From Methylovulum psychrotolerans (GTDB taxonomy: Bacteria; Pseudomonadota; Gammaproteobacteria; Methylococcales; Methylomonadaceae), in contig NZ_PGFZ01000005.1 of assembly GCF_002923755.1 (NCBI RefSeq), positions 64,743 to 128,742 of the forward strand: DNA of 64,000 nucleotides, read 5' to 3'. Below, piece after piece: positions 1 to 64,000 of the stretch. The notes beneath the pieces are model-generated. The model saw only the letters and a list, made by a program, of their open reading frames with translations. It had not been told where the DNA came from and did not search any database. The stretch's first letter is position 1. The number at the start of each line of letters is the position of its first letter. A program made the translations under genes and the position numbers.

Positions 1-393
1 CAGCCGTTGCACCGCCATGAGCGACAGTTGCGGGTAAAGGGCCTCAAGGCCATAGGCGTGGAGCTTGTCCAGCGCCCGCCCGAGCACGTCGTCGTTGAGG
101 TGCCCCGCCTCAATGCCTTCGCCTATCAGCCTCCCCACGGGCTTGTCATGGAAAAAGGCGGGCGTCAGGTACAGGGCGCGGTTCGCAAACCCCAGCCCGT
201 TCAAAACCATGGCCTTCACTGCCTGCCCCAAGGACACCGTCCGTTTTTCAACGTCCTGCGGGATGATTTTGTCTATCAGTTCCCCAAGGCCGAGTTCGTC
301 AAACATGCCCGCAACCAGCCCCAAGTGGCCCAGTTGTTTGCTGCTGTAGTGTTTGGGGCTTGCCATTGTGCCTGTTTCGGTGTGGGCCGCCAT
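1..393 (-). CDS. Transposase N-terminal part, DUF4277 / IS1634-type (cut by window edge)
   Basis: The minus strand reads without a stop from ATG at 393 to the window edge (131 codons). It has the typical DUF4277 start of IS1634-like transposases: a KQLGHLGLVAGM stretch, then PQD.EKRTVSLGQAVKAMVLNGLGF, then LYLTPAFFHDKPV and HLNDDVLGRALDKL. The DDE catalytic domain would lie outside the window. A second in-frame ATG at 366 (MASPKHYSS) is an equally good start. The other strand also has a long ORF here, but it is the antisense shadow. The element ends between about 394 and 460, just before recJ; without its other end I cannot name terminal inverted repeats. Family knowledge: this class moves by cut-and-paste and makes short target duplications. 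Whether the copy is intact cannot be judged here. Confidence 0.85.
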   Translation of the reverse strand, partial: MAAHTETGTMASPKHYSSKQLGHLGLVAGMFDELGLGELIDKIIPQDVEKRTVSLGQAVKAMVLNGLGFANRALYLTPAFFHDKPVGRLIGEGIEAGHLNDDVLGRALDKLHAYGLEALYPQLSLMAVQRL

Positions 394-536
394 AAGCGCC
401 TTCCTTATGTCTAAAAGGGCGGTATTATGGAGCCGTTTATAAATAATTTGAAGCCAGTAGCCCTATGCGGAATGTCGGCTTTATAATTGACGTTGCTTTC
501 GCCGTCTCCGGCCTTTCCTTCTTAAAATCTCACGTC

Positions 537-2282
537 ATGTACTATCAAGGCATAAAAAAAACCATTGTTCTGCGTCCTGTACCGAAACAGCAAGGGTACG
601 GAACCGATATGCACCCCTTATTAACGCGGATTTTTGCCGCCAGAGGTGTGCTGACAGCTGCCGAATTGGACAGAAGCTTAGCGAAACTACCGTCGCCGTG
701 GCTGTTATCCGGCATGGAAAACATGGTCGCGCACCTCATCACCGCCTTGCAAACGCAACAACGCATTGTCATCGTCGCCGATTTTGATGCCGACGGGGCG
801 ACCAGTTGCGCGGTGGCGATGCAAGGCTTGCGCTTGCTGGGGGCAGGGCAGGTGGCGTTTATCGTGCCGAACCGCTTTGAATACGGTTACGGCTTAACGC
901 CGGAAATTGTCGAACTGGTCAAGCAACAGCAACCGGATGTGCTGATCACCGTCGATAACGGCATTTCCAGTATAGAGGGCGTTGATGCCGCCAAAGCGGC
1001 GGGCATTATTGTCCTGGTCACCGACCATCACCTGCCGGGTACGCACTTGCCCGCCGCCGATGCCATCGTCAACCCCAATCTGCCCGATGATACTTTTCCG
1101 AGCAAAGCCATTGCCGGGGTGGGGGTGATGTTTTATGTCTTAATGGCCTTGCGTAGCCGTCTGCGCGAGCTGGGCTGGTTTACCGAGCGGCAACTGCCCG
1201 AACCCAATCTGGCGCAACTGCTCGATTATGTCGCCTTGGGTACGGTGGCCGATGTTGTGGCGATGGATGCCGTCAACCGCACCCTAGTGTATCAAGGCTT
1301 ACAGCGCATCCGTATAGGCCGTGGCCATCCGGGGATACAGGCCTTGATTAAAGTGGCGGGCAAAAATCCGCTGGCGCTCAACCCCAGCGATTTGGGCTTT
1401 GCCTTGGGGCCGCGCCTCAATGCCGCCGGACGTATGGACGATATGTCTTTAGGGATTCAGTGCCTGTTGACTGACAGCGACAAACTGGCGACCGACATTG
1501 CCATGCAGTTGGATGACCTAAATAATGACCGCCGCGATATTGAAAGCCAAATGAAGTTTGAGGCACAAGCCTTGTTGGCGGATATGAAAAAACTCGACGA
1601 ACACCGCGCCCCGGCGGGGGTCTGCTTATACGATGCCAACTGGCACCAGGGCGTTATCGGCATTCTGGCCGCACGGATTAAAGACCAACTGCACCGCCCG
1701 GTGATTGCCTTCGCCCCGGCGGGCAAGGACTTAATCAAAGGCTCGGCGCGTTCCATTGCCGGGGTGCATATCCGCGACGTATTAAGCGACATCGCCGCCG
1801 CCCATCCGAAAATGCTCAGTAAATTCGGCGGTCATGCCATGGCGGCGGGCTTAACCTTGGCGATGCACGATTATCCGGCCTTTGCCTTGGTCTTTGACGA
1901 ATACGTCCGCAAACGCTTAAACCATGTCGATCTGGAGCAAAAAGTCTACTCGGATGGTGAACTGACCGAGCAGGATATAACCCTAGAACTGGCCGAGCTG
2001 TTGCAAAATGCCGCCACTTGGGGGCAGGGCTTCCCGGAACCGATGTTCCACGGCGAGTTTGATGTCGTGCAAGCGCGTATCGTCGGGCAACGCCACCTAA
2101 AACTGGTGCTACGCTGCGCCCAAGGCCATTTGCTGATTGATGCGATTGCTTTTTTTATCGACCAACCGGAGCAATGGCTGGGCATAAGACGGATTGTCGC
2201 CGCGTATAAGTTGGATATTAATGAGTTTAGGGGGCAGCGTAGTGTGCAATTTATTTTGAATTATTTGGAGAAGTTAGCTTAA
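537..2282 (+). CDS. recJ: Single-stranded-DNA-specific 5'-3' exonuclease RecJ
   Basis: RecJ degrades single-stranded DNA 5' to 3' in recombination and mismatch repair. The sequence shows the DHH phosphoesterase motifs in order: DFDADGATS (motif I), VTVDNGISS (motif II), VTDHHLPG (motif III) and LGTVADVV (motif IV), then the DHHA1 part with KFGGHAMAAGL and the C-terminal OB-fold end YKLDINEFRG.RS. The frame is open from 465, but the ATG at 537 gives 581 residues, close to the E. coli length of 577, and the part before it has no RecJ character, so 537 is preferred. No strong ribosome-binding site is visible. The stop overlaps the stop of the convergent rdrB by a few bases. Codon use is host-like, unlike the neighbouring AT-rich genes. 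Confidence 0.95.
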   Translation: MYYQGIKKTIVLRPVPKQQGYGTDMHPLLTRIFAARGVLTAAELDRSLAKLPSPWLLSGMENMVAHLITALQTQQRIVIVADFDADGATSCAVAMQGLRLLGAGQVAFIVPNRFEYGYGLTPEIVELVKQQQPDVLITVDNGISSIEGVDAAKAAGIIVLVTDHHLPGTHLPAADAIVNPNLPDDTFPSKAIAGVGVMFYVLMALRSRLRELGWFTERQLPEPNLAQLLDYVALGTVADVVAMDAVNRTLVYQGLQRIRIGRGHPGIQALIKVAGKNPLALNPSDLGFALGPRLNAAGRMDDMSLGIQCLLTDSDKLATDIAMQLDDLNNDRRDIESQMKFEAQALLADMKKLDEHRAPAGVCLYDANWHQGVIGILAARIKDQLHRPVIAFAPAGKDLIKGSARSIAGVHIRDVLSDIAAAHPKMLSKFGGHAMAAGLTLAMHDYPAFALVFDEYVRKRLNHVDLEQKVYSDGELTEQDITLELAELLQNAATWGQGFPEPMFHGEFDVVQARIVGQRHLKLVLRCAQGHLLIDAIAFFIDQPEQWLGIRRIVAAYKLDINEFRGQRSVQFILNYLEKLA

Positions 2283-4888
2283 CCAAAGAGCGTTCGGTCA
2301 TGGAATCGGTATTGCCTGCCCCGTTCGTTGATGGTGGCTAAAAAGCCTAACGCGGCCATATCGGTGACACCGTGTTCGCGTAGCACGGCATAGAGCTGGT
2401 AAAAATCGGTGCTCAGGTCATTGGAGAAAATGCCGGGGTCATCAGACCCCAGAGACACCATAATGTCAGGGTCATTGGGTTTGGCAAAACCGGGTACTTT
2501 CATCCAGCGTAGCGAGTGGTGTTCACGGTGGTGCTGGTATTGGCTGACCCGCACATTGCTGGTCGGCAATGTTTCAATGATAACCCGCCGCTGTTGCACA
2601 TCGGTCATGGCGCGTTGTTGAAGCCGTATCAGCGTCGCTTCATCGAGATACTTGGCATCAACCTCAATTAGTTTTTCGCTGCGTTGCCAAAGGTTGGAGT
2701 TTTGCCACCAGTGGGCTAATGAAGTTAAATCCGCACCTTCTTCCTTAGCTTGATGGACAAGCCGCGCCTCTTCGCGCCACGCATCACTGAACGAAGCGGA
2801 TTGCCAAAACCAAGGGGTTTCTTTATCGAGACAAGCGAAGACAAATTTAGGCCATAGCCCCCTGTGTTGCATTAACATGTCGGCAGCTTCGCAACTCATC
2901 GGTTTTGCAAAAATAATCGTCGCCAAACGGGTAACCTCACTTGCCAGCTTTTGGGTGGCTTGTTGGCTGTCGGGGCATTCACGCAGATAACGCCAAGCTA
3001 CCAGTAAATCCAGCAACCATTCGCCTTGGCGGACTACCAGCTTTGTGGGCATACTCGCCAGCCACAGCTTAGGGTCTATGCCGAGTGCCGTACCATGACC
3101 GATACGGTCGCCGTCTTTAATGTCCAGCAATTCCAGTGCGTCAGCCACTTGGCGGATGCCGCTGATAAGATGGGTAAAGTCTTCGCCAGCATGATAGGTT
3201 TTATGGGTCAGGCCATGCCGATGGCAGACGCGGAAAAATGGCGCAAAAACCTCTGGTGAGGCATGTAGTTCGTTAGCGGCGGCATCTATGCCGCAGAGCC
3301 AGTACCGAAGTAGAGGCCAGCGTTTTAGGGTTTGGCACAGGGCGTTTGTCCGTGTTTCCAGCGAGAGCCGTAATGCGGCATGGCGATAGCTTTTTTCATT
3401 ATCGTGCTTCCATGACAGTTTAACGAAATGAGCCACTAACGTCAGTTTTAGGTGGGAATGGTGGCCGAGCCTATTAAGTTTCGGTACTTGTTCTTCAAGC
3501 GCTGTAAGTATCTTAGAAAGATTATGAGAAGAGGTATTGGCGTTTGTTTTTCCGGTTTGTAGATAACACAGATAAGCACCGAGAATGCTGGTAAGCAACG
3601 CACTATTTTTTTCAATGTTTTCTTTAGGGGCAAAGCGGCCTTCTACCCAGCCAGTGCGGCTGTGCTGTTGAATCGTGCCGTTCATTTGCCGAAAGCGATA
3701 GTGATAGTCTTTTTCGGCTGGTTCGCGCAAATCCGTTAAGGTGTATTTTTGGAACTGATCAAAACCGTACATATCTTGCCGTTGGACGGTCAGTTGTAAA
3801 TATTCATTTTGGAGCAGCAAATAAAGGTGTAACAGGCGGTCTGCTAATGGATCTGGGGTTGTTATCAAGCGTTGCAATAAGGTAAGCAACCAATTCATTT
3901 CAACCTGTATGGCCTTATTTTCTGCATCGTAAAATCGTCCGTCATCGGCAAAAGGCGAGCCGCTACTGAGTAGCTGTTGGATATTAATAGGCGCACAAGT
4001 GGTATTTTGCTTGGCAAGAGGCTCTGCTTGATTGGCAAGGCTCTCTGCCCGACCGTCACTAATAGCAATTAACCAGCACCTTATTTGTTTGGCAAGAAGC
4101 AAATTTTGGCGAAGCTTTGCAGGGTTTAAATCGGGATTGATGCTATGGCAAAGTTCTTGGATTTGGGTGTTTTTATCGTATTTTTTGCAAAAATCAGATA
4201 GTTCAGCGCGTGGATTGAGTAAAGCGCGTTGCCAGCAAATTTCCGCATGGGTGCTGCCGTTTAGGTGTAAATGGGTTTCGTGTAAGCCTTCACGCGCGAT
4301 GTAATCCTCCACAGCGGGATCGTATGGGTAGATTAAAGGGCAAAGTCCGTGTGTATTAGTGGGGGTTAGTGTGCCAAAACGGTTGCTTCCATTGCTATGT
4401 GCATAGGCGGCGGCTTGTACGGGTAAGCTGGAAATACGGCTAAGCACAGCCTGCCACTCGCCATAAGTATCCAGCACTGCATGAAGTTTGCCGTGTTGAA
4501 ATTGCAGATAGCCGCTTTCTAAAGCCCCTAGCATAGGGGCAACCCAATTTCCGGATTTGGCGTGATATTGCTCACAAAGCAATTGCCAACGCGAACGGAA
4601 TACATGATCAGGATGCCTAGACTGCCATGGCTGGTAAGCTAAATAAACCGCTTCTTCCATTCGCTGCGAGACAGGAGTCGAGTAGTCTCCAGAAGCGATA
4701 GTGCCTGAGTTTTCACGAAGCGAAGCGGAAGTGAAAATGCAGGCTATACGAAATCGCGTCGAGTCATTGGAGAGCATGTGAGCCACCCCTTGTTGGGTGG
4801 CGAGCGAGTGACCAGGACGGCTGGGGCAGCCGAAGGCATAAGCGGTCGCGTGATTTTTGCTGATTGACCGGCAAGGATGCCGAAGCAA
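2279..4888 (-). CDS. rdrB: RADAR-type adenosine deaminase RdrB
   Basis: Large (up to 869 aa) adenosine-deaminase-fold protein. All metal and catalytic motifs are present: HLHLN with the HxH pair at residues 206/208, YHAGED (H566, E568), GDRIGHGT (H598), LPTSNVRV near 774, and SLGSDDPGIF at 812-821. Ordinary adenosine deaminases are about 330-350 aa; the long N-terminal part and the insert between the first two motifs match RdrB of RADAR. Family knowledge: RdrB assembles into a large shell and, with the ATPase RdrA, deaminates adenosine nucleotides or RNA to inosine during phage infection. The minus-strand gene upstream is an RdrA-like ATPase, which supports this call. The start is uncertain: the frame begins at a TTG (4888); in-frame ATGs at residue 38 (4777) and residue 77 (4660) are alternatives, and an overlapping frame may hold the true N-terminus (see 4744-5028). 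Name inferred from motifs, size and context. Confidence 0.85.
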   Translation of the reverse strand: MLRHPCRSISKNHATAYAFGCPSRPGHSLATQQGVAHMLSNDSTRFRIACIFTSASLRENSGTIASGDYSTPVSQRMEEAVYLAYQPWQSRHPDHVFRSRWQLLCEQYHAKSGNWVAPMLGALESGYLQFQHGKLHAVLDTYGEWQAVLSRISSLPVQAAAYAHSNGSNRFGTLTPTNTHGLCPLIYPYDPAVEDYIAREGLHETHLHLNGSTHAEICWQRALLNPRAELSDFCKKYDKNTQIQELCHSINPDLNPAKLRQNLLLAKQIRCWLIAISDGRAESLANQAEPLAKQNTTCAPINIQQLLSSGSPFADDGRFYDAENKAIQVEMNWLLTLLQRLITTPDPLADRLLHLYLLLQNEYLQLTVQRQDMYGFDQFQKYTLTDLREPAEKDYHYRFRQMNGTIQQHSRTGWVEGRFAPKENIEKNSALLTSILGAYLCYLQTGKTNANTSSHNLSKILTALEEQVPKLNRLGHHSHLKLTLVAHFVKLSWKHDNEKSYRHAALRLSLETRTNALCQTLKRWPLLRYWLCGIDAAANELHASPEVFAPFFRVCHRHGLTHKTYHAGEDFTHLISGIRQVADALELLDIKDGDRIGHGTALGIDPKLWLASMPTKLVVRQGEWLLDLLVAWRYLRECPDSQQATQKLASEVTRLATIIFAKPMSCEAADMLMQHRGLWPKFVFACLDKETPWFWQSASFSDAWREEARLVHQAKEEGADLTSLAHWWQNSNLWQRSEKLIEVDAKYLDEATLIRLQQRAMTDVQQRRVIIETLPTSNVRVSQYQHHREHHSLRWMKVPGFAKPNDPDIMVSLGSDDPGIFSNDLSTDFYQLYAVLREHGVTDMAALGFLATINERGRQYRFHDRTLFG

Positions 4889-5028
4889 TCTTTCGCAAAA
4901 ATAGCGACTCCCCTTTTGTCTTTGGAAATCGCCTGATGAAAAGGGTGGTTTTCCAGCAAAGCTAATAGGTGGTGATTGGCAAGGACGAAAGGGGGGAGGG
5001 CGGTTGTGGCGGAGGGATCAATAATCAT
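4744..5028 (-). other. Small ORF overlapping the rdrB 5' end: displaced rdrB N-terminus or small accessory protein
   Basis: A 94-codon ORF starts with ATG at 5028 and runs 145 bases into the rdrB frame, one base out of register (-1 relative to itself). Its first 60 residues look protein-like (LLALLENHPFHQAIS, then AIFAKDCFGILAGQSAKI), whereas its last 30 residues are rich in Pro/Ser/Thr/Arg and look like an out-of-frame reading. The opposite holds for the first 20-30 residues of the long rdrB frame. This is what a one-base deletion near the rdrB start would leave. Other readings are a small RADAR-associated protein translated with overlap, or no gene at all. No good ribosome-binding site is seen for either start. 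Confidence 0.35.
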
Positions 5029-5081
5029 TATTACATTATAGTGTTGTAAAAGTCGTCAAAATGGAATCCCATTTTTAAAAA

Positions 5082-5132
5082 AATTTGTCACAAAGAAACT
5101 GCTGAAAAAACTCACTTCCTTCGTGACAAATT
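5082..5132. promoter_or_regulatory. Inverted repeat in the rdrA-rdrB gap
   Basis: A perfect 10-base inverted repeat (AATTTGTCAC at 5082-5091, GTGACAAATT at 5123-5132) with partly paired inner flanks lies in the 186-base gap between the rdrA C-terminal ORF and the rdrB region. There is no run of U on the minus strand typical of a terminator. It could be an operator, an attenuator or an mRNA-stability hairpin that sets the RdrA:RdrB ratio. The role is inference. Confidence 0.4.
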
Positions 5133-5214
5133 CATTAAAAAACAAGTTGCTGCTTTCAATGTAGTTAGGAAGGATGCGAATTTCTGGTGTATTGTTAACA
5201 GTATGCTAAAGAAG

Positions 5215-6294
5215 TTACGATGTTTTTTTTTCAGCATTAACAATAATTTCTTTGTTTAATTTATTAAAAATCAATTCGTTACATCCTATATTACAATCTT
5301 TTTTAGACTTTATGTTCATTGCTTCCAATATATGTAAGGCATTTTTGTTCTTTATTAAACCCAAAACAATAGGGCATGTGCCAATTATTTGGGTAAATGG
5401 AAATTGCTCCATGTTATCCTTATGGGTTTTTATTTTTTCAATAAAATTATCTGGAGAATCATTTGGGTTGATTCTATCGACTCCGGTCTCGATTTTACTT
5501 GTGAAATGGTAATAAGATTCTTCAGCAAAAAATGCGTTTATCAGACAGCAAGCAAACAGTTCCATAATTGTTGCAAGGCCATTATTTCGTTTTTGCGAAT
5601 ATCGTATATCTGAAACACTTAGTAAACTGAAATAAAGTCGGGTCCATACTTTTCCTAAAAAGACCGCCGAAGGACGTATTTCATTTTTGAGGTTTTTTGA
5701 ACGTTCAAGCCAGTCAATTATGCTATCTGCTAACGTATCCAAATTGAGATTAGAAATATCCGGCGTACTATAGCTTGATTGATTGCTATCTTCTGTATTA
5801 TGAATACCTTCTTGCCATGGCATCCCCGAAATAGTTACAACAGATAATAGTTGCCTCAATTCATTAGTGATTCTAGCTTTCTTGTGGTTAATGCTTAGAT
5901 CAGCGGGAAAGTTTTCTTCGATAGAGAAAAAGCGTACGATGATTCCTAAAATATTAAAAATAGAAGCATGTGTTTTAGCTTTAGTGTCAGCAATATTTAT
6001 TATGCTGAAAGCGATTATGGGTATCTGCTCATTTACGGACAAATCAGAAATAATACTTTCTATTATTTCCGAGCCATATCGAGTCAGTCCTATAACGCCA
6101 TTTCCAATGGAACGTGTATTTGACGTGCCAGCAAGCACGCCGCTAGCATGTCGCGCCCAATTCAGAGTATTTTCGTTACGTCCAATACTGAAATAACTTC
6201 TAAAGTGTTGTTCTTTTTTCTTGCTATCCAACGAGTCCCATTTCTCACCTGAAACTAGGTTATATAACATAATACTACCCTGTGCTTGTAGCAT
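5215..6294 (-). CDS. rdrA: RdrA-type RADAR ATPase, C-terminal part (frameshifted off the N-terminal ORF)
   Basis: 359-codon ORF with no motif I can name alone; rich in Ile, Asn, Ser and Lys, and clearly more AT-rich than the housekeeping genes. The frame stays open upstream of its first ATG to 6369, and that extra stretch reads as ordinary protein (FVALAAEVASHCEGRPDY, then AIDYMLQAQG). It overlaps the end of the upstream ATPase ORF, which stops at 6348. Joining the two with a -1 shift between about 6351 and 6371 gives a protein of about 835 aa, in the range of RdrA. So this is best read as the C-terminal half of rdrA, separated by a single-base deletion (or sequencing indel). No canonical slippery heptamer lies in the overlap. 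An independent gene starting at 6294 is the alternative. Confidence 0.7.
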   Translation of the reverse strand: MLQAQGSIMLYNLVSGEKWDSLDSKKKEQHFRSYFSIGRNENTLNWARHASGVLAGTSNTRSIGNGVIGLTRYGSEIIESIISDLSVNEQIPIIAFSIINIADTKAKTHASIFNILGIIVRFFSIEENFPADLSINHKKARITNELRQLLSVVTISGMPWQEGIHNTEDSNQSSYSTPDISNLNLDTLADSIIDWLERSKNLKNEIRPSAVFLGKVWTRLYFSLLSVSDIRYSQKRNNGLATIMELFACCLINAFFAEESYYHFTSKIETGVDRINPNDSPDNFIEKIKTHKDNMEQFPFTQIIGTCPIVLGLIKNKNALHILEAMNIKSKKDCNIGCNELIFNKLNKEIIVNAEKKTS

Positions 6295-6347
6295 ATAGTC
6301 AATAGCGTAATCAGGACGGCCTTCACAATGGCTGGCAACCTCGGCAG

Positions 6348-7727
6348 CTAGTGCAACAAAGCAATTTCTTTACTGGGCTGAGGACGCAGGTAACTGCCAG
6401 TATCGAACTCTCCATCCTCAAGCACCACTCTGAACACAGCGTCATTAAGAGCGTTTATATCGCCTGCACTTAGAGCATTGACATCTATTTGGTGGGAATG
6501 CAAGCTGCCGCGAAACATTGCACGGAAACCTTTAACGACATGCTTAGAAGAAAAATGACGTTCCTCCATATCTTGGGTACAGAATTTGAGCAACTGGGTA
6601 ACGGAGCGCAGTGGTTGTTTGAGGAGAAACTCTCTGTATAGGCTTAAATCCCTTTCACCTTTAATATACAGGCCTTCTTTTAGTAATTGGTCGATAATTC
6701 CATCAAGTGGCTTTGTTAAAGGATCGCTTGCGCCAGCAGCATATTGAACTTTATATTCATAGCTAGGACTTTTCATCAAATCCCATAAAGGTGTCAAATG
6801 GGCGCGTTGATGTAAAGGAAAAAGCTTTTTTAGGTATTGGTCTTCAAGATGGTCGATTAATTTTATTTGTTCATCGCTGCGGTGCTTGTCGCGCTCAAAA
6901 ATGGTTTTGCCCATGTGTTCATAATAATGATCCCGCACCAGTTGGGAATAGAGTTGCAGGTCGCCTGTGATTAACACCACTAAATGAGGGCTATCCAAAT
7001 AACGGCGGATCATCTCAAGCACTTGCTTGCCTTTAGAGAAATTGGTATCAGCATCGTCAATACTGATAATTAGAGCGTCTTTTTTGAGCAACACACAACT
7101 ATCTTCAATGAGCTTTTTAAAGGTTACTGCCAATTCCATGCCGCTTTGCGCCCGCTCTAACCCCCAATTTAAAAAAGCTTCTTCATCTATCCCCTGTAAT
7201 GGATTATTTTTCTCATCTAATAACTGCAAGCCCCCAGCCAGCTTTTTAAATTGCTTACGCCAGCTTTCGTATTTGTCTTCATCAATCGTGAAATGTCGGC
7301 AGAACTTTTGTTCGTCAATTAACTGTTTAAGCTTGTATAGCACAGAAAGAAAAATATGCTCGCCCGTTTCTACTTGCGTAGGGTCTATTTCTATGAGGAG
7401 AGCTAATTTACTATTATTATCGGTTGTCAGCTCTTTAGTCACCGATTTTAAAAAAGTAGTTTTTCCCGCGCCGCGTGTGCCGTCAATAAAAAAAACCGTA
7501 CCCCTGGCATCATCATTAAAATCAGAAAGCTCTTTTTGTCTGGTGGGATTGGCATAATATTCAACCCGTTTATTGATGTCCTCACAAATTTTTTCGAACG
7601 CTTCATATTGAATCAGGCGGAGCTTGGAATTATCTTTGCTGCCTGAGTCATTTCCTGTCGGCAGATTATTGGTAGTAAGATCAAGGATGATTGTTTTAGG
7701 GGTAATAAGGTCAACGAGCATGGTCAT
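6348..7727 (-). CDS. rdrA: RdrA-type RADAR ATPase, N-terminal AAA+/P-loop part
   Basis: 459-codon ORF with a P-loop NTPase domain: Walker A GTRGAGKTT at residues 83-91 and Walker B with the sequence ALIISIDDAD around 218-227, followed by a helical region with LVVLITGDLQLY (sensor-like). It is first in a minus-strand pair followed by rdrB. Family knowledge: RdrA is a ring-forming ATPase of roughly 850-900 aa that works with the deaminase RdrB to stop phage growth. Here the ORF ends early at a TAG (6348-6350) just after QPSKEIALLH, while the -1 frame continues the protein into the 5215-6294 ORF. Start at ATG 7727; a second ATG follows two codons later. The upstream 180 bases hold the likely promoter but no clear -35/-10 pair. 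If truncation is real, the defence system may be inactive. Confidence 0.8.
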   Translation of the reverse strand: MTMLVDLITPKTIILDLTTNNLPTGNDSGSKDNSKLRLIQYEAFEKICEDINKRVEYYANPTRQKELSDFNDDARGTVFFIDGTRGAGKTTFLKSVTKELTTDNNSKLALLIEIDPTQVETGEHIFLSVLYKLKQLIDEQKFCRHFTIDEDKYESWRKQFKKLAGGLQLLDEKNNPLQGIDEEAFLNWGLERAQSGMELAVTFKKLIEDSCVLLKKDALIISIDDADTNFSKGKQVLEMIRRYLDSPHLVVLITGDLQLYSQLVRDHYYEHMGKTIFERDKHRSDEQIKLIDHLEDQYLKKLFPLHQRAHLTPLWDLMKSPSYEYKVQYAAGASDPLTKPLDGIIDQLLKEGLYIKGERDLSLYREFLLKQPLRSVTQLLKFCTQDMEERHFSSKHVVKGFRAMFRGSLHSHQIDVNALSAGDINALNDAVFRVVLEDGEFDTGSYLRPQPSKEIALLH

Positions 7728-7931
7728 ACTGAATCCAAAATAGGGAAGGGGCGTTTATCAATCGCTAGATAGGTTAATAAGTATAGTGGTTGATGCAAAA
7801 ATGTACATAAAGTATTTTTTCCCCGCTTTTTAAGCTTTGAATGGCGATAAAATAAACTTGTCGATTAAGGCCTTTTGGGTTTTAGAAGGTTAAGCCGTTT
7901 GGGCTATTGCTTACAGTGAAAATTAGGCATA

Positions 7932-7963
7932 AAAAAAGGGCGGTCAATAGACCGCCCTTTTTT
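7932..7963. terminator. Bidirectional intrinsic terminator
   Basis: Perfect 14-base stem (7932-7945 with 7950-7963) and a four-base AATA loop, A-run on the left and T-run on the right. It closes the minus-strand peptidylprolyl isomerase operon, whose stop is at 7985, and would also stop plus-strand transcription. It separates this operon from the RADAR island. Confidence 0.9.
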
Positions 7964-7984
7964 GTACCACCTAACGCTGAAAAA

Positions 7985-9064
7985 TTATTTCTTTTTCTCA
8001 GGTGCTGGTTTTGCCGCTTCGGCAGGTTTTTTCTCTTCCGCAGCAGCAGGGGCTTTTTCTTCGGTCACTTCTTCAACCACGACTTCTTTGGCTACAGTTT
8101 TGCCGTCTTTGTCTTTGATTTCTTCTTCAACGACGACTTCTTCGGTGACGGGTTTGGCGGCATCAGCGGCGGCGGGTTTAGGCGCTTCGGCAGGTTTGGC
8201 TTCGTCTTTCAGCGGCATTAAGATGTCGACTTTTGCTTGTTTACGCAAAGTTTCCAACATGGCTTGGACTTTTTTGCGTTGCAGCATCGGGGTCAGTTGT
8301 TCTTTGACGGCTTCAATCGGCGGTGGGGTTTGGGCGCGTGAGTCTTCACGCAAAATAACGTGCCAGCCGAATTGGGTTTGGACAGGTTCTTTGGTGTATT
8401 TGCCTTTTTCTAAGGCGATAACCGCTTTGGAGAACGGTTCGACCATTTGGTTGGCGACAAACCAGCCTAAATCACCGCCGTTTTGGGCTTCTTTGCCATC
8501 TAAAGAGTTTTTGTTAGCCAGTTTGGTAAAATCGGCGCCTTTGTCCAATTCGGCGATCAGTTTTTTCGCTTCGGCTTCAGTTTTTACCAAGATGTGGCGG
8601 GCTTTGTATTCGGTGGTGTTATTGCCGCCTATTTTGCTGTCGTATTCGGCTTTGATTTCCGCGTCAGTGACAGGGTTGGTTTTCATGAAGTTTTCGATTT
8701 CTGCTTGGGTCAGAATCGCTTTTTTGGCTTCTTCCAAACGGCTGATAACATCGGCGCCTTTATCCAATTGTTTTTGTTCGGCATCTTGCACTAACAATTC
8801 GCGTTGGATCAGTTCTTCCAAGAGCTTTTCTTTAGGGAAGCTTTGGCCTTGGGCGCGTTCGGCAATTTCTTTTTCCAGATTGTCGAAGGTCGCTTTGGCG
8901 ATGTATTTGCCGTTAACGACAGCAATGGCATCGGCTTTGTTGACAACAGGGGCGGCGGCGGGGGCTGATGCGGTGCTGCTGCCTGAGGTTGGGGCTTTTT
9001 GGTCACAACCTGTGGCAATCAGGGCAGTGCTAACGATCAGCAAGGGGATAAAGGCTTGTTTCAT
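7985..9064 (-). CDS. Peptidylprolyl cis-trans isomerase lipoprotein, SurA/PrsA-like parvulin
   Basis: 359 aa. A signal peptide with a lipobox-like end (ATGC, Cys20) predicts a lipid anchor. A SurA-N-like helical segment (about 45-140) is followed by one PpiC/rotamase domain (about 152-243) with the marks ARHILV, GGDLGWF and QFGWHVI. The last 90 residues are a low-complexity tail of Lys, Glu, Ala, Pro and Val, unusual for the family and likely disordered. The expected role is folding of outer-membrane or secreted proteins in the periplasm, released from proline isomerization limits. It is last in the yciB-yciI-bolA operon, 14 bases after the BolA-like gene, and ends at a strong terminator. SurA proper has two parvulin domains and no lipobox, so the gene is not named surA. 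Confidence 0.88.
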   Translation of the reverse strand: MKQAFIPLLIVSTALIATGCDQKAPTSGSSTASAPAAAPVVNKADAIAVVNGKYIAKATFDNLEKEIAERAQGQSFPKEKLLEELIQRELLVQDAEQKQLDKGADVISRLEEAKKAILTQAEIENFMKTNPVTDAEIKAEYDSKIGGNNTTEYKARHILVKTEAEAKKLIAELDKGADFTKLANKNSLDGKEAQNGGDLGWFVANQMVEPFSKAVIALEKGKYTKEPVQTQFGWHVILREDSRAQTPPPIEAVKEQLTPMLQRKKVQAMLETLRKQAKVDILMPLKDEAKPAEAPKPAAADAAKPVTEEVVVEEEIKDKDGKTVAKEVVVEEVTEEKAPAAAEEKKPAEAAKPAPEKKK

Positions 9065-9078
9065 TACGGTGTTCCTTT

Positions 9079-9345
9079 TTAGTTTTGTTCAGAGGGTGAG
9101 AGGGCATTAATGCCTAAGGCATGAATTTGTTGTTTCATCAGCTCGCCGAGGGCTTTATAGACCAGTTGGTGGCGTTGCACCAAGGATTTGCCCTCGAAGG
9201 CTTCGGCAACGATAGTGACATGGTAGTGCCCGCCGCCGCTTCTGGCACCGGCATGACCCGCATGGGCGGCACTGTTGTCTAATATTTCCAGCACTTCGGG
9301 GTGGAACGCGTCGGTTAACGCGGTTTTAATAAGGTTGGTTGTCAT
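9079..9345 (-). CDS. BolA family protein
   Basis: 88 aa with the BolA fold pattern: an N-terminal helix, then [27 protein letters not shown], and a conserved HALGI end. BolA proteins pair with monothiol glutaredoxins in iron-sulfur handling or act as regulators; which applies here cannot be told from sequence. A His/Gly-rich insert ([15 protein letters not shown]) sits in the usual variable loop. It overlaps the yciI stop by four bases (ATGA), so translation is coupled. Confidence 0.9.
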
Positions 9346-9644
9346 TGGGGAAATACTTTTTTAAAGGGTTTAACGGTGACGGTGGCATATACGCCCGCGT
9401 CAAGGTAAGGGTCGCAAGCCGCCCAGTCTTGGGCGGCTTGCAGGCTGGCAAATTCGGCGACCACTAAGCTGCCGGTAAAGCCGGCTTCGCCAGGATTGTC
9501 GCTGTCCACCGCCGGATGGGGGCCGGCCAAGACAAGGCGGCCTGCATCCTGCAGGGCCTGTAGCCGCGCCAGATGGGCGGGCCGTGCCGCTAGCCGCAGG
9601 CTGAGGCTGTCAGCGACATCTTCGCTGATAATGGCATATAACAC
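9342..9644 (-). CDS. YciI family protein
   Basis: 100 aa, the full size of a YciI domain (ferredoxin-like fold). It has the family Asp/His region [16 protein letters not shown] followed by LAGPHP and a C-terminal [17 protein letters not shown]. Biochemical role is unknown in most species. It starts one base before the yciB stop and overlaps the BolA-like gene by four bases. The gene order yciB-yciI-bolA-ppiase is conserved in many gammaproteobacteria, which supports the call. Confidence 0.92.
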
Positions 9645-10181
9645 TTATTCCTCCGTTTCGGGCAGGTGTTTATAAAGGTAGATCATTTGTAGCACGATAA
9701 ACAGCACCATCATGCCGGGTACGCCAAAGGTTTTGAAGGTGACCCATTCGTCGGTGCTGAAATGGAACATGACATAGACATTGATAAAACCGACGCTGGT
9801 GAAGAAAATGCCCCACAGTAAGTTAAGGCGTTTCCAGATCGGTTTTGGCAAGGTCAACGTAGCAGACATCATCCGCTCGACAAAAGTTTTCTCGCCGAAA
9901 ATTTGGCTGCCAAAAAAAGCCAAACCGAACAGCCATTCGATAATGGATAATTTCCATTTGATGAATTGTTCGTCTTGCAGATACAGCGTCGCGCCGCCCA
10001 TGACCACGACCAAACCTAGGGTTATCAATTGCATGGCCGGAACGTGGCGGTAACGTAGCCAAGAATAGCAGACCTGAATGCTGGTGGCTGCCATCATCAC
10101 GGCAGTGGCGACATAAATGTCATAAGTTTTATAGGCGATAAAAAATAAAAGGATGGGGACAAACTCAAGGAGTTGCTTCAT
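9645..10181 (-). CDS. yciB: Inner membrane septation protein A (YciB/IspZ)
   Basis: 178 aa when started at ATG 10181 (MKQLLEFVPILLFF); the frame is open to 10244, but the extra 21 residues are hydrophilic and unlike the family. Five or so membrane segments, with the conserved KTYDIYVAT and FGEKTFVERMM regions near the middle and NVYVMFHFSTDEWVTFK near the end. YciB is an inner-membrane protein linked to cell envelope synthesis and septation. First gene of the minus-strand operon; the promoter lies in the 10182-10347 divergent gap. Confidence 0.93.
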   Translation of the reverse strand: MKQLLEFVPILLFFIAYKTYDIYVATAVMMAATSIQVCYSWLRYRHVPAMQLITLGLVVVMGGATLYLQDEQFIKWKLSIIEWLFGLAFFGSQIFGEKTFVERMMSATLTLPKPIWKRLNLLWGIFFTSVGFINVYVMFHFSTDEWVTFKTFGVPGMMVLFIVLQMIYLYKHLPETEE

Positions 10182-10347
10182 AACGGTTGTTTCATAAGCG
10201 GTGTTGGCCAGGTGCGGACGGCTATCGGGAGGGTGAACAGTCACTGTGGCGGTTCAAAATGTCTTCATTGTAGAAGTTTTAGCGAGGAATGTACATGTTT
10301 GAATGGCGGTTTCTGCTAGAATGTCCCTTCTTAACCGGAGGTAAATA

Positions 10348-10644
10348 ATGACAGAAAATAGCCTTATAGAATTGGAGGCGGCGGCATTCAGACGCTTGCT
10401 CAAGCACTTACAGGATCATCCTGAAGTACAGAATATTGACCTGATGATACTTGCCGACTTTTGCCGTAATTGTTTGGCGAAATGGTATGCGGAAGCGGCG
10501 CAGGAGCAGGGTGTCGCCATTGACTATGAGCAGGCCAGGGAGTTTGTTTATGGTATGCCGTATAAGGACTGGAAAAACCAGTTCCAACAAGATGCTAGCC
10601 CCGAACAGTTGGCGGCTTATGCGCGTAAACAGGAGCAAAAATGA
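10348..10644 (+). CDS. DUF1244 family protein
   Basis: 98 aa; typical full DUF1244 protein with DLMILADFCRNCLAKWY and FVYGMPY..WK. The CRNC motif suggests metal or redox chemistry, but no function is established. A strong ribosome-binding site (GGAGG) lies eight bases before ATG 10348. It overlaps the following methyltransferase by four bases (ATGA), so the two are translationally coupled. Confidence 0.9.
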   Translation: MTENSLIELEAAAFRRLLKHLQDHPEVQNIDLMILADFCRNCLAKWYAEAAQEQGVAIDYEQAREFVYGMPYKDWKNQFQQDASPEQLAAYARKQEQK

Positions 10645-11378
10645 CCAGTACCGCCCCATACCATGCGATGTTTTCAGGCGCTATCGGTAAAGATTACGAG
10701 ATGTTGAAGCTGTTGTCGCCGTTAGCGGTGGAAATGAGCCGACTGGTCGGTGTGACGGTCAGTGAGTTTCCAAAACCGCCCGGGCAAACCCTGCATGTCG
10801 TCGAATTGGGCGGTGGTACGGGTATCACTACCTTGTCGATATTAGCGGCGCGGGAAGCTTTGCACGTCCTCAGTATCGATAATGAGCCGGTGATGCAAAA
10901 CCAAGCCAAGCAGAATTTGCAAGTTTGGCAACAGCAAGGCAAGCTGGCGTTTTGCGGCGATGATGCCTTAACGGCTTTACAGGCCTTGCCGAGTGCAAGT
11001 GTCGATGTGGTGGCTTCGGCTTATACCTTGCATAACTTCCCTAACACTTACCGCCAGCAGGTTATCGCGGAAATCTTCCGCGTTTTAGTGCTGGGCGGGC
11101 TGTTCGTGAATGGCGACCGTTACGCGCTGGATGATGTCGATTTACACACCCGCACGACCCAAGCCGAGGTCAGCGGTTATTTCCGCATTTTGGTGGCGGC
11201 TAATAAGCTGGATTTGTTGGAGCATTGGATTGTGCATCTGTTCAGCGACGAATCGGCCAACCACATTATGCGCGAGACCTTGGCTTTGGAGGATTTGGCG
11301 GCGGTTGGTTTTACCAGCATCTGTTTAAGCCAGCGTTGTCAAGTCAACGCGCTGGTCACGGCACATAAGCCGCATTAG
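10641..11378 (+). CDS. Class I SAM-dependent methyltransferase
   Basis: 245 aa. The SAM site is visible: VVELGGGTGITTL (motif I, about residues 51-63), LSIDNEP (motif II) and VDVVASAYTLHNFP (motif IV), then EIFRVLVLGGLFVNGDRY. The substrate is not recognisable; the layout resembles small-molecule (UbiE-like) methyltransferases. Coupled to the DUF1244 gene upstream, so a shared job is likely but unknown. It ends about 45 bases before the hrcA promoter. Confidence 0.85.
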   Translation: MTSTAPYHAMFSGAIGKDYEMLKLLSPLAVEMSRLVGVTVSEFPKPPGQTLHVVELGGGTGITTLSILAAREALHVLSIDNEPVMQNQAKQNLQVWQQQGKLAFCGDDALTALQALPSASVDVVASAYTLHNFPNTYRQQVIAEIFRVLVLGGLFVNGDRYALDDVDLHTRTTQAEVSGYFRILVAANKLDLLEHWIVHLFSDESANHIMRETLALEDLAAVGFTSICLSQRCQVNALVTAHKPH

Positions 11379-11423
11379 CCCCAAGCACTTGAATCTCAGT
11401 CATTCTTAAGGCCTTAAGCCCTG

Positions 11424-11452
11424 TTGACAAGCGTTTGATGAGCTGATATTTT
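11424..11452 (+). promoter_or_regulatory. Sigma-70-type promoter of hrcA
   Basis: Perfect -35 TTGACA at 11424-11429, a 17-base spacer and -10 TATTTT at 11447-11452. It sits just before the CIRCE element, which would cover the transcription start, the usual layout for HrcA repression. Confidence 0.8.
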
Positions 11453-11458
11453 CGCCCT

Positions 11459-11485
11459 TTGGCACTCTCTCTGTACGAGTGCTGA
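11459..11485 (+). promoter_or_regulatory. CIRCE operator (HrcA binding site)
   Basis: Inverted repeat TTGGCACTC, nine-base spacer, GAGTGCTGA. It matches the CIRCE consensus 9-9-9 with one change per arm. Placed between the promoter and hrcA start, so HrcA probably represses its own transcription and read-through into grpE-dnaK. Confidence 0.93.
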
Positions 11486-11509
11486 TTTCTGTTATTTGTC
11501 GAGGTCGGT

Positions 11510-12568
11510 GTGGGCAAGCATACGCAATTATTAAATGAACGGTCACTGCAATTATTAAAAACCCTGGTCGAGCGCTATATCAGCGACGGCCAGCCGGTGG
11601 GTTCTAGGGCTTTGTCGAAAGACTCGGATTTAAACTTAAGCCCGGCGACTATCCGCAATGTGATGGCGGATTTGGAAGATTTGGGTTTGGTGCATTCGCC
11701 GCACACCTCCGCCGGGCGGATACCGACGGTCAGCGGCTACCGCCTGTTTGTCGATAGCCTGTTGACGGTGCAGCCGTTAAATGTCCAAGAGCTGAGCCGT
11801 CTGCAAGGGACGCTGGCGGCCCAGCATGATCCCAGCAATATGATCGGCGTGGCGTCGCGGTTGTTGGCGGACCTGACCCAAATGGCGGGTGTGGTGACTT
11901 TACCGCGTCGGGAGATTGTCTGTTTTCGGCATATCGAGTTTTTGCCTTTGTCCCATAACCGGGTGTTGGTGATTTTTGTCACTAACGAGCAGGAAGTACA
12001 TAACAAAATCATTTTGACCGCCAAACACTTTAGCCCCGCCGAATTGCAGCAAGCCGCCAATTACATTAATTCCATGTACGCAGGGCGTAGTTTGAATGCG
12101 GTGCGCGAAGCCGTGATGAAAGATTTGCGCGATGATCAGGAGCGTGTCAACCAAGGCATGTTGGATGCGATTAGCATGGCGCAACAGGTGTTTAATCAGA
12201 ACGAGCAAAAAGACGATTATGTGTTGGCGGGCGAAACCAATTTGATGGGTTTTTCGGAATTGGCTGACCGCGACCGTTTAAAAAACTTGTTTGATGCCTT
12301 TTATCAGAAGCAGGGCGTTATCGATTTGCTGGACCAGTGCATGAAGGCCGATGGCGTACAGATTTTTATCGGCGAAGAATCCGGTTATCAGGCTTTTGAC
12401 CATTGCAGCTTGGTGACTTCTTCTTATTCCGTCAGCGATGAGGTGGTCGGGGTGTTGGGCGTGATAGGCCCGACCCGTATGGCTTACGAAAAAATCATCC
12501 CTTATGTCGATATTACCGCAAAATTATTAGGCGCAGCCTTGAATCCTAAATCGACACCCCCATTGTAG
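11510..12568 (+). CDS. hrcA: Heat-inducible transcription repressor HrcA
   Basis: 352 aa, full length. N-terminal winged helix with SKDSDLNLSPATIRNVMADLE and HTSAGRIPT.GYR (DNA-binding), then the GAF-like central region and the C-terminal IGPTRM.Y.K..PYVD motif. HrcA binds CIRCE and represses chaperone genes until GroEL is titrated by misfolded protein. Start is GTG at 11510, with GAGG seven bases before; it lies 25 bases after the CIRCE operator. First gene of the hrcA-grpE-dnaK cluster. Confidence 0.96.
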   Translation: MGKHTQLLNERSLQLLKTLVERYISDGQPVGSRALSKDSDLNLSPATIRNVMADLEDLGLVHSPHTSAGRIPTVSGYRLFVDSLLTVQPLNVQELSRLQGTLAAQHDPSNMIGVASRLLADLTQMAGVVTLPRREIVCFRHIEFLPLSHNRVLVIFVTNEQEVHNKIILTAKHFSPAELQQAANYINSMYAGRSLNAVREAVMKDLRDDQERVNQGMLDAISMAQQVFNQNEQKDDYVLAGETNLMGFSELADRDRLKNLFDAFYQKQGVIDLLDQCMKADGVQIFIGEESGYQAFDHCSLVTSSYSVSDEVVGVLGVIGPTRMAYEKIIPYVDITAKLLGAALNPKSTPPL

Positions 12569-12641
12569 GCCTAAGCTATCTGTATTCTACGCCCTGTAGG
12601 CCGTAGTCAGGCGCGTTTTAAACGGTGTGGTGGTTTTATAC

Positions 12642-12743
12642 GGTTAGCGAAGCCGTTCGTGCTGAGCTTGTCTAAGCCTTGTGCTGAGCTTGTCGAAGCC
12701 CTGTGCTGAGCTTGTCGAAGCAAAAAAAACGGCTTCGCTAACC
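12642..12743. repeat. Three tandem 22-base repeats inside a 16-base inverted repeat
   Basis: In the 233-base hrcA-grpE gap, a perfect 16-base inverted repeat (12642-12657 and 12728-12743, arms GGTTAGCGAAGCCGTT and its complement) encloses three head-to-tail copies of a 22-base unit beginning at 12659, 12681 and 12703 with core GTGCTGAGCTTGTCGAAGC. The first copy has one base changed (TCTAAG). The core is a class of short interspersed repeat seen often in proteobacterial chromosomes (from memory). It could form a long stem-loop in the hrcA-grpE transcript. Not CRISPR: there are no spacers. Confidence 0.85.
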
Positions 12744-12801
12744 CGTAAGCTATCCGCTACCCATGACACATACCCACTAACATCCCATAAAGGTAGAGAT
12801 A

Positions 12802-13407
12802 ATGAGTAACGAGCAGGAAATCCCGGTAACGCCAGTAGACCCTGAAATTCAGGCCGACGTACCCGCCGAGGCGGCCAGTGCAGAGGCCGCAGAAACGGTT
12901 GACGAGACTGAGATCATGGAGCCGGAATTGACCGTGGAAGGTCTGAAAAAAGACTTGGCGCAGGCGCAGCAAAAAGCCCAAGAAAATTGGGATAAGGCGT
13001 TGCGTATCCAGGCGGAAATGGAAAACCTCAAACGCCGTACCCAAAAAGATTTGGAAGATGCGCATAAATTCGCCCTGACCGGCTTTGCCAAAGAATTGTT
13101 GCCTGTGCTGGACAGTTTGGTATTAGGTCTGCAAGCGGCGACAGGCGATAGCGAGCAGGTGCAAAAATTCCGTGAAGGCAGCGAGTTGACCATCAAGCAG
13201 TTTGAAGCCGCGTTGGCAAAATTTAATGTCGTCACTATCGACCCAGTCGGCGAACCGTTCAATGCCGAGCATCACCAAGCGATGGTTATGCAGGTGGTCG
13301 AAGGGGCGGTGCCGAATACGGTAGTGACCGTGTTCCAAAAAGGTTATTTACTGAACGGACGTTTGCTCCGTCCGGCGATGGTTGTCGTCGCTAAAGCAGC
13401 AGATTGA
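12802..13407 (+). CDS. grpE: Nucleotide exchange factor GrpE
   Basis: 201 aa. Acidic N-terminal tail, then a long coiled coil (QAQQKAQENWDKALRIQAEMENLKRR..KD) and the C-terminal beta domain with PVGEPFNAEHHQAMVM and the GYLLNGRLLRPAMVVVAK end. GrpE exchanges ADP for ATP on DnaK. ATG 12802 is preceded by AAGGTAGAG. It follows hrcA after the repeat-filled gap and is 83 bases before dnaK. Confidence 0.96.
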   Translation: MSNEQEIPVTPVDPEIQADVPAEAASAEAAETVDETEIMEPELTVEGLKKDLAQAQQKAQENWDKALRIQAEMENLKRRTQKDLEDAHKFALTGFAKELLPVLDSLVLGLQAATGDSEQVQKFREGSELTIKQFEAALAKFNVVTIDPVGEPFNAEHHQAMVMQVVEGAVPNTVVTVFQKGYLLNGRLLRPAMVVVAKAAD

Positions 13408-13490
13408 TAACAGGCTTGAAATTAGAAAAACCAGCCTCATATCGTCCATAACAACAAACATTTTTACTAAATTCAAGTCTGGAGAATTCA

Positions 13491-15419
13491 ATGGCTAAAA
13501 TAATTGGCATAGATTTAGGAACCACCAATTCCTGCGTCGCGGTACTGGAAAACGGTGTCGCTAAAGTTATCGAAAACAGCGAGGGGGCGCGTACTACGCC
13601 TTCTATCATCGCGTTCAGCAGCGACGATGAAGTGTTGGTCGGCCAATCGGCAAAACGCCAAGCCGTCACTAACCCTAAAAACACCTTATTTGCTATCAAA
13701 CGTCTGATCGGTCGCCGTTTCAAAGACGACGTGGTACAAAAAGACATCAAAATGGTGCCTTACAATATCGTTGAAGCCGAAAATGGCGACGCATGGGTCG
13801 ATGTGCATGGCAAAAAAATGGCCGCACCGGAAATTTCCGCCCGCGTGTTGATGAAAATGAAAAAAGATGCCGAAGCGTATTTGGGCGAAACCGTCACCGA
13901 AGCGGTCATCACCGTCCCTGCGTACTTTAATGACTCACAACGTCAAGCAACTAAAGATGCCGGACGTATTGCAGGTCTGGACGTTAAACGTATCATCAAC
14001 GAGCCGACTGCGGCGGCGTTGGCGTTTGGTATGGACAAACCGAAAGGCGACACTAAAATTGCCGTGTATGACCTAGGCGGCGGTACCTTTGACATTTCTA
14101 TCATTGAGATTGCCGAAATTGACGGCGAACATCAGTTTGAAGTGTTGGCGACTAACGGCGACACCTTCTTAGGTGGCGAAGATTTTGACTCGCGCGTTAT
14201 CGAATACCTGGCGGAAGAATTCAAAAAAGACACCGGCGTGGATGTCCATAACGACCCATTGGCGTTGCAACGTTTGAAAGAAGCGGCGGAAAAAGCCAAA
14301 ATCGAATTGTCTTCCAGCCAACAAACCGATGTTAACTTGCCGTACATCACCGCTGATGCTACTGGCCCAAAACATTTAAACGTTAAACTGACCCGCGCCA
14401 AATTGGAAGCGTTGGTTGAAGAGTTGATCAACCGCACTAAAGGCCCTTGCGAAATGGCGCTGAAAGATGCCGGTTTGTCTGCAAAAGACATCAACGACGT
14501 TATCTTAGTCGGTGGCCAAACCCGTATGCCGAAAGTCCAAGAAATGGTTAAGGCCATTTTTGGCCAAGAACCCCGCAAAGACGTTAACCCTGACGAAGCG
14601 GTGGCTTTGGGCGCGGCTATCCAAGCGGGCGTTTTGGGCGGCGAAGTTAAGGACGTGTTGTTGCTGGACGTTATCCCACTGTCTTTAGGTATCGAAACCC
14701 TGGGCGGTGTCATGACCAAGCTGATCGAAAAGAACACCACTATCCCAACCAATGCGTCACAAGTGTTCTCGACGGCAGATGACAACCAAACCGCAGTGAC
14801 CGTGCATGTATTGCAAGGTGAGCGTGAAAAAGCGTCGGCCAACAAATCGTTGGGCCGTTTTGACTTGGCGGACATCCCACCTGCACCACGCGGTGTGCCA
14901 CAAGTTGAAGTGTCGTTTGATATTGATGCTAACGGTATCTTGAACGTATCGGCTAAAGACAAAGCGACCGGCAAAAAACAATCTATCGTGATTAAAGCGT
15001 CTAGCGGTTTGTCTGATGACGAAGTCGAACGTATGATTAAAGATGCCGAAGCCCATGCTGACGAAGACCGTAAACTGACGGAGTTAGTCCATGCGCGTAA
15101 CCATGCCGACACCATGATCCATGCGACCGAAAAGTCCGTGAAAGAGTTGGGCGACCAAGTCAGTAGCCAAGAGAAAACCGAGATTGAGCACGCGGTAGAA
15201 GCGTTGAAAGCGGCACTGAAAGGTGACGACAAAGACGACATCGAAGCCAAAACCAATGCCCTGACCGAAATATCCGGCAAATTGGCGGAACGCGTTTATG
15301 CCCAAAAAGGCGCGGCAGAAGGCGGCGAAGCCCACAGCCAAGCTGGCGGCAGCCACCACGCGGCAGATGACGGTGTAGTCGATGCCGAGTTTGAAGAAGT
15401 GAATGACGATAAGAAGTAA
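13491..15419 (+). CDS. dnaK: Molecular chaperone DnaK (Hsp70)
   Basis: 642 aa. ATPase domain with [41 protein letters not shown] and [10 protein letters not shown]; linker [15 protein letters not shown]; substrate domain; Gly/Ala-rich tail ending in [13 protein letters not shown] (DnaJ/GrpE-dependent type). ATG 13491 has a GGAG site seven bases upstream. dnaJ is not next to it but 20 kb away on the other strand, with dapB. Two hairpins including a terminator follow. Confidence 0.98.
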
Positions 15420-15428
15420 GGTGCGCTT

Positions 15429-15453
15429 GGGTTAATGCCATAGGCGTTAACCC
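15429..15453 (+). other. Stable hairpin after dnaK
   Basis: Eleven-base stem GGGTTAATGCC / GGCGTTAACCC with one G-T pair and an ATA loop, just after the dnaK stop. It has no U-run, so it probably protects the mRNA 3' end in front of the real terminator. Confidence 0.6.
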
Positions 15454-15461
15454 TATTCTTA

Positions 15462-15506
15462 CCGGAAGCCGGAAGTTGTCCTAATGGGATGGCTTCCGGC
15501 TTTTTT
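15462..15506 (+). terminator. Intrinsic terminator of the hrcA-grpE-dnaK cluster
   Basis: Nine-base stem CCGGAAGCC (15462-15470) with GGCTTCCGG (15491-15499), followed at 15501 by six T. Confidence 0.85.
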
Positions 15507-15602
15507 GTGTGCTGACGGTGTGGGTATTTAAGTATAATAGCGTTACTCTGGCGACAAATAGGGCAACCTATTACTGCCAACATTTCATTGAGGATAAGCA
15601 AG

Positions 15603-16247
15603 ATGAAAACTTTTCGGAATTTGTATATTAATTTAAATGGTTACGATATCGACAGTTTTATCGGGCAATTGACTGAGTATTGTTTAAACTGTGCGGGTAG
15701 CTGGAAGCGAAATTTTGAACGCGAAGAAAATGCCAGATACTTCAATGAAAAGGCTTTTGCTTTTGAATATATCGGCGCAGAGGGTATTGTCAGTGCCGGA
15801 GTCACTTTGTTTCAAAACGACGCAGGGTTATGGTATGTGCCGAATATCATTCCCATAGCGTCCAATCAACTTAGCATAGACGAATATAACAAGCTTTTGC
15901 TTGACTTCAAAGAGAGTCTTGTTGATCCTGTCCGTAAAAATACGCCCATTATTGATGTTAAATTGACACCAGAACAGGTCTCTTTAAAGGATATAGTGGG
16001 TGAAGAGGCCGTGGAGGCATTGCAACGGTTTTCTGCTTCTGCCAATAAATTTACAGGCAATGCCCATCCTAATGATAAAAAAAGGTGGTTTGAGTTTTTA
16101 TCCGCCGCACAGAAATATCATACAGTCTTGCATGATGATATTTTAAAAGCTACTTTAATAGAGCAGGGTTGGTCTGAAGAATGGGCGGACAAATTGGCTT
16201 TTGAGTTTGAATACGGTTGCGATTTGCTGGATTTTGTCGGAGCCTAA
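15603..16247 (+). CDS. Hypothetical protein, partner of the PIN-like gene
   Basis: 214 aa from ATG 15603 (an AGGA site lies 11 bases upstream). I do not recognise the family. It is soluble, has mixed charge, no signal peptide, a Trp/Phe-rich C-terminal half (KKRWFEFLSAAQKYH, then a GWSEEWADKLAFEFEYG end). It stops at 16247, two bases before the likely TTG start of the PIN-like gene, and its last codons hold the ribosome-binding site for that gene. The pair is thus co-translated. An antitoxin, a specificity factor or an immunity protein are all possible; none can be shown from sequence. Slightly more AT-rich than dnaK. Confidence 0.65.
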   Translation: MKTFRNLYINLNGYDIDSFIGQLTEYCLNCAGSWKRNFEREENARYFNEKAFAFEYIGAEGIVSAGVTLFQNDAGLWYVPNIIPIASNQLSIDEYNKLLLDFKESLVDPVRKNTPIIDVKLTPEQVSLKDIVGEEAVEALQRFSASANKFTGNAHPNDKKRWFEFLSAAQKYHTVLHDDILKATLIEQGWSEEWADKLAFEFEYGCDLLDFVGA

Positions 16248-16249
16248 CA

Positions 16250-16951
16250 TTGTTTATTTCTCCAGCCACGATTAGCCAAAAAGTTAGCTGCTCTAGCGCA
16301 CCTTTACTGTTTTTTGACACTTGTATTTTCTTAGATATTTTACGCTCACCGTATCGGCAGGGCATCTCCATTAAAGCCATTGACTCGACCTTGAAGTTGC
16401 TTAAAATGGCGGAAAACCAGCCTAATGACGTATGGCTGTTGACCAGCGAAACAGTAAAAGGTGAATGGGAGGCGAATATTGGCAGTGTCAGGCAAGAGCT
16501 GGAAAGTGAGGTGAAAAAATTTGAACGCATTCACGAAAAATTGGTTACTGCCGCTAATGTGATATTGGATATAGATCATGTGCATAGCCAAAAAATGACC
16601 GATTTGGATCTGCCCTTTCATCTTGAGAATTTGTCAAAATCATTATTAACCAATTGTTTTATAATAAATAATGAAGATAATCATTATGCAAGATCAGGGT
16701 ATAGGGCTTCTAAGCGTCTAGCACCTTCAAAAAAAGGAAAATCAGAATACAATGACTGTCTTATTTTTGAGGTTTTTTTGGATGTCGCAAGCCAAGCAAG
16801 GATGCTGGGCTACAGCGGCACAATATGTTTTGTGACATCCAATTCCAGTGATTATGGAAAACCTGAAAATAACTTCGTAACCAATGACTTACAAGTAGTT
16901 GGTGCTAAGTTGGTCAACAGCCTCGAATGGGCGTTGAGCCTATGCCGATAG
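16250..16951 (+). CDS. PIN-domain protein (DUF4935-like ribonuclease)
   Basis: 233 aa when read from TTG 16250, which has GGAG seven bases upstream; the frame is open from 16217, but that part overlaps the upstream gene. PIN acidic residues are placed as expected: LLFFDTCIFLD (D23), ETVKGEWE (E72), KSEYNDCLIFE (D169) and FVTSNSSDYG (D201). Length and layout fit the larger DUF4935 type rather than a VapC toxin of about 130 aa. Family knowledge: PIN domains are metal-dependent RNases, common in toxins and in defence systems. Coupled to the unknown gene before it. No terminator is seen before the convergent DUF1963-like gene. Confidence 0.72.
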   Translation: MFISPATISQKVSCSSAPLLFFDTCIFLDILRSPYRQGISIKAIDSTLKLLKMAENQPNDVWLLTSETVKGEWEANIGSVRQELESEVKKFERIHEKLVTAANVILDIDHVHSQKMTDLDLPFHLENLSKSLLTNCFIINNEDNHYARSGYRASKRLAPSKKGKSEYNDCLIFEVFLDVASQARMLGYSGTICFVTSNSSDYGKPENNFVTNDLQVVGAKLVNSLEWALSLCR

Positions 16952-16981
16952 TTGGTAACCATGTACTTATTCCCCGCCGCC

Positions 16982-17641
16982 TTAATGGCATTGCCAAAAC
17001 GCCGTATCGGCAAACACATACATCACGCCCGCATCACCCAAATTCATATCAATAAACGCTTCATCAAACTGCAAGAGAAAATGTCCATCATACTCGTCGC
17101 TTTGTAGCCAGAGAGGTTTGCCGGCGGCATAAGATGCCGAAAATACGGCATTCCTTAATTGCTCTAAGGGGTTTTCCTCATCATATTCCTCCGGCTCGTC
17201 AAAGATACTTTCAGGGACTCTGACGGGAGTTAGCTGATAACCGCTGGCTTGGTCGCTTTCCCGAAGGGTCTCGGACGGTTCGCCTTGGTCGATGTCATCT
17301 TGGGATAGGGCGATCAGGACGGTTTCTGGGGTATGGGGTTCATAGGCTCCGTTGTCTATGCGGTCACTGATAAATAGCGCGACGGCCCGCGCATTGGCGA
17401 GCGTGTCGGTTTTCAGTTCCGGCATGTCGTCTAAGTCGATGGTAAGCAGATGAGCCATTGGCAAGCCATTAAGGCGCGGCCAAGTCATTGGCGCTATGCC
17501 TAGAGGCACTCCGCCGATCCTTGCCACGGTGGTCGCGGTGGGTTCTTGGTCAATGGCCTCGGCTATATAAATAGTTAGCAGGTTGCTATCTGTCGTTTCC
17601 AAGACTTTAGCTGTCAGCTCACGAATCAATTCAATACTCAT
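16982..17641 (-). CDS. DUF1963 (YwqG-like) protein
   Basis: 219 aa, acidic, no signal peptide. It shows the DUF1963 pattern: ARIGGVPLGI and WPRLNGLPMAHLLTIDLDDMP near the N-terminus, a variable middle with GYQLTPVRVPESI, and a C-terminal HFLLQFDEAFIDMNLGDAGVMYVF, ending in WQCH. No enzymatic role is established. It is convergent with the PIN-like gene and upstream-adjacent to, but separate from, the sdhE-sdhB genes (112-base gap). Confidence 0.7.
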   Translation of the reverse strand: MSIELIRELTAKVLETTDSNLLTIYIAEAIDQEPTATTVARIGGVPLGIAPMTWPRLNGLPMAHLLTIDLDDMPELKTDTLANARAVALFISDRIDNGAYEPHTPETVLIALSQDDIDQGEPSETLRESDQASGYQLTPVRVPESIFDEPEEYDEENPLEQLRNAVFSASYAAGKPLWLQSDEYDGHFLLQFDEAFIDMNLGDAGVMYVFADTAFWQCH

Positions 17642-17752
17642 TTTCTTACCCTCCCCTAAATTAAGGTCAATTTAGCAAGTGTAGCAGTTTATAGAGTGCC
17701 TGTTAATAAATCCCGTAATTTTTTGTGGATTTTATTGTTTCGGCTGACTACC

Positions 17753-17956
17753 TCATAACTGCGGGTTATCCGCTGATAGGCGTTGGTTGGTAAAAACCGC
17801 CAGTAAGACCTCGTCTTCAAGCTGCAACAACGCCACAAACCGCGCCTGTTCTTCGGGGTTGGCCTGTAGGTAGGCCGTATCCAGATAGTGCTGGAGCAAC
17901 AAATCCAGCTCTAAACTGCCACGGCGGCATTGCCATTTTAATTTTGCCAGTTCCAT
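17753..17956 (-). CDS. sdhE: FAD assembly factor SdhE
   Basis: 67 aa; carries the RG..E motif (CRRGSLELD) needed for covalent FAD attachment to SdhA. Overlaps the sdhB stop in TAATG, so it is translated with the succinate dehydrogenase genes. Normal length is about 80-90 aa, so slightly short at the C-terminus, but the motif and context are clear. Confidence 0.9.
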   Translation of the reverse strand: MELAKLKWQCRRGSLELDLLLQHYLDTAYLQANPEEQARFVALLQLEDEVLLAVFTNQRLSADNPQL

Positions 17957-18735
17957 TATTGCCGTTTGACTAACAGCTTTTTAGTTTCGGCGATGGCTTT
18001 GGCGGGGTTCAGGCCTTTAGGGCAGGTGTCGGTGCAATTCATGATGGTGTGGCAACGGTACAGTTTGAACGGGTCTTCCAATTCATCCAGTCTTGCTCCG
18101 GTGTTTTCATCACGGCTGTCCGCCAGCCAGCGGTAGGCTTGCAACAAGACCGCAGGCCCCAGATAGCGTTCGCTGTTCCACCAATAACTGGGGCAACTGG
18201 TCGAGCAACAGGCGCAGAGCACACATTCGTATAAACCGTCTAATTTTGCCCGGTCCTCTTTGCTTTGCAGGCGTTCGGTGTCAGCAGGGGCGGGGGTTTG
18301 GGTGGCTATCCACGGTTTTATCGAGGCATATTGTGCGTAAAAATGCGTCATGTCCGGTACTAAATCTTTAACTACCGACATGTGCGGTAAGGGGTAGATT
18401 TTGATGGTGTCAGGATAGGAGTCAATGGCTTTGGTACACGCCAGGGTGTTTTTGCCGTTGACGTTCATGGCGCACGAGCCGCACACGCCTTCGCGGCACG
18501 AGCGGCGAAAAGTCAGGGTGCTGTCGATGTCGTTCTTTATTTTTAAGATCGCGTCCAGCACCATCGGCCCGCAATCGTCCATGTCCAGTTCGTAACTGTC
18601 GACACGCGGGTTTTCGCCGGAATCAGGATCCCATCGGTAAACTTCAAAACGGCGGATATTTTTGGCATCGGCTGGGGCTTTGAAAGTTTTGCCTTCGGTG
18701 AGTACGGAATTTTTCGGTAAGGTAAATTCAGCCAT
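17956..18735 (-). CDS. sdhB: Succinate dehydrogenase iron-sulfur subunit SdhB
   Basis: 259 aa. [2Fe-2S] cysteines in [21 protein letters not shown], [4Fe-4S] in [12 protein letters not shown] and [3Fe-4S] in [17 protein letters not shown]. Passes electrons from SdhA FAD to ubiquinone at SdhCD in the inner membrane. In most bacteria sdhB follows sdhA directly; here 460 bases with an antitoxin gene separate them. Followed by sdhE. Confidence 0.97.
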
Positions 18736-18809
18736 GTGAGAAATCTCGGGTTGATGGGGTTGGCATGGGGGAGTTAAAGTAAGTTTATCGGCAAAAATAA
18801 CGGGTCATG

Positions 18810-18877
18810 CTAAATTTTTAATTCTTGTAAGCACTGCTCAGGTGTCATTGCTCTAAACAATCGACAAAAATTTTCAT
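18810..18877 (-). pseudogene. PIN-toxin remnant with internal deletion
   Basis: ATG at 18877 overlaps the antitoxin stop (ATGA) and reads MKIFVDCLEQ then stops; MKIFVD is the usual start of a VapC-like PIN toxin. In another frame the next bases read RAMTPEQCLQELKI and stop at 18810; this is typical of the end of such toxins. So about 110 codons between start and end have been lost. No PIN catalytic core remains. Call rests on pattern recognition of the two ends and the TA layout. Confidence 0.6.
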
Positions 18878-19101
18878 AACTGATAGCGTTGTTGCAAATA
18901 ATCCAAACAGGCATCATCGGTTTCATCACCCATGTTAAATTGTCCGCGCCAGCGTTCGGAAAAACTCTGTGCCAATGGCTTGGCTGCCGTTGTTTGCCCA
19001 TGCAGTAAACCGATACGAAAATAATGGATAAGATCATAAATTTCAGCAAGTTTTTCGCTAGGGATTTGTTTTATCTCGTCGAAAATTTGTTCTTGGAGCA
19101 T
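18874..19101 (-). CDS. DUF2281-type antitoxin-like protein
   Basis: 75 aa. IPSEKLAEIYDLIHYFRIGLL is the typical helical start of DUF2281/VapB-like antitoxins; a conserved WRG..... segment and an acidic C-terminus follow. The stop overlaps the start of a deleted PIN toxin gene. The gene lies between sdhA and sdhB in the same direction, so it is expected to be transcribed with the sdh operon unless it has its own promoter. Confidence 0.7.
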   Translation of the reverse strand: MLQEQIFDEIKQIPSEKLAEIYDLIHYFRIGLLHGQTTAAKPLAQSFSERWRGQFNMGDETDDACLDYLQQRYQL

Positions 19102-19197
19102 GATACGTTACCTTCTAAATGGTTATCTTGTCCGGCTTTTATTCGCTTGGCGGCATCTTTTCTCTCCTTTAATTGATGCCGCTGCGACTTAAAATGT

Positions 19198-20982
19198 TTA
19201 GTAAACCCGCTCCTTAGGCGGAATCACTTCAACATCATCCGATAAGGTGTATAAATGCACCGGACGGTAATCAATGCTGACTTTGCCGTCAGTCAGCCAA
19301 GTAAGGGTGTGTTTCATCCAGTTGGCATCGTCACGGTTGGGGTAATCTTCCCGCGCATGGCCGCCCCGGCTTTCCTTACGGTTGCCGGCGGCGTTAATAG
19401 TGACATTGGCTTGAGCCAGCAAATTGTCCAGCTCCAGCGTTTCCACCAAATCCGTGTTCCAGATTAACGACTTGTCTTTTACGGTGACATCGGCAAACGA
19501 GGCGCTGATGTCGGCCATTGCCGTTATGCCTTCATCCAAGGTCGCTTGTGTCCTGAACACGGCGGCTTTCGTCTGCATGACCCGCTGCATGTCCAAACGG
19601 ATATCCGAGCTGGAGCGGCTGCCGTTGGCGTTGCGGATTTTGTCAAACCGTGTCAAGGCTTGGTCACACGCGTCTTTATTGAGTGGTTTATGGGACGAGC
19701 CGGGTTTGATGAGTTCGGCGCAGCGGATAGCGGCAGAGCGGCCAAACACGATCAAGTCGAGCAAGGAGTTGGAGCCTAAACGGTTTGCGCCATGCACCGA
19801 TACACAGGCGGCTTCGCCTATCGCCATCAGGCCAGGGACAATTTTATCGGGGTTGCCCGCTTCCAACGTCACCACTTCGGCCTTATAGTTGGTGGGGATG
19901 CCGCCCATATTGTAATGTACGGTCGGCAACACCGGAATCGGCTCTTTTGTGACATCGACACCCGCGAAGATTTTCGAGGTTTCGGCAATCCCCGGTAGGC
20001 GTTCGTGGATAATCGCCGGGTCCAAATGCTCAATATGCAGGTAAATATGGTCTTTGAGCTTGCCGACCCCACGGCCTTCGTTAATTTCTATGGTCATGGC
20101 GCGGCTGACCACGTCGCGGGAGGCCAAATCTTTGGCGGACGGGGCATAGCGTTCCATAAAACGCTCGCCTTGCGAGTTGGTCAGATAGCCACCTTCGCCG
20201 CGTACGCCTTCGGTAATCAGACAGCCGGAGCCGTAAATGCCCGTGGGGTGGAATTGGACAAATTCCATATCTTGTAATGGCAGGCCCGCGCGTAACACCA
20301 TCGCATTGCCGTCACCCGTAACGGTATGCGCCGAGGTGCAGGAAAAATAACTGCGCCCGTAACCGCCCGTCGCCAACACGGTTTGGTGGGCTTTGAACAA
20401 ATGCAAGGAACCGTCATCCAGGCACCACGCCAATACGCCCCGGCATTCGCCGTCCTGCATAATCAAATCTAAGGCGATATATTCGACAAAAAATTCGGCA
20501 TTGTGCTTTAAGGCTTGTTGGTACAGGGTGTGTAAAATGGCGTGTCCGGTCTTATCCGCCGCCGCGCAAGTGCGCTGGGCTTGGCCTTTACCGTAATGGG
20601 TGGTCATACCGCCAAAAGCGCGTTGGTAAATTTTGCCTTCCGCCGTGCGCGAGAAGGGTACGCCGTAATGTTCCAGTTCTATCACGGCCGGAATAGCTTC
20701 ACGGCACATGTATTCGATGGCATCCTGATCGCCCAGCCAGTCGGAGCCTTTGACCGTATCGTACATGTGGAAACGCCAGTCATCTTCGCCCATATTGCCT
20801 AACGCCGCGCTGATGCCGCCTTGGGCGGCGACGGTATGGCTGCGGGTCGGGAAGACTTTAGTCAGACAGGCCGTTTTCAGGCCTTTTTCGGCCATGCCAA
20901 AAGTCGCGCGTAAACCCGCACCACCCGCACCGACCACAATGACATCGTAAGCATGTTCAATAATTTTATAGCTGGTAGCCAT
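19198..20982 (-). CDS. sdhA: Succinate dehydrogenase flavoprotein subunit SdhA
   Basis: 594 aa. FAD-binding [11 protein letters not shown], covalent-FAD His in [11 protein letters not shown], active-site region [15 protein letters not shown] and RGEGG, and a C-terminal DYRPVHL end. Oxidises succinate to fumarate in the TCA cycle. Three bases after sdhD. Full length. Confidence 0.98.
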
Positions 20983-20985
20983 GTT

Positions 20986-21366
20986 TTATCCTACTAAAAT
21001 GATGCGCAATACTGCCAGCAGTGCCGCCAGTGCCAAAAACAGAAAGCTGAGGTTGACCGCCCAAACGGCGATGATTTTCGCGCCTTCTTTAGCGACATAA
21101 TCTTCAATCACGACCTGCAAGCCTAGGGCGGAATGATAAAATACCGCCAGGATCCAGGCAGTTATGCACACGGTATTCAGCGGCTCTGCCAACCACGCTA
21201 CGGTTTCGCGGTAGGGGGCGTTAATGCACAGTTTGAGCAAAATGATGAACGGTAAGGTCAGTGGGATTAATGCCACTGCGGTCACGCGCTGCATCCACCA
21301 GTGTGCCGTGCCTGCTTTGGCAGAACCGATGCCGAGGGCTTTGGCTAAAGGGGTCCTAAAATCCAT
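20986..21366 (-). CDS. sdhD: Succinate dehydrogenase membrane anchor SdhD
   Basis: 126 aa with three membrane helices. GSAKAGTAHWWMQRVTAVALIPL is the family start, and H..LGLQVVIEDYV holds the heme/quinone region. Between sdhC and sdhA with 3-10 base gaps. Confidence 0.93.
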   Translation of the reverse strand: MDFRTPLAKALGIGSAKAGTAHWWMQRVTAVALIPLTLPFIILLKLCINAPYRETVAWLAEPLNTVCITAWILAVFYHSALGLQVVIEDYVAKEGAKIIAVWAVNLSFLFLALAALLAVLRIILVG

Positions 21367-21376
21367 ACAACAACCT

Positions 21377-21754
21377 CTAAATAAAGATTAACGCGATAAA
21401 AGTCAGCGCCAACGCCGCACCCAGCTCGATTTTGGCATAATAATCCAAGGTTTCTTTATCGAAACTGTGGCCGGCATCCCAGAATAAATGCCGTACGCCG
21501 TGGCATAAATGAAAAAATAGTGCGTACACAAAGCCCCAGTACATCAGGGTGACCAGCCAATTGCCCAACATGGCCTGCATCTGCCCATAAGAGCTGGTGC
21601 CGCCTGACACCGCCGATAAGATATAAACCACAAACAGCAAACCTACCGAGAGCATCACGCCAGTGATACGGTGGGAGATGGAGATCATCCCCGTTAACGG
21701 CAGTTGGTAGATTTGTAAATGCGGGGAAGTGGGTCGGTTTGAGTTAGCAGCCAT
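21377..21754 (-). CDS. sdhC: Succinate dehydrogenase cytochrome b556 subunit SdhC
   Basis: 125 aa from ATG 21754; the frame is open to 21793, but the first 13 residues are outside the family. RPTSPHLQIYQLPLTGMISISHRITG and the heme-ligand region FFHLCHGVRHLFWD are diagnostic. Three membrane helices. First gene of the sdhCDA-(TA)-BE operon. Confidence 0.95.
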   Translation of the reverse strand: MAANSNRPTSPHLQIYQLPLTGMISISHRITGVMLSVGLLFVVYILSAVSGGTSSYGQMQAMLGNWLVTLMYWGFVYALFFHLCHGVRHLFWDAGHSFDKETLDYYAKIELGAALALTFIALIFI

Positions 21755-22416
21755 AAAGTTCCCGGTAGTGTAAGTTAAAAAGCCCCAGCCCATTTTATCA
21801 GACTGTCGTTTTATTGATATTGTGCGGAAAGCGCAGGTAAAAATCTATAGACAGGTACGCATATTGCACAAATATCGTCTGGGTGTCTATAGGCGATGGG
21901 AGGATAATAGTAATTTTATTGTATTTTGTAGGGTTAATGGTGGGGTGCGCCAACTCAAAACAGGAGTTTATGCGTTAAGTTCCTTCAAATATTAGCAAAA
22001 AACTAACAAAATCATCCCACCTACAGCGTTTTCTTTGCTAAACTCATTAAGAATATAGAATGAATGCCTAGCCGCATTTTTCAGATGAACTATTTTTATC
22101 TGAAATAAAAAAACAGTTTCCGCCGCCCAATTTTACTTATTAGCTGAAAATCGCCAAAACCTCAAAGGCATCTTTAAGGAAAGCAACGTTTTTATATTTT
22201 ATCAATCCGTTAGGTGGGTTTTATTGGGGATGGCTGATGCGCTTATGCTGTACTGATAAGCGTGGTTCCAGATGGGTTTTTGCCTAAAGTGCAAAGGGCT
22301 TCAGCTTTAGTCGATGCTCTGTAGGAGCAACGTATCCATAAACACACATCCTTGGATGTAGGGTTTTAAGTTTCTTTATCGATCCCTGTTAATTCTATGC
22401 CTAGGACAATCATTAA
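21755..22416. promoter_or_regulatory. 662-base divergent regulatory region between sdhC and the histidine kinase
   Basis: No ORF worth calling. It holds a perfect 9-base inverted repeat CTATAGACA (21845-21853) / TGTCTATAG (21884-21892), 30 bases apart, about 90 bases upstream of sdhC and suited to be an operator or a looped site. A 7-base hairpin TTCAGAT/ATCTGAA lies at 22080-22104. The part before the kinase gene is AT-rich. No clear -24/-12 sigma-54 site was found for the neighbouring NtrC-type regulator. Confidence 0.5.
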
Positions 22417-23880
22417 ATGAAAGCCATGATCTTATCCCGACCCGCAAAAACCCGCGCTTTGTTATTTTTAGGGCTATTGCTGATGGCGATAGGGATTTTA
22501 GGCGGCACTATTTTGCGCAATCTCTATCATTTTAATAGCGTATTATCCTATGTCGAATACTCGCACCGTATCCAAAAGATTTCGGTCGGGCTGCACCAGT
22601 CCATTATCGGTTATCTGATCGAAAATCGGGGTGATCTGCAACCGGCGGCATTGACCGCCACCCTGAATGAAATGGAAGAGCTGATGGAGGATAAGCGCTA
22701 TTTGTCCGAAGCCACCAAAACCCATTTGGCAGAGCTAAAAGACATGCTCAAAGATATAGTCGAATTGGGGCGGGGCGAAAAGAACGAGCGTTTGTCGCAA
22801 GCCTTAAAAATCATGGATGAAACTTTGGAATACGAGGCGTTGCAACGCGAAAAATCCCTCGAAGACATCAATCTGAGTACCCAAAGCGAGTTGTACATTG
22901 CGCTGGCGATTTTTACCCTGATTGTCGTCGGGGCGGTAAGTTTTTTGCATTCGCGTATCTTGCATCCGCTTAATGATTTGCGCAAGTTGCTGGAGAGGCT
23001 GACCGAGGAAAACTTTACCCCCATCACCACGGCCCACTTAGATCCCTTACTGTTGCCGGTCTTTAACAGCTATAATGTCATGGTTAAACATTTGGCGGAA
23101 TTGGAAGAGGCCAAACGTCTGTATGCGCAATCTTTACAGCATGAAGTCCGCCTCGCTACCCAAGCGTTGTTAGAACAACAATACAGCTTAGCGCGTGCTG
23201 AGCGGTTGGCGGCGATTGGCGAAGTCGCCGCCGAATTGGCGCACGAAATACGCAATCCCTTAGCGGGCATACAGATGGCTTTTAATAATCTGCGCCGTGA
23301 GATTGCCGACCCGCAGCAAATCGAACGCATTGAACTGATCAATTCCGAACTGAAACGATTGGCGGCCTTGCTGACCGATATGCTCAACCAAAGCAAGCAT
23401 AGCCCTGAAACCGCCTGTTATTTTGATATGGCGATACTGATCCGCGATCTGGCCACCTTAACCCGTTACCAGATACCTGAAACTATCCAACTGGAAATCA
23501 ATGCCCCCGAACACCTTAAGGTCTATTTGCCAGAAAGCGGTATGCGGCAAATGTTGCTGAATTTATTGCTGAACGCCGCCGATGCGCTGGATACCCAGCT
23601 AGGTTTTATCCGTATTAACGTTTATGTCGGCAGCCGGGGCCGGGGCTTGGGTATTGACGTGATAGACAACGGTCCTGGCTTTACCCAAGACATGTTGGCT
23701 TACGGCATCCGCCCTTTCCGTACCAGCCGCCCGCGCGGCACGGGTTTAGGCTTGGCGATGGTGCAGCGTTTTGTCAAAAATCTCGATGGCACGATTAAAC
23801 TGAGTAACCAGCAACCGCACGGGGCTTGTGTTACTGTCTTACTACCCGACGTTTGCCTCGCTGGAGAGCATTATGATTGA
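22417..23880 (+). CDS. Sensor histidine kinase, NtrB/AtoS-like
   Basis: 487 aa. Two membrane helices (about 13-33 and 160-178) flank a helical periplasmic domain of about 125 aa; HAMP (about 179-230), DHp helix with phospho-acceptor H276 in AAELAHEIRNPLAG, and ATPase domain with N box (LLLNAADAL), G1 DVIDNGPGF and G2 GTGLGLAMV. The signal is unknown. Its last bases overlap the response-regulator start (ATGATTGA), so kinase and regulator are co-translated. Confidence 0.92.
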   Translation: MKAMILSRPAKTRALLFLGLLLMAIGILGGTILRNLYHFNSVLSYVEYSHRIQKISVGLHQSIIGYLIENRGDLQPAALTATLNEMEELMEDKRYLSEATKTHLAELKDMLKDIVELGRGEKNERLSQALKIMDETLEYEALQREKSLEDINLSTQSELYIALAIFTLIVVGAVSFLHSRILHPLNDLRKLLERLTEENFTPITTAHLDPLLLPVFNSYNVMVKHLAELEEAKRLYAQSLQHEVRLATQALLEQQYSLARAERLAAIGEVAAELAHEIRNPLAGIQMAFNNLRREIADPQQIERIELINSELKRLAALLTDMLNQSKHSPETACYFDMAILIRDLATLTRYQIPETIQLEINAPEHLKVYLPESGMRQMLLNLLLNAADALDTQLGFIRINVYVGSRGRGLGIDVIDNGPGFTQDMLAYGIRPFRTSRPRGTGLGLAMVQRFVKNLDGTIKLSNQQPHGACVTVLLPDVCLAGEHYD

Positions 23881-25264
23881 AACCCTGCTCATTATTGAAG
23901 ATGAAAAATTGCTCGGCTCGGAGCTGTCGCGCCATTACCGCCAATCTGGCTGGGAAGTGGTGTTGGTCAGTACCTTGGGCGAAGCCAAGACTTTGCTGAT
24001 GCAAAAAAATCTCGAACCCTTGCTGATTTTATCTGATATGAATCTGCCGGATGGTAATGCCTTGGATTTCATGGAGTTTATGAAAAAACACGCGGGCTAT
24101 GCCGAATGGCTGTTTTTGACGGGCTACGGCAGCGTCCCCGATTCTGTCCGTGCCTTGCGTTTAGGCGCCTATGATTTTCTGGAAAAGCCGTGTGATCTGG
24201 AACGCTTGGATTTAGTGGTTGCCAGCGCCTCGCGGAGTGCGGCGATACAGCGCCGTTTAGTAGACCAGACCCGGCAAGGCTATCGGCGTTATTCACCCGA
24301 TGCCTATATCGGCCATAGCCAACAAGCGCAGGGTATCCGGCAAATTCTCGGCAAGCTCACCCAAGTGCCGTTCAGCGCTTTAATTATCGGCGGCGAAAGC
24401 GGAACGGGTAAGGGTTTGGCGGCGCGTATCCTGCATTATGGCGGCTCCCGCGCCCAGCAACCGATGATTGAAGTCAATTGCGCGGCTTTGCCGCGCGAGT
24501 TGTTGGAATCGGAGTTGTTCGGCCACGAGCCGGGGGCCTTTACGGGGGCATCTGGCCGGCACCGTGGTTTATTGGAACAAGCCGATGGCGGTACCTTATT
24601 CATGGACGAAATTGGCGAAATGCCTCTGGATTTGCAGGCCAAATTATTAAAGGTGATTGAAGACCATAAAGTCCGCCGCTTAGGGGGTGAGAAAGAAATC
24701 AGTGTCGATGTGCAAATCGTCGCCGCCAGTAACCGCGATTTGGAACAAATGGCACAGGACAGCACCTTCCGTTCTGACTTATACCACCGCCTGAGTGTGT
24801 TTAAGGTCATCTTGCCGCCATTACGCGAAGCGGTTGAAGATTTGGACGAGTTGGTGCCTTTATTTGTTGCTGAATACAACGCCAAAGCGGGTAAGCAAGT
24901 GCGGGCAATTCCTGATGAAGTGTGGAAGCAACTTAAAGCCTATCATTGGCCGGGTAATGTCAGGGAATTGCGTAATGTCATCGAACGTTGCGTGTTATTC
25001 GCCGACAGCCCGATTTTCCCCGGCCAATGGCTGCAACTGCCCGGCCAACAGCTTAATAAAGTGATCCCGCTTAGCAGCGGCGATAGCCTGAACTTGCCCT
25101 TAGACGGCAGTATGGCCTTGGATGATATGGAACGCTTTATTATCAAAACTGTCTTAGACAGGGTTGATAACAATCTGACCGCCGCTGCCCGAATGCTGGG
25201 CGCGACCCGCGAGACGTTACGCTATCGGGTGAAGAAATACAATCTGAAAATGGTCGATGGTTAA
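23873..25264 (+). CDS. Sigma-54-dependent response regulator, NtrC/AtoC family
   Basis: 463 aa from ATG 23873 (earlier frame is the kinase overlap). Receiver domain with acidic pocket ED (10-11), D55 as phospho-site and K105; AAA+ sigma-54 interaction domain with Walker A GESGTGKG (174-181), GAFTGA (221-226) and Walker B LFMDEIG; C-terminal Fis-type helix-turn-helix (NNLTAAARMLGATRETLRYRVKKY). Phosphorylated by the upstream kinase, it should open RpoN promoters. Targets are not evident in this window. Confidence 0.94.
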   Translation: MIETLLIIEDEKLLGSELSRHYRQSGWEVVLVSTLGEAKTLLMQKNLEPLLILSDMNLPDGNALDFMEFMKKHAGYAEWLFLTGYGSVPDSVRALRLGAYDFLEKPCDLERLDLVVASASRSAAIQRRLVDQTRQGYRRYSPDAYIGHSQQAQGIRQILGKLTQVPFSALIIGGESGTGKGLAARILHYGGSRAQQPMIEVNCAALPRELLESELFGHEPGAFTGASGRHRGLLEQADGGTLFMDEIGEMPLDLQAKLLKVIEDHKVRRLGGEKEISVDVQIVAASNRDLEQMAQDSTFRSDLYHRLSVFKVILPPLREAVEDLDELVPLFVAEYNAKAGKQVRAIPDEVWKQLKAYHWPGNVRELRNVIERCVLFADSPIFPGQWLQLPGQQLNKVIPLSSGDSLNLPLDGSMALDDMERFIIKTVLDRVDNNLTAAARMLGATRETLRYRVKKYNLKMVDG

Positions 25265-25282
25265 ACAGCCAAGAGGTGTGAT

Positions 25283-25489
25283 ATGGCGGATGAAGCGTTA
25301 CTGCTCTGGGGCGTGGTGTTTAGCTCATTAGGCTTGGGCTATTTTATTTACGGCAAAAAACAAGGCGCTCCTGTGCCGCTGGTGTGCGGTTTGGTGCTGA
25401 TGGTTTACCCTTACTTTATCTCCAGCACCCTAGTGCTGGTTGCGCTGGGTATGGTCTTGGCGGCGATACCTTATTTTATCCGTCTGTGA
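25283..25489 (+). CDS. Small hypothetical membrane protein
   Basis: 68 aa, almost entirely hydrophobic with two or three membrane segments (VVFSSLGLGYFIYG, GLVLMVYPYF, STLVLVALGMVLAAIPYF). Follows the response regulator by 18 bases with GAGGTG upstream of the ATG. Seen in many proteobacteria as an unnamed two-helix protein; function unknown. Confidence 0.65.
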   Translation: MADEALLLWGVVFSSLGLGYFIYGKKQGAPVPLVCGLVLMVYPYFISSTLVLVALGMVLAAIPYFIRL

Positions 25490-25544
25490 GGTCTTCACAG
25501 ACTTGCCGATGGCCTAATGGCGTGTCCTAACCTATAAATGGCCG

Positions 25545-26495
25545 TTATCGGGTGGGTTTATTGGCAATCCCAAACGGAATATGCACCATCGGGATATTGC
25601 TGGCGGACGCTTGCAAATGGCTGAGCTGGTCATCAAAAAAGATATGCGGCTTTAGTACCGACAAAATCCGCGCCTTTTCCATGCCGCCTAGGAAAAATGA
25701 CTCGTCCGCCGACACGCCCCAGCTTTTTAGCGTGGTGACCACCCGCTCATGTGCAGGGGCATTTCTGGCGGTGACAATGGCAATGCGGATGATTTTTTGG
25801 TAAGAAGGGTCTTCTTGGCGCTTAGCCTCTTCCAGCCGCTGCATAAATGCGAGATTTTTAAACAAACCCGCCAACGGCCCCGGCTGGTGGGGTATGGCTT
25901 GCTTTTCGGTTTCGTGGGCGACAAACTCGGTCAAGGAATGGTTTTTTTTATAAACCGCCTCGGCCTCATCATCGGCAATCACGCCGTCAAAGTCGAAAGC
26001 CACCCGCAATTCCGCATCTTGCCCATCATCATAAATCACCGAAGGCAATACGACCCCCGCCGGATAACCGGCATTAATCGCTTGTTGCACATCGTCTTTA
26101 TTGGCGCTTAAAAACAGCGAGGCATTAAAAGCGGGGACATACTTATGCGGCGAATGCCCGGCCATAAAAGCCGCACGCGTAATGTCCAAACCATAATGTT
26201 GAATCGAGCGGAAAATCCGCAAGCCCGTTTCAGATGAATTGCGCGACAACATCACCACCTCAACCGGGCATTGCTCAGGAAACGCCTTGTTAATGCCTAA
26301 AAACCGCCGGATAAACGGAAACGCCACCCCGGTCGGGAAAGGCTGGTCTATATGTGCCTCCTGATGGCGGCGGTAATCGTTATAGCCTTTATCCAAATAG
26401 ATTTGGTGCGATTCGGATAAGTCAAACAAGGCACTGGACGACACGCCGATGACAAACTTGCTTTCGATAGCATAAGCGGCCATTAAACGATCCAC
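25545..26495 (-). CDS. 5'-nucleotidase (cytosolic NT5C1-like family)
   Basis: 316 aa. IGVSSSALFDL at the start, VVMLSRNSSETGLRI in the first half, then the HAD-type VAFDFDGVIADDEAE (about 165-180), IVTARNAPAHERV and a FFDDQ end. This layout is the PF06189 5'-nucleotidase family, which removes phosphate from nucleoside monophosphates. M5 (MAAYAIES) is an alternative start. Ten bases after the first protoglobin gene on the same strand. Confidence 0.85.
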   Translation of the reverse strand: MDRLMAAYAIESKFVIGVSSSALFDLSESHQIYLDKGYNDYRRHQEAHIDQPFPTGVAFPFIRRFLGINKAFPEQCPVEVVMLSRNSSETGLRIFRSIQHYGLDITRAAFMAGHSPHKYVPAFNASLFLSANKDDVQQAINAGYPAGVVLPSVIYDDGQDAELRVAFDFDGVIADDEAEAVYKKNHSLTEFVAHETEKQAIPHQPGPLAGLFKNLAFMQRLEEAKRQEDPSYQKIIRIAIVTARNAPAHERVVTTLKSWGVSADESFFLGGMEKARILSVLKPHIFFDDQLSHLQASASNIPMVHIPFGIANKPTR

Positions 26496-26504
26496 GTCAT
26501 CGGG

Positions 26505-26981
26505 TTAAGCCCATAGTCCATAAGATTTCTGCATAACGATTAAAGAAAACCCCAGCACGGCATTAATGGCTTGCAGGGCTTTGGTGCATTGTTGTTTGTC
26601 ATCACCAAACTCTTCAATGACAATGGCAAATAATTCTTTGCTCATTAAATACATGGAGCCGGTCATAAATTCAAGTGGCAATTGGATGGCGACATGGGCA
26701 TCTCCGACATTGAGCATTTTTTCGGTGAAGTCGGCATCGATGTCTTGGGTGAATAAGCTGTTGAGCCAATTTAAATGCGTGGTTTTCAGATGCTCTATCC
26801 GCTCACTATGGGCTTTTAAAAAATAAAACGTATCTGATGTGGTGAGCAGTTTAACGTAAAACGCATCGGTCACTTTGGGCAAGTGTGGCGTTATGACAGG
26901 TGCTATTTCTTTTAGGCGGCTTTCAAGCTCACTGCTTAATCCAGAAATGGCTTTGCCGCTGGTCATTATTTTGTTTATCAT
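26505..26981 (-). CDS. Stand-alone protoglobin / globin-sensor domain protein (copy 1)
   Basis: 158 aa, one protoglobin domain: VTDAFYVKLL, LKTTHLNWLNSLF and the proximal-His region VGDAHVAIQLPLEFMTGSMYLM. No effector domain (no GGDEF, MCP or kinase) follows, so it probably binds oxygen or another gas and either signals through partners or handles the ligand. Paralogue of the gene at 27117, 135 bases away, with about the same order of motifs. Same strand as the 5'-nucleotidase. Confidence 0.8.
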   Translation of the reverse strand: MINKIMTSGKAISGLSSELESRLKEIAPVITPHLPKVTDAFYVKLLTTSDTFYFLKAHSERIEHLKTTHLNWLNSLFTQDIDADFTEKMLNVGDAHVAIQLPLEFMTGSMYLMSKELFAIVIEEFGDDKQQCTKALQAINAVLGFSLIVMQKSYGLWA

Positions 26982-27116
26982 AAAAGTATCGCCTTTATTT
27001 TTATTGTTGTTTTGGCAATGATATAAATTATTATGTCATTTGTTCAGGTTTTATTTATCGGGTATTGTGTGCCGTATAAACCATTAATTCCCGTTTCCAT
27101 TCGGGGGGAAATCGAC

Positions 27117-27701
27117 TTAATTAGAAGGCGTGTAAGCGGAGCTAAGGTTTGAAAATAGCGTTTCGCTTATGCCGGTCATTTTCAGGAACGGTTCAAGTTC
27201 CCGTTGTAAAAAGGATGTCTGATACGATTGTTGCATGATTAAAAGACAGAAGCCTATGGCTGAAATGACCGCGTTAGTCAGTTCCGCTTTTTTTGTGCTG
27301 TCGAGGGTTAATGTTTCAATTTCGCTGATGATTAAATTCGACAAGAGCGTCATCGACCCCGCCATAAATTCAACAGGCAAATTAATTTTTACATGCACAT
27401 CGCCGACTTTATACATGGCTTCGGTGTAATGGCTATCAAAGGCTGAAGAAAATAAGCTTTCAAGCCATTTGCTATGGGTTTTTTTTAATTGTTCTATTCT
27501 TCCTTCCAAAAATGGCTTGGTTTTCTCTATGGTTATGAGTTTTGCGTAAAAAGCATCGGTAATATGAGGGATCCTTTGGAATATTTCGTCTTTTACTGAA
27601 GCAAGCACTGCCTCGTGTTGGTCCGTCAAGCCGGAAAAACTTTTTGCATATTCTGTTAATGCTTGAAAATTAATGGTATTTTTCATGGTTTTTATATTCA
27701 A
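27117..27701 (-). CDS. Stand-alone protoglobin / globin-sensor domain protein (copy 2)
   Basis: 194 aa. Shares ITDAFYAKLI, LKKTHSKWLESLF and VGDVHVKINLPVEFMAGSMTLL with copy 1, so the two are paralogues. A C-terminal extension of about 30 residues is unique to this copy. Proximal His is in GDVHVKI. No effector domain. The gap between copies (26982-27116) is AT-rich and may hold a promoter, so the two may be expressed separately. Confidence 0.8.
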   Translation of the reverse strand: MNIKTMKNTINFQALTEYAKSFSGLTDQHEAVLASVKDEIFQRIPHITDAFYAKLITIEKTKPFLEGRIEQLKKTHSKWLESLFSSAFDSHYTEAMYKVGDVHVKINLPVEFMAGSMTLLSNLIISEIETLTLDSTKKAELTNAVISAIGFCLLIMQQSYQTSFLQRELEPFLKMTGISETLFSNLSSAYTPSN

Positions 27702-28059
27702 GGTGAATGCAGCTTAAAGGGTAGTTGAATAATCCGTTGTTGGTATAGCATAAAGCAATTATGGCCTGCTTAGATGTTACACATCAGGCAGTATAAGGGT
27801 TACACAGAACGGACAACAGCCCCTTTTCAAAGTTTACTAATTCTCTTATATTCATTTCATAAGTGCAATCGAAATTAAACGGCTATGAGAGGCTATTATC
27901 CTGACTGTGGCGGAGCGCTGTCGGGCTTCTGGCCAAAGGCAAGCCTTTGCGTAGCTATTCCATAAAAGCTACGTTTTCCCACTCGACGCACCCTGCGGCC
28001 TACGCTGTTTTATGGCATAATGCCATTATTTATTTTCCCTACATCTTGTGCATTTATCC
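27702..28059. other. Intergenic region before metG
   Basis: No ORF supported. A 7-base hairpin CGTAGCT / AGCTACG (27950-27973) is followed by four T and could be a weak terminator or part of a short interspersed repeat. The rest holds the divergent promoters of the protoglobin gene and metG, which I cannot pin down. Confidence 0.4.
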
Positions 28060-30084
28060 ATGTCGAATAGAAAAATTCTTGTCACCAGTGCCTTGCCTTA
28101 TGCAAATGGCCCGATTCATTTAGGCCATTTGGTTGAATATATCCAGACTGACATTTGGGTGCGTTTCCAAAAGCAACGCGGCCACCAGTGCCATTATGTC
28201 TGTGCGGACGATACCCACGGCACGCCGATTATGTTACGCGCCGATAAAGAGGGTATTACGCCGGAGGCATTGATCGGCAAGGTCTGGGAACAGCATTTTG
28301 CCGATTTTAACGAGTTTGGCGTGGCTTTTGACAATTATCACAGCACCCATTCCGAAGAGAACAGAGTCTTGTCGGCAATGGTGTATACCCGGCTGCGCGA
28401 TGCCGGGCATATCAGTTCGCGCACCATTACCCAGGCCTTTGATCCGGTAAAGAATATGTTTTTGCCTGACCGTTTCATTAAGGGCGAATGCCCTAAGTGT
28501 GGCGCGGCTGAGCAGTATGGCGACGGTTGCGAAGTGTGCGGGGCGACCTATTCGCCGACGGATTTAAAAAATCCGGTGTCGGCCATTTCCGGCGAGAAGC
28601 CGATTGCCAAAGATTCGGTACATTATTTCTTTGATTTGGCCAACTTTACCGAAATGCTGAGCGCGTGGACAAACGCCGGGCATTTACAACCGGAAGTGAG
28701 CAATAAGCTCGCCGAATGGTTGGGCGGCGGTTTGCAGCAATGGGATATTTCGCGCGATGCGCCGTATTTCGGTTTTGAGATTCCTGACGCGCCCGGCAAA
28801 TATTTTTATGTCTGGTTAGACGCGCCGATTGGCTATATGGCAAGTTTTAAGAATTTGTGCGATAAGCAGGGTTTGGATTTTGATGCGTTCTGGGCTAAGG
28901 ACAGCACGGCTGAGCTGTACCATTTCATCGGCAAAGATATTATTTATTTCCATGCCTTATTTTGGCCGGCGATGTTGAGTGGTGCGGGTTTGCGCACGCC
29001 GTCGGCCATTTTTGCGCATGGCTTTTTGACGGTGAACGGTGAAAAGATGTCCAAATCACGCGGCACGTTTATTACGGCGCGGACGTATCTGGAGCATCTG
29101 AACCCTGAATATCTGCGCTATTATTTTGCCGCCAAACTAAGTGCGGGGGTTGATGATCTGGATTTAAATTTTGATGATTTCAGCCAACGGGTCAATGCGG
29201 ATTTGGTGGGTAAGGTGGTGAATATTGCCAGCCGTTGCAGCGGCTTTATCACTAAGCGTTTTGCTGGGGTATTGTCGGCAAATTGCGCGGAACCTGCGCT
29301 GTTCGCCGATTTTCTCAGTGCCAATGCCAGCATCGCCGAGTTTTACGAAACCCGCGAGTTTGGTAAGGCAATGCGCGAGATTATGGCCTTGGCGGATAAG
29401 GCCAACCAGTATATCGACGAGAAAAAGCCGTGGCTGTTGGCAAAAGCCGAGGGTAAAGAGCAAGAACTGCATGAGGTGTGCTCAATGGGGCTGAATTTGT
29501 TCCGGGTGCTGGTGTTGTACTTAAAGCCAGTGCTGCCAGTATTGGCGGCAGAAGCGGAACACTTTTTAAAGCTTGCGCCGCAAGCGTGGACGGAGGCGGT
29601 ACAGCCGTTGTTAGCCCATGAAATTAATGAATTTAAGCCACTGATGACCCGTGTCGATGCCGATAAAATTACGGCAATTGTCGATGCGTCTAAGGAAAAT
29701 CTGGAAAAGACGGCGGTGGTGGCCGCATCTGTCGCTAAGCAGTTTGAGCCTATCGCGGAGACGATTGATTTTAATGACTTCGCCAAGCTGGATTTGCGCG
29801 TAGCCAAGATTGTTAAGGCCGCTGCGGTCGAGGGTTCTGATAAGCTGTTGCAGTTGACGGTAGATATAGGCGATGAGACCCGGACGATTTTTTCCGGCAT
29901 TAAGTCGGCCTATCAGCCGGAAGATTTGGAAGGGCGGTTGACGCTGGTGATTGCTAACTTGGCACCGCGCAAAATGCGTTTTGGGGTGTCCGAAGGCATG
30001 GTGCTGGCGGCAGGGCCTGGGGATAAGGAAATTTGGCTGCTCAGCCCTGATAGCGGCGCAGTGGCGGGGCTACGGGTTAAGTAG
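28060..30084 (+). CDS. metG: Methionyl-tRNA synthetase
   Basis: 674 aa from ATG 28060 (the frame opens 12 bases earlier at a weaker start). Class I signature [12 protein letters not shown] (HIGH), zinc knuckle [22 protein letters not shown] in [11 protein letters not shown], and a C-terminal EMAP/Trbp111-like tRNA-binding domain ([12 protein letters not shown] to the end). Charges tRNA-Met for initiation and elongation. Confidence 0.97.
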
Positions 30085-30118
30085 CTTTTTGGGTCATCAC
30101 GCATTTATTGGGCAGGTT

Positions 30119-30493
30119 ATGGACACTAACGATAAGACAATCAAAGTGTATTACAACTCGGCCTGTCCGGTGTGTAAGGCGGGTATAGAAGCGCAACAAG
30201 GCGAACTGCAAGCCTGTCAGATTGCTTGGCAAGATGTCCATACCGATAACAGTTTAGCCGCCGAAGTGGGGGCGGAGCTTGAGTTTGTCCGCGAACGCCT
30301 GCATGTGGTCGATGCGAAGGGCAGGGTGTTGGTCGGTTTTGCTGCCCTTTTGGAAATTGGGCGGCATTCGCCTAAGCAGCAGAAGTGGGTCAAGGTGCTG
30401 GGTTTACCGGGCATCCGCCAGCTTGGTGGGTTAGCTTATAATGGCTTTGCCGCCGTCTTGTACCGTTGGAATAGGATGAAGAAGCATTGGTGA
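30119..30493 (+). CDS. DCC1-like thiol-disulfide oxidoreductase (DUF393)
   Basis: 124 aa from ATG 30119; the frame is open upstream only through metG. Thioredoxin-like start with CxxC in YYNSACPVCKAG, then WQDVHTDN and R.HVVDAKGRVLVGF.ALLEI, typical of the DUF393/DCC family. Function unknown, perhaps disulfide exchange. 34 bases after metG, likely in the same transcript. Confidence 0.85.
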   Translation: MDTNDKTIKVYYNSACPVCKAGIEAQQGELQACQIAWQDVHTDNSLAAEVGAELEFVRERLHVVDAKGRVLVGFAALLEIGRHSPKQQKWVKVLGLPGIRQLGGLAYNGFAAVLYRWNRMKKHW

Positions 30494-30520
30494 CCAGTTT
30501 AATGGCTTTTGCTTATACGG

Positions 30521-30708
30521 CTAATAATGGTGTCTGAGTTGGGCAATTAAAACGGCCTCTTTGGTGACTCTGTAAACCAACCGATGTTCATCATTGATGC
30601 GGCGAGACCAATAGCCTGATAGGGCATTGATCCGCGCTAGCATTTTAGTGTCGGTTGTTGCCAATAGAGATATTCATCCCAAGCAGAATCTGAAAAAATC
30701 AGATTCAT
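30521..30708 (-). pseudogene. yoeB: Broken YoeB-type mRNA interferase toxin gene
   Basis: ATG at 30708 overlaps the yefM stop (ATGA) and reads [18 protein letters not shown], the exact YoeB beginning. After a one-base deletion at the CAACAACCGACA stretch the next frame reads [12 protein letters not shown], then skips about 25 codons of the family and resumes with [18 protein letters not shown] and the YoeB end IAQLRHHY, stopping at 30521. So both a frameshift and an in-frame internal deletion are present. The ribosome-cleaving activity should be lost even though the C-terminal catalytic Arg/His/Tyr region remains. Confidence 0.85.
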
Positions 30709-30965
30709 TCCAGTAATTCCCTGATAGTGCCGCCCCCTGACTCAAGTTGATTGATAGAATCTAACAGGCGTTGGGCATTTTTGGGGTTTTTGAGTAAATA
30801 GGCGGTTTCTTCCAATGCCTGATAATCTTCCAGTGAGATCATCACGACAGCATGGACGTGACGGTCACGGTTTTTGGTGATGATGACGGGTTCGTGATTG
30901 TCACAAACATTTTCCATTGTTTCGGCTAAATGCGCCCGTGCAAAAGTATAAGTGGTTGCATCCAT
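30705..30965 (-). CDS. yefM: YefM-type antitoxin
   Basis: 86 aa. TYTFARAHLAETMENVCDNHEPVIITK and VVMISLEDYQALEETAYLLKNPKNAQRL are the Phd/YefM hallmarks. A few extra residues (RDRHVHA) stand where most members have R.G..A. It overlaps the start of the broken yoeB by ATGA. The antitoxin, which binds and represses its own promoter, is intact while its toxin is not. Confidence 0.92.
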   Translation of the reverse strand: MDATTYTFARAHLAETMENVCDNHEPVIITKNRDRHVHAVVMISLEDYQALEETAYLLKNPKNAQRLLDSINQLESGGGTIRELLE

Positions 30966-31077
30966 AGAAAAGGCATGAGTGCTTGTATAATAGGCGGCCT
31001 AGCTTACTGGAATGTTCGGGCGGATGCAAATGTCCGCCCTCTCTACTAATTGACGATAAATTGAAGCCGATAAGACC

Positions 31078-31626
31078 GTGATAGAAGACATTAATAATCT
31101 CTTGCCGCAAACCCAATGCGGCCAGTGCAGTTTTAAAGGTTGCCGTCCGTATGCCCAGGCGATGGCTGAGGGTAGGGCGGACATTAACCAGTGCCCGCCC
31201 GGCGGTGACGAAGGCATTGCGGCTTTGGCGGCCTTGTTGGGTGTGCCGCCTAAGCCGCTAAATCCGGCGTTTGGTGAGCATAAGCCGAAGCAGGTGGCCT
31301 TTATCATTGAGCAGGATTGTATCGGTTGCGTCAAGTGTATCGCCGCTTGTCCGGTCGATGCCATTTTAGGGGCTGCTAAGTTTATGCACACGGTGCTGGC
31401 GGCGGAATGTACGGGCTGTGAGTTGTGTGTCGCCCCTTGTCCGGTCGATTGTATCGTTATGCAGCCTGTCGCGGCAGATGCGCACCGTTTGGACAAGCGC
31501 GGGCAGGCGGCTTTGGCAAAACGCCGTTATGAGGCGCGGCTATTGCGTAAGGCGCAAGAGGAAGCCGAGAAGGCGGAACGCGCTAGGCTGAAAAAAGCGG
31601 CGTTGTTGAAGGTGAAAGCTGTTTAA
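31078..31626 (+). CDS. RnfB-like ferredoxin (electron transport complex RsxB type), without membrane anchor
   Basis: 182 aa from GTG 31078. Order: an Fe-S domain CGQCSFKGC...CPPGG, then two ferredoxin motifs [16 protein letters not shown] and [16 protein letters not shown], then a Lys/Ala/Glu-rich tail. Standard RnfB begins with a membrane helix of about 25 residues; here the first residues are already the start of the Fe-S domain. The rest of the rnf operon is not here, so it may act as a soluble electron carrier. Same strand as efpL, 35 bases ahead. Confidence 0.85.
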
Positions 31627-31661
31627 ATAACAATTTTAATAAACCAAAGGGGAGTTAAAGC

Positions 31662-32228
31662 GTGGCAAAGGCAAGTGATTTAAAACGGGGTATGGTGGTA
31701 GAAATTAACGGTGTGCCGCATATCGTTAAGCACGTTGATGTGAAAAGCCCGTCATCACGCGGGGCGAACACGTTGTATAAAGTCCGTTTTAATAATATGA
31801 AAACCGGCTTGAAGCTGGATGAGTCGCTAAAGGGCGATGATACGTTTAAGGATGCGGAATTGGTACGCGCTAAGGTGCAGTATTCCTACAAGGACGGCGA
31901 TAATTATATTTTTATGAACGCCGAAGATTATAGCCAATACACACTGGCGGCTGAGGATTTGGAAGGGCAGGTCGACTATTTGACGGAAAGTCTGGAAGGT
32001 ATCGTCGCATTGTTGATTGACGATGAAATTCTGGGGATTGAGTTGCCTGCCACGGTGATTTTGGAGATTATCGAAACGCCGCCGCCTATTAAAGGTTCTT
32101 CGGCTTCGGCGCGGACAAAAACAGCGCGGTTAAGTACAGGTTTGGAGGTGCAGGTGCCGGAATATTTGGAAACGGGTGAGTTGATTAAGGTCAATACCGA
32201 AACGGGCAAGTATTCGTCGCGTGCCTGA
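31662..32228 (+). CDS. efpL: Elongation factor P-like protein EfpL (YeiP)
   Basis: 188 aa, three EF-P domains. The loop SPSSRGANTLYK carries Arg at position 33, the EfpL mark (true EF-P has a modified Lys there). KGSSASARTKTARLSTGLEVQVPEYL is the C-terminal OB domain signature. EfpL helps ribosomes past proline stretches in an overlapping but distinct set to EF-P. GGGGAG site before GTG 31662. Confidence 0.9.
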   Translation: MAKASDLKRGMVVEINGVPHIVKHVDVKSPSSRGANTLYKVRFNNMKTGLKLDESLKGDDTFKDAELVRAKVQYSYKDGDNYIFMNAEDYSQYTLAAEDLEGQVDYLTESLEGIVALLIDDEILGIELPATVILEIIETPPPIKGSSASARTKTARLSTGLEVQVPEYLETGELIKVNTETGKYSSRA

Positions 32229-32234
32229 TCGGTT

Positions 32235-33380
32235 GTGATGATGCACGATAACGGGCAGGTGTTAAATGTCCCCCAAGGTCAATTTGAGTTGGGACGTTTG
32301 CCTAAGCGTCCTAAGGAATTATTACGCGCTTTTGATGCGGCGGATGAGTATCTGCTGGCGCATCTCGCCGCGTCTGCGCCTGCCCAAACGGCACGGCTAT
32401 TGGTGCTGAACGATAGTTTCGGCGCATTGGCGGTGGCGTTGGCGGCGTGGCGGCCTTGCGCCCTGTCGGACTCGTATTTGTCGCAACAGGCGACACGGCT
32501 TAATCTGACGGCCAATGGCTTGGCCGAGACGCAAGTGGCTTTAATCAGTAGCCTGGCGCCTTTAACAGGCCATTTTGATTGGGTGCTGATTAAGGTGCCG
32601 AAAACCTTGGCGTTGCTGGAAGACCAGTTGCTGCGCTTGCGTCCGCATCTGAGCGAAACCAGCCAAGTGGTAGTAGCCGGTATGGTCAAGGCCTTGCCCG
32701 CCAATGTCTGGAAATTGTTGGAGCGTTTGCTGGGGCCGACCACGACTTCTTTAGCACAAAAAAAAGCGAGGCTGATTTTTGTCCGGCCTGATGGGGCGAA
32801 AGTGTTGCCGCCTAGTCCGTATCCCGTCTATTACACGCTGGAAAATACCGCCTATCGCTTGGCTAACCATGCCAATGTCTTTTCGCGTGACAGCTTGGAT
32901 ATAGGCACACGGTTTTTTCTCCAGCATTTGCCCGCTGCTGCGGATGCTTTGGATATAGTGGATTTAGGTTGCGGTAACGGGGTGGTGGGTTTGTTAGCTG
33001 CCGAACGCAATCCGGCCGCTAGGCTGCATTTTATTGACGAGTCTTTTATGGCGGTGGCTTCGGCTGAGGAAAACTTCCGGCGGGCGTTTGGCGGGGGCAG
33101 GGCGGCGACGTTTCAGGTGGGAGACGGTTTGACGGCCATGGCTTCCGCCTCGGCTGATATGATTTTATGCAATCCGCCTTTTCATCAGCAAAACACCATC
33201 GGCGACCATATTGCTATGGCGATGTTTAAGGAATCGCGCCGCGTATTACGCAAAAATGGCCAACTTTGGGTGATAGGTAATCGCCATTTGGGTTATCACG
33301 TTCCGCTTAAACGCTTATTCGGCAAAGTGTCGGCAGTTGCCGGGAATGCCAAATTTGTGATTGTTAAGGCGGTGGTTTAA
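32235..33380 (+). CDS. rlmG: 23S rRNA (guanine-1835 N2)-methyltransferase RlmG
   Basis: 381 aa, size of E. coli RlmG. FDAADEYLL start, SFGALAVALA, VLIKVPKTLALLE, LGPTTTSLAQKKARL, NHANVFSRDSLDIGTRFFLQHLP, SAM site VDLGCGNGVVGL and catalytic CNPPFHQQ. GTG, ATG and ATG codons at 32235-32243 are equally possible starts. Seven bases after efpL; both act on translation. Ends at a strong shared terminator. Confidence 0.95.
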   Translation: MMMHDNGQVLNVPQGQFELGRLPKRPKELLRAFDAADEYLLAHLAASAPAQTARLLVLNDSFGALAVALAAWRPCALSDSYLSQQATRLNLTANGLAETQVALISSLAPLTGHFDWVLIKVPKTLALLEDQLLRLRPHLSETSQVVVAGMVKALPANVWKLLERLLGPTTTSLAQKKARLIFVRPDGAKVLPPSPYPVYYTLENTAYRLANHANVFSRDSLDIGTRFFLQHLPAAADALDIVDLGCGNGVVGLLAAERNPAARLHFIDESFMAVASAEENFRRAFGGGRAATFQVGDGLTAMASASADMILCNPPFHQQNTIGDHIAMAMFKESRRVLRKNGQLWVIGNRHLGYHVPLKRLFGKVSAVAGNAKFVIVKAVV

Positions 33381-33397
33381 ACGCTTGCGCAACGTTA

Positions 33398-33433
33398 AAA
33401 AGAACCCAAAAATAAGTATTTTTGGGTTCTTTT
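33398..33433. terminator. Bidirectional terminator between rlmG and the cold-shock gene
   Basis: Perfect 16-base stem AAAAGAACCCAAAAAT / ATTTTTGGGTTCTTTT with an AAGT loop. The two flanking genes are convergent, and the stem ends in T on both strands. Confidence 0.92.
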
Positions 33434-33441
33434 AAAGATAG

Positions 33442-33651
33442 TTACGCTGGGGTTACGTTCTCAGCTTGCGGGCCTTTTTGACCTTGAGTCACCTGCATGG
33501 TCACTTTTTGGCCTTCGCGCAAGGTTTTGCGGCCGGTGCCGTTAATTGCGCTGTGGTGAACGAAAACATCTTTACCACCTTCTTGTTCAATAAAGCCGAA
33601 GCCTTTTTCATCATTGAACCATTTAACGGTACCTACAACTTGATCTGACAT
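33442..33651 (-). CDS. Cold-shock protein, CspA family
   Basis: 69 aa. Complete cold-shock domain: [15 protein letters not shown] (RNP1) and DVFVHHSAI (RNP2), AENV end. Single-stranded nucleic-acid chaperone. ATG 33651 has an AGAGTG site. A long leader with hairpins precedes it. Confidence 0.96.
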
Positions 33652-33675
33652 ATGACACTCTTTACTTAAAAAATC

Positions 33676-33722
33676 GCCAACATGAATTGGCTTTATAAAT
33701 CCCAGCCCTGTAAAAAGGCTGG
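33676..33722 (-). promoter_or_regulatory. Leader hairpins of the cold-shock mRNA
   Basis: Two stem-loops in the 5' leader: GCCAA/TTGGC (33676-33691) and CCAGCC/GGCTGG (33702-33722). Cold-shock genes commonly use structured leaders whose fold changes with temperature; here only the structures are seen, the role is inference. Confidence 0.4.
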
Positions 33723-33849
33723 CTCAATCTCGAACTGCAACTCATGTTAGCACTAAAAATACAGCTAGGGCAAAGACATTTTGGTTAAACTCCGATTATT
33801 TTTAAGGTAATGAGACTTGCATCACGTCTTTGTTAATTGGACTTGCCTG

Positions 33850-34236
33850 TTAATCATATTTCAGGTATTTAAAGCGCGGGTCGTCTGGCGTACCCGTTAA
33901 GGAGCCGCCTTCCGTTTTGCCGGGTTGCCACTGGATCACGTCTTCGATTTTCCTTGCTAATTCAAAATCTTTGTTAGTGATGCCTTTAGCGGCATGGTTC
34001 ATTAATTTAACGATGACAAAGGCGTAAGAAACGCTCAGGTCAGGATGGTGGAAAGCGGCTTCCGCCAAATGCCCGATAGTATTGACCACCATTAGGGTGC
34101 TTTTCCAGCCGCTGGTTTTATATTTGCGGCGTATCCAACCATTTTCCAGATACCAATGTGGCAATTCTGCCGCCAACCGCGCTTCGGTTTCGGTATCGCT
34201 GTAGGTTTCATCGTGCGTGTGTTCTCTCCAGCCCAT
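33850..34236 (-). CDS. 4a-hydroxytetrahydrobiopterin dehydratase (PCD/DCoH family)
   Basis: 128 aa from ATG 34236, which has AGAGG upstream (the frame is open to 34263). The signature EAAFHHPDLSV holds the active-site His pair; WR....W.LENGWI and TNKDFELARKIE complete the fold. Recycles the pterin of aromatic amino acid hydroxylases or acts on other pterins; no hydroxylase is nearby. A C-terminal extension (SLTGTPDDPRFKYLKYD) is longer than in the basic family. Confidence 0.9.
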   Translation of the reverse strand: MGWREHTHDETYSDTETEARLAAELPHWYLENGWIRRKYKTSGWKSTLMVVNTIGHLAEAAFHHPDLSVSYAFVIVKLMNHAAKGITNKDFELARKIEDVIQWQPGKTEGGSLTGTPDDPRFKYLKYD

Positions 34237-34266
34237 AACATAACCTCTTTGGTGTGTTGTCAATAA

Positions 34267-34292
34267 CCACCCGGATAGTAACGTCCGGGTGG
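34267..34292 (-). terminator. Likely terminator of dnaJ-dapB
   Basis: Nine-base stem CCACCCGGA / TCCGGGTGG after the dapB stop, followed on the minus strand by a short T-rich stretch (TTATTG). Weak U-run. Confidence 0.5.
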
Positions 34293-34333
34293 GTCGGATT
34301 TAGTCTGCTTAAACCATTCCGCAAAACCTTGCG

Positions 34334-36297
<1,964 letters not shown>

Positions 36298-36818
36298 GTG
36301 TATATTTGACCTTTATTTTCTGTAAGTTCGATAAATTGGTTGTGAAATTGCTATCCGGTTGCCGCCATAATCCGCCGCAACGTGTTGCCTTAGCTTTAGG
36401 ATATCCCTTATTTGCCCGCTAGGCTTTTCAGAATTTTAAAATCAGAAAGGCTTTAATCGGCAGGGTTATTTCCTATGCTTGCCTTATTAGGCATTAGGAT
36501 AATGCGGCGCGGTTTTTATACAAGATGTAAGGGCAATTATTGAAAATTAAATCTCTGGGTGAAAAAAAATCCGCTGTTACTGGGTTATGCGGTGGCTACC
36601 ATTTGTAGGGCGTTCAGGAGCCGCCATTAAGTTAAGCCGCTCGTGGGCGTTGGGCAAGAAAGGCTTGGCTTAATGGCTAGCGAAGTGGCTAGGCCTTATG
36701 GGGCGTTGCCTGATGAAAGGGTGTGCCGTAATGGAAAAGGCCTTATGCCAGTTAGCACCGTCATAAGGCCTTGTTCTAGCAATCGCACCGCGCCACTGGC
36801 GCGGTGCAAAGCCGCCTA
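36298..36818. other. Intergenic region between nhaD and dnaJ, with two hairpins
   Basis: No supported gene; a 64-codon plus-strand ORF at 36643 looks spurious. Two perfect hairpins lie close to the nhaD stop: AAGGCCTTATG / CATAAGGCCTT (36737-36772, 11-base stem) and GCACCGCGCC / GGCGCGGTGC with an ACT loop (36785-36807, 10-base stem). Neither has a U-run on the minus strand, so they may stabilise or end the nhaD mRNA. The dnaJ promoter should be near 36300-36420 but no clear boxes were found. Confidence 0.55.
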
Positions 36819-38186
36819 TCAGCCATTAATCAAATAATGGGTGAAAATACTGGCGGCATAACCTGCGGCAATCGCAGGTGTCCATTTCAGATGGCTAAAG
36901 AAAGTGTACTTATGGTCAGACTGACCCATTAAGGCAACCCCGGCCGCTGAACCGACCGACAATAACGAACCACCGACACCAGCGGTTAATGTCACCAATA
37001 ACCATTGGTACAAGTCCATATCCACACCCATGTTCAAGACCGCGAACATAACGGGGATATTATCGACGATGGCGGAAATCAAACCGACCATAATGTTGGC
37101 GGTGGTGGGGCCTAAGCCTTGGTACATGGCGCTGGACAACAATTCCAGATAGCCGATATAACCTAAGCCGCCGACCGCGAACACCACACCAAAGAAGAAC
37201 AATAAGGTGTCCCATTCGGCATGACGGACTTTGTTGAAAATATCAAAGCCTTCTTCGCCTTCTGGTGTGTGTTTGACTTTAATGAAATAGCCGTACAGCA
37301 TCAACGCAGACAAGCCGACCATCATACCCATGAAAGGCGGCAAATGCAGGGCTTGTTTAAAGCTGACCGCAGTCGCGATGGTGAACAGGAACATCACGCA
37401 GATTTGGATCGCGCCATATTTCAATTGCACCGCTTCTTCGGTCGTTTCTTTGGGCTGTTCATCGGGTACGGCAAAGTACATGACGGCCGCAGGCACGGCA
37501 TAGTTAACCAATGAAGGGATAAACAGTCTGAAAAAGTCAAAGAACTCCGCGTATTCCGCTTGCCAAACCATCAGCGTGGTAATGTCGCCGAACGGGCAGA
37601 ACGCACCGCCCGCGTTAGCGGCAATTACCAAGTTGACAAAGCCGATACTGACAAATTTAGGATTGTCAGAACCCACTGCCAGAACCACCGCACCGACTAA
37701 CAAGGCCGCAGTCAGGTTGTCGGCCACTGACGACAAGAAGAACGTGATGACACCGGTGATCAAGAACAATTTCCGGTAGCCGAATTGTCTTCTGACCAGC
37801 CAAGAACGCAGCGCTTCAAACACATTACGTTCGGCCATACTGTTGATATAGGTCATCGCGACCAGCAAAAATAGCATCAGCTCGGCATATTCTTTCAAAT
37901 CATGCTCAAAAGCCGCGTGCATTTCCTCAGCAGGAACGCCTTTTTGCTGGGCTAAAATCGCCGCGTGCGCCCAAATGATGCCCGCCGCCAGAATAACTGG
38001 CTTGGACTTGCGCAAATGGGTAAATTCTTCTGTCATTACAAAGCCGTAAGCAATGACAAAAATTAATACGGTATAGATGCCGCGCTGCGTGCCGGTCATG
38101 TCGAGATTCGCAAATCCCTCCGTTTCCGCCATCGCCAGTTGCGGTACCAGCATAACCAGTAACGTCACTAATAAAAAACGAACCAC
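36819..38186 (-). CDS. nhaD: Sodium/proton antiporter NhaD
   Basis: 455 aa from GTG 38186, which has a strong GAGGGGG site; an upstream ATG at 38225 adds 13 polar residues and is less likely. The start (FLLVTLLVMLVPQLAMA) looks like a cleavable signal or first helix. About 11-12 membrane helices with NhaD marks SSVADNLTAALLVG, ANAGGAFCPFGDITTLM and AIVDNIPVMFA. Exports Na+ or Li+ against protons. Its promoter region (38187-38337) is shared with the divergent cysI. Confidence 0.93.
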   Translation of the reverse strand: MVRFLLVTLLVMLVPQLAMAETEGFANLDMTGTQRGIYTVLIFVIAYGFVMTEEFTHLRKSKPVILAAGIIWAHAAILAQQKGVPAEEMHAAFEHDLKEYAELMLFLLVAMTYINSMAERNVFEALRSWLVRRQFGYRKLFLITGVITFFLSSVADNLTAALLVGAVVLAVGSDNPKFVSIGFVNLVIAANAGGAFCPFGDITTLMVWQAEYAEFFDFFRLFIPSLVNYAVPAAVMYFAVPDEQPKETTEEAVQLKYGAIQICVMFLFTIATAVSFKQALHLPPFMGMMVGLSALMLYGYFIKVKHTPEGEEGFDIFNKVRHAEWDTLLFFFGVVFAVGGLGYIGYLELLSSAMYQGLGPTTANIMVGLISAIVDNIPVMFAVLNMGVDMDLYQWLLVTLTAGVGGSLLSVGSAAGVALMGQSDHKYTFFSHLKWTPAIAAGYAASIFTHYLING

Positions 38187-38337
38187 AAAATCCCCCTCTC
38201 TCTTAATATAATTGAACAAATACACAAAATTTAACAGTTAATGGTATCACCATCCAATAAATTTTGTCATTTTATGACGCACAGTATATGATGGACAACT
38301 ACGAATTTTCGCCTGAAAGGTACTCCAAACACGCATC

Positions 38338-39990
38338 ATGTATCAGTATAACGAAATAGACCAAACCCTTGTCAATGAACGGGTCGCCCAGTTTAGACGG
38401 CAAACCGAAAAATATTTGCAAGGTGAGCTGACTGACGACCAGTTCCGCGCCTTACGTCTTAGAAATGGCCTGTATATCCAAACCCACGCGCCCATGTTGC
38501 GGGTCGCCATCCCTTACGGTTTGCTCAGCTCCGCGCAAGTGCGCAAGTTCGCCCATATCGCCCGGACGTATGACAAAAACTATTGCCATTTCACCACCCG
38601 CCAAAACGTCCAGTATAACTGGCCGAAATTGGAACAAGTACCGGATATTTTGGCGGAGTTGGCGACAGTGCAAATGCACGCCATCCAAACCAGCGGCAAC
38701 TGTATGCGCAACACGACATCCGACCATTTGGCCGGGGTGGCGGTCGATGAGTTGGAAGATCCGCGCCCGTATTGCGAAATTATCCGCCAATGGACAACGT
38801 TACACCCTGAGTTCGATTATTTGCCGCGTAAATTTAAAATCGCCTTCAGCGGCTCTTTAAGCGACCGTGCGGCGACGCAGTTCCACGACATTGGCGTGCA
38901 TCTGGTCAAAAATGACGCGGGCGAAACGGGCTTTAGGATTTTGGTGGGCGGCGGCTTAGGCCGTACCCCGATTATCGGCCAAGTCATCCGGCCTTTTTTA
39001 GAAAGGCAGCATTTGTTGTCTTATCTGGAAGCCATCCTCAGAATTTATAACCTGTTTGGCCGCCGCGACAATAAATATAAGGCGCGTATCAAGATTTTGG
39101 TTAAAGAAACCGGTCTGGATACTTTTTCCGAAATGGTGGAAGCGGAGTGGCAACAGATTAAAGACGGTATGGAATTATCCGACGCGCGTATTGAGGCCAT
39201 TAAAGGCCATTTTACCCTGCCGGATTATGACCAGACCGCTGCGGCAGATGAGACCTTTAACCAAGCCATACAAGAAAATCCGGCCTTTGCGACGTGGTAT
39301 AAACACAATACCGTCAGCCATAAAGTACCCGGCTACCGCGCGGTGTTCTTGTCGCTCAAAGCGCCTGAAGTGCCGCCCGGCGATATGACCGATGCCCAAT
39401 TGGATGCCGTCGCCGATTTGGCCGACCGCTACAGCTTTGGCGAATTGCGCACTACCCATCGCCAGAACTTGGTTTTTTCCGATGTCAAACAAGCAGATTT
39501 GTTGGCTTTGTGGCAACACTTGCAAACGCTGAATTTGGCCACGCCCAATATCGGCACGGCCACCGACATCATTTGCTGCCCAGGTTTGGATTTTTGTTCG
39601 CTGGCTAATGCCGGATCTATCGGCATTACCAAAGAAATCAACGACGTGTTAGATGACATGGATTATCTGCATGATATTGGCGATGTCAAAATCAACATAT
39701 CCGGTTGCATGAACGGCTGTGCGCACCAAAGCGTCGGCCATATCGGTATCTTGGGGGTCGATAAAAAAGGTACCGAATGGTATCAGCTCACTTTGGGCGG
39801 CTCTTCCGAAAACGAAGCGGCTATCGGCGAGCGTTTAGGGCCTGCGGTCGCCAAAACCGAGGTTACCCAAGCGGTCACGACGATATTGTCCGTTTACGTC
39901 CAGCAACGTCTGGAAGACGAAACCTTTTTGGACATGGTAAAACGGGTAGGCATCGACCCTTTCAAGGAGCAAGTATATGCAACTCATTAA
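38338..39990 (+). CDS. cysI: Sulfite (or nitrite) reductase hemoprotein, CysI-like
   Basis: 550 aa with two nitrite/sulfite reductase ferredoxin-like halves. TTRQNVQYNW and TSGNCMRNTTSD in the first half; siroheme/[4Fe-4S] cysteines in CCPGLDFC and SGCMNGCAH in the second. With its DUF934 partner this is the arrangement of assimilatory sulfite reductase in many proteobacteria. Nitrite as substrate cannot be excluded from sequence. Divergent from nhaD. Confidence 0.88.
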   Translation: MYQYNEIDQTLVNERVAQFRRQTEKYLQGELTDDQFRALRLRNGLYIQTHAPMLRVAIPYGLLSSAQVRKFAHIARTYDKNYCHFTTRQNVQYNWPKLEQVPDILAELATVQMHAIQTSGNCMRNTTSDHLAGVAVDELEDPRPYCEIIRQWTTLHPEFDYLPRKFKIAFSGSLSDRAATQFHDIGVHLVKNDAGETGFRILVGGGLGRTPIIGQVIRPFLERQHLLSYLEAILRIYNLFGRRDNKYKARIKILVKETGLDTFSEMVEAEWQQIKDGMELSDARIEAIKGHFTLPDYDQTAAADETFNQAIQENPAFATWYKHNTVSHKVPGYRAVFLSLKAPEVPPGDMTDAQLDAVADLADRYSFGELRTTHRQNLVFSDVKQADLLALWQHLQTLNLATPNIGTATDIICCPGLDFCSLANAGSIGITKEINDVLDDMDYLHDIGDVKINISGCMNGCAHQSVGHIGILGVDKKGTEWYQLTLGGSSENEAAIGERLGPAVAKTEVTQAVTTILSVYVQQRLEDETFLDMVKRVGIDPFKEQVYATH

Positions 39991-40429
39991 AGACAAACAG
40001 ATTGTTGACGATAATTGGCAAGATTTGGCGGATGATGCCGAGTTGGCGGCGGGCGATATTAGCGTGTCCTTAAGCCGCTGGCAGACCGAAAAGGCGCAAC
40101 TTTTGGCGCATGAAGGCCAATTGGGTATCCGTATCAGCCCCGCTGACAGTGTCGCCGATTTTGCCGCTGATCTGGACAAAATCGCCTTGGTGGAGTTGGA
40201 TTTTCCTGACTTTGCCGATGGCCGTCTGTTTTCCCACGCTTGGCTGTTGCGTAGCCGTTATGGTTTCCAAGGCGAAATCCGTGCGACCGGACACTATATG
40301 CCCGATCAGGTGTTTTATTTGGCCAGGGTAGGGGTGAATGCCTTCAAACCCGCCACCGCCGAGCAGTTGCCCGTGCAATTGGGTTATTTGCAAGATTTTA
40401 CGGTGACGTATCAGGATTCGGTGAATTAG
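39977..40429 (+). CDS. DUF934 family protein, sulfite reductase partner
   Basis: 150 aa. GIRISPADSVADFAADLDKIALVELDFP and FSHAWLLRSRYGFQGEIRATG, then RVGVNAF, are the DUF934 pattern. It overlaps cysI by 14 bases, so it is co-translated. Almost always next to cysI; proposed accessory of sulfite reduction, mechanism unknown. Followed by a terminator. Confidence 0.92.
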   Translation: MQLIKDKQIVDDNWQDLADDAELAAGDISVSLSRWQTEKAQLLAHEGQLGIRISPADSVADFAADLDKIALVELDFPDFADGRLFSHAWLLRSRYGFQGEIRATGHYMPDQVFYLARVGVNAFKPATAEQLPVQLGYLQDFTVTYQDSVN

Positions 40430-40458
40430 GCCGTTAAGCCATTAGCCGCTTTATATGG

Positions 40459-40489
40459 CCCGCTAAGCTGTCCGGCTTAGCGGGTTTTT
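40459..40489 (+). terminator. Intrinsic terminator of cysI-DUF934
   Basis: Ten-base stem CCCGCTAAGC / GCTTAGCGGG with a six-base loop and TTTTT after it. Confidence 0.92.
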
Positions 40490-40578
40490 GCATTTTAAGG
40501 TAAGTTATGTAGATTAACCGACGGCTTTTCCTGTCCACATAATACCTGCCATTGTGACTAATGGCAGGCTGTTAATCA

Positions 40579-40788
40579 TTAAGCCAATCTACCCACCGCC
40601 ACTTTCGCCAACTCACTCAAACCGTCGCCGCCGTTTTGGTAATGGGCAATAATGGCTTGGCGCATTCTCGGCTCCCATGAGCGCATGAGGTGGTTTTTTA
40701 CGCCTTCTGCGGCGACTTCCTTATCCGGTTCGGCATTAAAAAAATCGCTGATGTCATTAGCCATTTTGATGAGTCTGTCTGTTTTCAT
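40579..40788 (-). CDS. fdsD: Formate dehydrogenase delta subunit FdsD
   Basis: 69 aa. LIKMANDISDFFNAEP then a VKNHLMRSWEPRMRQAI segment are the FdsD marks. Small subunit of the soluble NAD-dependent molybdenum/tungsten formate dehydrogenase. Last gene of the fds operon, 18 bases after fdhD. Confidence 0.93.
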   Translation of the reverse strand: MKTDRLIKMANDISDFFNAEPDKEVAAEGVKNHLMRSWEPRMRQAIIAHYQNGGDGLSELAKVAVGRLA

Positions 40789-40806
40789 GGTCTGCTGTGT
40801 AGTTTT

Positions 40807-41643
40807 TTAAGTATGTTGGGGATGGAGTAAACGTTGCGGATGGGTATAAACGACATGCTGTTGGTCACGCGCGAAACCGATGAGGGTGACTCCGGTATCG
40901 TGCGCCAAACGTATCGCTAAGCCGGTCGGTGCGGAAATGGCTGCCAGCAAGGTGATGCCGACAAATGCCGATTTTTGCACCATTTCATAACTGGCACGGC
41001 TCGTGACAATCACAAAGCCCGCGCTTAAGTCGCGGTTACTTTTTAGCAATAAACCGATCAGCTTATCTAGGGCATTATGCCGTCCGACATCTTCACGCAA
41101 ATCAACAATGCCTTGTCCCGGTACAGCCCAAGCGGCTGCATGGACGGAGCCGGTCAATTTATTGAGTTTTTGCCGCTGTTTGACTTCGGCCAAAGCACTG
41201 ATCAGCTCTTCGGAAGTGACCGACAGCTTACCCTGCACAGGCGGCGGTTGGCGGATAGCCTGTTTTAAGGTGGTCGCGCCACACAAGCCGCAGCCTGTCC
41301 GTCCGGTCAGGTTACGGCCTTTGTCGGACAAACAGGAAAAGCGTTGTTCAGGAATTTTTAGCTGCACTTCAATGCCATTGGCGCGGTTGAAAACCCGGCT
41401 GGACAATAACTCTTGCGGGTCGCCAATAATGCCTTCCGTGATGCTAAAGCCTAAGGCGAACTCTTCCAGATTGGTGGGCGTTGCCAGCATGACGACATGT
41501 GGCACGCCATTGTAGACCAAGGCGATAGGGACTTCTTCGGCAATGTAATCAAGCTCTTCGGAACGCTGGTTGTTATGCCAGCGTTCAACGGTGCTTTGTT
41601 GGTAACTGGGCCATCCTAAATCTAAGGACAGTCCGTTAGCCAT
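40807..41643 (-). CDS. fdhD: Formate dehydrogenase accessory sulfurtransferase FdhD
   Basis: 278 aa. Catalytic Cys pair in GRTGCGLCG, then a HAAAWAVPGQGIVDLREDVGRHNALDKLIG segment and SRASYEMVQKSA. Moves sulfur from a cysteine desulfurase to the molybdenum cofactor, needed for an active FdsA. Overlaps the fdsA stop by eight bases. Confidence 0.96.
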   Translation of the reverse strand: MANGLSLDLGWPSYQQSTVERWHNNQRSEELDYIAEEVPIALVYNGVPHVVMLATPTNLEEFALGFSITEGIIGDPQELLSSRVFNRANGIEVQLKIPEQRFSCLSDKGRNLTGRTGCGLCGATTLKQAIRQPPPVQGKLSVTSEELISALAEVKQRQKLNKLTGSVHAAAWAVPGQGIVDLREDVGRHNALDKLIGLLLKSNRDLSAGFVIVTSRASYEMVQKSAFVGITLLAAISAPTGLAIRLAHDTGVTLIGFARDQQHVVYTHPQRLLHPQHT

Positions 41644-44485
41644 TGCTCATGCCTTGTGCCAGCAAATCCAGTTGGTTGTCCGAAAAGGCTTGATAATTTT
41701 CTTGCCATTGCGAGGTTTGGTTGACTTTGGTGACTTGTACCGCCGTGACTTTATATTCAGGGCAGTTGGTCGCCCAGTCGGAGTTGTCGGTGGTGATGAC
41801 GTTCGCGCCGGATTCGGGGAAGTGGAACGTGGTGTAGACCACGCCCGGTTGTACCCGGTCGCTGACCAAGGCGCGTAACACGGTTTCACCGGCACGGCTC
41901 TTAATGCCTACCCAGTCGCCGCTGTTCAGGCCACGGTCTTCGGCATCGTGCGGATGAATTTCCAAACGGTCTTCCGAATGCCATTGGTTGTTCTCGGTAC
42001 GGCGGGTTTGGGCGCCGACGTTGTATTGCGACAAGATACGTCCGGTGGTCAGGATTAACGGGAACATCGGCGTGACACGCTCTTGCGTGGCGACATAATC
42101 GGTCAGCATGAACAAGCCTTTGCCGTTGTCGCGCATAAACTCTTCAACGTGCATGATCGGTGTGCCTTCTGGAGACTCCTCGTTACAAGGCCATTGGATA
42201 CTGCCCAGTTCATCAATTTTTTCATAGCTGACCCCGGCAAAGGTTGGGGTCAGGCTGGCGATTTCCGCCATGATTTCTGACGGGTGGCTGTAGTTCATCG
42301 GATAGCCCATTGCATTGGACAGCAATTGGGTGATTTCCCAGTCCTGATAGCCCGCTAATGGGGTCATGACTTTGCGGACGGGAGAAATCCGCCGTTCGGC
42401 GTTGGTGAACGTACCGCTTTTTTCTAAGAAAGACGCGCCGGGCAGGAACACATGGGCGAATTTGGCGGTTTCGTTCAAGAACAAATCTTGGACGATGACA
42501 CATTCCATAGACCGTAAGGCGGCATGGACGTGTTGGATATCAGGATCAGATTGGGCGATGTCTTCACCTTCGACATACAGCCCCATAAAGGTTTTGTCCA
42601 TGGCCGAATCAAACATATTAGGGATGCGCAAGCCCGGATTCAGGCTGAGTTCGGCATTCCACGCTTGTTCAAACAATTGGTTGGTTTCTGGGTTGCCGAC
42701 ATGGCGGTAGCCAGGGTATTCATGCGGGAATGAACCCATATCACAAGAACCTTGGACGTTGTTTTGGCCGCGTAATGGGTTAACGCCCACGCCGTCGCGG
42801 CCTAAGTTCCCGGTCGCCATCGCCAAGTTGGCAATGCCGATAACCATTGTTGAGCCTTGGCTGTGTTCGGTTACGCCCAAGCCGTAATAGATCGCGCCGT
42901 TACCTGCTTTGGCATACAATCTGGCGGCTTCCCTGATTTGTGCCGCAGGTACGCCAGTAATGGCTTCTGTGGTTTCTGGGGCGTGTTTAGGATCGGCAAT
43001 AAAGCTTTTCCATTTGTTATAAGAAGCTACATCACAGCGTTCGGCGGCAAACGCATCGTCAGTCAGGTTTTCGGTGACCACGACATGGGCTAAGGCGTTA
43101 ATCAAAGCGACATTGGTGCTGGGGCGTAATTTCAGATGGTAAGACGCTTGGACATGTGGGGTTTTGACCAAGTCGATTTCGCGGGGGTCAACTACAATCA
43201 GTTTTGCGCCTTGGCGCAAACGTTTCTTCATGAAAGAGCCAAATACGGGGTGGCCGTCAGTCGGGTTGGCACCGATAACCATGATGACATCGGCTTTCAT
43301 GACCGAGTCAAAATCTTGGGTGCCTGAGGATTCGCCAAAAGTCTGTTTCAGGCCATAGCCGGTCGGGGAGTGGCAAACCCGTGCGCAGGTGTCGACATTG
43401 TTGTTGCCGAAGCCGGCGCGGATCAGTTTTTGCACCAGATAGGCCTCTTCGTTGGTGCAGCGTGAGGAGGTTATACCGCCAATGGCATCTTTGCCGTATT
43501 GGGCTTGGATGCGTTTCATTTCGCTAGCGGCGTAGCTGATCGCTTCATCCCAGCTGACTTCCCGCCAAGCATCTTTAATGCTGGCACGGATCATCGGTTT
43601 GGTGATGCGGTCTTTATGGGTTGCATAGCCGAAGGCAAAACGGCCTTTGACGCAAGAATGCCCGTGGTTAGCCTTGCCGTCTTTATTCGGTACCATACGG
43701 ATGACTTGTTCGCCTTTCATTTCGGCGCGGAACGAGCAACCGACACCGCAATAGGCGCAGGTAGTGACGATGGCGTGTTCGGGCTGGCCGTTGTCGATGA
43801 CCGATTTTTCCATCAGGGTGGCGGTCGGGCAAGCTTGGACGCAAGCGCCGCAAGATACGCACTCGGATTCCATGAACGGTTGGTTTTGGCTAGGTGAAAC
43901 CTTAGAATCAAAGCCACGGCCATCAATGGTCAAAGCAAACGTGCCTTGGGTTTCTTCACAGGCCCTAACGCAACGTGAGCAAACGATACATTTGCTGGGG
44001 TCGAAAGTAAAGTAAGGGTTGCTGGTGTCTTTAACGGCGTTTAAGTGGGTTTCCACTGGGTTATAGCGCACTTCGCGCAAACCCACCGAGCCTGCCATGT
44101 CTTGCAATTCGCAGTCGCCATTGGCGGCGCAGGTCAGGCAATCTAACGGGTGGTCAGAAATGTACAGTTCCATCACGCCACGGCGTACTTCCGCTAAGCG
44201 TGGGTTTTGGGTAGTGATTTTTTGGCCTTCGGCAACGGGTGTGGTGCAAGAGGCGGGCATACCGCGGCCGCCTTCGATTTGTACCAGACATAAACGGCAG
44301 GAGCCAAACGGCTCGATGCTGTCGGTCGCGCACAGCTTAGGGATGTCTATGCCGATGCTCGATGCGGCACGCATGATAGATGTGCCGGCGGGGACGGTCA
44401 CCTTAAAGCCATCAATTTCAACGTTGACAGTGGCGGTGGCGGTACTGGCGGGGGTGCCAAAATCTTGTTCTTTATTCATGCTCAT
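41636..44485 (-). CDS. fdsA: NAD-dependent formate dehydrogenase alpha subunit FdsA
   Basis: 949 aa. NuoG-like N-terminus with [2Fe-2S] (CATDSIEPFGSCRLC) and [4Fe-4S] clusters (CIVCSRCVRACE, CVSCGACVQACP), then the Mo/W bis-MGD domain with CAYCGVGCSF, the metal-ligand region DTCARVCHSPTGYG and a molydopterin-dinucleotide-binding end. Oxidises formate to CO2, the last step of methane or methanol oxidation. The upstream fdsB is 400 bases away. Confidence 0.97.
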   Translation of the reverse strand: MSMNKEQDFGTPASTATATVNVEIDGFKVTVPAGTSIMRAASSIGIDIPKLCATDSIEPFGSCRLCLVQIEGGRGMPASCTTPVAEGQKITTQNPRLAEVRRGVMELYISDHPLDCLTCAANGDCELQDMAGSVGLREVRYNPVETHLNAVKDTSNPYFTFDPSKCIVCSRCVRACEETQGTFALTIDGRGFDSKVSPSQNQPFMESECVSCGACVQACPTATLMEKSVIDNGQPEHAIVTTCAYCGVGCSFRAEMKGEQVIRMVPNKDGKANHGHSCVKGRFAFGYATHKDRITKPMIRASIKDAWREVSWDEAISYAASEMKRIQAQYGKDAIGGITSSRCTNEEAYLVQKLIRAGFGNNNVDTCARVCHSPTGYGLKQTFGESSGTQDFDSVMKADVIMVIGANPTDGHPVFGSFMKKRLRQGAKLIVVDPREIDLVKTPHVQASYHLKLRPSTNVALINALAHVVVTENLTDDAFAAERCDVASYNKWKSFIADPKHAPETTEAITGVPAAQIREAARLYAKAGNGAIYYGLGVTEHSQGSTMVIGIANLAMATGNLGRDGVGVNPLRGQNNVQGSCDMGSFPHEYPGYRHVGNPETNQLFEQAWNAELSLNPGLRIPNMFDSAMDKTFMGLYVEGEDIAQSDPDIQHVHAALRSMECVIVQDLFLNETAKFAHVFLPGASFLEKSGTFTNAERRISPVRKVMTPLAGYQDWEITQLLSNAMGYPMNYSHPSEIMAEIASLTPTFAGVSYEKIDELGSIQWPCNEESPEGTPIMHVEEFMRDNGKGLFMLTDYVATQERVTPMFPLILTTGRILSQYNVGAQTRRTENNQWHSEDRLEIHPHDAEDRGLNSGDWVGIKSRAGETVLRALVSDRVQPGVVYTTFHFPESGANVITTDNSDWATNCPEYKVTAVQVTKVNQTSQWQENYQAFSDNQLDLLAQGMSNG

Positions 44486-44885
44486 GGTGATGTCCTCTCG
44501 CTGGGCGTGTGTTCGTTGTTACTGCTTAAGTTAAAGGGGCGCTACAGATAAGCAGCCCGACGCTAGGCTATGGATTATTTGCAGGCAGTGCCCTAATTAT
44601 AACCCATTACGTTGGGTAATGCGCTGGTCTAGTGGGCCGGTTTTCTGTTCTGGCGTTAAGGCTTTCCCTGCTAGGCAATTCAATGTTATCTACGGCAATA
44701 TGATGTGCATAAACCTTTTGGGCAGATGCCTTAATCTTCTGTAGCGGTAAATTTCTTATCTGTTTTAAAGACTGTTAGCTAACCGTTCATTAACGCTGAC
44801 TAAAGCCAAGTCACCTATGCCGCTTTTACAAAAACTTCCCATCGTAATGCGGCGTAGGTGTTACACATAGTATTGCCTTTAATCC
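44486..44885. other. 400-base gap inside the fds operon
   Basis: In most species fdsB and fdsA abut. Here no ORF, RNA or clear promoter is seen; a short inverted repeat CATTAC...GTAATG lies near 44604-44618. It may hold a second promoter for fdsA. Confidence 0.45.
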
Positions 44886-46424
44886 TTACGCTTCAACCCC
44901 AAAATCTTGCGGGAAATGGTTTAACGCGCTAAGCACAGGGTACGGGGTCATGCCACCTAAGGCGCACAGCGAGCCGTTCAGCAGGGTGTCGCATAAGGAA
45001 CGTAACAGCGGTACATTTTTACTCAAATCGTTACCAGCGATAATGTCGTCCATCAGTTCCATGCCACGGGTCGAACCGATCCGGCAAGGGGTGCATTTGC
45101 CGCAGGATTCAATGGCGCAGAATTCCATGCTGTAACGGGCCAGTTCCGCCATGTCGGCAGTATCGTCAAAGGCTACCACACCGCCGTGGCCGACCACTGC
45201 CCATATAGCCGCGAAGGACTCGTAATCTAACGGGGTGTCGAATTGTGATTCAGGCAGGTAAGCGCCCAAGGGGCCGCCGACCTGCACCGCTTTAATAGGC
45301 CGTCCGGTAGCGGAGCCGCCGCCGAAGTCATATAGCAATTCGCGCAGGGTCAGGCCGAAGGCCAATTCGACCAGGCCGCCGCGTTTGAGATTGCCCGCCA
45401 ATTGGATAGGCAAGGTGCCTCGTGAACGCCCCATGCCAAAGTCGCGGTAGTAGTCGCCGCCTTTGTCGAGGATGATCGGTACGGAAGCCAAGGAAATGAC
45501 GTTGTTGACGACGGTAGGCTGGCCAAATAGGCCTTTAATGGCGGGCAGGGGCGGCTTAAAGCGCACTAAGCCACGTTTGCCTTCCAGACTTTCCATTAAG
45601 GAGGTTTCTTCGCCGCAGACATACGCGCCTGCGCCTAAGCGCACTTCAAGGTGGAAGGCTTTGCCGCTACCTAACACGGAGTCGCCCAAATAACCTGCCG
45701 CATAGGCTTTGTCAATGGCGGTGGTCAAGGCTTTATGGGCATGGGGATATTCCACGCGCAGGTAAATATAGCCCTGGCTTGCGCCGACCGCCAAACCGGC
45801 GATGGTCATGCCTTCAATTAATACAAACGGGTCGCCTTCCATGACCATACGGTCGGAGAAAGTGCCGGAGTCGCCTTCGTCGGCGTTGCAGATGATGTAT
45901 TTTTGCTCGGATGGGGTGTTTAGCACCGTATTCCATTTGATGCCGGTCGGGAACGCCGCGCCGCCGCGTCCGCGCAGGCCGGAGTCGGTCACGGCCTTGA
46001 CGATGTCGGCTTGTGCCATGTTGAGGGCGTTGTTCAGGCCCTGGTAGCCGTTATGGGCTATATAGCTGTCTAGGCAAACCGGATCGGTGATGCCGATACG
46101 CGCGAAAGTCAGGCGTTGTTGTCTTTTCAGATACTCCAGCTCTTCGGTTAGGCCTAAGCTTAAGGCATGGTCGCCGCCGTTGGTAAAGTCGGCATCGAAC
46201 AGGCTGGCGACATCTTTCGTTTGCACGGGGCCGTAGGCAATGCGGCCTTGGGCGGTGTCTACTTCAACTAAAGGCTCCAGCCAGAACATGCCGCGTGAGC
46301 CGTTGCGGATCAGGTTGACCCTGATGCCGCGTTGCTGGGCTTCGTGCAGGATGGCGGCGGCGACGCGGTCGGCACCGAGGGAAATGGCGCTGGAGTCACA
46401 AGGGACGTAAAGGGTCTTAATCAT
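44886..46424 (-). CDS. fdsB: Formate dehydrogenase beta subunit FdsB
   Basis: 512 aa, NuoF-like. N-terminal thioredoxin-like domain, FMN/NAD site [13 protein letters not shown] and [17 protein letters not shown], [4Fe-4S] in [13 protein letters not shown]. Passes electrons from FdsA to NAD+. Overlaps fdsG by four bases. Confidence 0.97.
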
Positions 46425-46897
46425 GCCGCTGCCTCCGTGTTGGCAATTAATTCATCAAACAGTTCAGGGGACACCCGGCCATAAATGTCCGTGCCAATTT
46501 GTAGGGCAGGGGAGCAGGCGCAGTTGCCTAGGCAGTAAACGGGTTCTAAAGAAAACGCGCCGTCAACGGTGGTTTCATGGAAATCAATGCCCAACTTGGC
46601 TTTGACGTGGGCTTCCAAATGCTTGCTGCCCATAGATTGGCAGGATTCGGCGCGGCACAGTTGGATGATTTGCTTACCTGGCGGAGTCTCACGGAAATAA
46701 TGATAAAAACTGATGACACCATGAACTTCTGCCCGCGATAAGTTAAGGGCTTTGGCAATAACCGGAACGCTATCGGCAGGGATATAGCCCAGCGTGTCCT
46801 GCACACCATGAAGAATCGGTAAAAGTGCGCCGGGTTTATCTTTAAGGGCAGTAGCGATGGCCTGCACTGTTGATAGCATAGTGCTTGTGTCTGTCAT
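46421..46897 (-). CDS. fdsG: Formate dehydrogenase gamma subunit FdsG
   Basis: 158 aa, NuoE-like. [10 protein letters not shown] and the [2Fe-2S] cysteines in CRAESC and CLGNCACSP. First gene of fdsGBA-fdhD-fdsD. Upstream 260 bases (46898-47160) hold its promoter, not identified. Confidence 0.96.
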
Positions 46898-47160
46898 AAT
46901 TCTCTCACGGTAGTGAATCCCTGCTTAAAGGCAGCATCCGTCCTGATTGCTGCGTAATAAAAAAGCGCTGTAGAAAAGGGCGATGTAACAAGATTGTAAT
47001 CCCCTAGCATAGCATAAGAAATTTTATGTGTAAAAGTCACAAACATGCTACCTTCGCTGGCTATAAAGCTTTTGGCAACGCCTTGGCGACCTTGATATTT
47101 TTGAAAAAAGTCAGGCTATAAAGTTCATTGTTTTTTATCTGCAATGGCTTAAAGTAGGGT

Positions 47161-48255
47161 TTAGCTGTCATCGGTCTGGTCGGCTAAACGGGCCAGTTGG
47201 GCGGTTATCGCCGCCAGGTTTTCCGCCGTTTCGGTGCGTAAGGTGGCATGGGCGATCTTACGGCCTTTACGCGGCTCTTTGCCATAAAGGTGCAGGTGTA
47301 CGCCGGGGATGCTTAAAATGTCGGCACTGGCCGGCAGGCCGCCGATAAAGTTGACCATGGCCGCTTTATTGACGGCGGCGGTCGAACCTAAGGGTAAGCC
47401 GGTTATTGCGCGGAGATGGTTTTCAAATTGGCTGGTTTGCGCCCCTTCAATTGTCCAATGTCCTGAATTGTGGACGCGCGGGGCAAATTCGTTGGCGATC
47501 AGTTGCCCATCCACTTCAAACAATTCCAAAGCCAAAATTCCGACATAATTTAAGGCTTCGAGCAGGCGAGTGACATAAACTTGTGCTGATACCTGTAGGC
47601 GGTCATCGGTGGTGCATTCGGAGACCCGTAAAATGCCGCCGCGATGGCGGTTTTCGGACAAGGGGTAGTAGACAATTTCGCCAGCGGCATTGCGGGCGGC
47701 AATGACCGACACTTCGCGGCTAAACGGCACGAACGCCTCGACAATGGCGGGTACGCCGTCCAGCACCGTCCAGGCAGCGGCTAAATCGGCGGCAGTCCGC
47801 AGTACCGATTGGCCTTTGCCGTCATAACCTTGGGTGCGGCTTTTCAGTACAGCCGGATAGCCTATCGTCGCCATGGCGGCTTGGAGTTCGTCAAGGCTGT
47901 TGACGGCGGCATAAGCCGGAGTGGCGATGCCGATGCTATTAAAGAAATTTTTCTCGACCAAACGGTCTTGGGCAACGGCCAAAGCCTTAGGTGAGGGGTG
48001 TACTTGGGTGTGCGAGGATAAAAAATCCGCCACGTCGGCGGGGACGTTTTCAAATTCATAAGTGACGACATCGGCGCGTTCCGCCAATTGCGCCAGCAAC
48101 GCCAAATCGTTGTAGTCACCGTGCAGATGTTCGCCTAATGGATTGGCGCAAGCATCAGCCGAGGGGTCTAAAAAAATAAACTCCAGACCTAGCGGATAAC
48201 CCGCCAAAGCAATCATGCGGGCGAGTTGTCCTGCGCCCAATATCCCGACTTTCAT
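47161..48255 (-). CDS. purK: N5-carboxyaminoimidazole ribonucleotide synthase
   Basis: 364 aa, ATP-grasp. ILGAGQLARM start, LKSRTQGYDGKGQ and ELFEVDGQLIANEFAPRVHNSGHWT. Makes N5-CAIR from AIR, bicarbonate and ATP in purine synthesis. Five bases after purE. Confidence 0.97.
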   Translation of the reverse strand: MKVGILGAGQLARMIALAGYPLGLEFIFLDPSADACANPLGEHLHGDYNDLALLAQLAERADVVTYEFENVPADVADFLSSHTQVHPSPKALAVAQDRLVEKNFFNSIGIATPAYAAVNSLDELQAAMATIGYPAVLKSRTQGYDGKGQSVLRTAADLAAAWTVLDGVPAIVEAFVPFSREVSVIAARNAAGEIVYYPLSENRHRGGILRVSECTTDDRLQVSAQVYVTRLLEALNYVGILALELFEVDGQLIANEFAPRVHNSGHWTIEGAQTSQFENHLRAITGLPLGSTAAVNKAAMVNFIGGLPASADILSIPGVHLHLYGKEPRKGRKIAHATLRTETAENLAAITAQLARLADQTDDS

Positions 48256-48260
48256 AAATC

Positions 48261-48755
48261 TTAAACCTCGTGTCTTGGGTCGTCATGGGCTAACACGGCT
48301 TCGGTTTGCTCATGGCGAAAACTCACTAATGCGTCCCGATAATGGGTATGTTTGTTACTGATAATAGCCGCCGCCAGCAGGGCGGCGTTAATGGCCCCGG
48401 CTTTGCCGATGGCTAAGGTGCCGACCGGAATGCCCGCCGGCATCTGCACAATCGACAACAGCGAATCCATGCCGTTAAGGGCTTTGGATTGCACGGGTAC
48501 GCCCAAAACCGGCAAGGTTGTTTTGGCGGCGGTCATGCCGGGTAAATGTGCCGCGCCGCCCGCGCCGGCGATGATGACTTCAAGGCCGCGGGCCTCGGCG
48601 GTTTCGGCGTAATGGAACAGCTTATCAGGTGTGCGGTGCGCTGAAACGACGGCCACTTCATAAGGGATACCTAGCTTAATTAAGGTTTCCTCGGTAAAGC
48701 ACATGGTGTCCCAGTCAGAAGTCGAACCCATGATAATGCCTATTAATGCGGTCAT
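48261..48755 (-). CDS. purE: N5-CAIR mutase
   Basis: 164 aa. [23 protein letters not shown] and [12 protein letters not shown], all key PurE sites. Converts N5-CAIR to CAIR. First gene of purEK. Confidence 0.98.
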
Positions 48756-49007
48756 GCTGACTCCTTGTTATTTATTTTTATCATTAAGGGCTGGTCTGGA
48801 CAAAATTTAAAGTCGCGTAGTATCGCATAAAAGGCCGCTAAATGCGTTCAAAGTTGTCAACAAAATGATGCGATGCAGTGTCAACAAAAAGCATCCTGAA
48901 GGGTTGGCAGCACTCTAAAGTGAAGCGTTAACCTGTTTTAATGGGAGGGCAGGATGTCAGACACAGGCCTAAGGCACTCTTTTTGGCGCATCAATTGAAA
49001 ATAGCAG

Positions 49008-49035
49008 TTGCTTTTATAAAAAATAAAGGTATACT
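49008..49035 (+). promoter_or_regulatory. Promoter of tRNA-Asp
   Basis: -35 TTGCTT (49008-49013), 16-base spacer, -10 TATACT (49030-49035), 15 bases before the tRNA. Confidence 0.7.
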
Positions 49036-49050
49036 ATTCGGCTCTACAGT

Positions 49051-49127
49051 GGAGCGGTAGTTCAGTTGGTTAGAATACCGGCCTGTCACGCCGGTGGTCG
49101 CGGGTTCGAGTCCCGTCCGCTTCGCCA
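49051..49127 (+). tRNA. tRNA-Asp (GTC)
   Basis: 77 bases including encoded CCA. Acceptor stem GGAGCGG pairs with CCGCTTC; D-loop AGTTGGTTAGAA; anticodon loop CTGTCAC with GTC at 49085-49087; T-loop GGTTCGAGTCC. Isolated gene with its own promoter. Confidence 0.98.
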
Positions 49128-49240
49128 TTACGTTTTCTCAGAGTGCCGTGTCGTTTACGGGTGTCGGGAAAAATGTAAATCCCCTTTAGAGCCTTCTGTA
49201 ATATCCCCCCTTTTTCTTTTGGCCATTCGCTTATATTGAC

Positions 49241-49786
49241 ATGGCAAGACGCAACCAGCACAGTTTGGAAACCATTAAGGCAATGGTCTTATCAGCCGCC
49301 GAAACTCTGGTTATCGAGCAGGGCAGTTCCGCGTTGACTATCCGCAACATCGCCGCGCAAATCGGCTATACCGTGGGCAGTATCTATATGGCGTTTGACG
49401 ATAGGGCTGATGTTATTGGCCACATCAACAGTCTGACTTTAGCCGAGCTAAACCGCCATTTACAACCCATTCCCAAACCGGATGTGCAAGCGCTCTGTCT
49501 GGCTTATGTTAGCTACGCCCATAGCCATTACCATCGTTGGCAGTTATGGTCAGAAACCCAAGCCCAAGATCAGGGCAACAAGCCCGTGTGTGTCGGCTAT
49601 CAGGCGCAGGTTGATGCCTTAGTCGGGCTATTTGCGGCGCATTTGCCGGCAGGCTCTTCCCCATTATCCGCCAGAACCTTATGGGCGGGCATACAGGGCG
49701 TATGCACTGCCTTATTGACGGCACACGCAGACAGCGTTAAAGACACCGAAGCTTGTGCATTGCTGTTAGCCGCCCGTTTTTGCTAA
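49241..49786 (+). CDS. TetR/AcrR family transcriptional regulator
   Basis: 181 aa. N-terminal helix-turn-helix ALTIRNIAAQIGYTVGSIYMAFDD; C-terminal ligand domain with HYHRWQLWSE and ARTLWAGIQGVCTALL (WHG-like type). Ligand unknown. Convergent with lplT and 113 bases after tRNA-Asp. Confidence 0.9.
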   Translation: MARRNQHSLETIKAMVLSAAETLVIEQGSSALTIRNIAAQIGYTVGSIYMAFDDRADVIGHINSLTLAELNRHLQPIPKPDVQALCLAYVSYAHSHYHRWQLWSETQAQDQGNKPVCVGYQAQVDALVGLFAAHLPAGSSPLSARTLWAGIQGVCTALLTAHADSVKDTEACALLLAARFC

Positions 49787-49822
49787 CTCTGCGTATGCTT
49801 GGGAATTCCTGGGATGGTTTGT

Positions 49823-50989
49823 TTAAAGTGCCTTTAAAGTGCGGTGGCGCAGGCTGAGCGACACTAGGAATGTCCCGACAAAAACCACCCCGCCCAACAC
49901 TAACATGGCGGCAACCGGCCCGGTATCACGGGCGGCGGCCAACGAATAGCAGCCGACCCCAAGTAACATGGCGAGATTGTTAAAAAAACCTTGTAAAGCA
50001 ACTGCACGTCCGCTGCCGATGGTTTCTTTACCCAATTCCTGCAAGATAGCGTTCACAGGCACAATAAACATTCCCCCCATCATACCGATAACCAGCAGGG
50101 CCGCCCGTGCCGTCAGCATGGTATCAGTAAAGCTTAAAGCCACCACGCCCAAGGCCATGCAATAAGAAGGGATTCTGGCGCGTTGGATATGGGCCATAGG
50201 GATTAGCCGTGGCACTACCGCCGAGCCGATAATAATGCCTATTGCCAAAAATAGGGTGAGGGTAGCGATTTCTGTGGTGTTTTGGGTCAGTAGCACCAAC
50301 GGTGCCCAGGCAATCAAAATGACGCGCAAGGTCGCCGCTGCCAGCCAAAACAGGCCGCTGCCCAGCACAGCGAACGATGAGCCGGACAGGGTGAAAAACT
50401 GGCCGATTTCTTGGCTAAATGCGATGATTTTCGAGCCGGAGACGGATTTTTTAACGTCCCCTTTGGGTAGCAGCACGGTGACTAAGGCAGAAATGATAAA
50501 TAAGGCCACACAGGCGAGCAATGCCCAATGGACTGAATAATCGGCTAGCTTTGCCCCTGCGAGCATTCCCAGCAAGATCGCCAGTATAGTGGAGCCTTCC
50601 ATCAGGCTGTTAGCCTTAACTAACTGATCGTAATCGGCCAGTTCGGGTAAGATGCCGTATTTGACGGGGTTATAAATGGCCGCGCCAATGCCGACGACAC
50701 TATAGGCCAAGATCGGTTCGACATCAAACAACAATAACGCGGCACCGCAGGCCTTCAGTAAATTGGCCAGCAAGAGGATTTTCGGTTTGGCATGGGTGTC
50801 GGCAATCTCGCCCGCCCACGGTGCAAGAATGACATAAGCCACCGTGAAGGCGCTTTGCACGGCGGGGATATACCACGTTTCGGTATGGGCGGATTTCATG
50901 ACAATGGCAATCACGGTGAACAGTACGGCATTGTCGGCCAAGGCCGATAAAAATTGTGCCAGCAATAACGGGTAAATATGTTTATTCAT
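49823..50989 (-). CDS. lplT: Lysophospholipid transporter LplT
   Basis: 388 aa from ATG 50989 (the frame is open to 51112 but the added 41 residues are not membrane-like). Start HIYPLLLAQFLSALADNAVLF, then AVQSAFTVAYVILAPWAGEIAD and GILPELADYDQLVKANSLMEG are LplT marks. Twelve membrane helices. Flips lysophospholipid inward for re-acylation by Aas. In enterics lplT and aas are adjacent; here a phosphatase and a kinase on the other strand lie between. Confidence 0.93.
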   Translation of the reverse strand: MNKHIYPLLLAQFLSALADNAVLFTVIAIVMKSAHTETWYIPAVQSAFTVAYVILAPWAGEIADTHAKPKILLLANLLKACGAALLLFDVEPILAYSVVGIGAAIYNPVKYGILPELADYDQLVKANSLMEGSTILAILLGMLAGAKLADYSVHWALLACVALFIISALVTVLLPKGDVKKSVSGSKIIAFSQEIGQFFTLSGSSFAVLGSGLFWLAAATLRVILIAWAPLVLLTQNTTEIATLTLFLAIGIIIGSAVVPRLIPMAHIQRARIPSYCMALGVVALSFTDTMLTARAALLVIGMMGGMFIVPVNAILQELGKETIGSGRAVALQGFFNNLAMLLGVGCYSLAAARDTGPVAAMLVLGGVVFVGTFLVSLSLRHRTLKAL

Positions 50990-51411
50990 GATGCTTGCTT
51001 TAACCTGTTGCGGTAGACTTTCGGTGGGAAGGGGGGTCATGGGTTGCCGGGTATTATGGGCATGGCATTTGCTAGATAGTCTGGCGTTAAGTGGGCGGCG
51101 CAACAACGACACAGGCTAACAGCCGACCTTGAAGCCAGATGGGCTTGTGTTGATTAATTGGCGGCGGCATCTATACTTATGGCTAGCTGTAAGATTTTAA
51201 CGTTTACTTTCATCAGAGCAAATAGTAGCATCAATGGCTGTTTAGATAAGACTGCTATTTTTGTCTTGGCCAAGCCTGGGGCGGCGGTGTCCAAGCAGCG
51301 TCTACCGGATGCGGAAACCTGCCAAAAATTAAAAAATTCTTATATTATTTCATGCATTTATTTACACTTCTGGCGAAAACGCTGAAACGCTTTAAAACTA
51401 CGGATCAACCA

Positions 51412-52173
51412 ATGACGATTATTCAGGACTATGTCATTAGTGTCGCTTTAGCCAGTGATATTGGCTGCCAACGGCAAAATAATGAAGACGCCTTACAGTA
51501 TCTTGCCTCCTCCACTGACCCGCGCACCGGTTTGGCTATTGTAGCCGACGGTATGGGCGGGCATAAGGCGGGCGAGGTGGCCAGTCAGGAAGCGGTGAGC
51601 GTTATTGCCCGGCACTGTCAGGACGGGTATTTTTTGACCCTTCCGCAAACCTTGGTGACGGCTTTCCAAGAAGCCAACCAAAAGATCAACAACTATGCCA
51701 ATGAGCATTTTGAATGTCGGGGTATGGGTACGACAGCGACGGCGCTGATGATCAGCAATGGCTTGGGTTGCTATGGGCATGTCGGTGATACCCGCCTGTA
51801 CCGCATTCGGGACGGGCAAATGGAGCAGCTGACCCAAGACCATACTTTGGTCGCACAAATGCAAGAATATGGCATGATTACCAAAGAGCAAGCGCGGATA
51901 CATCCGAAAAAGAACATTTTGACCAATGCGTTAGGGACTAATCCCGATATTTTGGTGGATACCTCCGATGCGCCGTTCCCGATCCGTATCGGTGACATTT
52001 ACCTGTTGTGTTCTGATGGCCTGGTCGATAAAGTGACCGATGAGGAGATGATGCTGATGTTAACCGATAACAGCCCCGAACAGGCGTGCAAGCTACTGGT
52101 TGATGCCGCTCTTGATAATGGAGGCAATGATAATATTTCGGTCATTGTTCTGGTTATTCAAAATAAGCATTGA
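51412..52173 (+). CDS. PP2C-type serine/threonine phosphatase
   Basis: 253 aa from ATG 51412 (273 aa if started at ATG 51352). Metal-site motifs ASDIGCQRQNNEDAL, IVADGMGGHKAGEVAS, GMGTTATAL, GHVGDTRLYRI, LTQDHTLV, LCSDGLVDKV and GGNDNISVI, all complete. Removes phosphate from Ser/Thr. Thirteen bases before a Ser/Thr kinase, a classic regulatory pair. Cytosolic. Confidence 0.92.
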   Translation: MTIIQDYVISVALASDIGCQRQNNEDALQYLASSTDPRTGLAIVADGMGGHKAGEVASQEAVSVIARHCQDGYFLTLPQTLVTAFQEANQKINNYANEHFECRGMGTTATALMISNGLGCYGHVGDTRLYRIRDGQMEQLTQDHTLVAQMQEYGMITKEQARIHPKKNILTNALGTNPDILVDTSDAPFPIRIGDIYLLCSDGLVDKVTDEEMMLMLTDNSPEQACKLLVDAALDNGGNDNISVIVLVIQNKH

Positions 52174-52185
52174 GGTTAACCCGGC

Positions 52186-53817
52186 ATGGTTATCAAAGAT
52201 CTTGATGATTTATGTATGGGCTGCATGTCCATTAATAAAACGGCCTCCGTCTGTCCTGAATGCGGCTTTGACAAAAATACCCCGCCCAGTGCTTTCGTTT
52301 TGCCTTACCAGACCATTCTCAACAAAAAATTTTTGATTGGTAGGGTATTAGGCAAAGGCGGTTTTGGCATCACTTATCTGGCTTGGGATTTGGTTTTGCA
52401 AACTGCGGTGGCCATTAAGGAGTATATGCCGTCGACACTGGTAGGCCGTGAAAATAAACGGCTGGCAATTGTGGCGCATTCGCCGGAAGACCAAACCGAA
52501 TTTGAGTATGGCCTTAAGCAGTTTTTGCAAGAAGCGCGTACCTTAGCGCAATTTAGCCATGCCAATGTCGTGCGTGTCAGGGAGTTTTTCCCCGCCAATA
52601 ACACGGCGTATCTGGTCATGGATTATTATCGGGGCGTATCGTTGCAGCAGTTCTTGCAACAGAAAAACCAAAAACTGACTGAAGAAGAAGCCTTAAAGAT
52701 TATGTTGCCGGTTTTAAACGGTTTAGGCCAGGTACATAAAAAAGGCTTTTTACACCGCGACATTAAACCCGACAATATCTATCTGGTGGATAAGGAGCAT
52801 CCGGTGTTATTGGATTTTGGCGCGGCACGGAGTGCTTTTAGCCAAAAAAGCCTGTCGCTTTCGGTGATTCTGACACCGGGTTTTGCGCCATTTGAACAAT
52901 ACCTGTCGCGTAGCCATTTTACGCCTTCAACCGATATTTATTCGGTGGCGGCGACCATTTATTATATGGTCAGCGGTGTCAAGCCGCACGAGGCGACAGC
53001 TAGGCTGCAAAATGATCCGATGAAACATTTGGAAGTCTTAGAGCCGGGCTTAAGCCCGCAGTTTACCAAATCGATTATGTTGGCCTTGGAGGTTTATCCC
53101 GAAAAAAGGCCGCAAACTATTGAGGAATTCGAAAAACAACTGACCGAAAAAGCCGCCGCGCCGCCGCCGCCATTTGTGATGCCCCACGCCCCCGCTTATA
53201 AGCCTGCGCATAAGGCGGCACCGCCGCCGCCTTCTTCTTTGGAATCGGCAGGCTTACAATTGGATTTGGCACCGCTTGACAATACTTATCAGGGGGCGGG
53301 TAGCGGCAAGTATGAAACCTATTATTGTCCGCATTGCCAAACTAAAAACCTGATCCGTGAAGGCAAAACGTTTGCTGATGTCAAGTGCATCAAATGCCGT
53401 AGGTCGCCTAACGAAAAAACCAAGAAACGCTTGCCGTTGGTGACTTCCCTTAAAATAGGCGCGGTTATTTTGGTGTTATTGGTCGCCTATCGCTTCATTA
53501 CCAGTGAGGTGTTGACCAATCCGACGGTACAAAGCCTAGTGGGGCCGTTGCTTTCCGATAGTGGCGGCAATTCGCCAGCCCCTTACTATAATCCCCCAGA
53601 AACGGTAAGGCCCTCTGCGCCGCCGACTAGAGTCGGGCAACTATTGCCCCCTGTAGAGGGTTTGCCTAGGGTGGCGCCGCCGTTTGCCATCACCGCTTGC
53701 GAAGGCAAGTCAGTACATGATAAATGTGTCGCCAATTCCCCCCGGCGGACATTGGCGGGTATCTGCGAAGAAGTTCGGGGCAGGCTGGCGTGTATCCCTA
53801 GCGGCCCCGACCATTGA
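52186..53817 (+). CDS. Serine/threonine protein kinase with zinc ribbons and a membrane helix
   Basis: 543 aa. N-terminal zinc ribbon (C10, C13, C23, C26), kinase domain with Gly loop GKGGFG (56-61), catalytic Lys in VAIKEY (K78), HRDIKPDN (190-197) and DFGAARS (210-), Pro-rich linker near 325-345, a second zinc ribbon YYCPHCQTKN...KCIKC near 375-402, then a membrane helix (about 415-435) and a C-terminal domain outside the membrane with several Cys. Activation-loop region is short. Paired with the PP2C gene upstream; substrates unknown. Convergent with aas. Confidence 0.9.
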   Translation: MVIKDLDDLCMGCMSINKTASVCPECGFDKNTPPSAFVLPYQTILNKKFLIGRVLGKGGFGITYLAWDLVLQTAVAIKEYMPSTLVGRENKRLAIVAHSPEDQTEFEYGLKQFLQEARTLAQFSHANVVRVREFFPANNTAYLVMDYYRGVSLQQFLQQKNQKLTEEEALKIMLPVLNGLGQVHKKGFLHRDIKPDNIYLVDKEHPVLLDFGAARSAFSQKSLSLSVILTPGFAPFEQYLSRSHFTPSTDIYSVAATIYYMVSGVKPHEATARLQNDPMKHLEVLEPGLSPQFTKSIMLALEVYPEKRPQTIEEFEKQLTEKAAAPPPPFVMPHAPAYKPAHKAAPPPPSSLESAGLQLDLAPLDNTYQGAGSGKYETYYCPHCQTKNLIREGKTFADVKCIKCRRSPNEKTKKRLPLVTSLKIGAVILVLLVAYRFITSEVLTNPTVQSLVGPLLSDSGGNSPAPYYNPPETVRPSAPPTRVGQLLPPVEGLPRVAPPFAITACEGKSVHDKCVANSPRRTLAGICEEVRGRLACIPSGPDH

Positions 53818-53829
53818 TACTGCTTTTGC

Positions 53830-55968
53830 TTAGCCCGCTTTTGCCAACGCCGTACCCGCCGGATAGTTGACCTTCCCCGTCGCTAACACCGGTATCGCAT
53901 CAATTACCCGCACTTGCTTAGGCAGGCAAATTGCCGCCACGCCGCTGGACAGCCGCGCCAGTTCATTAGCCGTCGCTTGTTTCTGGGTAGTCAACAAAAT
54001 AATTTGCTCGCCTTTTTTTGCGTCCGGCAAGCTGACTGCTGCGTGCATGGCATCAGGCCATGCCTTAGCGGCGATTTGTTCAACAACCGACAAAGACACC
54101 ATTTCTCCGGCGATTTTGGCAAAGCGTTTGCTGCGTCCGCGAATGCTGATAAAGCCATCATCATCGACTTCGACAATATCGCCCGTGTCATGCCAGCCTA
54201 AGCCATAAATGGAGGTGGTGGGCTTTAATGTGCCGGGTGTTTCCGCCAACAAATACCCTAACATGATATTGGGGCCACGGACATGGAGCTGGCCGGCGCC
54301 GCTAATGCCTTCAATAGGTTCTAGGCGGTATTCCATATCGGGCATAAACCGCCCTACCGTACCCGCCTTATAATCCATCGGGGTATTGACCGCCAATACG
54401 GGCGCTGTTTCAGTCACGCCATAGCCTTCCAAAATACGGATGCCGAATTTATCGGCCCATAGCGCACGGGTGCTTTCTTGCAATTTTTCCGCCCCGGCCA
54501 CCACATAACGCAAATTGTAAAAATCATAAGCATGGGCTTTTTTGCCATAAGCCGCAAAAAAAGTATTCGTCCCGAACATAATGGTGGCGCTGATTTCATA
54601 AGCAATTTCAGGGATCACGCTAAAATGCAGCGGGGTAGGGTAGAAAAATGTTGTCATACCGCTGAGCACCGGCAGTAAAGTGCCGACGGTGAAACCAAAA
54701 GAATGGAACATCGGCAAAAAATTCAGCACCACATCTTGCGGGTTAAAACTGATACGCGCGGCGATTTGCTGGTGGTTTGCCAGGATATTGCTGTGCGATA
54801 ACACCACGCCTTTAGGCGTGCCTTCCGAACCGGAGGTGAACAGCACCACTGCCGGGTCATCCGGGCTAAATTGCTGGTGTTTGTACCAAAGCCCTGCCGT
54901 TTTACTTTGCAGCAAGGCTTTAAGCTTAGCCAACTTAGACATTTGTTGGGCGACATCTTCCAGATAAACCAATTTGACGTGGCTTGCCAGCTGCTCGGCC
55001 TCGGCAGAAAAATGCCCTAGCTCGATAAACCGCCGTGAAGTCAGCACCGTTTTAACATCGGCGACCGCACATGCCGATACCATGCCTGCCGAACCGGTCG
55101 AATAATTCAGCATCGCCGGAATTCGCCCATGTAACTGCAAGCCTAAGACCACACATAAGGTTTTGGTGGAGTTGGGCAGAAAAACCCCGACATGCTCGCC
55201 CGTCGCCGTTAAGCCGAGCAGGGCATTGCCTATGGCGATAGTACGCGTAATCAAGGTGTCATAAGATAGCGGTATCCGCTCCAAATCTTCGGCCATGGTA
55301 TGTTTGCCGCCGTGGATAGTCCGCGCTTCTAACAAACGGGCGAACAGCGTTTGCCGATAAGGGCTAGTCTTAAACATCATGTCGGTCATGATGTCGGCAA
55401 GGATATGGCCGCTGTATTTGCGGCGGTTTTTGCCGCTGAGTTCCCGTTGGGCATGGATATGGGTGGGCGGTAAAATGTGCAGGGTGATTTTCGGAAACAG
55501 CCGTAAGCGGAAGATATTGCGCAGTTTGGAAAAATGCGTGTACTGTGCGCCTTCAATCCGTATCGGCAAAATCGCTGCGCCTGATTTGTCGGCGACCATA
55601 CCGGTGCCGTCATAAATTTTCATTAACGATCCGGTGGCGGTAATCCGCCCTTCCGGAAAAATCACGGTTTTGCTGTTGGTTTGCAGGTATTGGATCAGGT
55701 TTTTTAAGGATAACGGGTGGGTAGGATCCATGGGAAAGACCTTGGACAACCCTAAAAACGGTTTTAGCCACCAGCGCTGGGAAATATGGGTATTAATGGC
55801 AAAGGTAATGTCATCGGGTAAAAATACGCCCAGTAACAACGGGTCTAAAAATGAAGTATGGTTGGCGATAATCAGCACCCGCTCACCCGCTTGGTGATAA
55901 TGTTCCAAACCGGTTACTTCCACTTGGTAAATCAGGGTCAGTAGCTTATGTAAGAATTTTTTTAGCAT
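53830..55968 (-). CDS. aas: Bifunctional acylglycerophosphoethanolamine acyltransferase / acyl-ACP synthetase Aas
   Basis: 712 aa from ATG 55968 with AGGAG upstream (the frame is open to 55989). N-terminal PlsC domain with NHTSFLDPLL (HX4D) and VIFPEGRIT; C-terminal adenylating domain with LFTSGSEGTPKGV, GYGVTETAPV and GWHDTGDIV. Re-acylates lysophospholipids carried in by LplT; E. coli Aas is 719 aa. Convergent with the kinase. Confidence 0.95.
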   Translation of the reverse strand: MLKKFLHKLLTLIYQVEVTGLEHYHQAGERVLIIANHTSFLDPLLLGVFLPDDITFAINTHISQRWWLKPFLGLSKVFPMDPTHPLSLKNLIQYLQTNSKTVIFPEGRITATGSLMKIYDGTGMVADKSGAAILPIRIEGAQYTHFSKLRNIFRLRLFPKITLHILPPTHIHAQRELSGKNRRKYSGHILADIMTDMMFKTSPYRQTLFARLLEARTIHGGKHTMAEDLERIPLSYDTLITRTIAIGNALLGLTATGEHVGVFLPNSTKTLCVVLGLQLHGRIPAMLNYSTGSAGMVSACAVADVKTVLTSRRFIELGHFSAEAEQLASHVKLVYLEDVAQQMSKLAKLKALLQSKTAGLWYKHQQFSPDDPAVVLFTSGSEGTPKGVVLSHSNILANHQQIAARISFNPQDVVLNFLPMFHSFGFTVGTLLPVLSGMTTFFYPTPLHFSVIPEIAYEISATIMFGTNTFFAAYGKKAHAYDFYNLRYVVAGAEKLQESTRALWADKFGIRILEGYGVTETAPVLAVNTPMDYKAGTVGRFMPDMEYRLEPIEGISGAGQLHVRGPNIMLGYLLAETPGTLKPTTSIYGLGWHDTGDIVEVDDDGFISIRGRSKRFAKIAGEMVSLSVVEQIAAKAWPDAMHAAVSLPDAKKGEQIILLTTQKQATANELARLSSGVAAICLPKQVRVIDAIPVLATGKVNYPAGTALAKAG

Positions 55969-56056
55969 TAATGGTCTCCTCCTCGGCACATTCTAGCAGA
56001 TATTTGGGCTGGAGTTGGGGGAGTGTGTCGGGGTGGGAGGTTGGTGCGGCGTATTT

Positions 56057-56088
56057 GGGGAGCAGTAATGGGAGGATGGGGATGGGGG
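56057..56088 (+). other. G-quadruplex motif
   Basis: Four runs of G (GGGG, GGG, GGGG, GGGGG) with loops of nine, five and two bases, in a G-rich stretch starting near 56011, upstream of aas. Fits a G4-forming consensus with a long first loop. Role unknown. Confidence 0.5.
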
Positions 56089-56108
56089 TAGTTGCCAAGT
56101 TCCGTAAA

Positions 56109-56150
56109 CAACGCTTAGGCAGAGCCTTTACGGTCTTTGCCTAAGCGTTG
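56109..56150 (-). terminator. Hairpin after the GlcG-like gene
   Basis: Perfect 13-base stem CAACGCTTAGGCA / TGCCTAAGCGTTG with a 16-base loop, 36 bases after the GlcG-like gene stop at 56186. U-run is poor on either strand. Confidence 0.6.
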
Positions 56151-56185
56151 ATAACGTCAGAAAACTCGGCTAAAGCAGAGTGAAT

Positions 56186-56929
56186 TTAGCTGCCGGCTTT
56201 AGGGAAGTTGTCGGCAATGTCTTTAGCGGCTTGGCTGCATACCGGGTGGCCCCAGCCGCTGGCGCTGGTGGAGCCGGTGATGTCATAAACGATATTGTCA
56301 TCACTGTGGGTTGGATTGACACCTTTATAAACATGGTCAAGGTTTAATAATTTGCGGGTCTTCCAGGCAATATTGTGATCAGCGCAAGAAGAATCGCCGC
56401 TGACGCCGATACCGCCTAAGAGGTTGCCGGTCGCATCATAGAGTGCCAAGCCACCACCAAAAACGTTAACGCCGCCTATTTTCTGCCCAATCAATGGGTC
56501 GCTGACCGTGCCATAATTTTTCGAGGGGCCTTGATAAGCGGCAACCACATTCACAGGATTGCTTTCTTGTAAGCCAAACAAGCTGCCGCCGGGTTGGGTG
56601 GCGGAGTACAGATTGGCGGTGGAAAGCGCTAAGTGCGCTAAGCTAAACGCATTGGCCGTGTTGGCTTTTTGTGCGGAAATGACACGGCTGCCCGGCCATT
56701 GCCCACCTCGGTTAGGTGCGGTCATGGTGACTGCACAGACAATGCCGTCCCTATCGACAATGGTCGCCCACATGTTCAGGGAAAAACCGCCATTGGCTTC
56801 TTTTTGTGCCGTTGATAAGGCACTGCTTAAGGTAGTGTAATCAGGTAGGCTATTACAGCCTGCTAGGACGGCATTAGATGTTAAGGCCAACGTGCCGACA
56901 AGCAGTAAAGAGCGGATAGTTTTTTTCAT
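56186..56929 (-). CDS. Exported GlcG/HbpS-like (DUF336) protein
   Basis: 247 aa. Signal peptide to about residue 23 with LAGC at its end, so either a lipoprotein or a secreted protein. DUF336 fold visible as TVVDRDG-like ATIVDRDGIVCAV, NTANAFSLAHLALSTANL, GGVNVFGGGLALYDATGNLLGGIGVSGDSSCADHNIAW. Related proteins bind heme or cobalamin or act with PQQ alcohol dehydrogenases; the ligand here is unknown. Six Cys may form disulfides. Confidence 0.82.
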   Translation of the reverse strand: MKKTIRSLLLVGTLALTSNAVLAGCNSLPDYTTLSSALSTAQKEANGGFSLNMWATIVDRDGIVCAVTMTAPNRGGQWPGSRVISAQKANTANAFSLAHLALSTANLYSATQPGGSLFGLQESNPVNVVAAYQGPSKNYGTVSDPLIGQKIGGVNVFGGGLALYDATGNLLGGIGVSGDSSCADHNIAWKTRKLLNLDHVYKGVNPTHSDDNIVYDITGSTSASGWGHPVCSQAAKDIADNFPKAGS

Positions 56930-57116
56930 GATAGTCCTCGCAATAGGTTAACTTTATTTTTTTTATTAAAACTATGGCCGGAAGTTATGACCAGGCGATA
57001 GAGTGAAGCATTTTTGGATGGCTTCACCATTAAGTCTAGTGTCTGGCCGGGCATTTGTCTATCGGCCTTAGCGCAATAAAAAATAACCTGATAACGGGGG
57101 AAGAATAGTGGGGCGG

Positions 57117-57443
57117 CTATTGCACGGAAAAACTTTCACCGCAGCCGCAAGTGCCGGTGACATTGGGATTGTTAAATTGAAAAGCTTCGTTAATGCCTTC
57201 GCGGCGGTAATCCAGTTCGATACCGTCTACCAAAGGCAGATCATCGGCCCCGACGATGACTTTCACGCCAAAACCTTCAAAAATAACATCATTTTCGGCC
57301 AGTTGGTCGGCATAGTCGAGCGCGTAGGCGTAACCGGAACAGCCAGATTTTCTGACCCCCAGTTTCAAGCCGATACCTTGGCCGCGTTTCGCCAATTGTT
57401 TTTGGATTTGCCGGGCGGCACTTTCGGTGAGGGAAACAGACAT
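57117..57443 (-). CDS. iscA: Iron-sulfur cluster assembly protein IscA
   Basis: 108 aa; C35 (SGCSGYAY), C99 and C101 (GTCGCGES) match the IscA ligands. Carrier for Fe-S clusters. Nine bases after iscS; no iscU in between, which is unusual. Confidence 0.95.
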   Translation of the reverse strand: MSVSLTESAARQIQKQLAKRGQGIGLKLGVRKSGCSGYAYALDYADQLAENDVIFEGFGVKVIVGADDLPLVDGIELDYRREGINEAFQFNNPNVTGTCGCGESFSVQ

Positions 57444-57452
57444 AACAAACTC

Positions 57453-58562
<1,110 letters not shown>

Positions 58563-58566
58563 TTAC

Positions 58567-59046
58567 TTAGGCGCTGGCGCTTAAGCGGTGGATCTCGATA
58601 ATATGCTGCACATCTTGGTCTTGGCGTTTAGCAATTTCTTGGACTTGATGTTTGTCCAGCAATTCTGCCAAGGTGATGCTTTTTAAATATTCCCTGATTT
58701 GCTCGCTCAAGCCCATCCATAAATCATGGGTCAGGCAAGCCTGATGTTGTTGGCAATTTTCTTCACCGCCGCATTTGGTGGCGTCGACTTGCTCATCCAC
58801 AGCGGCAATAATATCGGCGATATTAATATCGGCGGCTTCCCCGCACAGGGTATAGCCACCACCCGGGCCGCGCACCCCTTTGACCATGCCGGCCCGGCGT
58901 AAGCGGGCAAATAATTGCTCCAGATAGGAGAGTGAAATGGTTTGGCGGGCGGCAATTTCCGTCAACGTGACAGGCTTGATTTGGCTGTGAAAAGCCAAAT
59001 CAAGCATAGCCGTCACTGCATAGCGACCTTTAGTAGTTAAGCGCAC
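58567..59046 (-). CDS. iscR: Iron-sulfur cluster regulator IscR (Rrf2 family)
   Basis: 159 aa. Winged helix with TISLSYLEQLFARLRRAGMV, then cluster ligands C92, C98 and C104 and H107, spaced as in E. coli IscR. With a [2Fe-2S] cluster it represses the isc operon. First gene of iscRSA. Confidence 0.96.
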   Translation of the reverse strand: MRLTTKGRYAVTAMLDLAFHSQIKPVTLTEIAARQTISLSYLEQLFARLRRAGMVKGVRGPGGGYTLCGEAADINIADIIAAVDEQVDATKCGGEENCQQHQACLTHDLWMGLSEQIREYLKSITLAELLDKHQVQEIAKRQDQDVQHIIEIHRLSASA

Positions 59047-59084
59047 AAGACTATCCTTTTATGAATCCAGTTATGATTGGAGTT

Positions 59085-59116
59085 ACTATACTTAACCTAG
59101 TGGAATAGTCAACTAT
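59085..59116 (-). promoter_or_regulatory. iscR promoter with an IscR half-site
   Basis: On the minus strand -35 TTGACT (59107-59112), 16-base spacer, -10 TATAGT (59085-59090). ATAGTTGACT over the -35 is a perfect half of the type 1 IscR site; the other half (near 59088-59100) is poorer. Fits autorepression. Confidence 0.7.
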
Positions 59117-59219
59117 TACCCTGCCATAAGTATGTGAATAAATCGCTGTCCGCCACTATTTTCGGGATTGGCATTGCTGTCCCAAGCCAGACCGTTAACA
59201 TAAAAGACTTGATATACAG

Positions 59220-60086
59220 TTAATTAACTTTAGATAGCAATGACTTAAGCGCGTCTATATGGTTTTCTATCTGGGCTATTTTTTGGCCGGAAACCCGGTC
59301 GTCGCTCAAATAGGCTTGTGGTTGCCGGAGAATTTTTTTGAACGTTTGTAAGGCGAATTGTGTCTTAATCGCATTAATGGCTTTTTTATCGGGGCGGCTT
59401 GAGGCATAGAATTCGCCGATACGGATAGGCTTATATTCCAAACCGAGAGACAGGCACCAGTCCGTCCATTTAAAGTTGTTGATATGACGGGAGCAAACAG
59501 GCACCCAAGGAACGCGTAAGGTATCGGCAACAATTGCCCCGTGCATGGCTTCGGTAATGAGCAAGTCTGATGCGGCGATCGCTGAAGAGATAGCCGCCAC
59601 GTCCTGGCCTCTTGGCGAAATATAATGAATATCCAGCTTTTGGCAAACGGTTTGCCAAAAATCACTCGCCGCTACCGAGTCGATATGGGGCATAAAAGAC
59701 ACGCGATGGATCTTATGGGCGGGTTCGATATAATTGCGTAGCAAGATGGCGGGGTCGGTTACCGCATAAGAAGGGTCTATTCTCAGTGCCTTGGCCGTCA
59801 ACGGGCCGCGGACAAAAGAGATGGCATACTGGCTGTCGATCAGCACTGGAGAGCCGTAACCTGTACCTACGCCGAAAATGATTTTTTGCGGCGCCGGAGG
59901 GATACGGTCATCAAGAATAGTGCCGATACCATAAAAAAGTCGGGATTCTTGATTGTTAACTTGTTGAAACTCAATCCCATGCAAACAGTAGCCACGGATG
60001 AGCCCGGTAAATATTTTTGGCCATAGCCATTTATTTAATTCGTCGCCATAATTGCCATTTAGGGCTTGATAATGAACTATTTTCAT
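59220..60086 (-). CDS. Polysaccharide pyruvyl transferase family protein
   Basis: 288 aa from ATG 60086 (the frame is open to 60119). NGNYGDELNKWLWP near the start, IFGVGTGYGSP, FVRGPLTAKAL, VTDPAILL and ITEAMHGAIVADTLRVPWVPV are the family pattern. Adds pyruvate ketals to cell-surface sugars in known members. A C-terminal helical tail follows. No other polysaccharide gene is nearby. Confidence 0.85.
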   Translation of the reverse strand: MKIVHYQALNGNYGDELNKWLWPKIFTGLIRGYCLHGIEFQQVNNQESRLFYGIGTILDDRIPPAPQKIIFGVGTGYGSPVLIDSQYAISFVRGPLTAKALRIDPSYAVTDPAILLRNYIEPAHKIHRVSFMPHIDSVAASDFWQTVCQKLDIHYISPRGQDVAAISSAIAASDLLITEAMHGAIVADTLRVPWVPVCSRHINNFKWTDWCLSLGLEYKPIRIGEFYASSRPDKKAINAIKTQFALQTFKKILRQPQAYLSDDRVSGQKIAQIENHIDALKSLLSKVN

Positions 60087-60119
60087 CTTTCTGTAATGTA
60101 CCTTCGGTCGTGTTGTCAA

Positions 60120-60703
60120 TGATAACGGCTAAATGAGGTTTTTTCTTAAGTAACCATTTTGGAAAAGCGCATAAAATAGCAGCAGGCCAGCATTGCTTGT
60201 TGCCTGTGCAACAGCGGGTTGTAAAAAAAACGCAATTTCTTTAATAAAGACAAAAAGATAAATTTCGGCCTATAAATTGATTGCTAAAAGTTGTATCATT
60301 ATTCGATACGGATAAGGCGCGGCCAATTCATAATTTAAGGGCAGAAAAAAACATAAAAGCCGGCCTGTTTTTGTGTCCCTATCTTAAAAGCAGCTTGTTT
60401 TTAGTTGATGTTAAACCTCATTGATTATGAAAGCCATAGTTTTAAGTGCCCTAACCATAAAAAATATAGGGCTTATTAAGCTTTAATGCTATTAAATAGA
60501 ATTATGGCTTTCATATTGGTCTTGATGATGTTGCCCGTTTAGATGTTTTTTTCGTAAAAATAAGGCAGAATCGGCTATTTTGTGAAATATATCACTACTT
60601 TTTAGGTGATATTTAATATTTTTTGGCATTTTTTTTTGTTAACATGGCTACGGCTGGATTGAGCCAGAACATGAACCTGAGCAGGCTAATTAGGGAGGTG
60701 AGC
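60120..60703. repeat. AT-rich intergenic region with nested inverted repeats
   Basis: No gene of normal size. A perfect 13-base inverted repeat TATGAAAGCCATA (60426-60438) / TATGGCTTTCATA (60503-60515) encloses a second, six-base one GCCCTA (60448-60453) / TAGGGC (60467-60472). Further on, ATATCAC (60589-60595) / GTGATAT (60606-60612) is an operator-like palindrome ahead of the small ORF and PilZ gene. Confidence 0.6.
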
Positions 60704-60841
60704 ATGAAATGGCAAATTTATTTCATGCGCCGTGCGAAAGTCAAAATGCTTTCAAATGGCCTCTATTGGATGCTGCCTTCAGACTATTTTGACGCTATCT
60801 TTAATGGCATTTGCCCTATCTGGCACAATAATGCCCTGTAA
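60704..60841 (+). CDS. Possible 45-aa small protein
   Basis: ATG 60704 has a strong site (GGGAGGTG) seven bases before. The peptide MKWQIYFMRRAKVKM, then LSNGLYWMLPSDYFD and a Trp-containing end, has one moderately hydrophobic stretch. Longer frames from 60623 are open but lack a site. No family is recognised; may be a leader peptide for the downstream PilZ gene. Confidence 0.35.
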   Translation: MKWQIYFMRRAKVKMLSNGLYWMLPSDYFDAIFNGICPIWHNNAL

Positions 60842-60859
60842 CTCCCCAATAAAAAACAG

Positions 60860-60880
60860 ACTTTGCTGATAAAGCAAAGT
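60860..60880 (+). other. Hairpin before the PilZ gene
   Basis: Eight-base stem ACTTTGCT / AGCAAAGT with GATAA loop, 28 bases before ATG 60908. No T-run; could act in attenuation after the 45-aa ORF. Confidence 0.45.
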
Positions 60881-60907
60881 TGTCTCTGAATGTATGAGGA
60901 CAACGTT

Positions 60908-61321
60908 ATGCAAACTCCTACCCATACCCAATCCCAGCCGACTTATCATCCTGACACCGCCGTTATCGGACTGACTTACCAAATGGTCATACAGGGCCGC
61001 AGTTATACAGGGACAGTCGAGAATATCAGCCTAAACGGCGCATTTTTAACACACCCCGGCGTTGAGCTGACGCTTAGGGAGATTGCTGATGTCGGCGATA
61101 TTGAAATTGTGTTTAACGTAGAAAGGTTAGCGTTGAAATGTGAAGCGGTTTACACCTCACCTTTAAGCAATAAAACGTTTCCGGCAGGTATCGCCGTGGT
61201 TTTTTGTGATCTTGACGCGGCAACTAACCATGCGGTGGCAAAATTAACTGCTTTAGTGGGCCGCTTTAATATTAAAGAATACCTGTGTTCATTGGAGAAA
61301 ATCCCCCCTGAAGATTTCTGA
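60908..61321 (+). CDS. PilZ domain-like protein
   Basis: 137 aa from ATG 60908 with TGAGGA upstream (an ATG at 60890 is also in frame). G.VENISLNGAFLT is the conserved D/N-x-S-x-x-G part of PilZ; the upstream RxxxR motif is degenerate (only R at GRSYTG), so c-di-GMP binding is uncertain. Followed by a Roadblock gene 126 bases on; the pair suggests motility or polarity control. Confidence 0.7.
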   Translation: MQTPTHTQSQPTYHPDTAVIGLTYQMVIQGRSYTGTVENISLNGAFLTHPGVELTLREIADVGDIEIVFNVERLALKCEAVYTSPLSNKTFPAGIAVVFCDLDAATNHAVAKLTALVGRFNIKEYLCSLEKIPPEDF

Positions 61322-61447
61322 TGAGCCATGTTGACTCTATTTTCGTCTGAAAATTAATAGTATTATTTGATTTTATTGGTATTATGTAATAGCGGCCAAT
61401 AATATTGGCCGTATCCCCGCCTTTCCTTAACTGCCCAGGATACTGTC

Positions 61448-61795
61448 ATGTACTCTATACTCGAAGATTTGAACAATGCCTGTAGTAATATTGAAGCGTC
61501 TGCCCTGATCTCAACTGATGGTATGGTTATTGCCTCGGTTTTGCCTAAGGGTATGAATGAGGATACCTTTGGTGCGGTGAGCGCCGCGCTCAATTCGGTG
61601 GGCATCCAAAGTATCCGTGACCTTGCCGATGGCGTTTTGGAGCAAATTATGGTGAAAAGCTCCAGAAATTACATCCTGATGACTCAAGCGGGTGAAGAAT
61701 TGGTATTGACCGTTATCATGAAATCACATACTGAATTGGAGCATGTTATATCAAATGTTAAAAATGCCGTTGAAAAAATGCTGCTCGTTGCCTAA
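61448..61795 (+). CDS. Roadblock/LC7 domain protein
   Basis: 115 aa, one complete domain: NIEASALISTDGMVIASVLP, LNSVGIQSIRDLADGVLEQIMVK, YILMTQAGEELVLTVIM. Such proteins (MglB-like) regulate small GTPases such as MglA; no GTPase gene is next to it here. AGGA upstream. Ends at a terminator. Confidence 0.88.
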   Translation: MYSILEDLNNACSNIEASALISTDGMVIASVLPKGMNEDTFGAVSAALNSVGIQSIRDLADGVLEQIMVKSSRNYILMTQAGEELVLTVIMKSHTELEHVISNVKNAVEKMLLVA

Positions 61796-61840
61796 TCACT
61801 CTTTGGAAAAGTTTTTATTATGATCGGTTCGGTTTGGACG

Positions 61841-61877
61841 GCAACTTCGGGCCTCTCGGCTTGAGGTTGCTTTTTTT
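61841..61877 (+). terminator. Intrinsic terminator after the Roadblock gene
   Basis: GCAACTTC pairs with GAGGTTGC (one G-T pair) around a 12-14 base loop, then seven or more T. Confidence 0.75.
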
Positions 61878-61982
61878 TGCCTGTTGTCCAGGAAATACTC
61901 TCTTGCCTTAAGAAAACACAACTTTTATCCCGCGCTTTTATGGGATAATCTGGGCTTTCCATTTTTTACGTTGTGACCAGCC

Positions 61983-62873
61983 ATGAATTATCCTACCATC
62001 GAATCTTTTGTCGGCAATACGCCTTTAGTTAGGCTGCAACGGTTGCCGGGCCTTACCTCCAACACCATCCTTGTTAAACTCGAAGGCAATAACCCCGCCG
62101 GCTCCATTAAAGACCGTGCTGCCCTGAGCATGATTAAATATGCCGAGGCGAGGGGTGACATCAAACCAGGCGACCGCCTTATCGAAGCGACCAGCGGCAA
62201 TACCGGTATTGCCTTGGCGATGGCGGCGGCAATCAAAGGCTATAAGATGACCTTGATTATGCCCGATAATATGAGCGAAGAGCGCAGGGCCTCAATGAAG
62301 GCTTATGGGGCGGAGATTATTCTGACGCCTGCGGCGGGCAGTATGGAAGCGGCAATTGATTTGGCCAACAGCATGGAAGCGCAAGGTCTGGGTAAAATTC
62401 TTAACCAATTCGCTAATCCCGACAATCCGCGTGCCCATTATGAAAGCACAGGCCCTGAAATTTGGCGCGATACCCAAGGGCAGATTACCCATTTTGTCAG
62501 TGCCATGGGCACGACAGGTACTATTATGGGCAATTCACGTTTTCTTAAAGAGCAAAACCCCGCTATTCAAATCATCGGTGTGCAGCCAGAGGGCGATGCG
62601 AAAATCCCCGGCATCCGCCGTTGGCCGCAAGCGTATTTGCCCAAAATTTACCAAGCCGATAGGGTTGACCGTATTATTGGTATGGGACAAGCGTTGGCCG
62701 AACAAACTACCCGCGCTTTGGCCGCTGAAGAAGGTATATTTGCGGGCATCTCTTCGGGTGGGGCGGTCGCGGCCGCGTTACAATTGTCCGCCGGGCTTGA
62801 AAATGCGGTGATTGTGGCGATTGTTTGCGACCGTGGTGACCGCTACCTATCGACAGGCGTGTTTCCTGGTTGA
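61983..62873 (+). CDS. cysM: Cysteine synthase B
   Basis: 296 aa. PLP Lys in PAGSIKDRAAL, phosphate loop EATSGNTGIAL and QFANPDNPRAHYESTGPEIW (CysM rather than CysK type). Makes cysteine from O-acetylserine and sulfide or thiosulfate. Fits the sulfite reductase elsewhere in the window. Confidence 0.95.
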   Translation: MNYPTIESFVGNTPLVRLQRLPGLTSNTILVKLEGNNPAGSIKDRAALSMIKYAEARGDIKPGDRLIEATSGNTGIALAMAAAIKGYKMTLIMPDNMSEERRASMKAYGAEIILTPAAGSMEAAIDLANSMEAQGLGKILNQFANPDNPRAHYESTGPEIWRDTQGQITHFVSAMGTTGTIMGNSRFLKEQNPAIQIIGVQPEGDAKIPGIRRWPQAYLPKIYQADRVDRIIGMGQALAEQTTRALAAEEGIFAGISSGGAVAAALQLSAGLENAVIVAIVCDRGDRYLSTGVFPG

Positions 62874-63017
62874 CGGTTGCCCATCTTTTGCATGGTATTG
62901 CCTCCCGCTATGGCTACTTGTAGGCACAGCGGGTATCCTCAGAAGCCCTTCTTCCTAAAACTTCCCTAAAGACTTCTAAAATCGCTTTTCCCACTAACCT
63001 ATCCGTAAAACTTAAGC

Positions 63018-64000
63018 ATGGCCCGTACCCGAAACAAAACCCGTAAATTACCCGATCAGCCCGTTACCGTCACTATCGAATCGTTAGCCCATGATGGCCG
63101 TGGGGTCGCCCATGTCGATGGCAAAGTGATTTTTATTGATGAGGCTTTGCCTGGCGAAGCCGTAGAGTTTATCTATACCGACAGCCGTAAAGACTATGCC
63201 GAAGGCAAGGTGGTTACGTTATTAAGCCGTGCCGCTGACCGTGTCGAGCCTCTTTGTGCGCATTATGGCACTTGCGGCGGCTGTAGTTTCCAGCATGTCG
63301 AATCGGCGGCGCAAATCCGTATTAAGCAGGATTTGCTGCTGGAGCAATTCAAACGGATCGGTAAAGTGACCATCCCCGAATTATGGGAGCCTTTGCAAGG
63401 CCCGCATTGGGGTTATCGGCGTAAGGCACGGATGGGGGTTAAATATGTTGCCAAGAAAGGTCGGGTATTGGTCGGCTTTCGGGAAAGGCGGCATCAGTAT
63501 TTGGCGGAACTTGACAGTTGTGTAGTTATGCACCCCTTAGTAGGGACGCGCTTGCTGGCTTTAGGCGAGATGATAGCGGGGCTGTCGATACGCGAACAAA
63601 TCCCGCAAATTGAAGTCGCTATCGGTGATGACAGTTGTGTTTTGGCGGTACGCGTACTCACCCCGCCCAGTGCGGAAGATATTGAAAAAATGCGCCGCTT
63701 TGCCCATGCCGAAAGCATTAGCCTGTGTTTGCAAAGCAAAGGCCCCGATACCATAACGCCTCTACCGGGGGAGCCGGAAATCCCTTTAAGCTATCGGCTT
63801 CCTGATCAAGGGTTGGAGTTTCTCTTTCGCCCGGCCATGTTTACCCAAGTGAACTATGACATTAACCGGCAAATGATTAACCGTGTTTTGGCGGCATTGG
63901 ATTTAAATGCCAACGATCAGGTGTTGGATTTATTCTGTGGGTTGGGTAACTTTACGCTGCCGATGGCGACCTTGGCAGGGCATGTGGTCGGCATTGAAGG
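63018..64000 (+). CDS. rlmD: 23S rRNA (uracil-1939 C5)-methyltransferase RlmD (3' end outside window)
   Basis: 327 codons are present; the frame stays open to the edge. N-terminal TRAM domain (VTIESLAHDGRGVAHVDGK), [4Fe-4S] ligands CAHYGTCGGCSF, YRRKARMGV, RPAMFTQVNYDINRQM and SAM motif VLDLFCGLGNFTLP. E. coli RlmD is 433 aa, so about a quarter, including the catalytic Cys, lies beyond. ATG 63018. Confidence 0.95.
   Translation, partial: MARTRNKTRKLPDQPVTVTIESLAHDGRGVAHVDGKVIFIDEALPGEAVEFIYTDSRKDYAEGKVVTLLSRAADRVEPLCAHYGTCGGCSFQHVESAAQIRIKQDLLLEQFKRIGKVTIPELWEPLQGPHWGYRRKARMGVKYVAKKGRVLVGFRERRHQYLAELDSCVVMHPLVGTRLLALGEMIAGLSIREQIPQIEVAIGDDSCVLAVRVLTPPSAEDIEKMRRFAHAESISLCLQSKGPDTITPLPGEPEIPLSYRLPDQGLEFLFRPAMFTQVNYDINRQMINRVLAALDLNANDQVLDLFCGLGNFTLPMATLAGHVVGIE

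Follow-up and report, generated by a model that had tools for sequence, protein, structure and literature searches.

The window (the whole 64,000-nt stretch of DNA analysed here) carries, on an island between recJ and a peptidylprolyl isomerase gene (here called ppiC), a RADAR operon that has very probably been inactivated twice, rdrA by a 10-nt deletion and rdrB by the insertion of a 254-bp repeat. In this assembly both lesions, their sizes and the integrity of the homologous loci are matters of direct observation, and the system as a whole has most likely been lost. With rdrB interrupted as well, a point absent from the original prediction, the whole system is most naturally read as lost. 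Both events appear to be recent, because no further stops or shifts were seen and the catalytic motifs are intact.

Layout and identity of the operon

Judged from its sequence, the locus is a RADAR operon composed of rdrA (ATPase) and rdrB (nucleotide deaminase), which adjoin on the same strand and whose reading frames are both interrupted. The minus-strand ORF at 7727–6348 encodes 459 aa and is ended by a TAG at 6350–6348. The −1 frame, also on the minus strand, is open from 6369, after a TAA at 6372–6370, to 5215 (384 aa from stop to stop) and begins with the residues RNCFVALAAEVASHCEGRPDYA. The two frames overlap by ~20 nt, and this overlap reads AGT AAA GAA ATT GCT TTG TTG CAC TAG. The features of the island and its flanks are as follows.

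465–2282, plus strand: recJ, one flank of the island (NCBIfam TIGR00644 recJ, above cut-off)
2279–4660, minus strand: rdrB body, adenosine deaminase, 793 aa from the ATG just past the repeat (match to 8fnw_A)
4662–4915, minus strand: dispersed repeat of 254 bp, inserted in rdrB (other copies in the same genome)
4916–5028, minus strand: first 37 codons of rdrB plus 2 nt, with the ATG at 5028 (matches the RdrB start, L063 and L064)
5215–6369, minus strand: rdrA C-terminal piece, 384 aa, −1 frame, helical lobe (matches to 8hr7_A and 8fnt_B from residue 476)
6348–7727, minus strand: rdrA N-terminal piece, 459 aa, AAA+ ATPase part (8hr7_A, PADLOC and NCBIfam matches)
6365–6372, minus strand: rdrA break point, where 10 nt present in homologues are absent (spacing and alignments)
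7985–9064, minus strand: ppiC, the other flank (NCBIfam peptidylprolyl isomerase models)

The two rdrA ORFs match consecutive stretches of the same E. coli RdrA (PDB chain 8hr7_A, 947 aa): the N-terminal piece aligns with residues 13–473 (E = 2.2e-56), and the C-terminal piece takes over from residue 476 (E = 1.4e-22), covering 476–699 and 712–829 in 8hr7_A and 476–829 as a single stretch in 8fnt_B. By this homology, which is far beyond chance, they are therefore successive parts of one protein. The original prediction, that the gene is rdrA with a net −1 shift, its ORF stopping at 6348 and the same protein continuing in the −1 frame open from 6369, is thus borne out by the E. coli matches to both pieces.

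Profile searches agree with this assignment. The PADLOC RdrA model matches the N-terminal piece (6.9e-27), with no PADLOC match to the C-terminal piece alone, and the PADLOC RdrB model matches the rdrB body (4.2e-23), which also aligns with residues 24–797 of 8fnw_A (E = 3.8e-149). The best RADAR-named NCBIfam models were RdrA (NF041743) for the N-terminal piece (E = 2.8e-48, 165 bits, under the cut-off of 600) and RdrB (NF041744) for the rdrB body (128 bits, under the cut-off of 800). With their curated cut-offs not reached, these two models seem to have been built on a different RADAR subgroup.

The AAA+ ATPase expected of a RADAR system is present in the N-terminal piece with its Walker A (G88/K89/T90), Walker B (D224/D225), sensor 1 (D256) and sensor 2 (R374) residues; the helical C-terminal lobe is encoded, but in the −1 frame past the 10-nt deletion. 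The large adenosine deaminase RdrB retains the active-site motifs HLNGS, HAGED, GHGTA and SDDPGIF, and it is the start of its gene that is interrupted. E. coli RADAR is impaired by mutation of any of three crown residues; of these the window retains E151, but has Y in place of K150 and G in place of R162, in a region that is variable.

The E. coli systems (PDB 8hr7, 8fnt and 8fnw; strains W284 and 1303) likewise have rdrA followed by rdrB, with AAA+ and deaminase motifs at matching places. Their rdrA, however, is one gene of 945–947 codons, whereas in the window rdrA is split by the 10-nt deletion and rdrB by the repeat. The closest relatives found are Methylococcales MAG AMbin140 (L064) and Methyloglobulus morosus (L063), with best-segment RdrB identities of 71% and 73%, respectively. 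The N- and C-terminal halves of RdrA are 60% and 48% identical to L064, in which both parts lie in the same frame. Unlike the window, L064 has rdrA as one open frame and an uninterrupted rdrB start; the rdrB start is also uninterrupted in L063, whose contig begins just upstream and in which rdrA is not seen.

Size of the rdrA lesion

The loci used for comparison comprise 77 from the RdrB alignment (one genome per species), five from viral contigs (IMG/VR) and named plasmid and E. coli records. Integrity was counted over 85 loci, leaving out L144, whose match is short and weak, and L030, which is the same stretch as L122. Broken copies of rdrA or rdrB are rare in this 85-locus sample, in which nearly all loci were picked by RdrB similarity and badly decayed copies are under-represented. 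An rdrA match is present in 81 of 85 loci, with an open frame of at least 700 aa in 79 of these 81; the two short cases are L092 (206 aa) and L136 (289 aa). The rdrB gene is open across the matched span in 83 of 85. Its two exceptions are Kluyvera genomosp. 3 (L137), where rdrB (6001–8303) is broken into several frames, and E. coli 1303 (L052), where a single in-frame stop, at codon 130, interrupts rdrB (6916–9315), which is annotated as two genes. In both of these rdrA is open, whereas the window has both genes hit.

Both rdrA halves are matched in 40 of the 85 loci, near-duplicates such as L079 and L141 included, the other 45 being without upstream sequence or too distant for one query. In all 40, the two halves lie in one open frame. 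A search for homologues with two separate genes at the break, the case that the original prediction had named as speaking against it, found none among these 40 loci, and a two-gene RdrA was rejected on this comparison.

The spacing between the halves shows how large the lesion is. Normalised for length, the gap amounts to +6 nt in 36 of the 40 loci and to −4 in the window, a difference of 10 nt; the window value was obtained by hand, residue 454 of the N-terminal piece ending at 6366 and residue 1 of the C-terminal piece starting at 6369. Spacings other than +6 occur in L104 (−30), L116 (−87), L139 (+21) and L140 (+9), and in L104, L116 and L139 one of the two matches stops or starts at least 21 residues from the break. 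In a motif scan, for which rows were chosen by the YLRPQ motif with spacing left unconstrained, all 23 of 23 rows have seven residues from RPQ to the next N, the last two being L and then R or K, whereas the window has 11 nt there. At the DNA level, alignment with L064, the closest locus found with rdrA, displays a 10-nt gap at the break between well-matched flanks. MAFFT places this gap between 6367 and 6366, with an ambiguity of a few nucleotides; wherever it is placed, the L(R/K)N motif loses its conserved Leu, while in the −1 frame the Asn keeps an Arg codon before it. Since the halves are 10 nt closer in the window and the alignment with L064 opens a 10-nt gap, the rdrA lesion is, by comparison with its homologues, a 10-nt deletion, and neither a homopolymer error nor programmed frameshifting.

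Deletion as the cause, as originally proposed, is thus upheld, but its size is 10 nt and not the single base suggested; and where the lesion had been placed in either the genome or the assembly, an assembly artefact becomes less likely given the 10-nt size.

The same L064 alignment contains other gaps that are not multiples of three: 19 and 7 nt near 7642 and 7523, a cluster of 5, 10 and 3 nt near 6071–6029, and 4 and 5 nt near 5325 and 5209. They were not counted as lesions, given that the reading frame of the window remains open at these points and protein similarity continues in one frame.

A dispersed repeat within rdrB

The repeat at 4662–4915 follows rdrB codon 37 and is 254 bp long, with sharp ends common to its copies. 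In a DNA search (40 of 53 candidates scored) it had at least 38 other matches in the same genome, fragments counted, and N gaps divide some copies into more than one such fragment; a further 14 full-length copies show 98.8–99.6% identity. The copy number is a lower bound, because contigs end inside copies. Six contigs (C14, C17, C20, C21, C43 and C56) begin or end within a copy, and the repeat fragments the assembly. In the class-wide RdrB search, the first 84 residues of the ORF from TTG 4888 had a 92% match on a different contig of this genome. Relatives of the repeat are present in 90 of 151 family genomes, own included (five candidates or fewer scored in each genome, so that copy numbers are not comparable).

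On the upstream side of the repeat, the ATG at 5028 opens 37 codons, MIIDPSATTALPPFVLANHHLLALLENHPFHQAISKD, that match the RdrB start in L063 and L064; on the downstream side, MEEAVYLAYQPWQSRHPDHV carries on the same RdrB protein. The length of 254 is 2 modulo 3, and the codon phases on either side fit an uninterrupted rdrB once the 254 bases are discounted; the codon count across the junction agrees with L063 and L064, with none extra and none missing. With the phase fitting once the repeat is discounted and the codon count agreeing with these two relatives, rdrB was most likely still intact when the repeat inserted.

The element is short, multi-copy and too small to encode its own transposase, as a MITE would be; the terminal inverted repeats (of at least 12 nt) and target-site duplication of a MITE were not found. 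No inverted repeats of at least 12 nt occur in 4560–5060, and no target-site duplication was seen by eye in the flanks of the repeat, where no codon is added relative to L063 and L064. At E up to 1, nothing in Rfam matched the repeat, and its predicted RNA folds are stronger than those of shuffled sequences on both strands (z −4.3 and −3.1). The fourth base past the right end of the repeat is G in 19 of 19 flanks and in 6 of 6 further ones (24 distinct, as one of the six has the same first 12 bases as an earlier flank), and the three bases between that end and this G are variable. Within the repeat, an ATG at 4777 (minus strand) lies behind AAGGGG and in frame with rdrB, and could provide a foreign leader of 39 residues. 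Elsewhere in rdrB, at 4007–4048, a 21-bp unit occurs twice in tandem (80% match); its length is a multiple of three and the frame is kept.

Alternatives, consequences and origin

That a single base was deleted from rdrA, or misread in sequencing or assembly, would agree with the net shift of −1 and with the A-rich spot at which it occurs. This is distinctly improbable. The conserved blocks are 10 nt closer together than in the homologues, so one-base deletion or read error is not the explanation: the window falls 10 nt short of a near-constant spacing, without room for the Leu of the L(R/K)N motif. Moreover, over ~14 kb (7988–21844) of window genes shared with two relatives, one of which shares only up to 15416, no sense-strand gene is split; in three cases there two window ORFs correspond to one ORF of a relative, and these were read as antisense shadows. 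An artefact of assembly or consensus that removed 10 nt from an otherwise intact rdrA is no more credible. The genome is a draft of 97 contigs with N gaps and with contig ends inside repeat copies, and this assembly is fragile at repeats, as several contigs end in the repeat and N gaps lie next to it. The rdrA break, however, lies outside the repeat and outside any long homopolymer, the genome is reported to be 99.99% complete with 0.15% contamination, and rdrB has an independent lesion. Nor is the latter a misjoin at a repeat, because both sides of the copy at 4662–4915 are rdrB.

The remaining readings are less probable still. Programmed −1 ribosomal frameshifting, yielding a short and a long RdrA, would draw on the ~20-nt overlap of the frames and on a shift of the right sign, yet is so improbable that it can practically be dismissed: no slippery heptamer of the form X XXY YYZ was seen by eye in the overlap, as the original prediction had stated, and the arrangement occurs in 0 of 40 homologous loci, in keeping with its view that the shift is unlikely to be programmed. 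In addition, the product would be three residues short and would lack the conserved Leu, and rdrB is broken too. A working two-piece RdrA, in which an AAA+ piece acts with a separate C lobe and the repeat supplies the start of RdrB, is very improbable. The N-terminal piece does retain all the AAA+ motifs checked, and ATG 4777 is in the rdrB frame behind the Shine–Dalgarno-like AAGGGG; but the C-terminal piece has no ATG, GTG or TTG before 6294 and no ribosome-binding site was seen there, both the beginning of the lobe and the opening 37 codons of rdrB would be lost, and the N-terminal extension of RdrB forms part of the dodecamer interface according to PMC9994260. It is equally hard to credit that the operon makes a lobe-less AAA+ RdrA together with an RdrB whose N-terminus is replaced from the repeat ATG, giving a RADAR system that is reduced or differently triggered. 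The points that speak for residual function are that all catalytic residues checked in RdrA and RdrB remain, and that the in-frame ATG inside the repeat could in principle start an altered RdrB.

Inactivation of both genes is thus the preferred reading, and its expected consequences can be set against what has been described for other RADAR systems. According to PMC9994260, E. coli RdrA is a heptameric AAA+ ring whose C-terminal helical lobe is proposed as the sensor, and E. coli RdrB is a dodecameric shell in which the N-terminal extension helps to form the two-fold interface. The same paper reports phage-triggered conversion of ATP to ITP and protection for E. coli RADAR, and defence dependent on both proteins for that of Citrobacter (PMC9994260). 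In the window, the 10-nt deletion would make the AAA+ part of rdrA run on into the wrong frame, leading to a stop after 459 aa, and the C-terminal lobe, the proposed sensor, would not be produced. The 254-bp multi-copy repeat after codon 37 would sever the native start of rdrB, and presumably no working RADAR would be made. As RdrB activity can be costly, loss of the system may have been either tolerated or favoured; overexpression of RdrB is described as toxic without phage in PMC9994260.

RADAR is an already known system type and no new mechanism is involved; the decay is ordinary but instructive. It offers a clean case of an anti-phage operon hit by two independent events with all checked catalytic motifs still readable. 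Motif-based annotation of defence systems could count such a broken operon as present, as PADLOC models match both the N-terminal piece of rdrA and rdrB. The locus also illustrates that a net −1 shift is not proof of a one-base change, and that the spacing in homologues needs to be checked. Finally, it adds to the catalogue a RADAR operon of Methylococcales type, the closest relatives found being from that order.

Several features, taken together, point to horizontal acquisition of the island between recJ and ppiC. A strong RdrA match occurs in the own genome only, among 101 genomes (own plus 100 relatives), five other RdrA matches being weak and confined to part of the ATPase region at 21–28% identity. 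RdrB at E up to 1e-20 is likewise restricted to the own genome among 369 class genomes (own included). The ppiC gene, matched by several NCBIfam peptidylprolyl isomerase models, all below their own cut-offs, was found in 18 of 19 other genomes of the genus (E ≤ 1e-60). In 8 of the 18 relatives with the ppiC locus, no more than 1.5 kb, the length of flank covered by each locus, separates recJ from ppiC, and these relatives belong to a genus in which no RdrA was found besides that of the own genome. The G+C content is 38.7% in rdrA and 49.0% in the rdrB body, compared with 54.8% in recJ and 49.1% in ppiC.

No second copy of the N-terminal RdrA piece, the C-terminal RdrA piece or the RdrB body was found in the own genome (for the RdrB body, 1 of 1 candidates scored). 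The N-terminal piece of RdrA (459 aa) had no relative in a search of the genome contigs collection and no match in phage records. RdrB matches are present in seven plasmid records and in five IMG/VR loci.
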